DNA from: Chamaelirium japonicum
Lineage: Eukaryota > Streptophyta > Magnoliopsida > Liliales > Melanthiaceae
Reading direction: 5' to 3'
Assembly (NCBI GenBank): GCA_947650365.1
Contig: OX393550.1
Location: forward strand, 113,593,532 to 113,657,531
Length of the DNA stretch: 64,000 bases
How positions within the stretch are numbered: the stretch's first letter is position 1; every line of letters starts with the position of its first letter. This document shows positions 1 to 64,000 of this stretch, in pieces. The notes under the pieces were generated by a model. That model worked only from the letters and a program-made list of their open reading frames with translations, did no database searches and was not told the origin of the DNA. Made by a program: the position numbers and the translations under genes.

Positions 1-2987
1 CGCAGTGGCAAGTGCATGCTGCGCCTCCAATCGACGCTCCTCGTCCTCGGCCTTTGCCAGTATCAAGGGGAGGTCATCTTCCATCGAAGTTCGTTTCAAG
101 CAATGAGCTTCACTATCTGCCAAGAGAACACGTATCTGTGCCTCAAACAAAGAGCCATCTACCTGGAAGGCCGCCAGGTTCTTGCAAAACTCAGGCCCCT
201 CAAGAACCCACCAGCTGCTCAAAGCGTCAAAGCCCTCTTCCTGGAAGGGTGCGAGCGTCGTCTGGATATACTTCCGACAGCTCTCCAAAAGAAGCACAGA
301 GAGAAGGTCTCGCGAACTGCACTTTCTCCTGTCAGCCTCTGAGTGCACAGGCAAGGTGGGCTCCGGTCCTGAAGACTCAAGTGTAGGAACCGCCTCCTGG
401 ACCATCGCCGTGATAACAGTCAGCGGAACCACCGGAGCCGAAGGAGGAGGCACAGGCAAACCTTCCAACAAAACGACTGCGGGAGTAGCCTCTACCGGAG
501 TACCGGACCTAGCTGGAGGAGTCTGTTCTCTCCCTACACTGGAGACCTCATTCTCCTCCCCAAAGCCCAACTGCTTCACGTCAATATCATCCAGGTTGAC
601 AGCACTGCCGGCAAAATCTGCTCCACACACTCCCAAAAGCTCCAAGTTATCCCAGGGAACATCCAGCCCGCCACCTTCAATCAACGTTGCTCTGAGGGGA
701 GAGCACTCCTGCCCAACTCCCTTCGGGGCAGACTCGCAGTCCGGTCCAGCAGACCCTGCCAAAATAAGAGCTGGACAACTCAGCCAACGAAGTAAGAGTA
801 CAAGCACAGAAATTCATGAAACACTAAAAACAAGGTATACCTGCAGCATCCGAAGAAGATACCCCAGAAGGAGGGATTACCTCATCGGCAAAAAGCCCTG
901 GCTCTCCCTCTCGAGCTGACCCTGCCTCGCCAGCACCAGTCAAAGCTGCCTCACACAAGAGGTCCAACTTTCTCCTCTTGGGAGAAGCACAACCACTCCA
1001 AGAAGCCTGAGTCTCAGGAAGACTCTGAACCTTGGAGGACGGAGCCATCTCAACTTCTTGCACAGAAAGTGAAGCCTGGGAAGTACTCTCTCGACGGCCA
1101 CAAGATTTCTCTGACCATCGCTCCTCGGACCAGAGACGGCGATCCTCTGACCCCGCCAGAGAGTCAAAAGGAAAGTCAGCTCGCTCGCTGCTAGCAAGGA
1201 CGTCTAGCGGAAGGCCAGCCAAGAGGGGAAGCACTGACCCGTTGACCCAGCGGCGATACTCAGGAGTTGCGGCATCCTTGCCGCCCGACTTAATCCCCGG
1301 TGAGAAAGTACACCCAGTAAATCGATCGTAAAGCGCTCCCCAGAGGCGGTACGCCTCCTACGGAGTGTAACGTAACCGCAGGCGCAAAGGAGTCCCAGGC
1401 AACTCCTGCCGAAAACCCTGCTGACGAGCAAACCGGTGGGGAGAGTACCGGGCCACCTCCACTACATCCCCACGGCGCCAAACAAGATACCCAGGCCTGC
1501 AACTCACCATGCTCCAGTACAAAGGCTCGGACATCTCCGCCCCATCACACACCAGGGATTTCATAGAAGGCGCAAGTGCATTTTCCGATACAAATTCAAA
1601 GTCAGAAGGGCCCATGCGTCGCAAACACTCTCGGGCACTAGGCTTCGGACGCTCCCATGCGTAATAGGCGTTCATCACACCTCCCACACAAGGAAGGAAG
1701 GGCACCGAGGTCGAAGGTCCACGCGCCGCGAAGATCCCCTTCGGAAAGTGGAGCCCAATCCAACCATAGAGGTAATGCAGGGGGCAAAAGGAACTGGCTC
1801 TGCCTACTTCCCCTCTTGCATTACCCGCACTCGGTAGACTCCAATAGGTGCCGCTAAGCCCGCCGTACAACGAGCAAAGGATCGCTGGCGCCAGGTTAAG
1901 GAACTCTCCAGTCACTATCCGAGCAGCTGCAAGGAAGGTCCCAGGGCGTACCACATCCCCTTCCCAGGGTAAAGCAAAGCGGCAGAGAAAAAGTACTAAC
2001 CCCGCTGACCAGTAAACAGCACGCCAGTCATCGCTACATTCTTCAAGTCCCAAGACTTCCCAGGGACGTTGCGCCCCGGCCATGGAGCACCACTCTTTCT
2101 TCAGAAATTCAATCGGTCGCCGGAAGGTGCCAGGCGCCGGTCTCTTTGACGAAGCATATCTCCACATCGGGTGACTCGAAGGGGGAGCGTGACGATACTC
2201 TCCTCGAAACCAGAAGTCCACCCAATCCGAGTGAAGTACCCGGTCTGACCACTCGCGCGCCGCTATAATAGCATACGCCTTAAAAAGCAAAAGGCAGAAG
2301 CTAGGAGACTCGTCTGGGTCCGTCAAAATCTCTAGAGAAGGAACCTCCTCCTGATAGTAGCTCCGAACTTCTGGACACCCAGAGATGACGTGCACGTCAC
2401 GAAGGGTAATCCCGATTTCACCAGCCCCGGTCAAGAAGGTGTTGGTCTCAGGGCACCACTGCTCACACAGAGCCCGGTACATACCGTCCGGACGGCTGTA
2501 CTCCCAACAGGCCGGCTCCACAAACCTCGCCAGACGCTCCATCCCTGGCTCTGCCTCCAACGCGCCAAATAGCTCTCTCATCCAGTCCCGGAAACCTCCC
2601 AGATACGTGACATCTCCACGCGATTGAATCCCCACACCCCATCGCGTACGACGGGAGCATATCTTCAGAGCAACAACAGGGACCGGAACTGACTCCTCAC
2701 TAGTGTGGTGGAACGGCAACCCCAAGCTCGGCCAAACGATTTGCCGGGAAGATCCTTCGTCAGTGAGGATACGCTCGCCAAGTTTCAACACTCGACAAGA
2801 GCCGTCAGTCACGCCGTCCTCGCAAACTCTCTCGTGCGTCAAAAGCTGAAGTACTGATAGTCCGGTCTCCTGTCTCAAAGCACGGTGGTGGAAGACCTGC
2901 GCGAAAAGGAAGCGAAGATGCGTACTCCCGTGGGAGACCGCATCAACGACCCAGCCAGAACTCGGAAAGCTCTCGTAACGACGAGAC
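1..2987 (-). pseudogene. Antisense plant-mobile-domain (PMD) protein ORF of a Ty3 element, with in-frame stop
   Basis: Read on the minus strand, 2987-841 is one long frame followed by 755 to the window edge. The stretch TLRDVHVISGCPEV near 2400, followed by aromatic-rich helices, resembles the aminotransferase-like plant mobile domain (PF10536). Downstream is an acidic Ser/Pro-rich tail with an SPKRRK motif. A clean 85-bp intron (756-840; donor GTATAC, acceptor TTTTGGCAG) joins the exons in phase and the second exon stays open to position 1. An acceptor CTTTTTCAG at 2988-2996 suggests an upstream exon, not identified. The only break is a TAG at 1358-1360; the same frame continues beyond it with similar composition. 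The ORF lies antisense between where pol would be and the 3' LTR of a Ty3 element. PMD proteins of this kind are known as extra ORFs in plant Ty3 elements; their function is unknown. It could instead be a captured host gene. Confidence 0.72.
756..840 (-). other. Short intron in the PMD ORF
   Basis: On the minus strand the exon ends ...GCTGCAG followed by GTATAC, and 85 bp later a pyrimidine-rich stretch ends in GGCAG. Removing these bases keeps phase 1 and leads into a frame that stays open for the remaining 750 bases. Without splicing, the upstream frame stops at once (824-826). Inferred from splice consensus and frame only. Confidence 0.65.
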
Positions 2988-3039
2988 CTGAAAAAGAAAG
3001 AAGACAAAGCCCAAGTTAGATAGATTCCGAAACGGAGAA

Positions 3040-3375
3040 GTCGGGGGGGCCTTGAGCAAATAAAAAAGAAGAGAGGGGGGTCATAGCAAAAAGCCACGAC
3101 CCTCTCCTCCTCTCTCCTGTTAAAACTAGCAGGGGGGCCCTTGAGCAAATAAAGAAAAATAGGGGGGGTCACAGCAAAAAAGCCATGACTCTCTCTCCTC
3201 TCTCCTGTTAAAACTAGCAGGGGGGGCCCTTGAGCAAATAAAAAGAAGAGAGGGGGGTCACAGCAAAAAGCCGTGACCCTCTCCTTCTCTCCTGTTAAAT
3301 TAGCAGGGGGGGCCTTGAGCGAATAAAGAAAGTAGAGGGGGGTCATGGCAAAAAGCCACGACCCCCTCTCTCTAT
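3040..3375. repeat. 89-bp tandem repeat, about four copies
   Basis: The landmark ttgagcaaata recurs at 3052, 3141, 3230 and (as ttgagcgaata) 3315, spacings of 89, 89 and 85 bp. Each unit has a G-run, a purine-rich segment, gcaaaaagcc and a CT-rich segment ending cctgttaaa. Degenerate copies reappear at about 3737 and 3792. The array sits just upstream of the PMD acceptor, so it probably lies in an intron or untranslated leader of that ORF. The minus-strand frame reads through it by chance. Confidence 0.85.
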
Positions 3376-3399
3376 CTCTTCTATTTAACATGCAGGGGG

Positions 3400-4320
3400 A
3401 GGGTGCGTCGTCCCCGACCAAACACCGGTCGCGCCGCACCCCGCCGGCCCCCGCAGCCCCGGCCGCCTACGCCGCCGGCCTCCGCGCGCCCGCCCGCGCC
3501 CTCCTCCGCCCCCGCAGCCCCGGCCGCGCCGCACCCCGCCTCCAGCCCACGCGCCCGCCCGCGCCCGCCCGTGCCGCTGTTGCACCGACCGGCTCCGGCC
3601 CCCGCGCCCTGCCGCCCTGCGCCCGCGCCTCCGGCCGAGCCCGGCTCCGACCCCCTACCACACCAACCACCGCGTCTCGAGCCCTCCGCCTCCACCTCCG
3701 GCCCGCGCGCAGCCCTGCGCCCACGCCTCCGGACCCTTGGGCAAATAAAGAAAAGAAGAGGGGGACCTAAGTAAAAAGGGCCTCCGGACCCGTGAGCGAA
3801 TAGAGAAAAAAAAGAGGGGGCCATAGCAAAAAGCCGCGACCCTCTCTCTCCTGTTAAAACACGAAAAGGGTGGGGGGGTGCTGCCGGCTTCCTTCACCTC
3901 CGGTCCCCGCAGCCCCACCTCCGGCCGCCCGCGCCCACACCCTCCGGCCGAGCCCGCCTCCGGCCCTCGCGCCTCGAGCCCCGGCCGCCTCCGCCTCCAC
4001 CTCCGGCCCGCGCGCAGCCCTGCGCCCAGGCCTCCGGCCCGCAGCCCCTGCCGCCTCCGCCTCCACCTCCGGCAGCGCGCAGCCCCGCGCCCCTGCCTCC
4101 AGCCCGCGCAGCCGGCCGCACCCCGCAGCCCCCAGCCACGTGCCGCGCCCCGCGCCTCCAGCCCGCGCGCTCCTCCGGCCTGCGCCCTCGCGCCTCGCAC
4201 CCCCCGCCCAGCGCCTCCGGCCCGCGCCCTCCCGCCGCGCCGGCCACCGCAGCCCCGCGCCCGGCCGCTGCCAACCCGGCCACCGCACCCCTGCTGCTGC
4301 CGCTGTCTCGCGCGAACTAG
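3400..4320. repeat. Very C-rich low-complexity spacer
   Basis: Almost continuous ccgc/cctcc/gcgc motifs on the plus strand, with reiterated segments such as cctccggcccgcgc. Every frame on both strands stays open because stop codons are rare at this composition. The predicted products are Arg/Ala/Gly/Pro-rich and match no family I recognise. I treat it as noncoding spacer of the Ty3 element. Confidence 0.75.
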
Positions 4321-4944
4321 AGACCGAAACCAGCGAAACAAAAAAGAAAAAAAAAAGAAAAGGAGAAAACAGAGACGGAAAAACCGTTTTTCATTGAAAC
4401 CTCTATATATAACCATATTCGGTTATTGGGATAGAAAAGGGTTAAATCTTCCATCCCATGAATCTAGGGATCTATATCCGGTGGGCATCCGTATCCGATG
4501 CAACCACCGTTTAATAACAGAAAAAAAAAAAAAAAAGGAGGAAGAAATAGGAGAAGAAAAAGGAAGGAAATCTGGCACGCCTTCGACCACTCCGCCTCTT
4601 TCGCCATTGAGTTCCCGCACCGAAGAGGGGCAACAACCCTCCGCCAAGGCGCATCGCAGCCGTCCTCGCGCTCCTGTCGCCTTGCCGCCCTGGGACGCCG
4701 CGCAGCGGCCGTCGCCAACGTTCGCACCATCCTCGAAGCAAAGGAGGTCCGCGACAACAAGGAAGATGAACAAAACCCTAGAAGATGTCTTCAATGACTC
4801 CAAGCAGCCAAAGCCTTTCGTCTCCCGCGCTAGCAAAACGATGGGGGAAACGAAATGGCAGGGGTTCTTGTAAAGACCCAAATTCCGAGCAAAAAACGCA
4901 AGTCAAGTCCAAGCGCTTCGTGTTTCCCGCGGGCGCACTCGAAC
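4321..4944. other. Ty3 3' untranslated segment
   Basis: Between the C-rich spacer and the polypurine tract. It contains an A-rich run (4520-4550). On the minus strand a short GC-rich frame begins with ATG at about 4733, which could be a leader exon of the PMD ORF. I could not find a donor matching the acceptor at 2988, so no gene is called. Confidence 0.4.
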
Positions 4945-4957
4945 TTGAGGGGGCATT
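4945..4957 (+). other. Polypurine tract of the Ty3 element
   Basis: The sequence ttgagggggcatt sits immediately before the TG that opens the LTR, as expected for the plus-strand priming site. Confidence 0.6.
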
Positions 4958-5061
4958 TGTGGGCATCGAAATTAGCCCACGGGTCGAACCCGATTTTTAC
5001 ACGAAAAATAGGCCCGCACCCAACGGCCTTCGGGTCAAACCCGACTCGCTCATGCAACTTG

Positions 5062-5168
5062 GGCCCGCACACAATGGCCCGTATGCGAAACCCGGCCCGC
5101 ACACAACGGCCCGCATGCGAAACTCGGCCCGCACACAACGGCCCGCGTGCGGACTCGGCCCACGTGCG
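5062..5168. repeat. 32-bp tandem repeat
   Basis: The motif ggcccgcacacaa recurs at 5062, 5094 and 5126, with a degenerate start at 5158. The exact 32-bp spacing lies inside the Ty3 LTR. Confidence 0.85.
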
Positions 5169-5306
5169 AACTCAATTCGCGCGCCATGGCCCGACCCAAA
5201 GTAAACGGGTCCCACCGGACCCGCAACTCGGACACAAAGAGGGGGGCCCACCGGCCCCCCCCCCCCCTTCTAGAAAACCGTGCCCCCCTCCTCATGGAGA
5301 GGTGGG

Positions 5307-5430
5307 GCCGGCCCTAAAAGAAAAAGAAAAGAAAAGAAAAAGAAAAGAAAAAGAGAAAGAAAAAGAAAAAGAAAAGAAAAAGAAAAGAAAAAGAAAATAA
5401 AAGAAAAGAAAGGAAAAAGAAATCAAAACC
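5307..5430. repeat. Purine-rich (GAAAA)n tract
   Basis: About 120 bp of A and G only on the plus strand, built from aaaag/aaaaag units. It lies 300 bp before the LTR TATA box. Confidence 0.9.
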
Positions 5431-5725
5431 GCCTCGATGCGGGGGGAGGTGGCGTGGACGTCTACGTAGCCGTAGATCCGCGACGATCCCTCGATCCAAC
5501 GGACAAGATGACGTTGTGTCGCCATCCGATCCAAAAGTGCAACAAGAATAACAACTCAATCTTTAAAAGATCGAGTCACATCTAGTCCGTAACCACCCCA
5601 ACTAAAAAGGAGGGGATTGAGTTTGTTTCCCCGAATCAGGGAACAATATCTTGATAGTTATGGAGGGAGATATTGGATGAAACAAAAAGATTTCAGCAAT
5701 ATCTCCCCCAACCACCCCCTTTTAC

Positions 5726-5735
5726 CTATAAATAG
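5726..5735 (+). promoter_or_regulatory. TATA box of the Ty3 LTR
   Basis: The sequence ctataaatag within a GC-rich surrounding is a strong plant TATA match. It would start transcription into the downstream part of the LTR (U3/R junction). Confidence 0.6.
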
Positions 5736-6111
5736 AAGGGGTGGGGGAAGGCACAAAGGGTCCGAAAAGCTGAAGACGAAAGAGCGCTACGAAGAAGCTC
5801 CAACGCTTAAAGACCGAAGGCTTCACGAGGCACGGCAAGCATATCCTACGGGAGTCCTTGGCCCTTCAAGTCCTCATCAACGTGAAGACCTTGCACTCGG
5901 AGATCAGAGCTTCGACTCCTCGCACGAAGAAGAAAGCGTGGAGAAGAAGACCCGGAGCCGTCATCACCCGATCGCTCCAATGATCTTCATCAGCTCCGAA
6001 GACGCCATAATCAAAGGCCGGAGAAGAAGATCAAAGCCGACAACACCCGTCGTCTTCAAAGGCATCAACTCCTTGCACGAAGAAGAAAGCCGGGAGAAGA
6101 AGGCCTGAAGC

Positions 6112-6340
6112 CGGTGCTACCCCTGCCGCCTTCGTCAACGAAAACCGACGCTACAACCGTCGTGTTGAAGCCGGTACTACACCCGCCGTCTTCATCAACA
6201 AAAGTCGATGCCACAACCGTCGTACGGGGATTGGTGCTACACCCGCCGTCTTCATCAACAAAAGCCGACGCTACAACCGTCGCACAAGGATCGGTGCTAC
6301 CCCCACCGAGAAGCCAAGCCGACGCCACAACCGTCGAGGA
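6112..6340. repeat. 60-bp tandem repeat in the LTR
   Basis: Units begin at 6112, 6172, 6232 and 6292 and share ggtgctac, ccgcc, ttcatcaac and gctacaaccgtcg. The last unit is shortened. Spacing is exactly 60 bp. The array is a multiple of three, so frames pass through it, but I recognise no domain. Confidence 0.85.
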
Positions 6341-7018
6341 AGCCGGAAGAATCAAGAAGCCTCGCAGAAGTAGCCTTCGCCGTTCGAGAAGAAGATCGAG
6401 TCAAAGCCGAAGCCAAAGCCAACGCAAGAAGCCAAAGCAAACGCACCGGTAAAGCCCGCGCTAAAGCAACGCACGTGCCAAAGCCAAGCAACTACGACGG
6501 TTACGAGCAAAGCACCGCACGTTCTAGCCGATACGACGCGAAGTCCGGAAGAACTAAAGCATCGCAAGTCTCTACCCGCCTACGTTCAAGCGCAAGCGCC
6601 AAAGCAAAGCAAACGCCAGAGCCACACCAAAGCTACGCCAAAGCCGAAAGCTAAAGCCAAAGCCGACGCAAAAAGCACGATCGACGCCGCGAACCGACGA
6701 TCAAGGACGCCGAGGTCGAGCAAGGATCGAGGAAGACACGAAGACCGAGGAACGAAGCCCAAAGCCTCCCTAGCCGAGAAAGCGCGAAGCACGGACGGGA
6801 CAAAATCGACGGCAGAAACTCCTTAGCCTCTCAAAAACCCTCACCCTGTAAAGACCTCTGTCCTGGGCAACCCCTACAGAGCTCTCGCACGAATACCACG
6901 TGGAGACGCGGATCAAAGGGACCCTCCAGAGGATCTCTCCCATAATCTCCTGATCAAAGAAAATTTATAATCTCGTGTGATCCGCAATAAAGACGACCCG
7001 AATCTTTTTTCGCGCTCA

Positions 7019-8584
7019 CAGTCACATCTCATACATATGAACTCTATTCGGAATTGGCTATCTATGCCACCCATCGATGACTCATTCTTCAACGGACATG
7101 ACAACTACATACATATCTCACTACTCAGATACTGACAAGAACATTAGCCTAAAGGATGTTGTTGAGAGGACTACGCCAGCGAGGACAGTAGTGGTGGGCA
7201 ATTGTGATAACGAGGACGGTAAAGATGATGACATCGGTCGAAATTCGAGCAAATTCAACAGCAAAATCATATGACTCCAATGGTGGTTCCAACAAAATCC
7301 GGTAACTCTAACTACGGTTCTGACAAAATCCATAAAAAAGCGAAGAAAAGTTTGCAAATCTAACAAAATCAAACGAATCTAGAGACGAGATCCGGCAACT
7401 TCATGTGAAATTGATCGCTTTCGGCGAAATTATGAGGTTTCGAGTGAAATGGGAAGGCTTCGATCGAAATGGGAATGCCTCGATCAAAGTCAGTCAGCAT
7501 TTAGATGCCCCAGCCCCAGCGAAATCAGCCCATATGTTTCACAAAATCTCTGAATTGATTTCTATCAAAATTATCGAAAATACGTACAAAATGATAAAAC
7601 CTCACCGAAATGGATACTAAAATCAGGTGACAACACTTGGCTTTAGTGATCCCCAATTGTTTCGATTGGAATCTTGACAAATGGACGAAATGTTCACGAA
7701 TCGATGAAACTTCAGCGAAGTGGACGGCAAAACCGGAGAACGGTACATGGTTTCAGTGGGCCCTGCTATTTCGTTCAAAATTTTATAACACCCCTGAAAT
7801 CTCGAAACTTCACTGAAATTAGAATGGGTCCGGATTTCAAACAACCCTTTTAATTCGCTCGCGACTGAAACCGAATCTTTTGACAAAATTTCAAACCATG
7901 GAGTCAAATCGTGTCGCCGCCAATTTCAAATTATAGGCCGGGTCAAATAGAAGTTTCAACAGAAGTCAATTATGCACCCATTCGACAGTGGCTTGTTTGG
8001 TTGCTGTGTTTTCAACCTGTGATTGAAAACATATGTGCAAACAGTTTATGGTTGTTTGTTTAGTAGGGTGTGACGTGTGCAAGTAGATGCACACCTGCTA
8101 AACTTGTACAACTTTTGCACATAAAATTGTGTAAATAAAATTTCAACTAAATACATGAATCTTTAATTGCACATGTCACATGTGCAAATAGATGTGCGCG
8201 CATCATTTGCACAGCAAGGAAGAGGTCAGGCTCAAACCATGTCACCACCAATGCAAATTATGGTCTTTTTTTCTTTACTTCTCGAATTACCAAGTCAAAC
8301 ACCTTGCATTGCGCACCATCCCAAATAGATTGACAACAATAAGGAACAAATGTCACCGTTACCAACTATAAGTTGCCGACAACGGATCGACAATTTCCAA
8401 AATAAACATGCAAAGCAATAATCAAGAAACCACAACAAACATCTAGAAGCAATATGAAACCTTTTATGAATGGAGCAGTATAATACCTAATTCACAAATC
8501 ATACTTACGAATATGATGTCCTCCTTTTCAAAATTCTTTTCCATTCTTTAACCAAATCATCTTAGTTTTATTTCTACTTTCTAA
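7019..8584. other. Unassigned spacer between the Ty3 LTR and the Harbinger element
   Basis: AT-rich, with frequent stops. From about 7240 to 7940 the motif cgaaat/gcgaaat and its variants recur at irregular spacing. Around 7988 the sequence gcttgtttggttgc resembles the end of a Tourist-type MITE, but no partner end was found. No gene is supported. Confidence 0.5.
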
Positions 8585-8602
8585 GAGTATCTCCAACGGC
8601 CT
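8585..8602 (+). repeat. Left TIR of the Harbinger element
   Basis: gagtatctccaacggcct; pairs with the inverted copy at 12380-12397. Confidence 0.85.
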
Positions 8603-8922
8603 TTGAATTAGAAGCATCTCCTAAGGACCGTGGGGCCCATTTTGACAGCCACCTCATTAAAATATCATAGTTGAGAGGAAATCATCTCCAACGATGTCCT
8701 AGCCACTTTTACACCAAACACTCCACATATTTGCAACTTATCCAAACCCTCCAAATTTACACCAAACCCCTCCCAACTTAATTTTTTTTCCACGCATCGA
8801 TTTAAATATTAAAAAAAATTATGAATAACTTATTAAAAATATATAATATTTTTAATGGCTATAGTTGTATCCGTTGAGCATGATCCGTGACCTAGCTCAT
8901 ATTTCCACCATCAACAGCTACA

Positions 8923-9162
8923 TTTCTATCTGTCGGGCACGATCTACGAATCGACACATCTTTCAAAAGCCAAACATATAGATTTCTATCTGTTGGACAC
9001 GATCTGCGATGTGACATGCATTTCAAGAGCCAAACCTATAAATTTCTATCCATTTGGCACAATATGAGAGGTGACACGTATTTCAAGAGTCTAACTGATA
9101 TATTTCTATCTATTGGGCACGATATGTGAGGTGGCATGCATTACCACCACTAACGGATAGAT
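8923..9162. repeat. 60-bp subterminal tandem repeat of the Harbinger element
   Basis: The motif tttctatc recurs at 8923, 8983, 9043 and 9103, exactly 60 bp apart. Each is followed by a variant of ttgggcacgat, gtgacac and tttcaagag. Subterminal arrays like this can serve as transposase binding sites; that role is inferred. Confidence 0.85.
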
Positions 9163-9260
9163 ATATATCCGTTGGAATTTTTTCAATATAAAGATATTGC
9201 TTCTTCCATCACACCATCACTCATTCATACCTTGTCCAAACCATCTACTCTTCAGACACC

Positions 9261-10532
9261 ATGTCTGGTTTGAGCCCCACCGATAACACATCGAGTAGCA
9301 GCGATGATAGCTTTACCTTTAGAATGTTATTTCTTCTGGGAGCCAGCGCATGTGAGGAAGAACAGCAAGCTGAAAGTTCACACTGATGTAGAAGATGTGG
9401 CTCTGTACCAGGCTATACTGTGATTGATTGTAGTAGACTGGAAGGCTATAATCGGCTATTCCAGGATTACTTCGCCGATCAGCCGACTTACCTTCCTTAC
9501 CAGTTCCGACGGAGATTCATGATGAGTCATCCGTTCTTCTTGCGGATCCACGACGCAGTTATGGACCATGACAACTACATCGTCCAAAAGAGAGATAATA
9601 CTAGAAAATTAGGATTATCCAGTCTTCAAAAGATTACCACAGCTATACGAATGCTCGTGTATGGAGCATCCGCCGATTCTGTGGACGACTATGTTCAGAT
9701 CAGAGAAAGTACTTCGATCGAGAGCATGCAGAGATTTATTCGAGCGATCATCAACATTTTTGGGGAGGAGTATATCTTCGTTCACCCAACTACGAAGATG
9801 TTACACAACTCCTCGCAGAAGGTGAATAACGAGGGTTTCCATGCACGCTCGAAAGTATTGATTGCATGCACTGGAAGTAGAAGAACTATCTAATAGCCTA
9901 GCAAGGTATATACACTGACCATATTCACGAGCTAACAATTATTTTAGAGGCTGTAGCTAACAAAGATCTATGGATCTGAAACACCTTCTTCGGACTTTCA
10001 GGGTCACACAATGACATCAAAGGCCTCGATCGTTCACCGGTCTTTAGGTAACTTACGGATGGAAGAGCTGCCCCATGTAATTTTACAGTCAATGGTCATG
10101 ATTATAATATAAGGTACTATCTCACCGATGTGATTTACCCCTCATGGTCAAAATTAGTTAATACCATCTCAGCACCTCGAGAAAACAATAATAAGTACTT
10201 TGCTCAACAGCAAGAGGGGGCAATGAAGGATGTCGAGTGAGCTTTTAGAGTATTGCAAGCTCGATTTCCTATAGTAAGAGGGTCGACACATTTTTGGTAG
10301 CCGAATGTGCTTATAGACATTATGACAGTCTACATTATAATGCATAATATGATCATTGAAGATGAATAAGGTCTTCACCACGATCTCGACTTTGACATCG
10401 ATGTTATAACGCCAACTGTAGAAGCTATCCACTAGCACATGGTACATCTGATGGAGTTTATCCAGAACCACCATTGGATAAGAAGTAGAAAAATCCACGA
10501 GCAACTTCAAAATGATTTGCTCGAGCATTTGT
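9261..10532 (+). pseudogene. PIF/Harbinger transposase (HARBI1-like nuclease), broken
   Basis: The DDE-type transposase of the element. The frame at 9420-9893 encodes a helical N-terminal part that includes LPYQFRRRFMMSHPFFLRI and a segment ending DDYVQIRESTSIESMQRFIR, typical of plant HARBI1-like proteins. A frameshift near 9860 then leads to IDCMHW, the region of the first catalytic Asp. Further downstream LDRSPVF, YPSWSKLV, a KDVE-stop-AFRVLQARFPIVRG segment and IMHNMIIEDE are readable up to LLEHL at about 10530. At least six stops and one or more frameshifts interrupt it. The start at 9261 (ATG) follows the family's short Ser-rich N-terminus and is uncertain. Confidence 0.85.
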
Positions 10533-10760
10533 GACACCTCAAGAGATCTCTACTTTAAGATTAGGTTTTTTATTTTAATATAATTACCTCGAACTTATTC
10601 GAGTTTTTCAATTCGCTTTCAATTTCAATAATAAAACTACTTTTATTGAATGCCAAAAGAGTTCAACACCTAATACAATCTACTGAAAATCATATAATTT
10701 AAGTAATTCAAGAAAATCACAACCCTAATTAAAGCTACTATATATTACAACTCAAAAAAA

Positions 10761-11901
10761 TTATAGCCATTTCCGAGCTCTAATCTTAGCCTTACACAGT
10801 TCAAAGTATTCTCGTTCTGCTTGTGAGAGCCCCGTAAGGTCCTTCATCATGATTGCATCATTATATTTCTGTTGCTTTCGTGCTTCCTTTTAAGACTCGG
10901 TTTGTGCTCGCAACTTTGCGATTTTGACCATAGTTGTGTTTTCGATATTCTTATCCCTTCTCTCTCTCCTTTCCTTCATGCATGTATTGTTCCTTATCCA
11001 TCTTCATCCATGAGAATGTCTACTTGAATAGGTCGGAGGTGGATTCACTGCTTCCTCCATCGATTACCTCATGACCCTTACGCTTCCTTGCCAACTTTGC
11101 TTCCTTCTTCCTCTCTGGCCTTTGCATCTCGATAGGGTCGTCATCTTCATCCCCGGGGCTCATAACATCGAGGGTTGCTGGAGAGGGAGTGTTTAGTAAG
11201 AAATCGGACTCCCTCCCTCTCCTCGGCTCTGTCCGTACTTGATGAAAGAATTGTGTTCGCTGTATCCATTTCTGTTGATATCTTAACTCTATCCAATAAT
11301 TCTCGAATTTGAAGGCCTCATGGTAGAGATCGTTGTAAAGTAGTTTTGCATCTGCTACCTGCATAAATAATTTAAAATAAATTAAAATCATAAATGACAT
11401 AATTATTTAAACAAAATCACTTGCTAAGTATTTTCATGGCCAACAAGTCCGGTACCGGATCTCGGTCGTCCTTCAATTTGGCTAACGTACCCGAAAAATT
11501 TGTTGACCGACATTTGAATGATCGACCATCGATGCATCATTTGGCTTTGGGTTCATTCGATCGTACAGTAGGTATTGTATGTGGTGTAATATTCAAAAAT
11601 ATTTGCCTAAAAGTAGAGTCGTGGTTGACCCGTATCTTGGATTGCATCTTGGCTCATGTTTGAGCCATGCGAACACAAGCAATCTATCCTCGGGGATGGT
11701 CCAGTTTCCTCCCCGCTTGTAAGACTTTCTCTTCCCCACGATCGATTCTTGTTCAGACGACGTCTCTCCTTGCGTCAATGCCTCTTTCTCCAGGATCAAG
11801 AACATCGGGTTTTCATCGACTCCGCTGCTACTCATGTATGTGTTGAAGCATTCATCACCGGTAAGGAATTGTGAGTATGAAAATTTTTGATATGGATCCA
11901 T
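10761..11901 (-). pseudogene. Harbinger ORF1: Myb/trihelix-like DNA-binding protein, broken
   Basis: From ATG at 11901, residues about 60-85 read RGGNWTIPEDRLLVFAWLK, the SANT/Myb-like helix region of plant Harbinger ORF1. After a frame break, MHRWSIIQMSVNKFFGYVSQIE continues the trihelix-like part. A GT at the end of that segment and an acceptor upstream of DAKLLYNDLYHEAFKFENYW (11020-11400) suggest an intron. The C-terminal helix AEREYFELCKAKIRARKWL ends with TAA at 10761-10763. ORF1 proteins cooperate with the transposase and carry it to the element ends. Several stops make this copy nonfunctional. Confidence 0.75.
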
Positions 11902-12379
11902 ATAGTTGTAGATGGGTGGGAGAAGTCACAATTTATTTTGATGTTGGGTGGGAGAATAAAGAATGGTGTATAGAAGGGGATATTTATAGATTTTTAAAAT
12001 ATTTTGGTATTTTTTTAAGTTTTTAACCTATTTTTTAAAATTTTAAAACAACCACAAACATCCAAATTGGGGACAACGGTCCAAAATATATATAGTCATT
12101 GCCCCTCAAACGAGCAAAAACTAGCCGTTAGACAGTGCATGCAATGTTGGATATATAAAATGTTATTTATAAAAAAATAGAGGGTTTTTTGTAAAAAATT
12201 ATATTAATTAATTCCTTCGGTGGCTCTAAACCTTCTTTGTTGTATGTGGAGCCGTTCGGAGGTCCCGAGCAAACGTGGCCTACATGGAGGGCCACGTTGG
12301 TCTACAGAGCATCGAAGGGAGCCGGTTGGAGCGGCACAAAAGCTTCGGAGTGCCACATCCTCCTTCGGGCTCTCTTCGT

Positions 12380-12397
12380 AGGCCGTTGGAGATACTC
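12380..12397 (-). repeat. Right TIR of the Harbinger element
   Basis: aggccgttggagatactc; inverted copy of the sequence at 8585-8602. Confidence 0.85.
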
Positions 12398-12477
12398 TAT
12401 GATTTTCTGGAAAAAAAAAAGTCTTCTTATGTCAAATTTAACTGTAAGTCTACTTGCAGCCATGAGAACTCCATGAC

Positions 12478-12667
<190 letters not shown>

Positions 12668-12836
12668 GAAGCCCATCTTCAACCTCTAGTCTCCAGAGTA
12701 AATGGAATGCAAAGTTTCCCTCAAGGAGAATGAGGATCCTATTGGTGACCCTGCTAGAGGGGTGCAAGGTGCTACAACAGGCAGCAACCCTCCCTTGGGG
12801 AACTAGGGCTGTGCCCCCCCCCCCCCCCCCTCCATT

Positions 12837-13383
12837 CCCCGAGGGGATTCATCACCCTGTGGTGGGGAGGGCAGAAAGTTCTGGGCCAAGGTAGTGGGTG
12901 GTACTCAGGATGCAATCCGATCGGGGCCCGTGACAGATGAGGATCTCGTCGAGTTTTTTCCAGTGGTGAACGGAGTAGTTCAAATACCTGCTGAGCGACT
13001 ACAGGGTGCGCGTAATGAATGGCGCTTTGCTTTGATTGGTAAGCTTCTCGGCAAGGGTCCTTCTCCGGAATTTATTGGAAGACCGTTCAATAATAAATGG
13101 CCTCGTACTTGTAAAATCCAGTTCATTCCCCTTCCCAACGGCTTCATCTTTAAATTTGCCAATGTTGATGATCTGGCGAAAACTCTGAACCTCCCATCTG
13201 AATATTGGAAGAGGGACTTGATCCTCTCAATGGTGGCGGCGGCAGGGAGACATGTGGATGTCGATGCTTATACCAGAGAGATGGTTAAGGAGAAATACGC
13301 CCGTGTATGTGTTGAAATCGACCTGGAGGAGAAGCCTGTGGTGGCGGGGGTTAGCCTTGGAGGTCAGTCATCGCCGGTGTGGC
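12837..13383 (+). pseudogene. L1-type LINE ORF1 fragment with DUF4283
   Basis: The frame from about 12837 (ATG at 12894) encodes a DUF4283 domain: WRFALIGKLLGKGPSPEFI, then PNGFIFKFANVDDL, and YARVCVEIDLEEKPVVAGVS. DUF4283 forms the N-terminal part of plant L1 ORF1 proteins, usually followed by a CCHC zinc knuckle. Here the frame is cut just before the expected knuckle by a copia LTR starting at 13384, so the knuckle is missing. A poly-C run at 12806-12826 probably shifts the frame of the N-terminus. The matching ORF2 may be the one at 32972 (see findings). ORF1 binds the LINE RNA. Confidence 0.75.
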
Positions 13384-13607
13384 TGATAAGGTTACCAACC
13401 CAGAGGGGTTGTTATAACCGATGATCAGTTGTGATAACTGTTGATCACGTGTAACCATCCCATTATCAGTTATGATAACTGTTGATTACGTCTCACGTGT
13501 AACCGACTGAGTTATATATATATGAGACGTCATATACATTAGTGTAATCTGAACATATTCTTTCTATTCAATATATCTTCTTCTGTACTGTTTTACAAAA
13601 GCTTTCA
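13384..13607 (+). mobile_element. 5' LTR of the outer copia
   Basis: About 224 bp, from TG (tgataagg) to CA (gctttca). The following tgctatccgagc is a degenerate match (10 of 12) to the initiator-Met tRNA primer site tggtatcagagc, which fixes the LTR end. It contains a short (TA)n run at about 13515. Confidence 0.75.
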
Positions 13608-13658
13608 TGCTATCCGAGCCGGCTTGAGAGTTCTTGGACCACTGTTCATCTCTCATCA

Positions 13659-16600
13659 ATGGAATCCCCCTTATTTGAAACACCCACCACCACCAACTCC
13701 TCCACATCTGAAATATCCACCACCAACTCTTCCTCGTCCACAACGATCTCCTCTTCCCCAATCTTCCACTTTATTCGTAACATTGTCTCTCTCATCACAA
13801 TCAAGCTTATGATCAATAAGGACAGCACGTCCAACTATCTTTTGTGGCGTGCACAGGTCACCACTATGCTTCGGGCATATCAAGTCGATTATCTTCTCAC
13901 CCAACCTCCGCCCTCGGCTACCCTTGTTGACGCTCAAGGCCGCACTTCCCCGAATCCTGTTTACCTTAAATGGACCCATTCTGGTCAACAATTGCTCGCT
14001 GCCCTGCTTGCTACTCTTTCTTCACTTGTCCTCCAATACGTGGCTTCCTTCTCCTACATGTGTGCCATCTGGGCAGCACTCGAGAAACGGTTTCTCTCAT
14101 CGAACCGCTCCAATATTATGCAACTCAAATCTCAGATCCAGCAACGTAAGAAATGATCTTCCACCATCTCTGACTATCTTCCACCATCTCTGACTATCTT
14201 CAAAATATCAAACTTATTGCTAATAATCTTGCCGTTGTACGTTGGCGCTTGCTTATCTGATGAAGATCTTATTCTTCATGCCTTAAATGGTCTGCCTCCT
14301 ACATACAATGCCTTCAAAACTGTCATTCGTACACGTCCCGGGTCCCTAACAATGGATGACTTTATCGCTCTCTTGATGACTGAGAAGATGAATATGGATT
14401 TGCAGCCAGTTACTCAGGATATGATACATGTTGCTGCTGCCCTCACCGTTACGCATGGAGGCTGTGGTTGGCACGGTGGCCACGGCTGTCGTGGAGTCCG
14501 CGTGGAGGTCATGATTTTCCTCGCGGTCGCAGCAACATCCAAGATGGTGGCCAGTTATTCAATGAGAACCGCACCTCTTTCGGTGCCCGGTTTCCAGAAA
14601 GTGGACGTGGCATCCTTGGTGCTTCTCCTCCCGTTTGCCAGATCTACGAGAAACATGGCTATCTTGCTCCAGATTGTTGGCATCATGGTAACTACAACTA
14701 CGAGCCTCCTGCCACACCTCAGGCTCCACACCCATCCTTATCACGATATGAACACTGTCACTGTGGGCAATGGTCAGTCTCTTCTAATTTCACACATTGG
14801 TGATGGTGTACTTCCTACTTCATTGGCATCTTTTCATTTACGTCACATTCTTCATGTTCCTAATATCTCTTCCAATCTTATATCTATTCATAAATTTTAT
14901 CATGATAATAAATGCAATCTTATCTTTAATTCGGATGCCTTTTTTGTTCAGGACAAAATCACGAGGAGGATGTTTTAATTTTTCATGGGCGCAGTAAGCA
15001 TGGGTTGTATCCGTTTCATGAGCTTCAATCCTCTCCCTCGTCCTTCTCTGGTGTAGCTCTCATTGCCTTTATCGTCGATACTTCCATGTGGTATGTTCGC
15101 TTAGGTCATCCGTCGATAACTGTTCTTCGCCAACTTCAGAACGGCAACTGTGTTCCTCGCCTTCAGCCTTTAGATTTTCGTTGTGTTGCTTGTAACCTTG
15201 GAAAGAGTCATAAACTCTCGTTCCCGTTATCTAGTTCTACTATTTTCCGTCCTCTCGAGTTAGTCCATTCAGACATTTGGGGACCTTCTTCTATTGTAAC
15301 GACCTCTGGTTATTGGTTTTATATGATATTCATAGATGATTATTCTCGCTTTACCTGGTTGTTTCCTTTGCAGCATAAATCTGATGCTCTTCATGTTTTT
15401 ATCTTTTTTAAAAATTTGGTTGAAAACTTCTTGATGTCAAAATTAAAACTTTTCACACTGATGGTTGTGGTCAGTTTATTAATCATGCTTTTGCCTCTGA
15501 ACTTGCTACTCATGGTATCTTTCATCAGGTCTCTTGCCCCCACACCCCGGAGCAAAACAGGGTTGCTGAACGCAAACACAGCCACCTAATTGAGACTGTT
15601 GTCACCTTTCTTCAATATGCATCGATGCCCCCAATCTATTGGGTTGATGTCATTTGTACGGCTACTTATCTAATTCATCGTATGTCGTCTCCTGTCATCT
15701 CTAATAAATCACCATATGACATTCTATTTAATCGTACACCAGATTACACCACCTTGTGCGTGTTCGGATCCTTTTGCTTTCCTTGGTTGCGTCCCTATAA
15801 GACACATAAACTAGAGGCACGTTCAGCACGGTGTACTTTCCTTGGCTATTGCTCACGCTCAAAAGGCTACCGTTGTCTCGATATCGCCATTGGATGTGTT
15901 TATGTGTCCCGTCATGTTGTTTTTCATGAGAGCATATTTTTCTTCTACAATACTGGACCATCACTACATGCTCGCACTTCTCCTTCCCTCTCGCCCTACC
16001 ATGCCTTTTACTCCCCCCCCCCCTCTCTTTTCCTCTTCATCAGGTACCCAACCCATGCCGCCACCTGCTCCTTCTCTACCGGTGCCTCCGCCTACTTCCA
16101 CATTGGAATAGCACCAATGGGCCAGTGTCAGACACTCCGTCACCCCTCATTACAACTTCCGCAGAGACTGCCAGTCCCCTACCTCCTCCACCACCGCTTA
16201 TCTCCTTATTGCCTCACTCGCCTACACGGGCATCAACATCTACAAGTACCACAACATCGTGGCGTCTTCCCTTTGCATTCCGCTTATGCGCCTTCAGCTA
16301 TGTCTGCTCCTATCATGCCATCTAGTGATTTGCCGATGTTAGCACCGTCGGCTCCTCCGCCTACATCTTACCCAATGGTTACTCGTTCCAAATTAGGCAT
16401 CTCCAAACTCAAGCTACCAACAAGCATGCTAGCCACCTCTACCTCCTCCACTATAGAATCTGAACCATCTTGCTACTCTGAGGCGATGAAACATCGACAT
16501 TGGCGTACAGCCATGTCTGCTGAATTCCAAGCTCTTCAGGAGCAAGGAACCTGGACACTTGTTCCTCCCCCGAATTCTAGCAAAATTATTGGGTGTCGCT

Positions 16601-17440
16601 GGATCTTTAAGATTAAACGCAATCCAGATGGTTCTGTCTCGAGGTACAAAGCTCGCCTAGTAGCAAAGGGTTTTCATCAACAAGAAGGCGTTGACTACCA
16701 TGACACCTTCAGTCCGATGGTTAAGCAACCTACAATTCGTATTGTTCTCTCTCTGGCCCTACAGTATGGCTGGCAGCTTAAGCAACTTGATGTGTCCAAT
16801 GCCTTTTTGCATGGATCTCTCTCGGAGCACATCCTCATGTAGCAACCACCAGGCTTTGTCGATCCGGCTCTACCAGGCCACGTGTGCAAGCTACGTAAAG
16901 CAATATATGGCTTGAAACAGGCTCCGCGTGCATGGTTCGAGGAATTTTCCAAGTTCCTTTTCTCTCAAGGGTTTTGAAGCAGCCACAATGATTCCTCCCT
17001 CTTTATTCAGCGTGACTCAAACGGGATTACTATTTTTCTATTATATGTTGATGATATCTTATTGACAAGTAGTCATCCAAAATTTCTATCTTCACTTATT
17101 CAGCAAATGGGTCAACAATTTGCTCTCAAAGAACTGGGACCACTACATCATTTCTTGGGAGTCTCATTTATTCCAAATTCAAAAGGACAACTTCTACATC
17201 AACGTCAGTATGCTATTAACATTCTCAATCTGGCAGGCATGTTCAACTATAAGCCCTCGGCTACACTAGTCTCCACTAAGAAATCATTAAATCCATCCAT
17301 CCCTTTATCGGAGCCTACCTTCTATCGTCACCTTGTTGGGATGCTACAGTATCTGACAATAACTCGACCAGATATGTCCTTTGATGTCAACTCCATTTGT
17401 TAATATATGCATGCCCCCACTGATGCTCATGTTACAGCTC
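13659..17440 (+). pseudogene. Outer copia gag-pol (gag to RT), broken
   Basis: The gag domain (13659-14400) reads NYLLWRAQVTTMLR and IWAALEKRFLS. A knuckle remnant near 14635 reads CQIYEKHGYLAPDC, in which the second Cys and the His positions are both Tyr. Integrase starts at WYVRLGHPSI (15089) with CVACNLGKSHKLSFP, HSDIWGP and FIDDYSRFTWLF, then a frameshift near 15420. RT (16500-17400) contains WIFKIKRNPDGS, NAFLHGSL and LLYVDDIL. Stops lie at 14154, 16840, 16975 and 17401, with several frameshifts. The RT ends at VTALK where the inner element is inserted. Confidence 0.9.
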
Positions 17441-17445
17441 TCAAA

Positions 17446-19775
17446 TGTTAGAATTGGTGAGGTCTATAGCTCGTAAAAATCTAGTGTTTAGCTTTGTATG
17501 GTTGATAGTATAGGATTGCATATTGGTACGTACCTTAGTACGTGTTCTGATTACAGAACAGAGAGCCATGGCTACATGGTAATCCACTTGAGTGGGAGAC
17601 TCAAGGGACTGGTCCCATGTAACCTAAATACGTTCGCAGCTCTGATAAGGGTTGGTCGCCCTATCAGGATAAGCTGTTGGGATGACAGAGCGTAGGTGTC
17701 TCCACCACGGTCATTAACAGGCACAATGTCTGTGGCCGAACGGAACCAACACGGTGCACAGATCGATGAGCAGACATCGGTGCACTAAACCGTGTTTCTG
17801 CTTAGGGTAAAACGGTCCTAAACCCTGAGGAACCATGTCTGGTGGACTAACCAGTTGTGTGGTGCTTTGGCGCACCAATGTGTGAGGATCCGGATGCAGT
17901 GATCCAAAACCACGGTGTACTGGGTTACCCGGCTGGCGTTGCATCAGCTTGTCACTCCTGCAGGCTATCCACACCCCTAACGGGAGGTGCGTTCCTTGGT
18001 CTGACCTACGTCGTATTAAACCCTGGCCAAGTGGTCATCAGTTGGACTGGTGACGGATCCGGTTGCTCGGAAGAGTAATCGGAGGTACGATGTATGTGGT
18101 CAACCGGGAAGGAACCGAGTCATATGAGCACTCGAGTCTGACGGGATTCTCCACTGCTCGAGTTGCATCATGGCACCAAGTGGAGGGACAGCGAGTTTAC
18201 CATACTAAGCGGAGAGCAGGGGTGTGAGAGAGAACATAGTAAGTCCGGGGGAATTGGAGTGCAGCCTGCGTCGCACTCTGGGTGGCTACGCAGGTTAACT
18301 CGGACTCAGAGGATCGATGGTACACTCGGGTAGTGTGTCGATCGAGTCTGAGTTGGAAGTCATGAACCCTGGTCCCTGAAGGTTCCACCTTATCGACAGT
18401 ATGTACGGTTCTTATACCATCTCCTCGAAACACAGAACGTAGTTAGAGGAAGCGAGAAGTCCAAGCATACGCTCCGTGAGTGCTTCGCACTAGTGCACGG
18501 TAGATGCGTAGCTACGTGTGTGCACTAAGGGGAAACCCTAGGTTAGTGCAGAGACGCATGTAGCAATTCCTTGCCATAAGTGGACTTTGCCACATGGGTG
18601 CGATGCACCGGGACATGTTGCGAGTTGACTAGTTGACTTCACTAGGGGCACCCTACGGGAACCTCAGAGAATAGTGAAATCACTGGTGCACTTCACTTAT
18701 GTGTGCCTTGCAAAGTCTCGTACACGAGGAACGGCCAACTAGTGGCATAAGGGCGTTTTGGTCTTACCATGCGCCACTATGCACTAAGGGGGCCGGCCCA
18801 AAGTGTTGAGAGACTGGTCAAGGCCGGCCCCATTAGTTTCGGGAGGTTGTTGCCTCCGATGAAGGGGCCGGTTATGAGGCGCAGAAAACGGGCTGGTTTT
18901 GACCGTTTTCGAAAACAAGGAAAGGATAGAGATAGAGAAGAGATATATAGGGATAAGGTTTGAATCTATCATCCTTATCCATACTGTCCTTATCCATATG
19001 AATAGGCCGGCCCTATATATGAGAAGGAGAGAGAGGGTGCACGAAATTAATAGAGCCATGCAAGCCCTAGGGCCGTCCATGGCATGGGGAAACCCTAGCC
19101 GCCCCCTCTCCTCTCTTCGCATCTCCTCTCTCGTCTCTCTCTCCCTCGCTTGTGCCATTGGATGGCGACTCGTCTTCCTCACGTGGTGTTTTGTAGAAGG
19201 AGAAGGCTCGTCGTATGGAGGCACTCAGAGATCCATCGACGAGGTGCCGTGCATCGTGTGAGATCGGGTGAACTAGAAGGAGTCTTCCGCAACCTTTTGC
19301 TGTCCAGAATCTGCACAGAAAACCAATGTTGTTTTTGCGATTCCGGGAGCTACAGAAGTCCAAACGATGTGAAACTTGTTGGAAAAGTTGCGTCTCGAAG
19401 TTGGCTACCTGCAGTCCAAATTTCAGCCTAATCGGAGTTCGTAACAGAAAGTTATGGCCATCGTACCGAAGCTATGTCGAGCAGATCCGTAGCCCGTCTC
19501 CATCGACAAAGAAGAAATTTGTCGCGGTGAAAGATTCCGCACGCAGGTATGATCTCTAACAAGTAGATCTAACATAATTAGAACATGCATTCATGCTAGA
19601 TTGTTCGTTTGCGTTAGATCGTCGTTAGGGGTTCGTGTAGTTGCCATGCTAGATTCATACACGCATATGTAGATCGTTTCGATGAAAATTTTGATATGTA
19701 ACGCACACCGCTCATGGTCCTCGGACCTTCACTTTGCTTCCGCTGCGGGCCTCTACCATGGATTCACATCCAACA
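17446..19775 (+). mobile_element. 5' LTR of the inner copia
   Basis: 2330 bp, TG...CA, followed after two bases by the initiator-Met primer site. A TATA-like ctatatatg lies at about 19012 ahead of a GA-rich segment. Small ORFs inside it repeat in the other LTR and are not genes. Confidence 0.95.
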
Positions 19776-19777
19776 AT

Positions 19778-19789
19778 TGGTATCAGAGC
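19778..19789 (+). other. Primer binding site of the inner copia
   Basis: tggtatcagagc, complementary to the 3' end of plant initiator-Met tRNA, two bases after the LTR. Confidence 0.9.
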
Positions 19790-21620
19790 ACGCTAGTGGT
19801 GTGCGTTTCATGTTTTTCATGAAACCGTCATGTGCGCGCATGAATAGTATGTGCCGCCATCGGGGTTCTACGAGTAGATCATGCATAGTAGATTTTGTAT
19901 GTTCTATGAATCGTTCTTGCAGGGCGCCGCTTCTAAAATTATTCTGGATATGTGATTGCTTGCTACCGGGGGTCGGACCCCGTGTTAGCGATTTTGTCTG
20001 GATGTTTTTTCTTCTGTGTGTGGATAGATTTTAGAGCCATAGTCGGGCAAGAGGTGAAGATTTACCACCCTTGATTCCCAGGCTTTTGCTAGGTTTGTTT
20101 TCCTTTTCTTTCTAGGAAATTGTGTACGAGCGAGCACTTGCTCGAAGCGTACTAGATCTTTTTCGGTTACAGATTGAAGAGGAGGACTTACCGTGGAGAT
20201 CCACCACTGGGAAGATGAGCGGAACCTTGGAGGACGATGGCGATCCGGCGAAGCGTACACGATGACGGCAAAGGGCATAAAGCGTCAGAAGATCGTATAC
20301 AGAGGCTTGCACCGGATCGAGGAGCCTTGTGAAGGAGACAGAGAGCCTGCGCTGTGCCAGTCAGGTTCAGGGGTCGGACCCTGAACTTGATTCAGTTGTG
20401 TGCTTATTTCTTTCAGCAGTTCTTTATATTTCTGTAGAGAACCCCGATGCGATAATTTGATTATCTGTGTCAGAGGGATGCCCTTTCCCCTCGGGTCCTA
20501 GCGACCTTATTAGGATTGGATTCCACTAGTGACGCCTATTATTCAATTGACCCTTGATGATAGTATGAATTCCTCACATTTGGTTATGCCCCCATTAGGT
20601 CAACACCCGATTAGTCGGGTGTGCCTATTTGGCAAGCATCGAAACCTAGAATGAGTTGGAATTCTACTATGACATCATTCGTCAAATTTATAAGCAAGGC
20701 GCCATGGTAGTGGAAGACCTTTCCTGTCAGTCTGACCTTAGGCTAGGCTCCAGGGCATTAGCGTGATAGCCAAGTTTGCAAAGCATCAATGTTCTTGGGA
20801 TATGTAATGTGACCCTTGAGTGGAGAAATCCACTCGAGGCAGGGACTATGATATTCCAAGATCGATTAATGCTTCGTGAAAGGCTTGAATGCTAGTGGGA
20901 GCACGGTATGACCAGGGTCTAGTGTATAGGTTGTCGTGACCTTAGTGTACACTCATACTTGCATTAAATAACCCTCAACTTTAATAAGGGATGTAAGAGA
21001 GGACTTTTAGTGATCCTCTGGCCTCCACGGCCAATCGTTTTGTGTTTGGGTGGGGATGCATAACTTCACACCCCCTAGGGTGGGAGCTGTGTGTTTCCAT
21101 GCCAAATTACTTAATGACCTCCCTAAGGATATGGCGATTACGAGGCCAGGAGAGAAGGGCTTTTCATCCCACCCTAGTGGGGGCCGCATGAACTCCCGTG
21201 TCATAATTGCTTAGGCTCGTGGGTAAGCATCCTAAGTGCACGTGAGGTATTCGTTGCGAAGACAACGGTGATCACGTGGCACTGGCCAAAAGATAACCAT
21301 GGTCCATCAAAGCCCTTAGTTGGCAGATTTGGACTGGGTCAAGGAAAGGCCCGTGTAAGCGGATTGACGCTGCATGATGCCCCCTAGGGCAGGTGTAGTC
21401 GATTCCGAGATCTTACATACATGGTTAATTAATCCATAGAGGTGTCTTCGCTGTGAGGGTAGCGCTGACATTTGGATATAATTAGCTTATTTTCAAAATC
21501 CATAAAATAAGTTATTTTGCATTCATTTTCATTCAACCATATAGTTCCCCTATCCGCTATCCCATAAAAGAACCAGTTATCGGGTCTCTAACTACGTAGA
21601 GTGGAAGCACAATCTTTAGC
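19790..21620. other. Inner copia 5' leader
   Basis: No coding domain seen. The sequence is unusually long for a copia leader (about 1.8 kb before recognisable gag) and has frequent stops in all frames. Confidence 0.5.
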
Positions 21621-21626
21621 TTATGC

Positions 21627-24600
21627 TTAGGGTAGTAAATGCACATTGGCATGCAATCTAAATATCCCTGTACTAGACCTAATGGGTCCAGATATCACTA
21701 GGGCACTAACTAGGGCATATGAAGACTGGCAAGAGTCTAAGGAGATGTGCAAGTACTATGTTATAGCAGACTTGCGGACAATTCTTTAGAAGCGAGTCAG
21801 AGATATGCCGGGTCTTCTCTAATTAAGTTTTACTTGCATTAGATGTCTGGAAGGCAAAGTCAGTCGACTCATCGCTTTTCCACTAAGATACTTGTCGGTA
21901 CCGAGATGTCAGTGGGTATGCTTGTTCGGGAACACATCTTTGAGTTCCAGAACGAACTAGATTCCCAAGACATGGTACCAGATGACGAGGTGGTGGAAGA
22001 CGTCTGTCTTGCATCCTTGTCTGGAACCTTCGAAGGCGTTATCAGAGACTTTACCTTTAACAAGTTAGAGATGATAAACGAAGAACTTCTAAGGAGATTT
22101 CCAAGAGACAAAGGATGAGATCAAGATTAAAGGCAATGCCTTTAGTGCTTAACCTAGGTCTTCTTTAGAAGAACCTAAGGGAATAACTTATAAGAGATCG
22201 AAAACTATTCTAGTGCAGAAACTGGTATGGAATCCTAAGTCTGGTAACGCCAAGGACGGAAGTATTTCCGTTGTGGCGAGCATAGGGGGTATTTGAAGAT
22301 TGAGTATGACCTCAGGATGTTAGGAGTTGAGTCGCTATCTAGTAGCAGTTCTTATGCTTCTTGGAATGTAGACTTCTGGTCTACAGATATTCAAGGAAAG
22401 CAGAAGGCTACTTTATAGTGAAGGAATCCTAACATAGGTACTGATGCCATAAGCCGCTGCGGAAGCTGTTAGATATGATTGTCTTAGTTTTTCCGAAATA
22501 CGGATTTTGTTTTTTAGAGATGTAGTTCTGTTTCCTCTTTGGTAAATGAAGTTTTTAGTTTTAGACAGCACCGTAGGTGTGTATCTTAAACTAAATAGAT
22601 AGCTTCATTACTAGAGAAATAGATCAGAATAATCTCTTTATATTTAATCCTAATTCAGAAATAGATATCATGACAGCTGCAGCGTCTAATTTAAATTCAT
22701 CTAAATCCTTCGGAGAAGCTATCCCATTTGTGACCCCTCTGATTTAGATATTCTGCATTAGATAAATTCAAAGGTAAAAGAAGGCCGAGTTTCTGTTCAC
22801 AGATTCATTGGAGATCCTTCTAACCTATGAATGTTATCTGGAAGGCAGAATAACTAAAAGGGCCATTAAGGTATTGGAGTTAGTTAATTTTGACGTCTAT
22901 GGTTCCAAGAGCGTCTAGACGATAGAAGACTCTTCAATTTAATCGAAGAAATAAGTCACTATCGGACGAGTTCCATAGGATCCTGAGAGAGTATGGGATT
23001 ATCTCCCAGTTAAATGCTCTAAGGATGACACGTCAGAATGAAGTCTCCGAGAGAAGGAATCGGACTCTGTTTGACATGGTCCGTAGTATGATGAATATTG
23101 CCAAGTATACTACCCACCTTTGGTGGGGTTGTACCTTAAAACAGTAGCTTATATCTGAAACTATCTCTCATCTAGATCAGTACCTCAGACCTATAGAGAG
23201 CTATGGTCTAAGCGAAAGCTGACACTATAGTGTCTCGAGATATAGAGTTGTCCTGCACTTGTGCAAAACGACAAGAGGGATGAGATGGAGATGTAGTTCC
23301 AGGTATATCTGTTTATAGGTTACCCTTAGGAGGCATAAGATGGACTGTTTTATGATCTTGAGGTTAGGAAGGTAATCGTTTCTACGAACACCATCTACCT
23401 AGATCAAGATTATATTATAAGACCATAAGTTTATCAGTAAGGTAGTTATGGGTGAACTACTGGGTACTGGTAGAGAGTGCGCATTTGAAAAACGTAGTGG
23501 GAGTAGATGATACAAGAAACTAGTATACCAGGTATTGTAGAAACGATTCACTTTGTACCACCACCACCTCATCGTTGTGGGACCATCAGAGCTCCTGAAA
23601 GATACTATGGAGAAACTTCGATAGTTAATCCAGAGTTTCAGGAGGATGATCCTTAGAGCTATGAAGAAGTAGTGGGAGCTCACTTTGTACCACCACCACC
23701 TCATCGTTGTGGGACCATCAGAGCTCCTGAAAGATACTATGGAGAAACTTCGATAGTTAATCCAGAGTTTCAGGAGGATGATCCTTAGAGCTACGAAGAA
23801 GTAGTGGGAGCTTCCTTTGTACCACCACCACCTCATCGTTGTGGGACCATCAGAGCTCCTGAAAGATACTATGGAGAAACTTTGATAGTTAATCCAGAGT
23901 TTCAGGAGGATGATCCCTAGAGCTACGAAGAAGTAGTGGGAGCTTCCGACAGCTCTGACTGACAAAAGACCATGGAGGCAAGCTTACATCATGTCCCTTG
24001 GAACAGTCTTGACACTTATAGCACTATCACCCTTCAGGGTGTAGGAGGTGTATAAGAAGAGCATCAGGTTAAGACTTAAGTAGCTAGATTAGTTACCAAA
24101 GGAGAAGGAATTGACTATGTCAAAACCATCTCACTGGTAGCTATGCCTAAGTCTATAACGGATCCTCTTAATCCATCACAGCCCATTATAGTTGGGAGAT
24201 CTGGTTGATGGATGTCAAGACAGTTATTCCCTAACGGGAATTTGAAAAGGGACATATGGATGATGTAGCCTCAGGCTTTGTGTCAGTAGATTAGGAAGAT
24301 ATGGAATGCAAGTTGCATTGGTCCATTTATGGACTGATGCAAGCATCCAGGTTGGAATGTCTATTTTGATCAAGGGAATCCGCTCACACGGATTTGATCA
24401 GAATGAGGATAAACCAAGTTGGTACAAGAAAGGTGAAATAGCTACAAGGGTGTATTTAGTACTTTACGTTAACGATATTTTACTGATTGAAAATGATGTA
24501 AGAATATTGTTTACGGTAAAGGTTTGTAGTCATCACAATTCGATGTGAAAGACCCTAATGAGGCGAGTTATGCTCTGGGAATTAAGGTAACTCGAGACAA

Positions 24601-25285
24601 CCAGAGCAAGATTCTCTTGCTGTCACAGGCTACGCATGAAGATAAGATTCTAGCCAGATTCGTTTTAAGAGGCTAGATATCTATTGCGCAGCAGGAAGAT
24701 GGGTCGGTTTCAGTCGAACCCGGGTCCAGATCTTTGGACCGATGTGAAGGGTGTACTCAGAAATCCTCGTTAAGTAAGGATTGTGAGTTAGCTTGCACTT
24801 CACAGGTCCTGATATCGATTGGACACACAGGATCTGACTTTGGTGTCAAATGTGTGTTTCAGAGAATCGATTTCAGGGATTATTTTTATTTTGGGATTAG
24901 AAGCGGTAATTGGTAGAGTGTGAAGCAAGTGCATCACAGACTCTACCACAAATGCTTAGCACGTTGTTGCGTGCGAAGTAGTATATCAGGTGGTAAGGCT
25001 TAGGAAGTTCTTAGAGAACTTGGGACGCGTACCAGAGGCTCAGTTATCTGTTGTTACAACAGAAGAGTGGTAAGCAAGGTCCAAGGAGACTAGGCACCGC
25101 CGTGAGGGGAAACCCATCAAGTACAAACTCCACTTGATCTGACAGTTATATGAGGAAATGCAAGTAGCGGTACTGAGGTGGAATCTACAGACAATGTTGT
25201 CAATTCCTTTAGGGAATTCCTGCAAAGGCTTTTGGGCAGCATGTAGATGCTACAGAGCTCAACACCGTTATTCCTCGTTAGACCT
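21627..25285 (+). pseudogene. Inner copia gag-pol, heavily decayed
   Basis: A gag segment (about 21690-22120) includes RAYEDWQESKEMCKYYV and, in another frame, the conserved C-terminal helix before NKLEMINEELL. Integrase remains near 22970-23150: ILREYGIISQLNALRM, then VSERRNRTLFDMVRSMMNIA. A linker with ERYYGE follows in three tandem copies. RT traces include GIDYVKTISLVAM near 24110 and LVLYVNDILLIEND near 24480, where the usual YVDD motif reads YVND. More than a dozen stops and frameshifts occur. The linker and gag style resemble the Tork/Tnt1 group. Confidence 0.8.
23551..23946 (+). repeat. 132-bp tandem triplication inside inner copia pol
   Basis: Copies start at 23551, 23683 and 23815 and are nearly identical. 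Each is 44 codons, so the pol frame is preserved, reading VPPPPHRCGTIRAPERYYGE, an Asp/Glu-rich part and SYEEVV around one in-frame TAG. It covers the integrase-RT linker. Confidence 0.95.
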
Positions 25286-25295
25286 AGTGGGAGAT

Positions 25296-27625
25296 TGTTA
25301 GAATTGGTGAGGTCTATAGCTCGTAAAAACCTAGTGTTTAGCTTTGTATGGTTGATAGTATAGGATTGCATATTGGTACGTACCTTAGTACGTGTTCTGA
25401 TTACAGAACAGAGAGCCATGGCTACATGGTAATCCACTTGAGTGGGAGACTCAAGGGACTGGTCCCATGTAATCTAAATACGTTCGCAGCTCTGATAAGG
25501 GTTGGTCGCCCTATCAGGATAAGATGTTGGGATGACAGAGCGTAGGTGTCTCCACCACGGTCATTACCAGGCACAGTGTCTGTGGCCGAACGGAACCAAC
25601 ACGGTGCACAGATCGATGAGCAGACATCGATGCACTAAACCGTGTTTCTGCTTAGGGTAAAACGGTCCTAAACCCTGAGGAACCATGTCTGGTGGACTAA
25701 CCAGTTGTGTGGTGCTTTGGCGCACCAATGTGTGAGGATCCGGATGCAGTGATCCAAAACCACGGTGTACTGGGTTACTCGGCTGGCGTTGCATCAGCTT
25801 GTCACTCCTGCAGGCTATCCACACCCCTAACGGGAGGTGCGTTCCTTGGTCTGACCTACGTCGTATTAAACCCTGGCCAGGTGGTCATCAGTTGGACTGG
25901 TGACGGATCCGGTTGCTCGGAAGAGTAATCGGAGGTACGATGTATGTGGTCAATCGGGAAGGAACCGAGTCATATGAGCACTCGAGTCTGACGGTATTCT
26001 CCACTGCTCGAGTTGCATCATGGCACCAAGTGGAGGGACAGCGAGTTTACCATACTAAGCGAAGAGCAGGGGTATGAGAGAGAACATAGTAAGTCCGGGG
26101 GAATTGGAGTGCAGCCTGCGTCGCACTCTGGGTGGCTACGCAGGTTAACTCGGACTCAGAGGATCGATGGTACACTCGGGTAGTGTGTCGATCGAGTCTG
26201 AGTTGGAAGCCATGAACCCTGGTCCCTGAAGGTTCCACCTTATCGACAGTATGTACGGTTCTTATACCATCTCCTCGAAACACAGAACGTAGTTAGAGGA
26301 AGCGAGAAGTCCAAGCATACGCTCCGTGAGTGCTTCGCACTAGTGCACGGTAGATGCGTAGCTACGTGTGTGCACTAAGGGGAAACCCTAGGTTAGTGCA
26401 GAGACGCATGTAGCAATTCCTTGCCATAAGTGGACTTTGCCACATGGGTGCGATGCACCGGGACATGTTGCGAGTTGACTAGTTGACTTCACTAGGGGCA
26501 CCCTACGGGAACCTCAGAGAATAGTGAAATCACTGGTGCACTTCACTTATGTGTGACTTGCAAAGTCTCGTACACGAGGAACGGCCAACTAGTGGCATAA
26601 GGGCGTTTTGGTCTTACCATGCGCCACTATGCACTAAGGGGGCCGGCCCAAAGTGTTGAGAGACTGGTCAAGGCCGGCCCCATTAGTTTCGGGAGGTTGT
26701 TGCCTCCGATGAAGGGGCCGGTTATGAGGCGCAGAAAACGGGCTGGTTTTGACCGTTTTCGAAAACAAGGAAAGGATAGAGATAGAGAAGAGATATATAG
26801 GGATAAGGTTTGAATCTATCATCCTTATCCATACTGTCCTTATCCATATGAATAGGCCGGCCCTATATATGAGAAGGAGAGAGAGGGTGCACGAAATTAA
26901 AAGAGCCATGCAAGCCCTAGGGCCGGCCATGGCATGGGGAAACCCTAGCCGCCCCCTCTCCTCTCTTCGCATCTCCTGTCTCGTCTCTCTCTCCCTCGCT
27001 TGTGCCATTGGATGGCGACTCGTCTTCCTCACATGGTGTTTTGTAGAAGGAGAAGGCTCGTCGTATGGAGGCACTCAGAGATCCATCGACGAGGTGCCGT
27101 GCATTGTGTGAGATCGGGTGAACTAGAAGGAGTCTTCCGCAACCTTTTGCTGTCCAGAATCTGCACAGAAAACCAACGTTGTTTCTGCGATTTCGGGAGC
27201 TACAGAAGTCCAAACGACGTGAAACTTGTTGGAAAAGTTGCGTCTCAAAGTTGGCTACCTGCAGTCCAAATTTCAGCCTAATCGGAGTTCGGAACAGAAA
27301 GTTATGGCCGTCGTACCGAAGCTATGTCGAGCAGATCCGTAGCCCGTCTCCATCGACAAAGAAGAAATTTGTCGCGGTGAAAGATTCCGCACGCAGGTAT
27401 GATCTCTAACAAGTAGATCTAACATAATTAGAACATGCATTCATGCTAGATTGTTCGTTTGCGTTAGATCGTCGTTAGGGGTTCGCGTAGTTGCCATGCT
27501 AGATTCATACACGCATATGTAGATCGTTTCGATGAAAATTTTGATATGTAACGCACACCGCTCACGGTCCTCGGACCTTCACTTTGCTTCCGCTGCGGGC
27601 CTCTACCATGGATTTATTTCCAACA
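25296..27625 (+). mobile_element. 3' LTR of the inner copia
   Basis: Same length and ends as 17446-19775 with about 31 substitutions by eye, several of them clustered in the last 20 bases. Confidence 0.95.
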
Positions 27626-27630
27626 TCAAA

Positions 27631-28170
27631 TGCATCCCACGCTATGTTCGTGGTACTCTTGATTATGGTCTACAGTTCCCTTGCGGTCCGTTCATATTAC
27701 AAGCGTACTCAAACGCGGACTGGGCCGGGGATGCCACTGATCGCAGGTAAATTTATGGTGTTTGAATTCTGCTCAGGCTTAATCTTATCTCCTGGTCAGC
27801 AAAAAAATAAGCCACTTTTGCTCGATCCTCCACAGAATCAGAATATCGGAGCCTGGCATCTACTGCAGCTGACATCTCTTGGGTGCTAATGCTCTTGCAG
27901 GAGCTTCATTTTCATCCTCCTGATCTACCTCTTATTTGGTATGACAATATTTCTGCAATTTCACTGGCTTCTAATCCTGTGTTTCATGCCAGAACTAAGC
28001 ACATCGAAGTCGATTACCACTTCATTCGGGAAAAAGTTGTCAACAAGCTGCTCAGAGTCTGCCATATTTCAACGTTTGATCAAGTTGCTGATATTTTTAC
28101 CAAGGCCCTCTCTACATCTCGTTTTCGACTTCTTCGTGACAAACTCATGGTCCATACAGACCCATCGCTT
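27631..28170 (+). pseudogene. Outer copia RNase H segment
   Basis: The continuation of the outer pol after the inner element: RYVRGTLDYGLQF, AYSNADWAGDATDRR, then after a break SSTESEYRSLAS in a shifted frame, and the intact C-terminal stretch NISAISLASNPVFHARTKHIEVDYHFIRE ending LEGG before a polypurine tract (cttgagggggg). It joins the RT at 17440 exactly when the inner element and one TSD copy are removed. Confidence 0.9.
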
Positions 28171-28179
28171 GAGGGGGGG

Positions 28180-28304
28180 TGATAAGGTTACCAACCCAAA
28201 GGGTTGTTATAACCGATGATCAGTTGTGACAACTGTTGATCACGTGTAACCATCCCATTATCAGTTATGATAACTATTGATCACGTCTCACGTGTAACCG
28301 ACTG

Positions 28305-28395
<91 letters not shown>
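28180..28395 (+). mobile_element. Truncated 3' LTR of the outer copia
   Basis: Starts tgataaggttaccaaccc after the polypurine tract and follows the 5' LTR to the position of its short TA run. There it becomes about 88 bp of (TA)n and the remainder of the LTR is absent. By eye about five or six differences occur in the roughly 125 shared bases, more than in any other LTR pair here. Confidence 0.8.
28308..28395. repeat. (TA)n tract
   Basis: About 88 bp of TA dinucleotides that replace the rest of the outer copia 3' LTR. Confidence 0.95.
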
Positions 28396-28990
<595 letters not shown>

Positions 28991-29128
28991 TGCTATGCTG
29001 CGGCATGCGGTACGTGCGGCACCGCACCGCAGCCGTCTGATGCACGCGCTGCGTGCATCGCATGCACGCAGCGGTGCATCAGATGGCATGCGGTAGGTGC
29101 CGCACTTACCGCATGCCGCATTATAGCA
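28991..29128. mobile_element. Second palindromic MITE-like element, 138 bp
   Basis: The left arm tgctatgctgcggcatgcgg pairs with the right arm ending ccgcatgccgcattatagca. The arms match at roughly 58 of 68 positions. Like its neighbour it is flanked by TA and CT/TA tracts. Confidence 0.7.
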
Positions 29129-29255
<127 letters not shown>

Positions 29256-29261
29256 CATGGC

Positions 29262-29409
29262 ACGTCGATTTTGTGCTGACTAGGAAAAAAATGGAACCAA
29301 AAGCTGACTAGACAAAAAGGAACAGAAAGATCTGATCGTCGTCTCTTGATCTAACGATAGAGTGTGACTCATCCGTGCACAGTAAAAAAAGGCAAGAAAA
29401 AATCTCTCC

Positions 29410-29465
<56 letters not shown>

Positions 29466-29615
29466 GACACGGTGGTTTTGTGCTAACTATGACAAAATGG
29501 AACCAAAAGTTGACTAGACAAAAAGAAATGGATAGATCTGATCGTCGTCTATTGATCTAACAATAGAGTGGGACTCATCCGTGCACAGTAAAAAAAGGCA
29601 AGAAAAAATCTCTCC
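29262..29615. repeat. Direct duplication of a 150-bp unit
   Basis: Copies at 29262-29409 and 29466-29615 share ttttgtgct, ggaaccaaaag, agatctgatcgtcgtct and gtgcacagtaaaaaaagg. They are separated by about 55 bp of CT repeat. Confidence 0.85.
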
Positions 29616-29632
29616 TCTGTGTGTGTGTGTGT

Positions 29633-30448
29633 GTTCCCGGCCTCTGCCTTCACACCCCCCCAGTTCCTCTCTAACCGGACCCCAGCCCTTCTCTCTCTTT
29701 CTCTTTCTATATCTCTCTCCCTCTCTCTACTGCTCTTTCTCTCTCCAAGTTCTTCTCTCTCTCTCTTTCTTTATAAAAAATCCTGCATTCTCTCCTTCTC
29801 TCTAACCCGATCTCTCGCTCTCTCTTTCTCCTGCCGGCACTTCCTCCTGATTGCTCCCCCTCGGTCTCACTGGTTCTCTCTTAGTGTTCCCGGCCTCCAC
29901 CTTCACACACCCCCACCGGTTCCCCTCTAACCGGACCCCATTCTCTCTCTAAGTTCTTCTCTCTTCTCTCTCTTTCTCTATTTCTTTATAAAAAAAACCC
30001 AGGTTCTCTCCCTCTCTCTGACCCGATCTCTCTATCTCTATCTCTCTCTCTTTCTCTCCCGTCGGCACTTCCTCCCGATTGCTCCCCCCGGTCTCGTCGG
30101 TTCTCTCTCTGTGTTCCCGGCCTCCACCTTCACACCCCCCCACCGGTTCCTCTCTAACCGGAGCCCAGACCTTCTCTCTCTTTCTCTCTCTTTCTCTCTC
30201 TCTCTCCCTCTCTCTCTGCTCTTTCTCTGTCTAAGTTCTTCTCTCTTTCTCTCTCTTTCTCTGTTTTCTTTTTAAAAAACCCAGGCTCTCCCTCTCTCTA
30301 ACCCGATCTCTCTCTCTCTCTATCCCCTACCGGCACTTCCTCTCGGTCGCACCCACCCGCCTGTCTCGCTGGTTCTTTCTACCGATCGCACACCCCCTGG
30401 CAACCCCCTCGCCCAACAGTAGGTCCTCCAACCCAACCTCACCACCCC

Positions 30449-30517
<69 letters not shown>

Positions 30518-30607
30518 CAACCCCCCGACCCCTCTCCCCCCAAGTTCCACACACTCTCACTTTCTCTCTCTCTCAGCTCTCTTTTCTTCTCTCTATCTCT
30601 ATCTGCT

Positions 30608-30655
<48 letters not shown>

Positions 30656-30874
30656 TTTAAAACCCCCCGGCCCCTCTCCCCCTAGGTTCCACTCTCTCTA
30701 AACCCCCACCCACCAGGCTCCCCGGTCTTGCCGACTCTTCCTCCCGATCGCTCACCCCCCGGCAACCCCCCCCCCCCCAACAGCAGGTCCTCCTAACCCA
30801 ACCCCACCACCCTGACCCTCTCTTTCTTTCTCTTTTCCTCTCTCTATCATATCTTCTCTCTCTCTCTCTCTCTA

Positions 30875-30963
<89 letters not shown>

Positions 30964-31003
30964 TTATGTTTTTTTCTAAAACCCTGGCCCCTCTCCCCCT
31001 AGG

Positions 31004-31073
<70 letters not shown>

Positions 31074-31130
31074 ACCCCCACACACCAGGCTAGGCTCCTG
31101 ATCGCACCTCCCTAACCGGACCCCACCACC
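29633..31130. repeat. CT-rich minisatellite with 230-250-bp higher-order units
   Basis: Clear units start gttcccggcct at 29633, 29886 and 30113. Each holds an ccggttcctctctaaccgga segment, CT tracts, aagttcttctct, a tttctttataaaaaa segment and acccgatctct. Degenerate units continue to about 31130 with interspersed (CT)n, (TA)n at 30883-30961 and poly-C. No gene is supported. Confidence 0.8.
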
Positions 31131-31960
31131 TTGGCTCTCTCTTTCTCTTGAATTGCAGTGGGCCCCGTGGTGTAGTGTACACAGGATATGCTAAAAAATT
31201 TCCCAACCCGACCCCACACCGTCTCTCTCTCTCTCTCCTTCTTCTCTCTCTCTCTTTCTATCTCTCTGTTTTTTTGGGGGGGTTATTAGACTAAGACTCC
31301 TTTAACCAACCCAACTTTAGGATAAACCCACTGACCAACCCAACTTTAGCAAAAACCCTTCCCATTTTTTTTAATCCCGACACCACCCCCACCTCCTCTC
31401 CTCTCTCGATCGACCACAGCAGAGGCAGAGGCAGAGGCTCAGGCGGTGGCAAAGCCAGAGCTGCAGGAGGCGGGCACGAGCAGTGGAGGCTGCGGCGGTG
31501 GGCATGAGCGGTGGCGGAGGAGACGGAGTTGCAGGAGGCGGAGGCAGAGACGGCGGGAGCAAGCGGCGGTGGCAACGAGCTCGAGCAGTGGCGGGGTGGG
31601 GTTCGGTTTTGAGTTCTAGGTTTAGGGTTCATCTCATGGCCTATAGATTAGGTCCGGCTGGCCGGGGGGGAGGGGGTTCGGTTAGGTCCACGCGGTGGCA
31701 GGAGGGGGATTCGGTTAGGTCCGGCGAGGGGGAGGGGGGTTTGGTTAGGTCCGGCGGTGGCGGCGGGTTCAGTTAGGTTCGGCGGTGGCGGGGACGGGGC
31801 GGCAGGGGTAGAAAACCTAAATTAGAAGAGGGAGGAGGGGTATTTTTGTCCACAGGGGGTTCAACTCAAATCAAAATATGGTCGGGACTACTGCTTGAAA
31901 AGCATCTCTAAAAGGGGCTTTTCACCAACTCCTCCCTTTTTTTTTAACCCCCGACCAAGC
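31131..31960. other. Unassigned spacer with short direct repeats
   Basis: accaacccaactttag occurs twice (31303, 31333). The similar stretches at 31362-31382 and 31932-31955 (ccctt..tttttttaa.ccccgac) may mark ends of an unidentified insertion. The 31291-31632 minus frame is Ser/Pro/Ala-rich without a recognised domain. Confidence 0.4.
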
Positions 31961-32279
31961 GGCAGCAAATGTCCCAACAGTGACCGTTGTTGGTTGTGTC
32001 GGGGTTGTTGGTCCATCGGGGTGGGCTGGTGTTGCCGTCGAAAGTGTTTTGTTGCCGAAGGCGGTCAGGAGTGTTGTCGTTGAATACGACGATGTTGGTC
32101 AAGGTGGTGATGCTCGGGGGGTGTTTTGCCGCCAAAGACGGCCCACTGCAGTGCCGACAGGCACGGGCATGGTAGGAGTCGGAGGCTGCATGGCCCGTCG
32201 GGTGCCAGCGGCAAAGAAAAACAAGGAAAATAAGTGGAGCGGCTGATTTCCTCCAGTTCGTAGAAGAGGCCTTGCGAAC

Positions 32280-32826
32280 TAGGGGTGTGCATCGGTTCGA
32301 AACCGACCTATTTAGGCAAAACCCAAACCGATCCAACCTTGATCGGTTTTGAGGATTTTCAATCCGATCCAAACCGAACTAAGATTGGAATCCAATCCAA
32401 TCCAATTAAAGTCGGTTTGGATTGGATTGAATGGTCGGTTTAGGCTTTGGACCATCTTCTTATTGGGCTTTTTCCCCCTTCTACTAGGACCTAGTTCAAC
32501 CTTAAAAAATAATAATTGTCATCAAATCATTAGGCCTAAATAAGATTTTTAACTGATTTTGAGTCATCCTACAATATTGCAAAGGTTGTTAGTAGCAAGG
32601 ATATATGAGGACATATGGTATATTTAATAAAATATTATATGTATATACATATGTTGGTTCGGTTCGGTTTAGGTCGGTTTTAAATTTACAAATCCGTCAA
32701 CCGATCCAATCATGTCGGTTTTTTAAAAACTCAATCCGATCCGATTCATTGAGTGTGGCGAAACCGATCAAAATTGGTCGGTTTGGTTTGGTTTAGTCGG
32801 TTTGGATTGGATCCTGCACACCCCTA
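32280..32826. mobile_element. hAT-type MITE, 547 bp (TSD TTGCGAAC)
   Basis: Begins taggggtgtgc and ends gcacacccct a in inverted form, the classical end of a plant hAT MITE family. A perfect 8-bp duplication ttgcgaac lies at 32272-32279 and 32827-32834. The interior is rich in the cggtttgg/ccaaaccg motif on both strands. No coding capacity. Confidence 0.95.
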
Positions 32827-32971
32827 TTGCGAACCACGACTGGGGGATCGGTGGGGGCCAAGAGAAAGAAAGAAGTTCATTCTACTCGGGAACTGCTCGA
32901 GATGGACAGAACAGAGGGAGGGTTATAGGGTTTAGGGCCCTTCTCTATTTCTCCTTATTTTTTAATTTAAC

Positions 32972-35900
32972 AATGAATTTTATGTTATGGAATTGTAGGG
33001 GGGCGATTCGTACCACCTTCTTTAATCATTGTAAACTGTTGTTTGCGGAGGTCAAACCCGATCTGGTGGTTCTAGTTGAAACGCACATCGGGGAGGCGAA
33101 GGCAAAGCGATTGGCAAAAGAAGCTAGGAGGTTGGAATTTCTTCTACATCCCGACTACCGGTCGATCGGGGGGTCTCCTTTTCCTTTGGCATCAAGATAT
33201 TGGTAATATTTTTGTCCTGACGGTAGACCCTCAAGTGGATTTTTGTGTGGATAGCGATAGGAGGGGGAACCAATATATCCTCGGCGGCATTTATGCTAAA
33301 CAGACGTAATTTGGAGTGCTCTGGTTAGTGTTTGCAACCTAAATGTTCCCTTCTTAGCTCTTGGCTACTTCAATGTTATCCTCAACCCCGAGGATAAGAG
33401 AGGAGGGGCAGAATTTAGGGTTTATTCGGAAGTTGGGGAGTTTAGGGACTATATTGCGACCTCTGGCTTGATTGACCTAGGGTTTAGCGGTTTCCCCTAC
33501 ATGTGGTGCAACAATCAATCGAGCTCTCGACGGATCTGGGTTCGTCTTGATAGGGGTTTCTGCAACACTGAGGGGCTTAATTTGTTTATGGACACTTCTA
33601 TCCACCACCTATCCCGGATAGCCTCGGATCATAGCCCGGTGATAGTCAATTTTTCTCCTCATGTTGCTAAGAGGGGTCGACCCTTTAGGTTTGAGCACTT
33701 TTGGCTTATGCCCCCTGATTGCTTCAATGTGGTGGAAACTGCTTGGGACCCCTTCACCCCAGTTGATAATGCTCATCATCTTAACAATAAGTTCACTCGT
33801 ACCTGAGACGCTTTAAAAGCGTGGAATCGAGAGACTGTTGGTAGATTGGAGGATAACATTGCCAAGCTTAGGAGGCAAATTGATGAACTCCAGGGTGCAG
33901 AGTGTACTCGGAGACTAACTGCCATTGAGGATTCTCAACTTTGTTCCCTCACCACCTCATATCACAATGAGGTCGCTATGCTAGAGTATAAATGGCAACA
34001 GAAGTCGAGAGTGGAGTGGCTCAAGGGGGGTGATCGTAACACTTCCTACTTCCATCGATCTACCATGATCAGACATAACCGCAATAGAATTCTCTCTCTG
34101 AAAGATGATAATGGCACCTCTTGCCACGAGTGGTGTGACCTAGAATGCATTCTTGTTGGATTCTTTAGGGATCGATGGGTCCTGGAGTCTATGGACACCA
34201 ATCTTCTCCAACCTACCCCCCACCCATTATCTCTGCGATGGATAATCAGGTTCTCCTTAAGCCTATATCTATCATGAGATTCAGACTACTGTCTTTAGTC
34301 TCCATAGGAATAAGGCCCCAGGCTCTGGTGGGTTCACTGCCGAATATTTCATAGCCAATTGGCACATTGTTGGGAGGGACATCTGTCACTTGATCACGAG
34401 CTTCTTCAGACGTGAGAGACTGCCTGTAAACTAGAAGGATACTTTTCTTACGCGTATCCCTAAATCCACTAACCCCTCGAGGCCTGAGCATTTTAGGCCG
34501 ATCAGCTTATGTACTACCCTTAACAAGATTATTTCAAAAAAATTAGCCAATCGACTTAAACCCCTTCTCCCCAAACTGATCTCGGCGGACCAAAATGCTT
34601 TTGTGAAGGGTCGTAAAATTTCTGATAATGGAGTCTCTCCATTCTATGGAGGTTGATGATTGGAATAGTAATTGCTTGGCACTAAAGATCGATATGGAAC
34701 AAGCGTACGACCGTATGTCTTGGAAATTTATATTTAATATGCTTAATAAATTTGGGTTTTGCACTCAATGGATTCGATGGATTATGGGGTGCATAATCAA
34801 ACCAAATTTCTCCATTCTCATTAATGGTTCGTCGTCCAAGTGGTTCACGGCAGAAAAAGGGCTTAGACAGGGCGATCCTCTGGCTCTTTACCTATTTATT
34901 TTGGGAGCAGAGTTGCTTAATCGCAGCCTTGCTAAGCTCCATAATGAGGGGTGGTTAACTGGGATCCGACCCAAAGCTGATTCAACTAGCTTACCTATGT
35001 TGGCTTTTGTTGATGACTGTATAGTATTTATTAGAGCTAATTTGAATCAGTGTGACTCTATTAAGGAGGCTCTCAAGTCCTATTATGCTGCCTCAGGGCA
35101 GAAAATCAATCTCACCAAATTCTCTTTGATTTTTTCAAAAAAAGTACATCACAAGCACAGAAAGATGCTGCTAGACGACTGGGTATACATGAGGTTAAAG
35201 AACCCTTTAAATACCTTGGCATTACCATTTGGGGGAAGCAAATCCCAACTAGGATTCTCGCCTCTGATCGTCTCAACAAAGTTGCTCGTAAGCTTGCTGG
35301 GTGGAAGGCTAAGACCCTGTCTTTCCCGGGGAAAATCACGTTGCTTAAGTCAGTTCTTTGCTCTATGCCTATTTTTACCATGGGGAATTCATGGTTCCCT
35401 AACGCCTCAGCAATACTTTGGAGAGTGTGATGAGGCAATTTATGTGGAGCTCTAGAAAGGATGGTGAGGATATCCACCTAGTGAAGTGGTCGGATGTGTT
35501 TAAACCTAAGGCATGATGGTGGCCTAGGTGTTCGGTCGTTGGGAGAGATGAAGCAAGCTCTCATGGAAAGAAATGTGTTTGAAATTGCTACTATGAGTAA
35601 TGGCCTCTGAAGCAACTTTTGTACTATTAAGTTTGACATGCCCTCAAACCTATGGCAGTGGCATAAATCTAAGGGTTGCTCTAGAGCTTGGAAGGCTGTT
35701 TTCGAGGGTTAGTCGGTAGTGCGAGATCATCTCAAATTTAATATTCACGATGGATCCTCGCTCAATGTGTGGGAAGACCCATGGTTGGACCCGTGCCCCT
35801 TGCACTGGATCTTATGACATTTAAAATCAATGCTAAAGAAAGAATTGAGGTTGTTACTGATTTGATGCATGGTTGGACCTGATGCCCTCAAAGAGTGGAA

Positions 35901-36933
35901 GACGTTTTTGGCCCGAATCTTGCCGCAAGGATCAGTAACACCCCAATTCTTTCCACTAGTGGAGTCCCTACTGCGTGTTGGGGCCCAAACAAGGCGATTG
36001 CTTTTAATACTAAGGTTGCTTACTATCTCCTAACAAGGGTTGATAATACTATGGTTGTGTCAGCTGCAGGGACGGGAGATCAGAATGACGGGGAAGTCTC
36101 TTGGACTGATAGCAATCGGTGGAGAAGTCTTTGGAGGAGCAAGGCCTCTCCTAGAGCGGTGGCATTTGGCTGGAAACTAATGAGGAATTGTATCCCAGTT
36201 AAGGATCTTCTTATCAAACGTGGCATTAACCTTGACCCTCTTTGCAGAAGTTGTGCAGGAGATTTGGACGATGCAAATCATGCTATCTTTGTGTGTTCCT
36301 AGGCTCGTAAGGTATGGGCCTATGGGTATTGGGGAGTGGATCGATCTCATTGCCCCGTCTGGGCAACATAAGCGGAGGCAAAATAAGCGGATTGCGGACT
36401 TCTATCGTAGCTTGCTGATCAATGCTGTGTGGAGCATTTGGATAGACCGTAACCATGAACTTTTTGAGGGGAGTAAACAACCTGAGCATGTGGCACGGAT
36501 CTGTCATGCTAGTTCATTGGAGTATTGGCAGACTAATAATATCTCCTTATCAGTGCAGGATACAGCTAAGGGGCCGAGTACAATTTTTCTCAAGTGGATT
36601 GAACTAGAGGAGGGTGAACTCAAATTGAACTTTGACGGAGCACTTGAGCAAGAAACAAGGAATGCGGGTGCGGGCTTTCTCATCAGAACACATACCGGGC
36701 GAATCCTCATTGCTGAAGCGATACCTCTCAGCAGCGCATCAGTGATACATACGGAGGCAAGGGCTCTTTGGGAATGTCTGAAATGTACTTCGAAGTACTT
36801 CTCGACTAACCATTTTTGGGTGGAAGGTGATTCCGCTATAATTATTAATTGGGCGATCCAATAAGTGGGTGATCACTTTCTCTGTTCTGATATCAACCTC
36901 CTGCTTCGGAAACTCCCAGGTGTGCACATCAGT
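32972..36933 (+). pseudogene. LINE ORF2: endonuclease, RT, zf-RVT, RNase H, broken
   Basis: The endonuclease start MNFMLWNCRGA and VLVETHIGEAKA (32972-33110) match the APE-type nuclease that nicks target DNA. A later nuclease part near 33465-33660 contains SSSRRIWVRLDRGFCN and SDHSPV. RT blocks are [24 protein letters not shown] (34540-34630), KIDMEQAYDRMSW, GLRQGDPLALYLF and AFVDDCIVF (34685-35035). A zinc-binding zf-RVT region reads WRSKASPRAVAFGWKL..LCRSCAGDLDDANHAIFVC (36130-36300). RNase H reads LKLNFDGALEQ and HTEARALWECL (36615-36780). Stops and frameshifts separate the blocks. Confidence 0.88.
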
Positions 36934-37112
36934 TGTGACGACCAAGATCCAATAGGCCAATAGCCAAGAGCCAAGACTCCTGAGGCGGGAATGCCAAGAT
37001 GGATGAGGTGAGGTGAGGTGTACAGGACCATGAGTTAGCCCCACATCGCCTGGAGAGAAGGAGATCCTGAGCTAGTTATATAATTTCCCCTCCCAAATAT
37101 AGAAGACGCGTT

Positions 37113-37228
37113 CTAGGTGGTTCGATGGTAACCATGCTAGTGCAAAACCTTGAGGTTGAGGGTTCGAATACCCAAGAGACCAATAGAGGACAATATCTTG
37201 GGTTTGGGGGCTCACCACCTTTCCTGCC
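37113..37228 (+). mobile_element. tRNA-derived SINE-like insert inside the Cassandra LTR
   Basis: A 116-bp segment absent from the other LTR, flanked by a 10-bp duplication aagacgcgtt (37103-37112, 37229-37238). It has a B-box-like gggttcgaatacc near 37160 and a weak A-box near its start. Size and TSD length fit a short plant SINE. Confidence 0.7.
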
Positions 37229-37264
37229 AAGACGCGTTTTAAAACCGTGCGCCGCTACGGAATT

Positions 37265-37345
37265 CGTAAGAACTCCGTAGTTAAGCGTGCCCGGGCGAGA
37301 GTAGTACCAGGATGGGTGACCACCCTGGGAAGTTCTCGTGCGGGC
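37265..37345 (+). other. 5S rRNA-derived segment in Cassandra 5' LTR (not a functional 5S gene)
   Basis: aactccgtagttaagcgtgc, gggcgagagtagta and ggatgggtgacc are the A-box, intermediate element and C-box regions of plant 5S rRNA. The 5' third of 5S is missing. In Cassandra this segment can act as a pol III promoter. Confidence 0.9.
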
Positions 37346-37469
37346 ACGGGCAAAGCGGACAATATCTTGTGTGTTTGGGGCGGATGTTACAAAATGGTAT
37401 CAGAGCCGGTTCTCCTCGGGATGGGGGGTCTAACCCTACACGAGGACGTGTAGCCCTAAGGGGGTGGAT

Positions 37470-37808
37470 TGTGACGACCAAGATCCAGGCCAATAGCCAA
37501 GAGCCAAGACTCCTGAGGCGGGAATGCAAAGATGGATGAGGTGAGGTGACGTGAGGTGAGGTGTACAAGACCATGAGTTAGCCCCACATCGTTTGGAGAG
37601 AAGGAGATCCTGAGCTACTTATATAATTTCCCCTCCTAAACATAGAAGACGCGTTTTAAAACCGTGCGCCACTACGGATTTCGTAAGAACTCCGTAGTTA
37701 AGCGTGCTCGGGCGAGAGTAGTACTAGGATGGGTGACCACCCTGGGAAGTTCTCGTTCGGGCACGGGCAAAGCGGACAGTATCTTGTGTGTTTGGGGCGG
37801 ATGTTACA
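37470..37808 (+). mobile_element. Cassandra 3' LTR
   Basis: 339 bp, same ends as the 5' LTR, uninterrupted. Confidence 0.92.
37682..37762 (+). other. 5S rRNA-derived segment in Cassandra 3' LTR
   Basis: Second copy of the segment at 37265, with a few substitutions (gtgctcgggc, gtactagg). Confidence 0.9.
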
Positions 37809-37813
37809 TCAGT

Positions 37814-38204
37814 CATGCTTTTCATGAAGCAAATCAAGCAACTGACCTTTTGGCTGGGTGGGCAAAAAACTCAACTGGATACCAGTATACTGGAATGAGA
37901 TCGTTCCTGATTCGACGTGATGTTTCATTGCGTTCCTGATTCGACGTGATATTTCATTGTATTTGTATCCCCGAGTTATTTCATTGTGTTTGTATCAACC
38001 TCCTGATTCGGAAACTCCCGAGGGTGCGCATCAGTCATGCTTTTCATGAAGCCAATCAAGCAGCTGACATTTTGGCTGGGTGGGCAAAAACCTCAACTTA
38101 TCCAGTATACTGGAATGAGATCGTTCCTGATTCAACGTGGTGTTTCATTGTGTTTGTATCCCCGAGTTATTTATAATTAAGTGTATCCTTCTTACCAAAA
38201 AAAA
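37814..38204 (+). repeat. Tandemly duplicated LINE 3' end with poly(A)
   Basis: The LINE tail (RNase H end reading SHAFHEANQA...LAGWAK and 3' untranslated part) occurs twice, at 37814-37997 and 38030-38176, with the preceding segment (tatcaacctcctg..cggaaactccc) also duplicated (36888 and 37998). The unit is about 230 bp. An A8 run ends the second copy. Confidence 0.85.
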
Positions 38205-38310
38205 TTTTCTGAAAAAATATCCAAGCAACATCACAGAGAGAACAGACCTCCACCACTTCAGACTAATGCATCTGAGCGCCCTGTTAGAAGTTACAACTTA
38301 AAAGTAAAGG
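38205..38310 (+). other. Open segment of unknown nature after the LINE
   Basis: Reads SKQHHRENRPPPLQTNASER and on to SYNLKVK, followed by aaag/gtaaat, which could be a splice donor. There is no recognised family and no partner exon found. It may be flanking exon-like sequence or chance. Confidence 0.2.
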
Positions 38311-38925
38311 TAAATTACAAAAAACTCCACTGCATTGTACTCAACTTGTTGGGGGGGTTTTTACAAATCGGCCTGTCATATTCTCTATTTACATTTAAAC
38401 CACTATAACGTCAATACTTACATATACACCCCTAAAATCAAACAATATTTATCTATCAACCTCTACAGTTAGTTGGCATCCAAAATAAAGAAATATTTTC
38501 AAAATATTCCTTTATGACACTGTTATTCCAATAATCTAAAGGAAAAATAACATATTTATCCATGATTTTAATTACTTAAATTGACCTATCTTTATTATAC
38601 ATGGACTTAACCCAAAACAAACAGACAACCCGAATCTCATAATCCGAAAAATTCTTACATTGGGGGGGTATTTACAGAGTTTAGGTAAAATATTGAGGAA
38701 ATAAAAAATATTCTCATTTTGGATATAATCTAACTTCAGGGGTTAATATGTAATTTTTGAATGAATTGAGGGGCTTATATATAAATTACTTTTATAGGGG
38801 TTTATCTGTAATGTATTTAATGAATTGAGGGGTTTATATATAAATCACTTTTATAGGGGTTTATATGTAAATAGAGAAGATTGGAGGGGTTGATATATAA
38901 AAAACCTTTTTTTTTTGGGAAATTT
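38307..38925. mobile_element. Probable MITE with imperfect inverted ends
   Basis: ttctctatttacatttaaacc at the left (about 38380) is mirrored at the right by ggtttatatgtaaatagagaa (38858-38880). Outer ends are A-rich (ttacaaaaaactcc, ..ataaaaaacc). A 60-bp direct duplication (gaattgagggg..tataaat.actttataggggttta) lies at 38760-38870. TSD not determined. Confidence 0.5.
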
Positions 38926-39490
38926 TATTCATTCCCCAAAAATCTGTAATTAGCCCCCGGCTCCCTATCGTTTCTCAATAACTTACCCAACAATCCTTTA
39001 ATACCAACAATGCCCTTTTCCAACAAACTTGAACACACCCCATTTGATAAGGGGTGTGTTCAACTTGAACACACCCCATTTTCAACAAACTTGAACACAC
39101 CGCATTTTCAATAAACTTTAATACCAACAATGCCCATTTCCAACAAACTTGAACAATTTGATACCTGATCTATGCTCCATCTGTATTTTGCCCCCTCCGA
39201 CATTTTTTTAATTCCAAAAATAGTCAATTTCCGATGTCTCAAATAATTTTGAAATATTTGACTCATGCTTACTAGGACGTGTATTTAGTATTTACAGTAT
39301 AAAATTTGATGGAGGGAGGACTAAATGCAGGCAGATCAAAATCCAGGGTTCAAATTGTTTGAAAACATAGTTAAGGACCAATATGAAATGACGTGCATCA
39401 CTCAGAGAGGGTTTTGTAATTTGTCCCTACAATTAAAACCATCTAACATTTAGTCCTGCAAAGTAGAAAATTAATCAAATTATACATATG
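38926..39490. repeat. AT-rich spacer with short direct repeats
   Basis: ccaacaaacttgaacacacccca and ataccaacaatgccc variants repeat between 39000 and 39155. The rest shows nothing I can name. It lies just past the 3' end of COR413. Confidence 0.6.
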
Positions 39491-39697
39491 AGACTTATTT
39501 CTTTTTGCTTTCCCATCGGCAAACATGTTCATCAACCGCACATAGTAGGCAGTCAATGCCCGAAACCCACCATCTAAATAGTACAGCAACCAAGAACAGA
39601 ATGCATCTCACAAACAAAAGACTACAGGATAATACCTCCGGTACAACATCGTAATAGCTAAGAATACGATAATCGCAGCAACGGTAAACCAGACGGC

Positions 39698-39951
39698 TCA
39701 CAGAAAATGCAGCACCAAGCGCCAAACAGGGTAAACCAACAGGAGAACGATGCCAATGGTGTTCGATGCGCCGTGGGTCTTGGTAAACGAGTTCCTGAAA
39801 CCGCCTGATGCTCGGATGTGTTCTTGCAGCAGGTAGCAGGCGATGGCGAGACACACGATGGCACCGATCCAGTTGCCCCTGACTGTGTCAGCGAAGAATC
39901 CGGGAGAGACCACCAGAAGGACTAGCAACGATCCGGGCATCTCTAACCAAT
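39698..39951 (-). other. COR413-PM: COR413 exon 4 (coding part)
   Basis: 254 bp: acceptor gttacag, completes an Asp codon, then 83 codons (WLEMPGSLLV to LVLHFL) and stop. Contains the family's most conserved segment. Confidence 0.95.
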
Positions 39952-40785
39952 CTGTAACAGCAGACATGACATCCATGTAAGAGACGTTCAGACTGTTCTT
40001 CATGATGAATGGTTGACGAGAACCAGAGGAAGCATACACGACAAAAGCATAAAAATAGCACACCTTCACAATAAGTCCTAAACTTTCCTAGTTATGAATT
40101 TGGTATCTGCCATGATTCAGGAGGTTTACGGTTTTTTCTGTGGACAAATAAACAGAAAATGCATCTTGGGTAAATAGTCATCGCCAAAAATTTAGAGCAG
40201 TTCGTGTAAACAATTCAAAGAGCTTACACAAACATCCTCACAGAGAGTTTTCAAACATGGGGCTTCCACGCCAAAGTTAGACCAAGGGCAATTTGTGGGA
40301 ACAGAAATTCAAGCACAAATAACCTTTCATTCTAGGGGGTGGAACCTGATGATGGGTGCTTTCGTCAATTTGGTTGGAGAAGAATAGGTGTATCTTCTTC
40401 GGGAAATCCTTGCCTCCATCGGTGGTTCTCTCAGGGGAGGGCTCCTCCCTGAAACTCTGGTTCGATTGCTCCAGCCAAAACTAAGGAGTGCCACTCTCCA
40501 TACCCGAGTGTTTTTCCTTTCCTTCGGGACCGTTCATAGCTTTGTAACCAACATTTTTTCTAATAATCTACTGGTAGGGATCAATGCCTAACCCCTCCAA
40601 AGCCCCCCCCTCAAAAAAAAACAAAAATCTCTTTAGAGTTGCAAGCAGGATTTACAAAACTGCCCAAGTGATGGGACCACCTATATTGAGAGTCAGAGTC
40701 ATGCTTATGATTTCATCACACTCACATTCCCAACCTAGGAATTGTCGTATTGGTGGCTTGCCTCTTATGGGAAACGCACCTTAGG

Positions 40786-40846
<61 letters not shown>

Positions 40847-43800
40847 CAATGGGAATTGTCATATTGGTGGCTTGAATCTCAACTGTTGTCAAGACTCAAG
40901 ACGGCTCTAGGCGACAATTTTTTTAATGTTAAGAAATGCATATATATAAGATAATTCAAAGATTTGAATAAATAATATGCATAATTCTATCAAAAGCTTC
41001 ATGTAAATTAATCAAACAACCAAACAAACATTCTCATTCAAAAATAGAATTTATGTCATCATTGTGATGCTAAATCACTGAAATGTGAATACATATAACA
41101 ATGGATATCATCCATCATCATCAACATGGAACAATTAATGAATAAGATGAAGTTATTGTTAGAAAGTTAAAACATAGAAATTAGAACATACATTGTTAAT
41201 GTATAGAGATGGGTCGGGTTACATGTACAGTCGGGTCGGGTTGTTTGGTCATACATGTACATATATATTGGGCTTGAGTCCCTCAATAGAGAGCATTCTA
41301 TTCCTCTCCAAACCCTAGCCGTCATCTCCTAACATGGTATCAGAGCTTTAGGGTTCTCCTGCGCGGCGACGTCGACGACGGTCTTCCCCCTCCGGCAGCA
41401 CCTCCCCTCCGACCTCCCTTCACCCGATCGGCCCCCCTCCTCCCTTCACCCGATCGGCCCCCCCCCCGCCCCTCCTCCTCACCCACCCGACAGCCCACCC
41501 CCCTTCTTCCACCCGCCCGACCCCCCTCATTCACCTGCCCACCCCGCCCGGCCCCCTCCTTCACCCGCTCGGCCCCCTTCCGCCGCCCGACAGCCCCCTC
41601 GGCCCTCCCTTCCGCCTCCCGACAGCCCTCGCCCCCCCCCCCCCCCTCCTCCACCCCCCCGGCCCCCCTTCCGCCGCCCGACAGCCCCCGGCCCCCCTCC
41701 TCCACCCCCCGACCCCACCTTCCGCCGCCCGACAGCCCCCGACCCCCCTTCCTCCACCCCCCGACCCCCCTTCCTCCACCCGACCGGCCCTCCCACCCCT
41801 TCCCTCAGCCCACCCGCCCCGTTCCCTTCGCCCGATAACCTCTCCCGGTTCTCACCTTCTGTTGAGCCTCCTCCATGGCTTCTCCTGTCGTGCCGTCCGT
41901 CGTTGCGATCTCTCCACCGCTGAAGGCGGTCGCCTTTCAGCTGTCATTGGCCAGCGACTGGCCTGATTGGTCACTCACCGTCGAGGTCGCGCTCTCCAGT
42001 CGTGATCTGTGGGGTCACATCACCGACGATGATCCTCCTCCAGCTGTCCTCTCCGGCTCCTCCTCTGTCACCAGCAGTGCCGCGTCCTCTGCTGCAACTG
42101 CTACTGTCCTGACTACTCTCACCGCTGCCACGGCTGCCGCTCTCACGTGGCGACGTCATGATCAAGCCATCCGGGCCTATCTCCTGGACTCTGTTACTCG
42201 TCCGCTCCTTGCTCCCATCGGCCGCCTTCCTATAGCACGCGCAATGTGGGAGTATCTCCGGGACCGGTTTCTCCCGCGCGGCGGCGCACGCCGGCATCAG
42301 CTTATCTGTGACTCGCAGTCTGCACGTCAGGGGGAGCACACAATTCAGGACTTCTTGAGTCAGATGAGTGCATACTGGCATGAGCTGGACTCCCTGATCT
42401 CGGAACGGTGTGCTTGCCCCCGCTCTCGGGACTTCCAGTGCTACCTCGATGAGGGCCACCTGCACCAGTTCCTGGCAGCGCTTCGGCCAGACTTTGCTCT
42501 CATCGCTGCTCAGCTCCTGCACCGTGAGCCACTCCCTCGGCTAGAGGATGCTCTACTCGCCTTGGTCGATGAGGAGACCCGCCTTCAGACTCAGGGCGCT
42601 CGTCCTCCTCCACTTACTCCTAGCTCCGACACTGTCCTGGCAGCTGGGTTCTCCGATGAGGCTGTCTTCTGTCACTACTGCAACGAGCCCGGACACATGA
42701 AGCGTGAATGCCCTACACGTCCTCCACGCAACCCTCGCTGGGGTCCGGATGAGAGAGCCCCACGCTGGACTTCGACTTCCCGCGACGATCGATGCGGCGG
42801 TCGAGGACGGAGCCGTGGACATGGTTCGTCCTCTTTCGTCACTTTGGTGGTACAGCGGCTACTGTAGAGGCCTCGTCGCTCCCCACTGCTACCACAGCAC
42901 CTTCTCAGCCTTAGCCAGAACGTCTTCAGCGCCTCGAGGAGCTCCTTCTTCGCCACCTAACCTCCACCGGCTCCGCGACTGCTCACGGCTTGTCTGCCAC
43001 CTCTGGTACTACTGCTCCATGGATCTTCGATTCGGGTGCCTCCTGTCACCTCAACTTTGACTCCACTGTCCTCACGGACTGTTCTCCCACTACCACCCAC
43101 CAGGAGGTTCGCACTGCGGATGGGACTCTCGTCCCTATTCCGCAATGTGGATCCATCACTACCACCTCTGACCCTTCTGGTCGCCTGACCCTACCCCATG
43201 TCCATCATACCCCCCGTCTTAACATTAATCTGATCTCTATCAGTTCTCTTTGCGACTCTGGCCTGACTGTCACCTTCACCCCTTCTGTTTGTGTTGTGCA
43301 GGATTCGCGGACGGGTCAGAGGATTGGGCTGGGCCATAGAGCAGGAGGACTTTACCAGCTGGACCATCTACATGTGTCTTCCGTTCCTGTTGCGTCTGTC
43401 ATGTTTGTTACCTCTGATGCCGACCCGTGGCACAGAAGGTTAGGTCATATATCGAGTGATCGACTCAAAAGCGTATTCCGTTCGGGTGCTTTGGGTCGAG
43501 CGTCCTTCTCCCCCCTCTCTGTTTGTACGGGTTGTAGACTAGCAAAGCATCTAGCTCTTCCATTCTCTGCTAGTGCTTCCCAATCTGATGCTTTATTTGA
43601 TTTAGTACATTCGGACATTTGGGGTCCTGCTCCTGTTCCATCTATTTCGGGTTACATGTATTATGTGTGTTTTATCGATGACTATTCTAGGTGCACCTGG
43701 GTTTATCTTATGCGTCATCGATCTGAAGTCCCTCACATCTTTAGGAGATTCACCACTATGATACACACTCAGTTTAGTCGGCGCATCAAGACCTTCCGGT

Positions 43801-46800
43801 CTGATTGTGCCAAGTAGTATCTCCTCTGAGATGCGTGAGATTCTTCAGTCTCACGGCACTCTTCACCAGCAGTCCTGTCCCCACACCCATGAGCAGAAAG
43901 GCGTTGCCGAACGCAAGCATCGTCATGTCCTTGAGACTGCACGAGCCTTGCTTCTCTCTGCGTCTGTTCCTCACTCCTACTGGGCTGAAGCTGTCATGAC
44001 GGCTATCCATCTCATCAATATCACTCCGTCGTCTGCTCTGTCCGGTGCCACCCCATATGAGCGCCTCCACTCCAGCCCACCTGACTACTCTCTTCTTCGA
44101 ATATTTGGCTGCACGTGCTTCGTTCTTCTTCCTCCCCATGAGCGCACCAAACTCTCTGCGAGGTCTGTTAGGTGTGTTCACTTGGGACTCAGTCGGGAGC
44201 ACAAGGGGTATCGGTGTTACGATCCCTTGGCTCGCCGGATCCGTGTCTCCCGTCACGTTTCCTTTGTTGAGGATGTCCCGTACTTTTCCCCTGAGTCTCG
44301 GGATCTTTCCTTGCCTCCTGCGTCACCCTCCTCGCCTTCATCACATCTCCACATCCCTGTTCTACCCCCGTTTTCTATTGTCCCATCCACGCCTACTCCA
44401 CCTCCATCTTCCCCGCCACCTCTACCACTACCATCACTACCGCCACCACCTCCTTCGTCTTCCTCGACACCTCCACCACCACCTGTTACTCGTGTCTATG
44501 TTCGTCGGTCTGCAGCTCCTCCTCCAGAGTTGGTTCACACTGGTACTCCCTCGCCTGATGCTGCTGCCCCCTCTTCCCCGGTCGTGGATCCTGCTCCTGT
44601 TCGGCGCTACCCAGCGCGCAAACATCACCCTCCTGACAGATATGACTACTCTCCTGACAGGTTTGGCTACTCTGCCTTTCCCTCTGACTCTCCTGACTCC
44701 TCTGACTACTCTGTCATTGCCTTCTATTCGCCATTTTATCAAACTTTTCTTACTGCTATACACACCCACCGGGAGCCCCAATCGTACCGTGAGACAGCTT
44801 TACATCCAGAGTGGCGGCAAGCCATGTCAGTTAAGCTTGAGGCTTTTCAGCGGACCCAGACATGAGACTTGGTGCCTTGTCCCTCAAGTGTGGTGCCTGT
44901 TAGCTGCAAGTGGATATTCAAGGTCAACACTCGACCTGACGGATCCATTGAGCGGCACAAGGCTCGCCTCGTTGCCCGTGGCTTCTCCCAGGAGTATGGG
45001 ATTGATTACGAGACATTTGCTCCAGTTGCTCGGATGACTACTGTGCACACCCTCTTAGCTGTGGCAGCTGCTCGAGGGTGGCCTCTCCATCAGATGGATG
45101 TCACCAATGCGTTTCTCCACGGTGACCTCTCCGAGGAAGTCTACATGGCTCCTCCTTCGGGCGTTTCAGTTCCTCCAGGGCACGTGTGTCGTTTGCGCCG
45201 AGTCATCTATAGGCTCAAGCAGGCCCCTCGTGCCCGGTTTGAGCGATTCCGCAGTGCAGTCCTAGCCGCCGGGTTTGTTGAGCGTCACTCCGACTATGCC
45301 CTGTTCATGCGCTCCTCCAGTCAGGGTATTGCAGTTCTTCTCTATGTGGATGATATGATCATCACTGGGGATGACAGTGCCACCATAGCATCCCTTCAGC
45401 GTCACCTCCAAAGTCAGTTTGAGATGAAAGATCTGGGCTCTCTTCGCTACTTTTTGGGCCTCGAGATTGCCCGGTCAGCTCGTGATCTGTTGGTCTCCCA
45501 GCAAAAGTACATCTCCGACATCTTTGCTGATGCTGCTCTTACTGACTCTCGCACTGCTGATACACCTATGGAGCTCAATTTGAAGCTTCTAGCTACAGAT
45601 GGTGAGCCGCTCCAGGATGTCTCCCGCTACCAGAGGCTGGTTGGGATGCTCGTCTATCTCATTATGACCCGACCAGACATTGCCCATGTTGTTGGCATTG
45701 TCAGTCAGTTTGTTCAGGCTCCACGTTCAGTTCACTATGCAGCTATCCTTCGGATTATCCGCTATCTCCGAGGCACCGTCACCCGTTCACTACTGTTTTC
45801 CTCCATCTCTCCGTTGGTGCTGCGTGCCTACTCCGATGCAGATTGGGCAGGAGATGTAGTCACTCGCCGCTCTACTACAGGATATTGTGTGTTTCTGGGT
45901 GATTCGCTTATTTCGTGGCGCAACAAGAAACAGGAGTCTGTTGCTCGTTCCAGCACCGAAACCGAATACAGGGCTATGGCTTCCACCACCGCTGAGATTG
46001 TCTGGCTTCACCGCCTTCTTCTCGACTTGGGAGTTGTGATATCCGGGCCTACGCCTCTCTTCTGTGACAACCGGAGTGCTATTCAGATTGCTAGCAATCC
46101 GGTCTTCCACGAGCGAACAAAACATATTGAGGTTGATTGTCATTATGTTCGTCAGGAGTTTCTCAACCATACCATCTCCTTGCCATTCATTTCATCATCG
46201 GAGCAGACTGCTGATTTTCTGACGAAGCCCCTTACGATTGCTCGCTTCCGGCACTTTATCGGCAAACTCTCGGTTCATGATCCACCGTGAGTTTGAGGGG
46301 GAGTGTTAATGTATAGAGATGGGTCGGGTTACATGTACAGTCGGGTCGGGTTATTTGGTCATACATGTACATATATATTGGGCTTGAGTCCCTCAATAGA
46401 GAGCATTCTATTCCTCTCCAAACCCTAGCCGTCATCTCCTAACATACATAAATCCCAGGTTCCTAAGATTCATTATGTAACAAATCAAGCATATATGGAA
46501 ACCCTAAAAATTTTACACAACCATTTGGAAGAATAAAAACACCAGAGAGGATAAATCAAATGTATATGGAAAGATAATTCAAAGAGAATGAAAATACCCA
46601 TATTCAAACAAATTAACTGTATTAAAACCAAAAAAAATATGATACAAACTCTAAATTAGAACCTATTGATAGATAGATAAGAAGAAAGACAAAGGAAACA
46701 ACATTTAAGGATATAGATCATAAGTACATAGGGAAAGAAGAAAAAAAGAGAAAAAAAAAAAGTTTTAATACATGTCACCTGCCTAGGCGACCAGGCCCAA

Positions 46801-49800
46801 AATCACCTAGGTAACACCTTGACAACAATATTCTCGAGAAGGTGACTCTCTTGTAAGTTCGTCCACTTGTCCTCATTACTCTTTCATATGGGCCTCATCA
46901 GGTGTAATCTTACTTGGAAAGGAGATTAGGAATCTTTGCATACTCAATAGGCCTTGGATTAAGATATAAGCTGAACTATGTATGATTGAGACGAAGATTA
47001 CGTGCCTCACTTTCAAGGTGTATTGGTTAAGAACTCACGGATTTGGGTATGTGGTACTAAGTGGGCTTGTATAGTTCATGTTGGGTTTTTAAAGAAGGAT
47101 CTACAAGGACAAGATTCATAGGATAGATTGATCATATCTTCCATTGTAACAGCAAGAGGTGGAAGTTCATGATAGTGTTTTAATGAAACTGCCACGAAGC
47201 ATTCAGAGGAAACCAACTCAAGTTCATGATAGTTTGTTGTTACAGCTGCTGCTGCTCTGGTATTAAAGAAAGAAAAATGAAGTAAAAGAAAGACCAAGAG
47301 AGGAGAAGGATAAGGAAGGAATATAAACTTTTGGACAAGGAATAAAGAAAATGTCTAGTGTGATTGTCACATTCATTACATAGAAGATTATCTTCCATAC
47401 TAATCTCATGTTGTGTTAGGTTGATTATTCTTTGTGATCCTTGCTAAGCTGGAAGAGTATATCTTCTATAAGTGTGAATAGTAACAGGCTTGTACCCAAC
47501 TGTTAGCACAGTTGGTGTTACGTTGCACTTTTTGGGGCAGAATTAGATTTACAGAAAAAAAAAAAAAAACAGGAACATGGTTGATCAAGTTTGCTCAATA
47601 TTAAATCAGAACCTGGGAAGTGTCGAGGAAAGAAGAGTCGCACGACAATTGCAATGAAGGTAATCCATTTACCGACTTCCCCTCTGCAGAATTTTAAAAT
47701 GTCATAGTGCATAATGTAGTAATAGACTAATAGTCATTGGGACAGAGGGAAAGGGAATTCTAAAAGACTATAGAGTGTGGATTCTCACCTCAATAAGGAG
47801 AACAGTATCGAGGGCAGACTCAAGAATATGTAAGGAATTAAAAGTGCAGTTAATATTTTGGTCCTCCAGTTTGTCCGATCCAAGACCAACAAATATCTGC
47901 AAGTCACGCACCAACATAGAAGAGGCAAAGAATTGTTATTAAGTACAAATGTTGAATCAAGGGCCTAGATTGTGGGATAAACTGTACTGAACTCCAAATA
48001 AATTTCTGAGCACACAAATAGAATCACAACGCAAAAGGTTTCCATGCCAACAACTTTTCAAGCAGATTAAGTTACTGAATATACGGGTAGGGGTCCAGGC
48101 AAAACCCCCCTCCACGAAGTGAGGATTTCTCCAAAAAAAAGAAGGTTCAGTCATGAAATAGGCCACTCAAGCCTCTTTTACTTTGTGCTACGTGTGATAA
48201 GAATGTCAAGGAATAATATATAAGGTGTTATGCAAATAATATTGTGCATAGTGCAATGCTAGATATTTATAACGAGAAAAACAAACAAGCCACAAATTTC
48301 CCCCATCATGATATGATAACAATATGTACGATCCAAGATCTGCTATCTGTGGGTATTTACGTCAATCAATGGGAAACCGACACGTGCCCACGAGAAGTCG
48401 AGTACTCAAGTCCATCGAGTACTTGAACTAGTGAAGGGGCATGTGGGCCCCAGTGGCGGAGCCAGGATTTTTCCACGGGGGGGTGGGGGGGGGGCACACA
48501 ACAATTCAACATATGGATATATTTCATAAATTTAAACTTTTTAATAGTAGAAATCCAAAACCTTCATTTTTCATGGACAACAACAAAAAAAAAAAAACTT
48601 TTGAACATATAAAAATTTCAAGTACATGGAATAAGATTGGAAAATAAACTTTTAATTTTAAAAAGATAGGCGATAGCCAAGAGTCATAATCATCGAGACA
48701 AATGAACAGAATTTGAAAAAAAAAAATTTAAAAATAAGGAATTCTAAACAAGTCTAAAGAAAAAGCACATAAATCAATGGCAAGAACACAAATAGTAACG
48801 AAAGAAATCAAAATGTAGATGTATAAATTAAAAATTCGAGCAATTCTACTATTCTAGCAAGTAGCAATCGGAAAGGAGGTAAGGATGGAGATTGGACCTC
48901 GGCAGGTATCGACGTGTCGTTGAAGCCTTGAAGGCAGGTGGTCACATAGTGGGATTGGGAATCTGGGATCCTCCGTAGGAGGAGAAGAGGAAGATCCGAA
49001 GAGGGGCCCACCGCCCACCGACCACGGAACGCACCAACACTTTGACGGCGGCGCTAAGGATGGGGGGAGCACTCAGCACGTAACAGGAAGGAAAAAAAAA
49101 AGGGTTTTTTGATCGATCACATGCACTAACGCACGGCTCCGGCTCGGTGGCTCAGTTTTTGTTTGCACGGGCCTTGCGGTCAAACGGGTCACGACTCACG
49201 CACGAATCACGTTCAATCGACCGACGATCGCACGGCCACGGCTGCATGTCCACTCGCGATCAGACCGGTCAGGCGAGGGCTCGCCGCTCGCGGTTACATG
49301 GATCCAGCAGGCTACACAACGAATTGGTGGGGGGGCACATGGTTATTTCTAGTTTTTGGGGGGGTTCAATTTGTAAGCCAATAATACTTTTAGCAAACTT
49401 TTGGGGGGTCACCTGCCCCCACTTGCCCCCCCCTAAATCCGCCCCTGCATGTGGCAACGAGTAGTCAAACTAGTGAAGAGGCATGTGGCAACGAGTAGTC
49501 GGGTACTCAAACCCGAGTGGTCGAGTACTCAAACAAGCAAAGGGGCACGCGACACCAAGTAATCTGGTACTCGAGTATGAGCGGGTGATTGTTCGAGGGT
49601 GCCAGTCGGAGAGCCAACAATTCGAAGTGGCATGAGGCTCAAGTAGTAGGGCTTGAGAAGAAGATGGTACTTGTCCCGAGGCCACAACACTCGAGATGCA
49701 GCCTGGGGTCATGGGGAAACCCTCAAAGCCCTAAACCTAAGGTAAGAGTCTATACTCGGGCAACCACGATTATAGTTGGTAGTTGTTACTTATTGTTATT

Positions 49801-52800
49801 GACCGACTAATATCATATATTTGTTGACATTTATACTAGTTCATATATCATATCTGTTTTTTTTTTGGAGGGGGGAGGGGGAGAGGGGGTTAGAATAATT
49901 TTTTACTGACTAGTCCTAATCGGTTCTTGACCGACTACCGACTTTGACTGTATAGTTCACTATAGTTTGACTCCTTGTCTCATGAATGTCACTTTCAGAA
50001 TATTTTAGTTGCTTAAATGTAGACTAAAAAGTTGACTCAAAAGTTCCAAACTTACCGATTTTTTCAAATTTCACCATCGCCGATTAAATCCTGAACCCGA
50101 TTCCCCCTCCCCCCCTGCTTTTCCCTTATTGTTGAACCTGAACTTGGTGACTATTGAGAACGTGAAATCCCGAGTCACCAAGTCCTAAGCAAGTTGATTT
50201 AAATCACAGGCCACCACTTGGGCCCTCAACAATTGGTGACTCGGGGATTTAAAATCGGATGCCTCAGGGATTTGGTGACACAAAATTTGGTAAACATGCG
50301 ATTTAAAGTCGGTAAGTTGGTGACTCGAGATTTAAGCAAGTTATAAATCCCCAAGTCATCAAACTCCCTGGCCACCAATTGGACCCACGTCGAACCTAAA
50401 CCCGAACTTGGTGACTATGCCTCTAGTAACACCACCACTACCTCCCTCCACCACAGCTGCTCCTCCTCTTTTCCTCGAGCCTTTACCACTTGAGACCACT
50501 GTTTCTCCTCTTGTCTTCTCTCCTCTTTCCTTCTCTGTATCATATGCCACATGTCTCTCCGTTTCCTTAGGTATATTCTAGTCATCCCACTATTGTCCAG
50601 ACATCTACCTCACCTCTTCATGAGGGTGCCTCCCCTGGTACTTTGCTTGCTCTGACTGGCTTGCCTCTAGATGACATGGATCCTCACTTTCCTCCTTGCT
50701 ACCCCCAGCGCGAGCATCATCCACCTGACCATTTCAGTTACTCTCCTGATCGCTTTGGCTTTGCTGCAGTCACCACTAACTCTCCCCAGTTCTACGCCTA
50801 CCTCACTACCCTTCACACTGACCAAGAACCCCGATTCTGCCACGAGGCACTTCAATCCCCTCATTAGTGGCAAGTTATGACCGAGAAGTTTCAGGCCTTT
50901 GAGTAGACTGAGACGTGTGATGTCGTTCCCCTACCGGTAGATATTGAGTTTATTAACTGCAAGTGGACCTTCAAGGTCAAGCATTGACTTGATGGTTCCA
51001 ATGAGCGGCACAAGACCCATATTGTTAGGGACTTCACTCGGGGGTACAAGATATGATATAAAAATAGCGACTAGTCGTCGACTAATTCCTAGGTGGCATT
51101 TTGCCGACCGACTAATCCAAATTCTTTCATAGCTGGACAGAAACCCCAATTAGGCTCCGACTAGACTCGACTAGCGACTAGTCGGGATTTTTTTTTGCAA
51201 GGTACACTTTCAGTCTTGAGTCTCTACAAGTAATTTTTTTTTACAAAGAGTCTCTACAAGCAATTTTATTTGGATTTTTTTTCATTGTCTAGAAGTTTTG
51301 AATCGCAACTATGCCTCTTCCCTATAATCATCTGTTAAGGACCTGAGAATCGAAGATAAAAACATAGATACATAATTATTGTTTATTTGTTAATAACCAT
51401 ATAACCAATGTTTAAAAAGGCGTTCGAGGCTTACGCCTCGAGGCCCGCCTCGAGGTGAGGCGGTCCTGTGCTGCCTCGAGGCGCACGCCTCAGCAGCCGC
51501 ATATAAAAAGCTTACGCCTTTGCATCAACAGTCTTACACCTTCGTCTGAGGCGCGCCTCAAGGCGTACGCCTCTTGCACTAGGCGTAAAACATAGGGCAG
51601 GGAGGGGTTAAAACCATTGTTTGGTGTGGAAGGGCACTAAGGGTTTTATGTGTAAATCGTCCCCATGGATCCTTTTTTCACCCATTGAAATCTCATAAAC
51701 CCTTTTAGATCTCTTTAGGTTTTGAAACCCCCTCGTCTCCAAAAACCCAAAATCAAGATCTAGTGTTCATTTATTTCCGATTTTGCTTCCGAAGTTGTAT
51801 TATTCTTCTTTGTGGATTGTCTACCAACTACAAGTGAGACTGTGAGAGATAAAGATTTGTTTCATGTTTAGAGGGATGGATCATGATCTTGTATCTTCTA
51901 CTAGATTTTTTTATGTTTTTTTCTTTGTATTTTACCATTCTCATGTATTTGTTTTTTTTTAATCTTGACAATGTTAGTTTTATATTCGTATTTTATTGTT
52001 TGTTATTACTTGTTAGTTGCTACTTTAATTATTATCTTGAATATTAAAGAATTAAGCATGTTTGAGCAATTTGACTTTCTATTTTGTTGTTAGATTGCTC
52101 GATGGAGTCCTCAATCGTGTCATATAAGATATTTTCTAACACATTGTGATTTATTATACATATTTAGTTTAATTATTATTACACATTCAATAATAGTATT
52201 TATTATGATTTTTTTTCTTTTTTAACTTTTTTTTTTACCAAAACGCCTTGAAAAAATTCGAGGCTTACGCCTCGCCTCTCCATAGGAAAAACGCCTCGGT
52301 ACGCCTTTCGCCTTTTTAAACATTGCATATAACCGTATAATAAAAATTGGGGTTGTTCACAAATTAAATATCAACAAACAAATATTGTGATGAATTCTTA
52401 ATTCTGAGTCTTCTGACATGAGCATGAAGCCAATATAACTATGTTATGTTAATTATGTATTTATACTCAGGCTGTGAAGTGTGAAGGCATGCATTGTTAT
52501 TGACCCACTAATATCATATATTTATTGACAGCTATGGTTCTTATATCATATATATTTAGGGAGGAGGGGGAGGGATTAGAATAAGCTTTGGCCGACTAGT
52601 CCCGAATAAGTTCCGACTAGTCCTAGTCCGCCCTTGGCCGACTAGAGGCCGACTAACAACTTTGACTTGCATAGAGTACAAGATCGACTACAACGAGACT
52701 TCTGCTTTCGTTTCACAGATGATCGGCTATGGTTCGGATGCTCCTGGCAGTCGTTGCTCGGCTTTGGCTCCTCCTTAAGATAGACATGAAGAATGCATTT

Positions 52801-55247
52801 CTTCATGGTGATCTCTCCGAAGTTATTTACATGCAGGCTATGCAGCCTCATCCGGGTTTCAGAACTCCTCGGAATGTCTGCCGCCTTAGCCGAGATATCT
52901 ACTAGCTCAAATATGCCTCTCGAGCCAGGTTTGAGCACTTCGTCGAGCAGTTATAGATACCGATTTCGTCCAGAGCTCTTAGGATCACTCTTTATTTGTG
53001 CGGTCCTCACCAGCAAGTCGGGCTATTCTTATCCCCTATGTGGATGATATGATTCTTACAGGAGACAACTCGGGTGTTATAGTCTCGCTTCAATAGCATC
53101 TCCAGAGCAATTTCAAATGAAGGTCTTGGCCCTTTACGTTACTTTCTTGGCCTTGAGATGCTCAAGATAAACGAAGGATTCTACTCTCACAACAGAAAAA
53201 TATCACCGACATTCTCAATTGAGCTGCTCTTTCTGATGCTCGTACCGCTGACACTACACTCGAGCTTCATATGAAGCTCTGACCTACATACAATGAGACT
53301 CTTCCGGATCTGACTCGGTACAAAAAGATTATTGATCAGCTGGTCTACCTCTACATCACCAAGTTCGATATTGCTCACAGTTAGTATTGTTAGTCAGTTT
53401 ATTGAGCGTTATATTTACTACGGTGCCCTCTTGCGGATTCTTCGATATCTTTGAGACACCGTCACTCGATCACCCTTTTTGTTCTCGACTTTGTTTCTAG
53501 TCCTGTGTCTACTCTGATGCTGATTGGGCTGGAGATTCGACAACTCACCGCTCAACAACTAGCTACTGCATATTTCTTGGAGATTTTATCATCTCATGAC
53601 GTAGCAGGAAGAAAATGATATTTCTCTTTCGAACACTAAGACAGAGTTCAGGACCTTGACCACTATCACCAAAGAGATCATTCACCTGTGATGTCTCCTT
53701 GAGGATCTAGGAGTTGAGATTTCTGGACCTACAACTCTTCATTGCGATAATCAGAGTGTTATACAGATTATTAGTAACCTGATTTTTTATGAGAGGACGA
53801 AACATATTGGGCTCGACTGCTACTTCTCCCGAGAGTGGTATGAAGTCGGGAATATCTTTCTCCTTTATGTTTCCTCTGCATAGCAAATCATTGACTTCTT
53901 TACGAAGTCACGCCCTACTCCTCAGTTCCGGTTTCTTGTTAGCAAACTCTTAGTGTTGGATCCATTGTGAGTTTGAGGGGATATTAGTTTTATATATATA
54001 CTAGTGCACATATTATTTGTATATCAGGACACTATATATTGCCCTATCAGCCCTAATGAGAGGCAATTTTCTTCTCCCCAAAATCCTAGCCCTCTCTCTC
54101 TCTCTCTCTATCTCCCTCTCTCTCTCTCTCACTTAGGGCTATTGGTAACAACCATTTGTGTTTTCACGATTCATCGGAAAAAAGGGGGGTACTTAGTGAA
54201 AAGCCATTTTTAGGATATACTTTAAGCTCTAGTCCTGAAAATGTGTTGGTTTGAGCTCAAACCCATCCCGAAAAGACACTTTAACACTAAGCCCTTGTTG
54301 ACTTTTTGAATCCTGATCAAATGACAAGAAAGCCGCTTTCTATAGCAACCAAATAGATACTCTAACAAATTCTGAAGTATTAATTCGGGCATAGTATCAA
54401 TTCGGCTGCTACAGTGAACTGTAGCAATTTCACTGTAGCAACCGAATTGATACTATGTTGTCCCAAATTGATACTCCAGAGGGATTTTGGAGGATCAATT
54501 CGGGTTGCTACAGCGAAATCACTGTAGCAAACCGAATTGATACTCTATTGCCCCGAATTGAATACTCCGGAATAGCTACTGCTACAGCTAAGCACTGTAG
54601 CAGCTACAGTATTTTGGGTTATTGGGGATTTCACTGTACAACGGGTGTTTAAAAAAATACTATACAACGGCTTCTTATCACTGTACAGCTGCTATAAGGG
54701 CAAAATGGTCATTTAAAACAAAAGGGACCGAGGGAGGGACTTAATGCTAAACGAAAAAGATTCAAGGGTTTATTGTACTACAGAAGTGGTTAGAAATAGA
54801 ACGGTCTTAGGCTAAAACCCAAAAGAGAAGCATGGCCCCAATCGTAATTAGAGGAATTTCAGTGAGATTTCTCGAACAACTATTATTTTCAGGACTCTGA
54901 AAAGCGTGATTTTGATTGGACCAAAAAGAAAAACAATTAAACCAACAAACATTTCTTTGGTTTTGAAGAGGGTTTCAACACAATTGTGACTGGATAAAAG
55001 ATCGCAGGGCCGATAGATCTAAAGAAAGGAAAGGGGGAAACCCATCAGGTGGGGGGGGGGGGACTCACATTGCCGCAACGGAAGCAAGGAATTTAAGGAA
55101 GGTGGTGCCGAATCCGAGGCCGCTCCCCAGATAGAAGGCGTGGTCGGCGAGCTTCGTCGCCGCGATCCCGAGCTCCCTCAGATCCGACTCGATCAGCTCG
55201 CTGTTCATCTGATCCCACTTCATCGCCATGTACCCCATCTTCCCCAT
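39698..55247 (-). CDS. COR413-PM: Cold-regulated 413 plasma-membrane protein, four exons
   Basis: Exons 55247-55069, 47896-47789, 47683-47613 and 39951-39698 join in phase to 203 codons plus TGA/TAA-type stop at 39698-39700, the usual length for the WCOR413 family (PF05562). Diagnostic stretches are ELGIAATKLADHA (residues 26-38), GFGTTFLKFLASVAA (45-59), DRTNWRT (66-72), RGEVGKW (96-102), RLFFPRHFPDWLEMPG (111-126), LLQEHIRASGGFRNSFTKTH (160-179) and LLLVYPVW (189-196). Five to six hydrophobic helices: about 46-65, 74-95, 102-114, 126-140, 147-163, 184-203. The family is a multispanning membrane protein induced by cold, drought and ABA and linked to freezing tolerance; its biochemical role is not established. 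All splice sites are GT/AG. No stop or frameshift. Introns 1 and 3 exceed 7 kb and are filled with transposons. Confidence 0.95.
40788..40844. repeat. (GA)n microsatellite
   Basis: About 28 GA units within COR413 intron 3. Confidence 0.95.
41194..41334 (+). mobile_element. 5' LTR of the intronic copia
   Basis: 141 bp, tgttaat...cctaaca. Very short for a copia LTR. A tacatatatatt TATA-like segment lies at its centre. Confidence 0.95.
41335..41870 (+). other. Leader of the intronic copia with C-rich array
   Basis: The primer site is followed by about 450 bp of ccccctcc/cgcccgacagcc units on the plus strand, a degenerate minisatellite. Gly/Arg-rich minus frames here are artefacts. Confidence 0.8.
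41875..46290 (+). pseudogene. Intronic copia gag-pol, nearly intact
   Basis: Gag from ATG 41875: WEYLRDRFLPRG and a CCHC knuckle CHYCNEPGHMKREC near 42670. A frameshift near 42840 leads to protease DSGASCHLN (43035). Integrase: WHRRLGHISSDRL (43429), CTGCRLAKHLALPF, HSDIWGP, FIDDYSRCTW, then a nonsense codon and frameshift at 43815, and HEQKGVAERKHRH (43890). An in-frame TGA lies at 44863-44865. RT: WIFKVNTRPDGS, NAFLHGDL, YVDDMIITGDD (45343). RNase H: AYSDADWAGD, SSTETEYRAM, HERTKHIEVDCHYVR. Stop at 46288-46290. Four or fewer breaks in 4.4 kb, so decay is recent. Confidence 0.95.
46304..46444 (+). mobile_element. 3' LTR of the intronic copia
   Basis: 141 bp, one substitution (gttatttgg against gttgtttgg) from the 5' LTR. 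Confidence 0.95.
46445..47612. other. Rest of COR413 intron 3
   Basis: AT-rich, no coding or element ends recognised apart from a short cctaggcgac/cacctaggt repeat near 46790 and an A17 run near 47557. Confidence 0.6.
47613..47683 (-). other. COR413-PM: COR413 exon 3
   Basis: 71 bp: acceptor ttctgcag, completes the split Arg codon, then GEVGKWITFIAIVVRLFFPR..P and one base before donor GTTCTG. Confidence 0.95.
47789..47896 (-). other. COR413-PM: COR413 exon 2
   Basis: 108 bp: acceptor ttgcag, one base completing an Ile codon, 35 codons (YLLVLDRTNWRTKILTALLI...), two bases, then donor GTGAG. Too short to appear as a simple ORF; found by frame and homology to the family. Confidence 0.95.
48451..49447. 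mobile_element. hAT-like nonautonomous element in COR413 intron 1
   Basis: Starts cagtggcggagccaggattt and ends with the inverse-type aaatccgcccctg, a common plant element end. G-runs lie just inside both ends. A near-perfect 8-bp duplication catgtggg/catgtggc flanks it (48439-48446, 49448-49455), allowing four extra bases at the left. No transposase inside; frames are shadows. Confidence 0.7.
49448..49790. repeat. Short repeats of gagtactcaa/gagtagtc
   Basis: gtggcaacgagtagtc and gagtactcaaac recur between 49448 and 49580, an irregular minisatellite; related copies flank the 48451 element (48390-48440). No gene. Confidence 0.6.
49787..49962. repeat. Dispersed repeat, copy 1
   Basis: ttgttattgacc, actaatatcatatattt, a G-rich run and gactagtcctaatcgg...ccgactttgact match 52494-52672 in order and orientation (about 175 bp). 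Confidence 0.75.
50130..50420. repeat. Cluster of ttggtgactcg motifs
   Basis: cccgaacttggtgactat begins and ends the cluster, and ttggtgac/gtcaccaa occur in both orientations with gatttaa between. Probably a small palindromic element; boundaries not defined. Confidence 0.4.
51406..52325. mobile_element. hAT-type MITE, 920 bp (TSD CATATAAC)
   Basis: Ends caatgtttaaaaaggcg and its inverse cgcctttttaaacattg, with perfect 8-bp duplications catataac at 51398-51405 and 52326-52333. The interior near each end is rich in gaggc/gcctc palindromes. No coding capacity. Confidence 0.95.
52494..52672. repeat. Dispersed repeat, copy 2
   Basis: Partner of 49787-49962; forms the right end of the inserted element at 51047-52672. 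Confidence 0.75.
54394..54543. repeat. Two hairpins built from gctacagtgaa/accgaattgatac
   Basis: 54394-54453 is a 60-bp palindrome with arms of about 25 bp (gtatcaattcgg..tgctacagtgaa). A second, weaker copy lies at 54495-54543. Further gctacag/ctgtagc pairs continue to 54690. Confidence 0.8.
54700..55062. other. Start of COR413 intron 1, nothing else recognised
   Basis: Between the hairpin cluster and exon 1. Contains a G12 run at about 55051-55062 directly next to the donor site. Confidence 0.6.
55069..55247 (-). other. COR413-PM: COR413 exon 1 (coding part)
   Basis: 179 bp: 59 codons plus two bases. ATG at 55247, donor GTGAGT at 55068-55063. Unspliced reading would stop three bases into the intron. 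Confidence 0.95.
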
Positions 55248-55354
55248 TTCGGCGCCTCTTTAGGGTTTCACACCGAACAGAACGAGGACAGCTCGCAGTG
55301 GAGAGCGAGAGAGAGAGAAAGGGAGGGAAAGAGAGAGTGAGAGAGACGGCCAAT

Positions 55355-55364
55355 GTATATAGGG
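55355..55364 (-). promoter_or_regulatory. TATA box of COR413
   Basis: cctatataca on the minus strand, about 110 bp before the ATG, followed by a CT-rich leader. Confidence 0.6.
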
Positions 55365-55397
55365 AGAGAGGGAATGGCCCGATGGATACTAACACGC

Positions 55398-55403
55398 CAC
55401 GTG
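55398..55403 (-). promoter_or_regulatory. G-box/ABRE, proximal
   Basis: CACGTG within aacacgtggcgt read on the minus strand, about 35 bp upstream of the TATA box. Bound by bZIP (ABF/AREB) factors in other plant genes. Confidence 0.65.
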
Positions 55404-55447
55404 TTTAGATATATCCAGACTTGAAACATGGACAGCCTAAGCTTGAA

Positions 55448-55453
55448 CACGTG
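55448..55453 (+). promoter_or_regulatory. G-box/ABRE, distal
   Basis: CACGTG within gaacacgtggcgc on the plus strand, mirror of the proximal site. Confidence 0.65.
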
Positions 55454-55477
55454 GCGCATTGATATTTCTCGGTCATC

Positions 55478-55483
55478 GTCGGC
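55478..55483 (-). promoter_or_regulatory. DRE/CRT core
   Basis: GCCGAC on the minus strand, the core bound by CBF/DREB factors. A second core lies at 55624-55629. Confidence 0.5.
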
Positions 55484-55755
55484 GGCGCACTTCTGGACAT
55501 ACAGGTGGACATACCGGTGGGGCCTTTTTGGGGGGTGAGCGCATCCCTGGTCCCAACGTATAGCGACCGTTTGCCAAGTGGATCTGTGGAGGGGATTCGA
55601 TGTCATCGGCAAGCCCCTCGGTAGTCGGCGCATCGGCCAACTCACCGAGCGCTGGCCGATGCCCCCCCTCTCCTCCCTCCCCTCGGCTACTCTCCAGTGG
55701 TGATCGTCTCCCTTATGGGTCGGTGACGCTTTGGAGAGCTGACATGTGGCGATCT

Positions 55756-56150
55756 CAATTTCAATGACCACAATCTATGACCTTGTGATAAACCCTACTA
55801 TCCTAGGGGCTAGGAGTATGCGGTCACCACATGCCGCCGCTCACTGCCTTCATCCACCGTCGGCCACCAACCTCGTCAACCACCAGTCGCCCACCATTGC
55901 ATTATCGGCCACCAGCCGTTGTCGTCAGTGGCTGGTGGCCGATAATGCGGTGGCGGGCGGGCGGTGGTCGACGAGGGTGATGATAGCCAATGGCGGTTGT
56001 AAGCTATAACCGACGAGGCGGACAGACGGTGGTCGGCGGGGTGGTAATCGATGGCAATGGTAGGGGGTGGTCGATAGGCAACTGGTGGTGGTGGCGGGTA
56101 TCCACCTAGGGTTTATCCGATAGCCATAGATCGTGGTCATTGAAATTTGG
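55756..56150. mobile_element. Foldback-type element upstream of COR413
   Basis: caatttcaatgaccacaatc at the left is inverted at the right (gatcgtggtcattgaaattt), arms about 45 bp. The centre holds a perfect 19-bp stem, gcattatcggccaccagcc (55899-55917) with its inverse at 55930-55948 around a 12-base loop, and ggtcggc-rich repeats. No coding capacity. Confidence 0.7.
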
Positions 56151-56508
56151 GTTGTCCGTGTTGCTCCCCAAAACATTAGCGGCCCACAAGGACATCCTGA
56201 CTTGCCGTCGGATTGCAACCCCCCATCCTGATTGGTGAATCACACTCATCCTAAACATCAACCATTGGACGGCTGTGAGATCGAGATGGCGGTGATCGAT
56301 ATTCCACTTGATGTGGAATAGCATAGCTAATATGCAGAAGGTTTGGCTATGAAGTTTGAGATATGGTTTCAAATCAAGGGGATAAGGTTAGGTGGAAGGG
56401 AAGTAGGCATAGTTAATATGCAGAAGGTTTAGGTGATGACAAGGATGAATAGGACATGGATCGATACATTTGTCCTCCAATAAAAATATCACGAATCTGT
56501 CACCTACT

Positions 56509-56610
56509 GATGGCCTAGTTGGTGAGACATATGCAACCCAGGGCCTTTGGTCAAGGATTCGAATAAGTGCTACGGTATATTTTTCTCCGTTATGTGATGA
56601 ATCGTTCTCT
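56509..56610 (+). mobile_element. tRNA-derived SINE fragment
   Basis: A perfect pol III A-box tggcctagttgg (56511-56522) and a degenerate B-box aggattcgaata about 32 bases later, as in plant tRNA-derived SINEs. The 3' end and TSD are not resolved. Confidence 0.55.
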
Positions 56611-57302
56611 CATCTTATAGTATAGTTATAATGCACGGGTCAACACCACAGGATGTGTCTGCTTGGTTCCGTGTAGTCCCGCCCAACTCATACAGTCTGA
56701 ACTACCACTCAACCAGATTTCTATAAAAGAAGTCGGTAGTTGAAACATGAAGCGAAAAGTTACGTGTTCCAACTACATGCGTTCCAACCCAGTACACGAT
56801 GAAGTTGGAACCACAGCAAACCGAACAGAGCGTTAGTGGTAACTACCGAGTTTTCTTACTCGTGGGGTAATTAAAATCTAATGGTATTTTTTTTACTCTT
56901 ATGGTGAGTTTCGATCCTCGATCTATCTTGTGTCAGTACAATAACAATAATTAATGTCCTGGCCACTATGATAGTTCCTTTTTTAAAAATCAACAACAAT
57001 AACAACATCATCATCATGAAGCTGAGTTCTTACGTAGAAAATGAATGCTTACTCATTCAAGATCCATGTTTATTGGGATAAAAAAGATTTGTTTTTTTTT
57101 TTGCTTTCTTGCGACAGTCCCAAACACAACAGTACTTGTGATATTTCAGCTTGGAAAGCAATGATATTCTGCCTACGAGTTAAGATGAGTGCGATTTGTC
57201 AATCAATGTGGTGCATCAGACGACTATGGTCAGACGCCAAACAAAATACATCAAACAATGTGCATTTATAGGCCAACCGACTCTCAAGGCATCAAGCTGA
57301 GG
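56611..57302. other. Unassigned spacer
   Basis: AT-rich. A segment near 56915-56985 (tcgatcctcgatct..ggccactatgatag) could be a second SINE in reverse orientation, weakly supported. No gene. Confidence 0.4.
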
Positions 57303-57580
57303 TTAGAGCATCTCCAGGCAACCCCCCATCCTCCATCCACATAGGATTTTGGAGGGCCAAACATCAAAAACACCTCTCCAATAGAACCCCCATTTATAAA
57401 GAAGCCACAGTGAACCCCCATATTTGGGGGTACTCTTGAACCCCCATTTTTTATTAAAAAACTAAAAAGAAATTCAAAAGTTGAGTTGGCGACATAAGGA
57501 TGGATGGATGGATGGATGATATTTTAATAATATCTTAAAATGGGGATGGGTGGATGGGGGGTGAGGTTGGAAATACACAA
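57303..57580. mobile_element. Tourist-like MITE
   Basis: Left end ttagagcatctccaggcaac followed by cccccatcc; the right end ggatggggggtgaggttggaaatac is its imperfect inverse. The gagcatctcc end is of the PIF/Harbinger type. An ATGG repeat lies at 57499-57520. TSD not exact. Confidence 0.6.
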
Positions 57581-57630
57581 TATAAACCCCTCCCCCAAAA
57601 GCTAAGTTGGCACTTTATCACCCCAAAATA

Positions 57631-57971
57631 GGGGTGTCAACGGGTCGGGTCGTGTGGGGTTCGTGTCGTGTCTAGTTTTGGGTTGTGTCCAAAACCCCTA
57701 GATCCAGACCCGACCCGTTTAACTAATCATATCTAGATCCTAAATCCGTACCCGACCCGTTAATAAACTGGTAGACCCGATACGACCCGTTTACCACACA
57801 TGTCTATTCAGTTGACCCAATCCGACTCGACCCATCCTGACCCAATAGACCCGCTAGTACTATATATTATAGTATCGAATTGCAGGTAGACCCGACCCGA
57901 CCCGACATGATTCGTTGAATTTTAAATGGGTATTCCTGTGTCTACCGTGTCCAGACCCTAAACCACGATCC
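57631..57971. mobile_element. hAT-like MITE fragment cut by the copia array
   Basis: Starts taggggtgtcaacgggtcgg, a common hAT MITE end, and is filled with gacccgacccg motifs. No right end appears before the copia LTR begins at 57972. Confidence 0.55.
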
Positions 57972-58847
57972 TGTTGGGTATCCATCCCCATAAGGACAAG
58001 ACCCAAGTTCGGCATCGCATTTGTTCTCGGATCATTCTTGCAACCGGCCACTGCGTGGAACCGGCTCTGCAGGGACTGATCTTTGAGCATCTGCAGCAGT
58101 TGATGGAGTTGGAGTTTGGCTTAGGTGTCTACATAGAAGTTGTAGAGGCCATGTCAAGCTTTCCAACGGATCCGGAATCGCTGAATTCTGATGAGTATTG
58201 AGGAAGATACAGCGATCTGAAGTCAGCCCTGTGATTACTTTCTGCACTCTGTTTTTAAGTGCAGATTTCAGTTTTATGTTTGGAGCCGTTGGATCAATCT
58301 CTTAATCCAACGGTCCACTTGCTTCATCTGCTGGATTTAATCATCCTATGGGTCCTTGGGGGCCATAGAGAGAGCATTTTTGGGGCTTGAGGGAAATTGG
58401 GGAGAGCACAAAAGAGGGGTTTTCTCTTGGAGAGAAAACCTTGAGAGCAAAGAAGCATTCGTTGTTGCAGCCGAAGAAGAGAAAGGGGTAAGATCAAATC
58501 TTTTCTTTCCCTCCATTGGTGGAGATGGTTCTTGAGATCCTCTTCTAGTTGAAGAGAGGGATTTCTAGGGTTCTTTGAATCCTAAGGAAGTGGGGGTTTC
58601 AAGCAAGGAGGAGAAGACAAGGTGTTGGGTGTAATCCATGATGTCTTTCCATCATTGCTAGTGAAACCCGAGCTTCGGCTCATCGTGCCCGTGGACGTAG
58701 CCCAATTTGGGGTGAACCACATAAATCCGTGTGTCTCTCTCCTTTTGTGCTTGCTTGGTTTGTGTTTCTTTCTCGTGCTCACACTCGCATACAAGGTGTT
58801 TGTTTCATTTCCACACAAGGAGGGAAGATCAAGGACTTTTCCCATCA
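57972..58847 (+). mobile_element. First LTR of the copia array
   Basis: 876 bp, TG...CA. Contains GA-rich and gagagcaaag segments. Small ORFs in it recur at the same offset in the second LTR. Confidence 0.97.
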
Positions 58848-58849
58848 AG

Positions 58850-58861
58850 TGGTATCAGAGC
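58850..58861 (+). other. Primer binding site of the copia array
   Basis: tggtatcagagc, initiator-Met tRNA complement, two bases after the LTR. Confidence 0.92.
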
Positions 58862-58906
58862 TAAGGTTTCGCCTACAAGGTGTTCGACGAAAGTCTTGTG
58901 TGAGAA

Positions 58907-61900
58907 ATGGAGGCTAGTGTGAGTCGAATGGTGAGCTTAAATGGGAATAATTGGATGATATGGAAGGCAAAGATGGAAGACCTCTTGTATTGCAAGGATC
59001 TCTATGGGCCGGTTGAAGGCGACGAAGCAAAGCCGGAGGGTACAAATGATGTTGATTGGAAAAAGCTAGATCGTAAAGCCGTGGGCTTCATTCGGCAATG
59101 GTTGGATGATACCGTGTTCCATCATGTATCCACCGAGACGTCCGCACATGCTCTTTGGAAGAAATTAGAGAGTCTTTATGAAAGAAAGACGGCCGAAAAC
59201 AAAGCATTTTTGATCCGGAAGCTAGTGAACTTGAAGTACAAGGAGGGGTGCTCCATAGCCGAACATTTGAACGAGATGCAAAGTGTGGTGAATCAACTTT
59301 TCTCTATGAAGATGGTGCTTGATGACGAGTTGCAAGCACTATTGCTACTTAGCTCGTTGCCGGATAGTTGGGAGACGCTTGTGGTGTCGCTTAGCAACTC
59401 GGCTCCGGATGGGATTGTCACTATGAGTCAAGTGACCGGTAGCTTGTTGAATGAAGAGACAAGAAGAAGATCTTCAGGAAATTCGCACTCGGAAGCACTT
59501 GTTATGGAAAAACGGGGGAGAAGCAAGAGTAGGAAGCCTTACCATCGAGATGGATCAAAGGGGAGATCAAAGTCAAGGAAGGGCATCAAATGCTACCATT
59601 GTGGCAAGGAGGGCCACATGAAGAAAGAATGTCGCCAATTCAAAAGAGAGCAAAAGAAGAACCATGATGAAGAGAAGAAAGAGGAGAAGTCCGCAAATGT
59701 AACTTCATCGGATAATGATATTATTATTGTGTATGATGACAACTTTGTTGGTCTAGCATGTGACAACACTTGTTGGCTTGTTGATTCGGGTGCATCATTC
59801 CATGTTACTCCACGAGCGGATTTCTTTGCATCCTACACATCCGGTGATTTTGGCCATGTTAGGATGGGAAATTAAGGTATGTGCAAGATCGTCGGAAAGG
59901 GAGATGTGTGCTTGAAGACTAACCTTGGGTGCAAGTTGGTACTCAAAGATGTGAGGCATGTCCCGGACATCCGCCTCAACTTGATCTCCACCGGCAAGCT
60001 TGATGACGAAGGCTATATCAACCATTTTGGTGGCGGACAATGGAAGCTCACAAAGGGTTCATTGATTGTAACAAAAGGGAAGAAAGATAGTTCTCTCTAT
60101 ACCACGCAAGCAAGCCTATGCAAGATGGAGGTGAATGCGGTAGAGAAGAAGACATCCACCGAGCTATGGCACAAGAGGCTCGGTCACATGAGTGAAAAGG
60201 GGATGCAAATTCTTGCAAGAAAGGAGCTTCTACCCGGCATTGGAGGTACATCTCTTGACACTTGTGATGATTACCTAACGGGTAAGCAACATAGAATCTC
60301 CTTCAAGAGAACTCCTCATTCTAGAAAGTCTAATGTTTTGGATGTAGTTTATTCTGACCTTTGTGGCCCTATGAAGGTTAGAACACTTGGAGGTGCACTT
60401 TATTTTGTGACATTTATAGATGATCACTCCCGGAAGGTTTGGGCATTTGCATTGAAGTCCAAGGATCAAGTGTTGGATATCTTCAAGCACTTTCAAGCAA
60501 TGGTTGAAAGAGAGACCGGAAGAAAGTTAAAGTGCATTCACATCGATAACGGTGGAGAATATTTGGGTCCCTTTGATAGGTATTGTGCCGAGCAAGGGAT
60601 TAAGCATGAGAAGACGGTTCCTAAGACGCCTCAAGAAAATGGTATTGCCGAGAGAATGAATAGAACCATCGTGGAAAGGATCCGGTGCATGCTCAGACAT
60701 TCCAAGTTGCCAAGATCCTTTTGGGGTGAGGCAATGAGGACGGCGGTTGATTTGATCAATCTATCTCCTTCGGCTCCATTGAACGGGGATGTTCCGGACA
60801 AGGTTTGGTCGGGGAAGGATATTTCCTATAAGCACTTGAAGGTGTTTGGTTGTAGGTGTTTTGTGCACATTCCCAAAGATGAGAGGTCAAAGCTTGACGA
60901 CAAGGGGCGGCAATGCATCTTCATCGGCTATGCACATGAAGAGTTTGGCTACAGGTTTTGGGATCCGGTTAACAAGAAAGTGATTAGAAGTCGGGATGTC
61001 ATTTTTCTTGAAGATCAAACTATTGAAGACTTTGAGAATGGTGAAAATCAAGAAGCTTTTGTTGATGATCTTATGGACATGGGGTTGGAGCCTTTACCCA
61101 TGGTTCATAATGATGATGATAGAGATGAGCAAACTACTTCTAATGATGCAGTTGATGAACAAGAGCCTACTAGTGATGGTGAACAAGAAGACCATGTGGA
61201 GCAAGGGCCACATGTTGAGCCTCAAGTTAGGAGGTCCACTAGAGAGCATCAACCTTCAAGAAGGTATTCTTCAAATGAGTATGTGTTACTCACCGACGGG
61301 GGAGAACCGAAAAGCTACCAAGAGGCCTTAACACATGAGCACAAGAGTGAGTGGTTAAAAGCCATGAAGGAGGAGTTCAAATCCCTACATGAGAACCACA
61401 CATATGACTTGGTGGTTTTGCCAAAGGGTAAAATAGCACTCAAGAATAAGTGGGTGTACAAGTTGAAGACCGAAGAAAATTGCTCACATCCAAGGTACAA
61501 GGCACGGTTGGTTGTGAAGGGCTTCGGGCAAAAGAAGGGAATTGACTTTGAAGAAATTTATTCTCCGGTAGTAAAGATGTCTTCAATCCGGGTTGTTCTA
61601 AGCATTGCGGCAAGCATGAATTTGGAGATTGAGCAACTAGATGTGAAGACGGCCTTTCTCCATGGTGACTTGGAGGAAGAAATCTACATGGAGCAACCGG
61701 AAGGGTGCAAAGTCAAAGGCAAGGAACATCTTGTGTGTAAGTTGAGGAAGAGCTTGTACGGCCTAAAGCAAGCTCCACGCCAATGGTACAAGAAGTTTGA
61801 TACATTTATGATCGAACAAGGCTACACGAGGACGACATCGGATCATTGCGTCTTCATGAAAAGGTTTGATAGTGGCGATTTTATCATTCTTTTACTCTAC

Positions 61901-62869
61901 GTTGATGATATGTTAGTCGTTGGAAAGGATGCTAGTAAAATTGCAAGTTTGAAGAAGGAGCTTGGCAAGTCCTTTGCTATGAAAGACTTGGGATCGGCAA
62001 AGCAAATTCTCGGCATGAGAATATCCCGAAATCGGAAGGAAGGCAAGATTTGGCTATCTCAAGAGCGGTACATTGAGAAGGTACTTGAGAGATTCTATAT
62101 GGATAAGGCAAAGCCGGTTGGTACTCCACTTGGTAGTCACTTCAAGCTTAACTCCAAGCAAAGTCCAACAAGTGAGAAAGAGAAGAATAACATGAAGACA
62201 ATTCCTTATGCATCGGCGGTCGGCTCTTTGATGTATGCAATGGTTTGCACAAGGCCCGACCTAGCATATTCGGTCGGAGTTGTGAGTCGGTTCCTCTCGA
62301 ATCTGGGTCAAGAACATTAGTTGGCTGTGAAGTGGATCTTACGGTATCTCAGGGGCTCTTCGAAAGCGTGCTTGTGCTTTGGCCATGGAGAGCCATTGTT
62401 ACAAGGCTACACGGACGCCGATATGGCGGGAGATGTTGACACACGAAAGTCCACATCGGGGTACTTGATGACATTTGCAGGAGGAGCAGTTGCTTGGAAA
62501 TCAAAGTTGCAAAAGTGCGTGGCATTATCGACAACCGAGGCCGAGTTCATAGCGGCGACGGAAGCTGGCAAAGAGCTATTGTGGATGAAAAGATTTCTAC
62601 ATGAACTTGGTCACAAGCAAGAGCGGTATGTTCTGTATTGTGATAGCCAAAGTGCAATACATTTGATTAAGAACTCGAGTTTTCACTCAAGGACCAAGCA
62701 CATCGACTTGCGGTATCGTTGGATCCATGATGTGGTGGAACAAAAGAAATTACAAGTTGAGAAGATACATACCGATGATAATGGATCGGATGTAATGACG
62801 AAGTCACTACCCAAGGAGAAGCACGAAGTTTGCACTCGTGTGGCGGGTTTGGTGACTTCTCTTTGTTAG
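58907..62869 (+). pseudogene. Copia gag-pol polyprotein, one frame with two in-frame stops
   Basis: A single frame of 1321 codons from ATG 58907 to the stop at 62867-62869, broken only by TAA at 59873-59875 and TAG at 62318-62320. Gag: NNWMIWKAKMEDLLY and CCHC knuckle CYHCGKEGHMKKEC (59590). Protease: WLVDSGASFHVTP (59773). Integrase: WHKRLGHMSEKGM (60169), D/D/E region with VVYSDLCGPM, FIDDHSRKVW and PQENGIAERMNR. The zinc-finger CxxC reads CDDY, so the last Cys is Tyr. RT: KTAFLHGDLEEEIYM and LLYVDDMLVVG (61898). RNase H: YTDADMAGDVDTRKS and STTEAEFIA, HSRTKHIDLRY. It matches the Tork (Tnt1) group. The copy is dead or needs help in trans. Confidence 0.95.
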
Positions 62870-62919
62870 CCGAGAAACGAGACATAGAGATCCCTCCTCA
62901 TGGGTCTGGAGGGGGAGTT

Positions 62920-63795
62920 TGTTGGGTATCCATCCCCATAAGGACAAGACCCAAGTTCGGCATCGCATTTGTTCTCGGATCATTCTTGCAACCGGCCACT
63001 GCGTGGAACCGGCTCTGCAGGGACTGATCTTTGAGCATCTGCAGCAGTTGATGGAGTTGGAGTTTGGCTTAGGTGTTTACATAGAAGTTGTAGAGGCCAT
63101 GTCAAGCTTTCCAACGGATCCGGAATCGCTGAATTCTGATGAGTATTGAGGAAGATACAGCGATCTGAAGTCAGCCCTGTGATTACTTTCTGCACTCTGT
63201 TTTTAAGTGCAGATTTCAGTTTTATGTTTGGAGCCGTTGGATCAATCTCTTAATCCAACGGTCCACTTGCTTCATCTGCTGGATTTAATCATCCTATGGG
63301 TCCTTGGGGGCCATAGAGAGAGCATTTTTGGGGCTTGAGGGAAATTGGGGAGAGCACAAAAGAGGGGTTTTCTCTTGGAGAGAAAACCTTGAGAGCAAAG
63401 AAGCATTCGTTGTTGCAGCCGAAGAAGAGAAAGGGGTAAGATCAAATCTTTTCTTTCCCTCCATTGGTGGAGATGGTTCTTGAGATCCTCTTCTAGTTGA
63501 AGAGAGGGATTTCTAGGGTTCTTTGAATCCTAAGGAAGTGGGGGTTTCAAGCAAGGAGGAGAAGACAAGGTGTTGGGTGTAATCCATGATGTCTTTCCAT
63601 CATTGCTAGTGAAACCCGAGCTTCGGCTCATCGTGCCCGTGGACGTAGCCCAATTTGGGGTGAACCACATAAATCCGTGTGTCTCTCTCCTTTTGTGCTT
63701 GCTTGGTTTGTGTTTCTTTCTCGTGCTCACACTCGCATACAAGGTGTTTGTTTCATTTCCACACAAGGAGGGAAGATCAAGGACTTTTCCCATCA
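62920..63795 (+). mobile_element. Second, shared LTR of the copia array
   Basis: 876 bp, preceded by polypurine tract ggagggggagttt and followed by primer site and internal sequence, so it serves as 3' LTR of one unit and 5' LTR of the next. Confidence 0.97.
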
Positions 63796-63854
63796 AGTGG
63801 TATCAGAGCTAAGGTTTCGCCTACAAGGTGTTCGACGAAAGTCTTGTGTGAGAA

Positions 63855-64000
63855 ATGGAGGCTAGTGTGAGTCGAATGGTGAGCTTAAATGGGAATAATT
63901 GGATGATATGGAAGGCAAAGATGGAAGACCTCTTGTATTGCAAGGATCTCTATGGGCCGGTTGAAGGCGACGAAGCAAAGCCGGAGGGTACAAATGATGT
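63855..64000 (+). CDS. Gag start of the second array unit, cut by the window edge
   Basis: ATG 63855 opens the same gag as at 58907 (offset 4948), identical over the 146 bp visible. Whether this unit carries the two stops cannot be seen. Confidence 0.85.
   Translation, partial: MEASVSRMVSLNGNNWMIWKAKMEDLLYCKDLYGPVEGDEAKPEGTND

Follow-up and report, generated by a model that had tools for sequence, protein, structure and literature searches.

A putative spliced antisense plant mobile domain gene in a Tat-type Ty3 retrotransposon of Chamaelirium japonicum

The element and its antisense frame

The window (64,000 nucleotides of Chamaelirium japonicum contig OX393550.1) opens inside a Ty3/gypsy element that carries an antisense gene for a plant mobile domain (PMD) protein between its integrase and its 3' LTR (Table 1). 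The host-genome flank to the left of the window encodes, on the plus strand, gag, protease, reverse transcriptase (RT), RNase H and integrase in Ty3 order. It also holds a 5' LTR (C2:113565328-113567373) whose identity with the 3' LTR is 99.0%, counted across 2046 aligned sites after 17 gap columns had been dropped. The protease match (PF13975) scored 22.6 bits, below its cut-off of 28.2. Between PF17917 and rve lies a match to PF13456 (RVT_3; 32.6 bits against a cut-off of 21.6), which we read as the extra RNase H (aRH) described in passages of PMC6317226. The LTR pair with its target site duplication (TSD), the Ty3 gene order on one strand and the extra RNase H are those of the Tat lineage of Ty3/gypsy elements. 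This copy has transposed, as its TSD and matching LTRs attest.

The first-pass annotation, made from the letters of the window, had described the 3' LTR of a plus-oriented Ty3 element ending at 7018. The LTR pair, the TSD and the sense pol in the left flank bear out the identity and direction, and the LTR in fact ends at 7020. Leftward extension of the contig, which had been proposed as a check, turned up sense gag-pol, the 5' LTR and the TSD, and not an ordinary host locus without Ty3 pol. The possibility that the LTR is minus-oriented was rejected, since the TSD, the 5' LTR, the pol direction, the TATA at 5727 and the AATAAA at 6986 all fit the plus strand. A TGG 6 nt past the 5' LTR is a candidate primer binding site (PBS) and matched no tRNA; tRNA and Rfam scans gave nothing relevant to the antisense gene. 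Elsewhere in the LTR, a TATA-like match lies on the minus strand at 6969.

Table 1 Features of the element in and beside the window
Feature	Position	Strand	Remarks
Last exon	1-755	-	72 more codons beyond the left edge of the window
GT-AG intron, 85 nt, phase 1	756-840	-	Branch-point-like CTTAC 37 nt before acceptor
Main exon, second part	841-1357	-	Includes PKRRKLD
In-frame TAG, this copy	1358-1360	-	ORF list
Main exon, first part	1361-2987	-	One base and 542 codons past acceptor; carries PMD (PF10536)
AG of upstream-intron splice acceptor	2988-2989	-	Top of 432 acceptor sites, minus strand of 1-7020
89-nt tandem repeats, 3.8 copies	3043-3378	.	Tandem Repeats Finder; inside presumed upstream intron
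Non-autonomous-type stretch reaching LTR edge (mosaic part)	3650-4957	.	Identity comparison with loci
Short purine tract, PPT-like	4947-4953	+	Immediately before 3' LTR (sequence)
3' LTR	4958-7020	+	Begins TGTGGG, ends CTCACA; TATA at 5727, AATAAA at 6986 (motif scan)
TSD GTCAC	7021-7025	+	Identical 5-mer precedes 5' LTR
Sense domains PF03732, PF13975, PF00078, PF17917, PF00665, in this order		+	Profile matches

The minus strand from 2989 to 1 encodes a PMD protein (PF10536, E 2.7e-16, 60.1 bits against a cut-off of 34.9), and the frame does lie antisense to the element, as had been proposed. Its longest stretch without a stop has 543 codons, while the longest seen among 1000 simulations had 368, and the plus-strand frames across 841-2989 contain 17-20 stops each. 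The frame had been described as open for more than 950 codons; in this copy it is interrupted by the TAG at 1360-1358, and a stop at this codon occurs in one of 30 PMD loci, namely the window's own. The second part of the main exon includes a stretch, PKRRKLD, which we take to be nuclear-localisation-like. The last exon encodes a charged tail, probably helical, and its stop lies at L009:9782-9784, 217-219 bases to the left of window base 1. The first description of the gene's extent therefore holds only in part: it missed the second acceptor at 2989-2988, and the frame reaches 72 codons further left. A PDB sequence search that returned 18 distinct sequences, AP endonucleases at E 0.33-0.49, and an NCBIfam search with a single match at E 0.35 gave what we judged to be chance hits.

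Splice sites and leader of the antisense gene

Two minus-strand frames follow each other without overlap, one closing at 824 and the other opening at 813, which rules out a simple frameshift as the link between them. The phase-correct 85-bp intron noticed in the first-pass annotation is a GT-AG segment (840-756) that joins the PMD frame to the second open frame, which runs off the window at 1. Scored with splice-site matrices, it ranks first among the 2091 GT-AG pairs, 65-200 nt in length, that the minus strand of 1-2989 contains. Two of 200 Markov shuffles reached its score, and one of the 42 chunk-and-strand controls across the window surpassed it. Another donor, at 880, has a score equal to that at 840 but disrupts the frame. 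The GC content is 0.39 in the segment and 0.57 and 0.56 in its flanks.

A look at related copies for the intron had been proposed as a check, and all 30 PMD loci have it, with none lacking it. Among the 25 gap-free copies (dS 0.14), the donor GT is kept in 24 and lost in one, and both the acceptor AG and CTTAC, at the same position, are present in all 25. Diversity is 0.053 in the intron core and 0.009 in its last nine bases, and donor bases +3 to +6 vary among copies. These 25-copy counts, here and below, exclude the five of the 30 loci that have indels within the compared stretch (L037, L050, L054, L057 and L062): three with frame-shifting exon deletions, one with a deletion of ~416 nt and a one-base intron insertion, and one with an intron insertion.

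The upstream acceptor AG is kept in 30 of 30 loci. The first 130 codons after it are constrained (diversity 0.031/0.017/0.131 per codon position) though the exon's first in-frame Met comes later, so the start lies upstream. Codon periodicity is absent from 2990-3466. An open PMD frame up to 3466 in the window copy was accordingly rejected as the gene start, given this absence, repeats spaced 85-89 nt and an open length that varies in the 12 listed copies. The four PMD copies examined have a leader in common, which contains TTTAAAAGG, CTAGGGTTT and, 175-176 nt inside the LTR edge, an ATG; these PMD-copy leaders held no convincing conserved candidate for the upstream-intron donor.

Recurrence, selection and non-autonomous relatives

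Each of the 80 genome hits that were scored extends over all of the 543 residues; 68 are stop-free and 12 have stops in the PMD part. PMD and integrase are convergent in 28 of 28 pairs among the matches listed, 1821-1876 bp apart. A search of the viral_contigs and plasmids collections for relatives outside the host genome found none.

The PMD codons gave a dN/dS of 0.078 in the 25 PMD-chosen gap-free copies of the 30 loci. Because choosing by PMD similarity alone could lower dN/dS, a control with five integrase-chosen copies was run, which gave 0.093 at a dS of 0.20 over 199 codons; two of the five have stops within those codons. Diversity per codon position is 0.015/0.011/0.087 in the PMD and similar, 0.021/0.018/0.090, in the integrase end (7 copies). 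To judge from these values, the PMD codons are under purifying selection, and a constraint similar to that on the integrase end speaks for a use of the protein by the element. One opposite-strand frame has a dN/dS of 0.12, which we put down to shared third positions.

The rest of the frame is less constrained. The second part of the main exon has a dN/dS of 0.41 over 171 codons, and codon constraint in the last exon is weak (0.044/0.025/0.042 and 0.035/0.030/0.070 in 29 loci, without L054; four of the 29 frame readings, out of register by indels, are uncounted). In 23 of the 25 copies that are in register, the last exon stays open as far as the end of the locus. A stop within 2989-841 occurs in 6 of 25 copies, frame-shifting exon deletions in 3 of 30 loci, and the main-exon deletion of ~416 nt in one.

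Most of the relatives fetched as copies of the 3' region lack the gene. Twenty of the listed places were fetched, and 40 of 3158 candidates were scored. Of the 20 fetched copies, 19 are without the PMD part, and the remaining copy, L021, matched neither query; the pol core is visibly deleted too in 18 of the 19. The first-pass annotation had named copies without the frame as evidence against its reading; such copies do exist, most of them without a pol core as well, but PMD-bearing copies are numerous. Antisense frames of 166-209 aa in seven non-autonomous copies do not, by eye, continue the PMD frame.

The stretch 3650-4957 of the window is 94-99% identical to seven of seven non-autonomous loci. 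The PMD copies match the window at 68-70% in 3650-4320, are unmatched in 4321-4860 and match at 82-84% in 4861-4957. By these identities the window copy is a mosaic, with a leader of the non-autonomous type and an antisense frame of its own that is interrupted by a stop.

Possible roles of the antisense protein

We propose, with a probability of about 0.75, that a high-copy Tat-type Ty3 retrotransposon here carries an antisense accessory gene with a spliced transcript and a protein that acts in trans. The conserved protein sequence and the conserved splice sites together suggest that the reverse strand yields a helper protein. We infer antisense expression from selection and splice-site conservation, and the function suggested below is likewise inferred. 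Leftward transcription would begin at a promoter close to the 3' LTR's inner edge. The transcript would be spliced at least twice, as conservation suggests, once at the upstream intron, which contains the repeats and ends at 2989-2988, and once at 840-756. The product would comprise at least ~1,040 codons from the acceptor on, with the PMD, the nuclear-localisation-like stretch and the charged tail. The genomic RNA for reverse transcription would be the other strand, on which the intron reads CT...AC, so it would not be removed at each round of transposition. Survival of the intron through antisense placement had been suggested in the first-pass annotation, and its conservation at dS 0.14 fits this. 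The protein's most likely site of action is the nucleus, and it would serve the element family in trans.

Host PMD proteins MAIN and MAIL1 are needed for transposable element silencing, according to passages of PMC5418596 and PMC7156037; the plant mobile domain is common to them and to the protein described here, but they are host genes outside any element. A PMD made by transposable elements has already been suggested as a counter-silencing strategy in a passage of PMC8616336. Our tentative reading, to which we give less than even odds, is that the element's protein is a counterpart of MAIN/MAIL1 that shields the element from silencing; it would then represent the transposon's part in the MAIN/MAIL1 pathway. 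We would go as far, and with as much reserve, in suggesting that antisense orientation lets a retroelement own a spliced nuclear gene, with introns and promoter, that survives reverse transcription. The PMD protein would be a trans counter-silencer for both autonomous and non-autonomous copies, which, because the window copy is a mosaic, would exchange sequence by recombination.

The protein might instead serve the retrotransposition cycle, in nuclear import or integration-site choice, which we also rate at less than even odds. We know of no link of the PMD to integrase or import, and this counts against such a role. The PKRRKLD stretch would agree with it, as would the loss of the PMD along with the pol core in 18 copies, which is expected of a trans-acting factor. 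For gene23 of maize Grande, a passage of PMC7264820 reports a promoter of its own and a nuclear protein, and the nuclear location favours a cycle role; by contrast, the host PMD proteins act in silencing (passages of PMC5418596).

A PMD gene captured from the host, which now hitch-hikes and decays and whose constraint is a remnant of its past in the host, would explain the in-frame stop of the window copy, the stops in the PMD part of 12 of 80 scored hits and the loss of the PMD from non-autonomous copies. However, every scored hit covers the full 543 residues, and copies at dS 0.20 still show a dN/dS of 0.093 with a per-position diversity that resembles the integrase end. The divergence thus arose among element copies, and we hold a decaying passenger to be improbable. 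Slightly less probable again is that the selected product is the antisense RNA, as a silencing or dsRNA regulator, the protein mattering little. dsRNA from antisense aORF transcripts is discussed as possible regulation in a passage of PMC7264820, but the codon-position pattern and the dN/dS of 0.08-0.09 indicate that the PMD amino acids are what is kept, and phase-correct splicing would be unneeded. Finally, it is very improbable that the 85-nt segment is an insertion or an indel-scrambled stretch: it is AT-richer than its flanks and one window control chunk has a higher-scoring GT-AG pair, but none of the 30 loci is without it, and its place, GT-AG and CTTAC are the same in copies with 5% intron-core difference.

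The preferred reading, an accessory gene with a trans-acting protein, fits known kinds of antisense PMD genes in Ty3 elements. The frame recurs in antisense between pol and the 3' LTR, as eORF-3'R or aORF-3R genes do, and contains PF10536, the domain of gypsy-encoded PMD (PMD-A). Passages of PMC5418596 describe clades PMD-A1 and PMD-A2 of the latter, and according to a passage of PMC6317226 the PMD is present in 57% of Ogre elements. These are likewise PF10536 proteins from plant Ty3/gypsy elements, here of the Tat type; unlike the present case, the passages of these two papers mention no extra-ORF intron. Antisense aORF-3R genes of maize Grande (gene23), rice RIRE2 and Silene Retand, in passages of PMC7264820 and PMC11963269, also lie between pol and the 3' LTR and are kept by many copies. 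In these passages, 97% of Retand clusters have an antisense TRP28 and not a PMD, whereas the gene here has a PMD and a conserved intron. The word "intron" is absent from the main text of PMC11963269, and TRP28 (PF04195), the Retand mark, was absent from the three antisense pieces scanned (E up to 1). We found no report of a selected intron in an antisense PMD gene of a Ty3 element. HBZ of HTLV-1, named in a passage of PMC11963269, is likewise an antisense accessory retroelement gene with a nuclear product; HTLV-1 is a human retrovirus, and the likeness is an analogy of principle only.

What antisense genes do in plant Ty3 elements is called an open question in a passage of PMC7264820. The conserved intron makes expression testable, as a read spliced across 840-756 could come only from the antisense strand and not from gag-pol RNA. 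A survey in which extra ORFs are predicted as unbroken frames would catch such a gene only exon by exon; in a passage of PMC6317226, extra ORFs were predicted by getorf as frames of at least 250 codons. Marks of the Ogre subclade are the RT phylogeny and an intron that splits the gag-protease and RT frames. In some relatives of the present element, integrase lies within one continuous frame, up to 2695 codons long, unlike the pea Ogre in passages of PMC6317226.

The antisense gene and its host element

A Ty3 element of the 1.52-Gb genome (window, C2:113593532-113657531; C2 is contig OX393550.1) carries an antisense gene that is subject to purifying selection and has a phase-correct, conserved intron. 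The left flank, where the first-pass annotation had proposed looking for sense gag-pol, a 5' LTR and a target site duplication, contains all three: gag and pol lie in L011 and L009, the loci fetched left of the window, and GTCAC adjoins both LTRs. These are 99.0% identical (20 differences over 2046 aligned sites, with 17 gap columns left out), a K2P distance of 0.0099, or about 0.4 My at the rate of 1.3e-8 that we assume. The gag of this copy is broken by stops, and between protease and RT another element is inserted, which has a 2330-bp LTR 97% identical to window 17446-19775 and whose matches suggest a tandem with three LTR copies. The element resembles Ogre/Retand, as RVT_3 sits between RNase H and integrase, the arrangement described in PMC6317226; TRP28, an antisense domain of Retand elements, was not found in the antisense pieces scanned. 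In some relatives a single frame, up to 2695 codons long, contains integrase.

Features of the element and of the rest of the window (bare coordinates refer to the window)
Feature	Location	Strand	Description
gag PF03732, protease PF13975	L011	+	profile matches; protease below its cut-off
RT PF00078, RNase H PF17917, then RVT_3 PF13456, integrase PF00665	L009	+	profile matches
Integrase frame stop	L009:9529	+	about 250 bases before antisense stop
5' LTR	C2:113565328-113567373	
3' LTR	4958-7020	
PMD open frame	2989-1361	-	543 codons
Upstream acceptor	2989-2988	-	AG
In-frame TAG	1360-1358	-	same frame resumes to 841 (ORF list)
Intron	840-756	-	GT-AG, 85 nt, phase 1
Antisense stop	L009:9782-9784	-	72 codons beyond the window
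Tandem repeats	3043-3378	+	89-nt units; AATAAA and long purine tract on this strand, like repeated polypurine tracts
Copia-like coding regions	14157-16842; 42915-46290		split over several frames
Second LTR element	17446-27625		2330-bp LTRs 98.7% identical; same family (97% in LTR) nested in the PMD element
Inverted repeat	28309-28876		long, CT/AT-rich, about 90-95% complementary
Retroelement remnant	34607-36864	+	RVT_1 and RVT_3 matches in two separate frames
5S rRNA-like copies	37232-37767		two, 417 bp apart, within duplicated stretch
Copia element	57972-64000		gag, integrase, RVT_2; LTR copies 99.9% identical over 1081 bases inside the window

The open frame contains the plant mobile domain (PMD; PF10536, E 2.7e-16, 60.1 bits, cut-off 34.9), and its stop-free run of 543 codons compares with a maximum of 368 in 1000 simulated sequences. 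Beyond the intron a second frame exits the window at left. There is no overlap between the two frames, which rules out joining them by a simple frameshift. The PMD frame and its phase-correct intron are as first annotated; the uninterrupted length of more than 950 codons is not, since the TAG breaks the window copy.

The intron has a GC content of 0.39, against 0.57 and 0.56 in its flanks. Scored with splice-site matrices that we assume, it ranks first among 2091 GT-AG pairs of 65-200 nt (minus strand, 1-2989); 2 of the 200 Markov-shuffled sequences reached that score, and among 42 controls (chunk and strand) taken from the rest of the window one held a higher-scoring pair. A donor at 880 scores nearly equally and does not keep the frame. 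All 30 PMD loci (genome copies with the antisense gene) have the intron, two of them with one extra base. Among the 25 gap-free copies the GT is retained in 24, and all 25 retain the AG and the CTTAC, which in the window copy lies 37 nt upstream of the acceptor. Unspliced read-through meets a stop within the intron in 24 of the 25. Intron divergence is 0.053 in the core, 0.009 in the last nine bases and 0.149 in the first six, despite the retained GT.

The upstream acceptor is the strongest of 432 (minus strand, 1-7020), and its AG is retained at 30/30 loci. The 130 codons that follow are constrained (diversity per codon position 0.031/0.017/0.131) and have no in-frame ATG near their start; the gene therefore probably begins in an exon farther upstream. 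A leader common to the four PMD copies examined comprises TTTAAAAGG, CTAGGGTTT and an ATG 175-176 nt inside the LTR edge; a convincing donor for the upstream intron was not found in these leaders.

Selection and recurrence

Across the 25 of 30 loci without indels in the compared stretch, all picked by PMD similarity, the PMD part gave dN 0.0107, dS 0.1379 and dN/dS 0.078, and the 171 codons behind it 0.41. The ratio was 1.8-3.5 in the other frames of the stretch apart from one on the opposite strand (0.12), a value that we ascribe to shared third positions; each plus-strand frame of 841-2989 contains 17-20 stops. Because this set had been picked by PMD similarity, five copies chosen by integrase were added; their dN/dS was 0.093 (dS 0.20, 199 codons), and two of the five each carry a single stop. 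Diversity per codon position is close in PMD (0.015/0.011/0.087) and integrase end (0.021/0.018/0.090, 7 copies). The last exon is only weakly constrained (29 copies), though in 23 of 25 in-register copies its frame meets no stop before the locus ends. There are also signs of decay: 6/25 copies have a stop within 2989-841, and the five left-out loci comprise three with frame-shifting exon deletions, one with a main-exon deletion of ~416 nt and a single base inserted in the intron, and a fifth with an intron insertion of one base only.

The 80 scored PMD matches, the best of 4765 first-look candidates, all span 543/543 residues; the 79 besides the window are 95-98% identical, and 68 of the 80 are stop-free in the PMD part. 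A PMD match lies within 6 kb of an integrase match in 28 cases (115 integrase matches listed, 20660 candidates), and all 28 pairs are on opposite strands, convergent and 1821-1876 bp apart; both lists hold best-scoring matches, and the other 52 PMD matches are uninformative on pairing. The left-hand parts of six PMD copies were fetched as well, and all six match the integrase end and the stretch behind it at 90-97%.

Possible role of the PMD protein

A promoter near the 3' LTR edge would drive antisense transcription, and the transcript would be spliced. The product may be a nuclear protein, given its PKRRKLD stretch, which we take to be a nuclear-localisation-like motif, and would act in trans. 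We tentatively read it as a counter-silencer (probability roughly 0.35): transposon silencing requires MAIN and MAIL1, which are PMD proteins of the host (PMC5418596), and TE-made PMD has been proposed as a counter-silencing strategy (PMC8616336). A role in import or integration is nearly as probable. Excerpts of earlier work already place PMD in Ty3/gypsy elements and describe antisense aORFs (PMC6317226, PMC5418596, PMC9289625, PMC7264820, PMC11963269). The literature searched, whose coverage was partial, yielded no account of an antisense PMD gene with an intron; PMC7264820 recommends that antisense and spliced transcripts be given more notice.

Relatives without PMD and the mosaic window copy

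The loci that match window 4000-5000 best belong to another type; 40 out of 3158 candidates were scored. None of the 20 loci fetched has a match longer than 84 nt inside 442-2867, and 19 retain pieces on both sides of this gap; L021, one of the 20, had no match to the queries. For 18 of these 19, a mere 31-123 nt separate the piece up to L009:5820 from the one that starts at L009:9496, which means that RT to integrase is absent; in the remaining locus, L017, only the later piece is visible. Judged from these alignments, such relatives are shorter derivatives that lack both the pol core and PMD. The first-pass annotation had held that copies lacking the ORF would count against it: every scored PMD match is full-length, but 19 of the 20 fetched 3'-region relatives are without PMD.

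Over 610-692 nt, window 2990-3640 shows 76-95% identity with six PMD copies; its match to the other, non-autonomous type covers about 210 nt at 71-73%. Window 3650-4957 matches 7/7 non-autonomous copies at 94-99%, and 4321-4860 is without match in PMD copies. The first 800 LTR bases resemble PMD copies most (96.5% to L070, against 82-93% to the other type), with 99% identity over 274 nt to L046, from the same copy as L070. On this pattern the window copy is a mosaic of both types, and its matching LTRs and target site duplication indicate that it moved as a mosaic, or nearly so. The simplest reading is that the mosaic would have arisen by recombination between two RNA types during reverse transcription.
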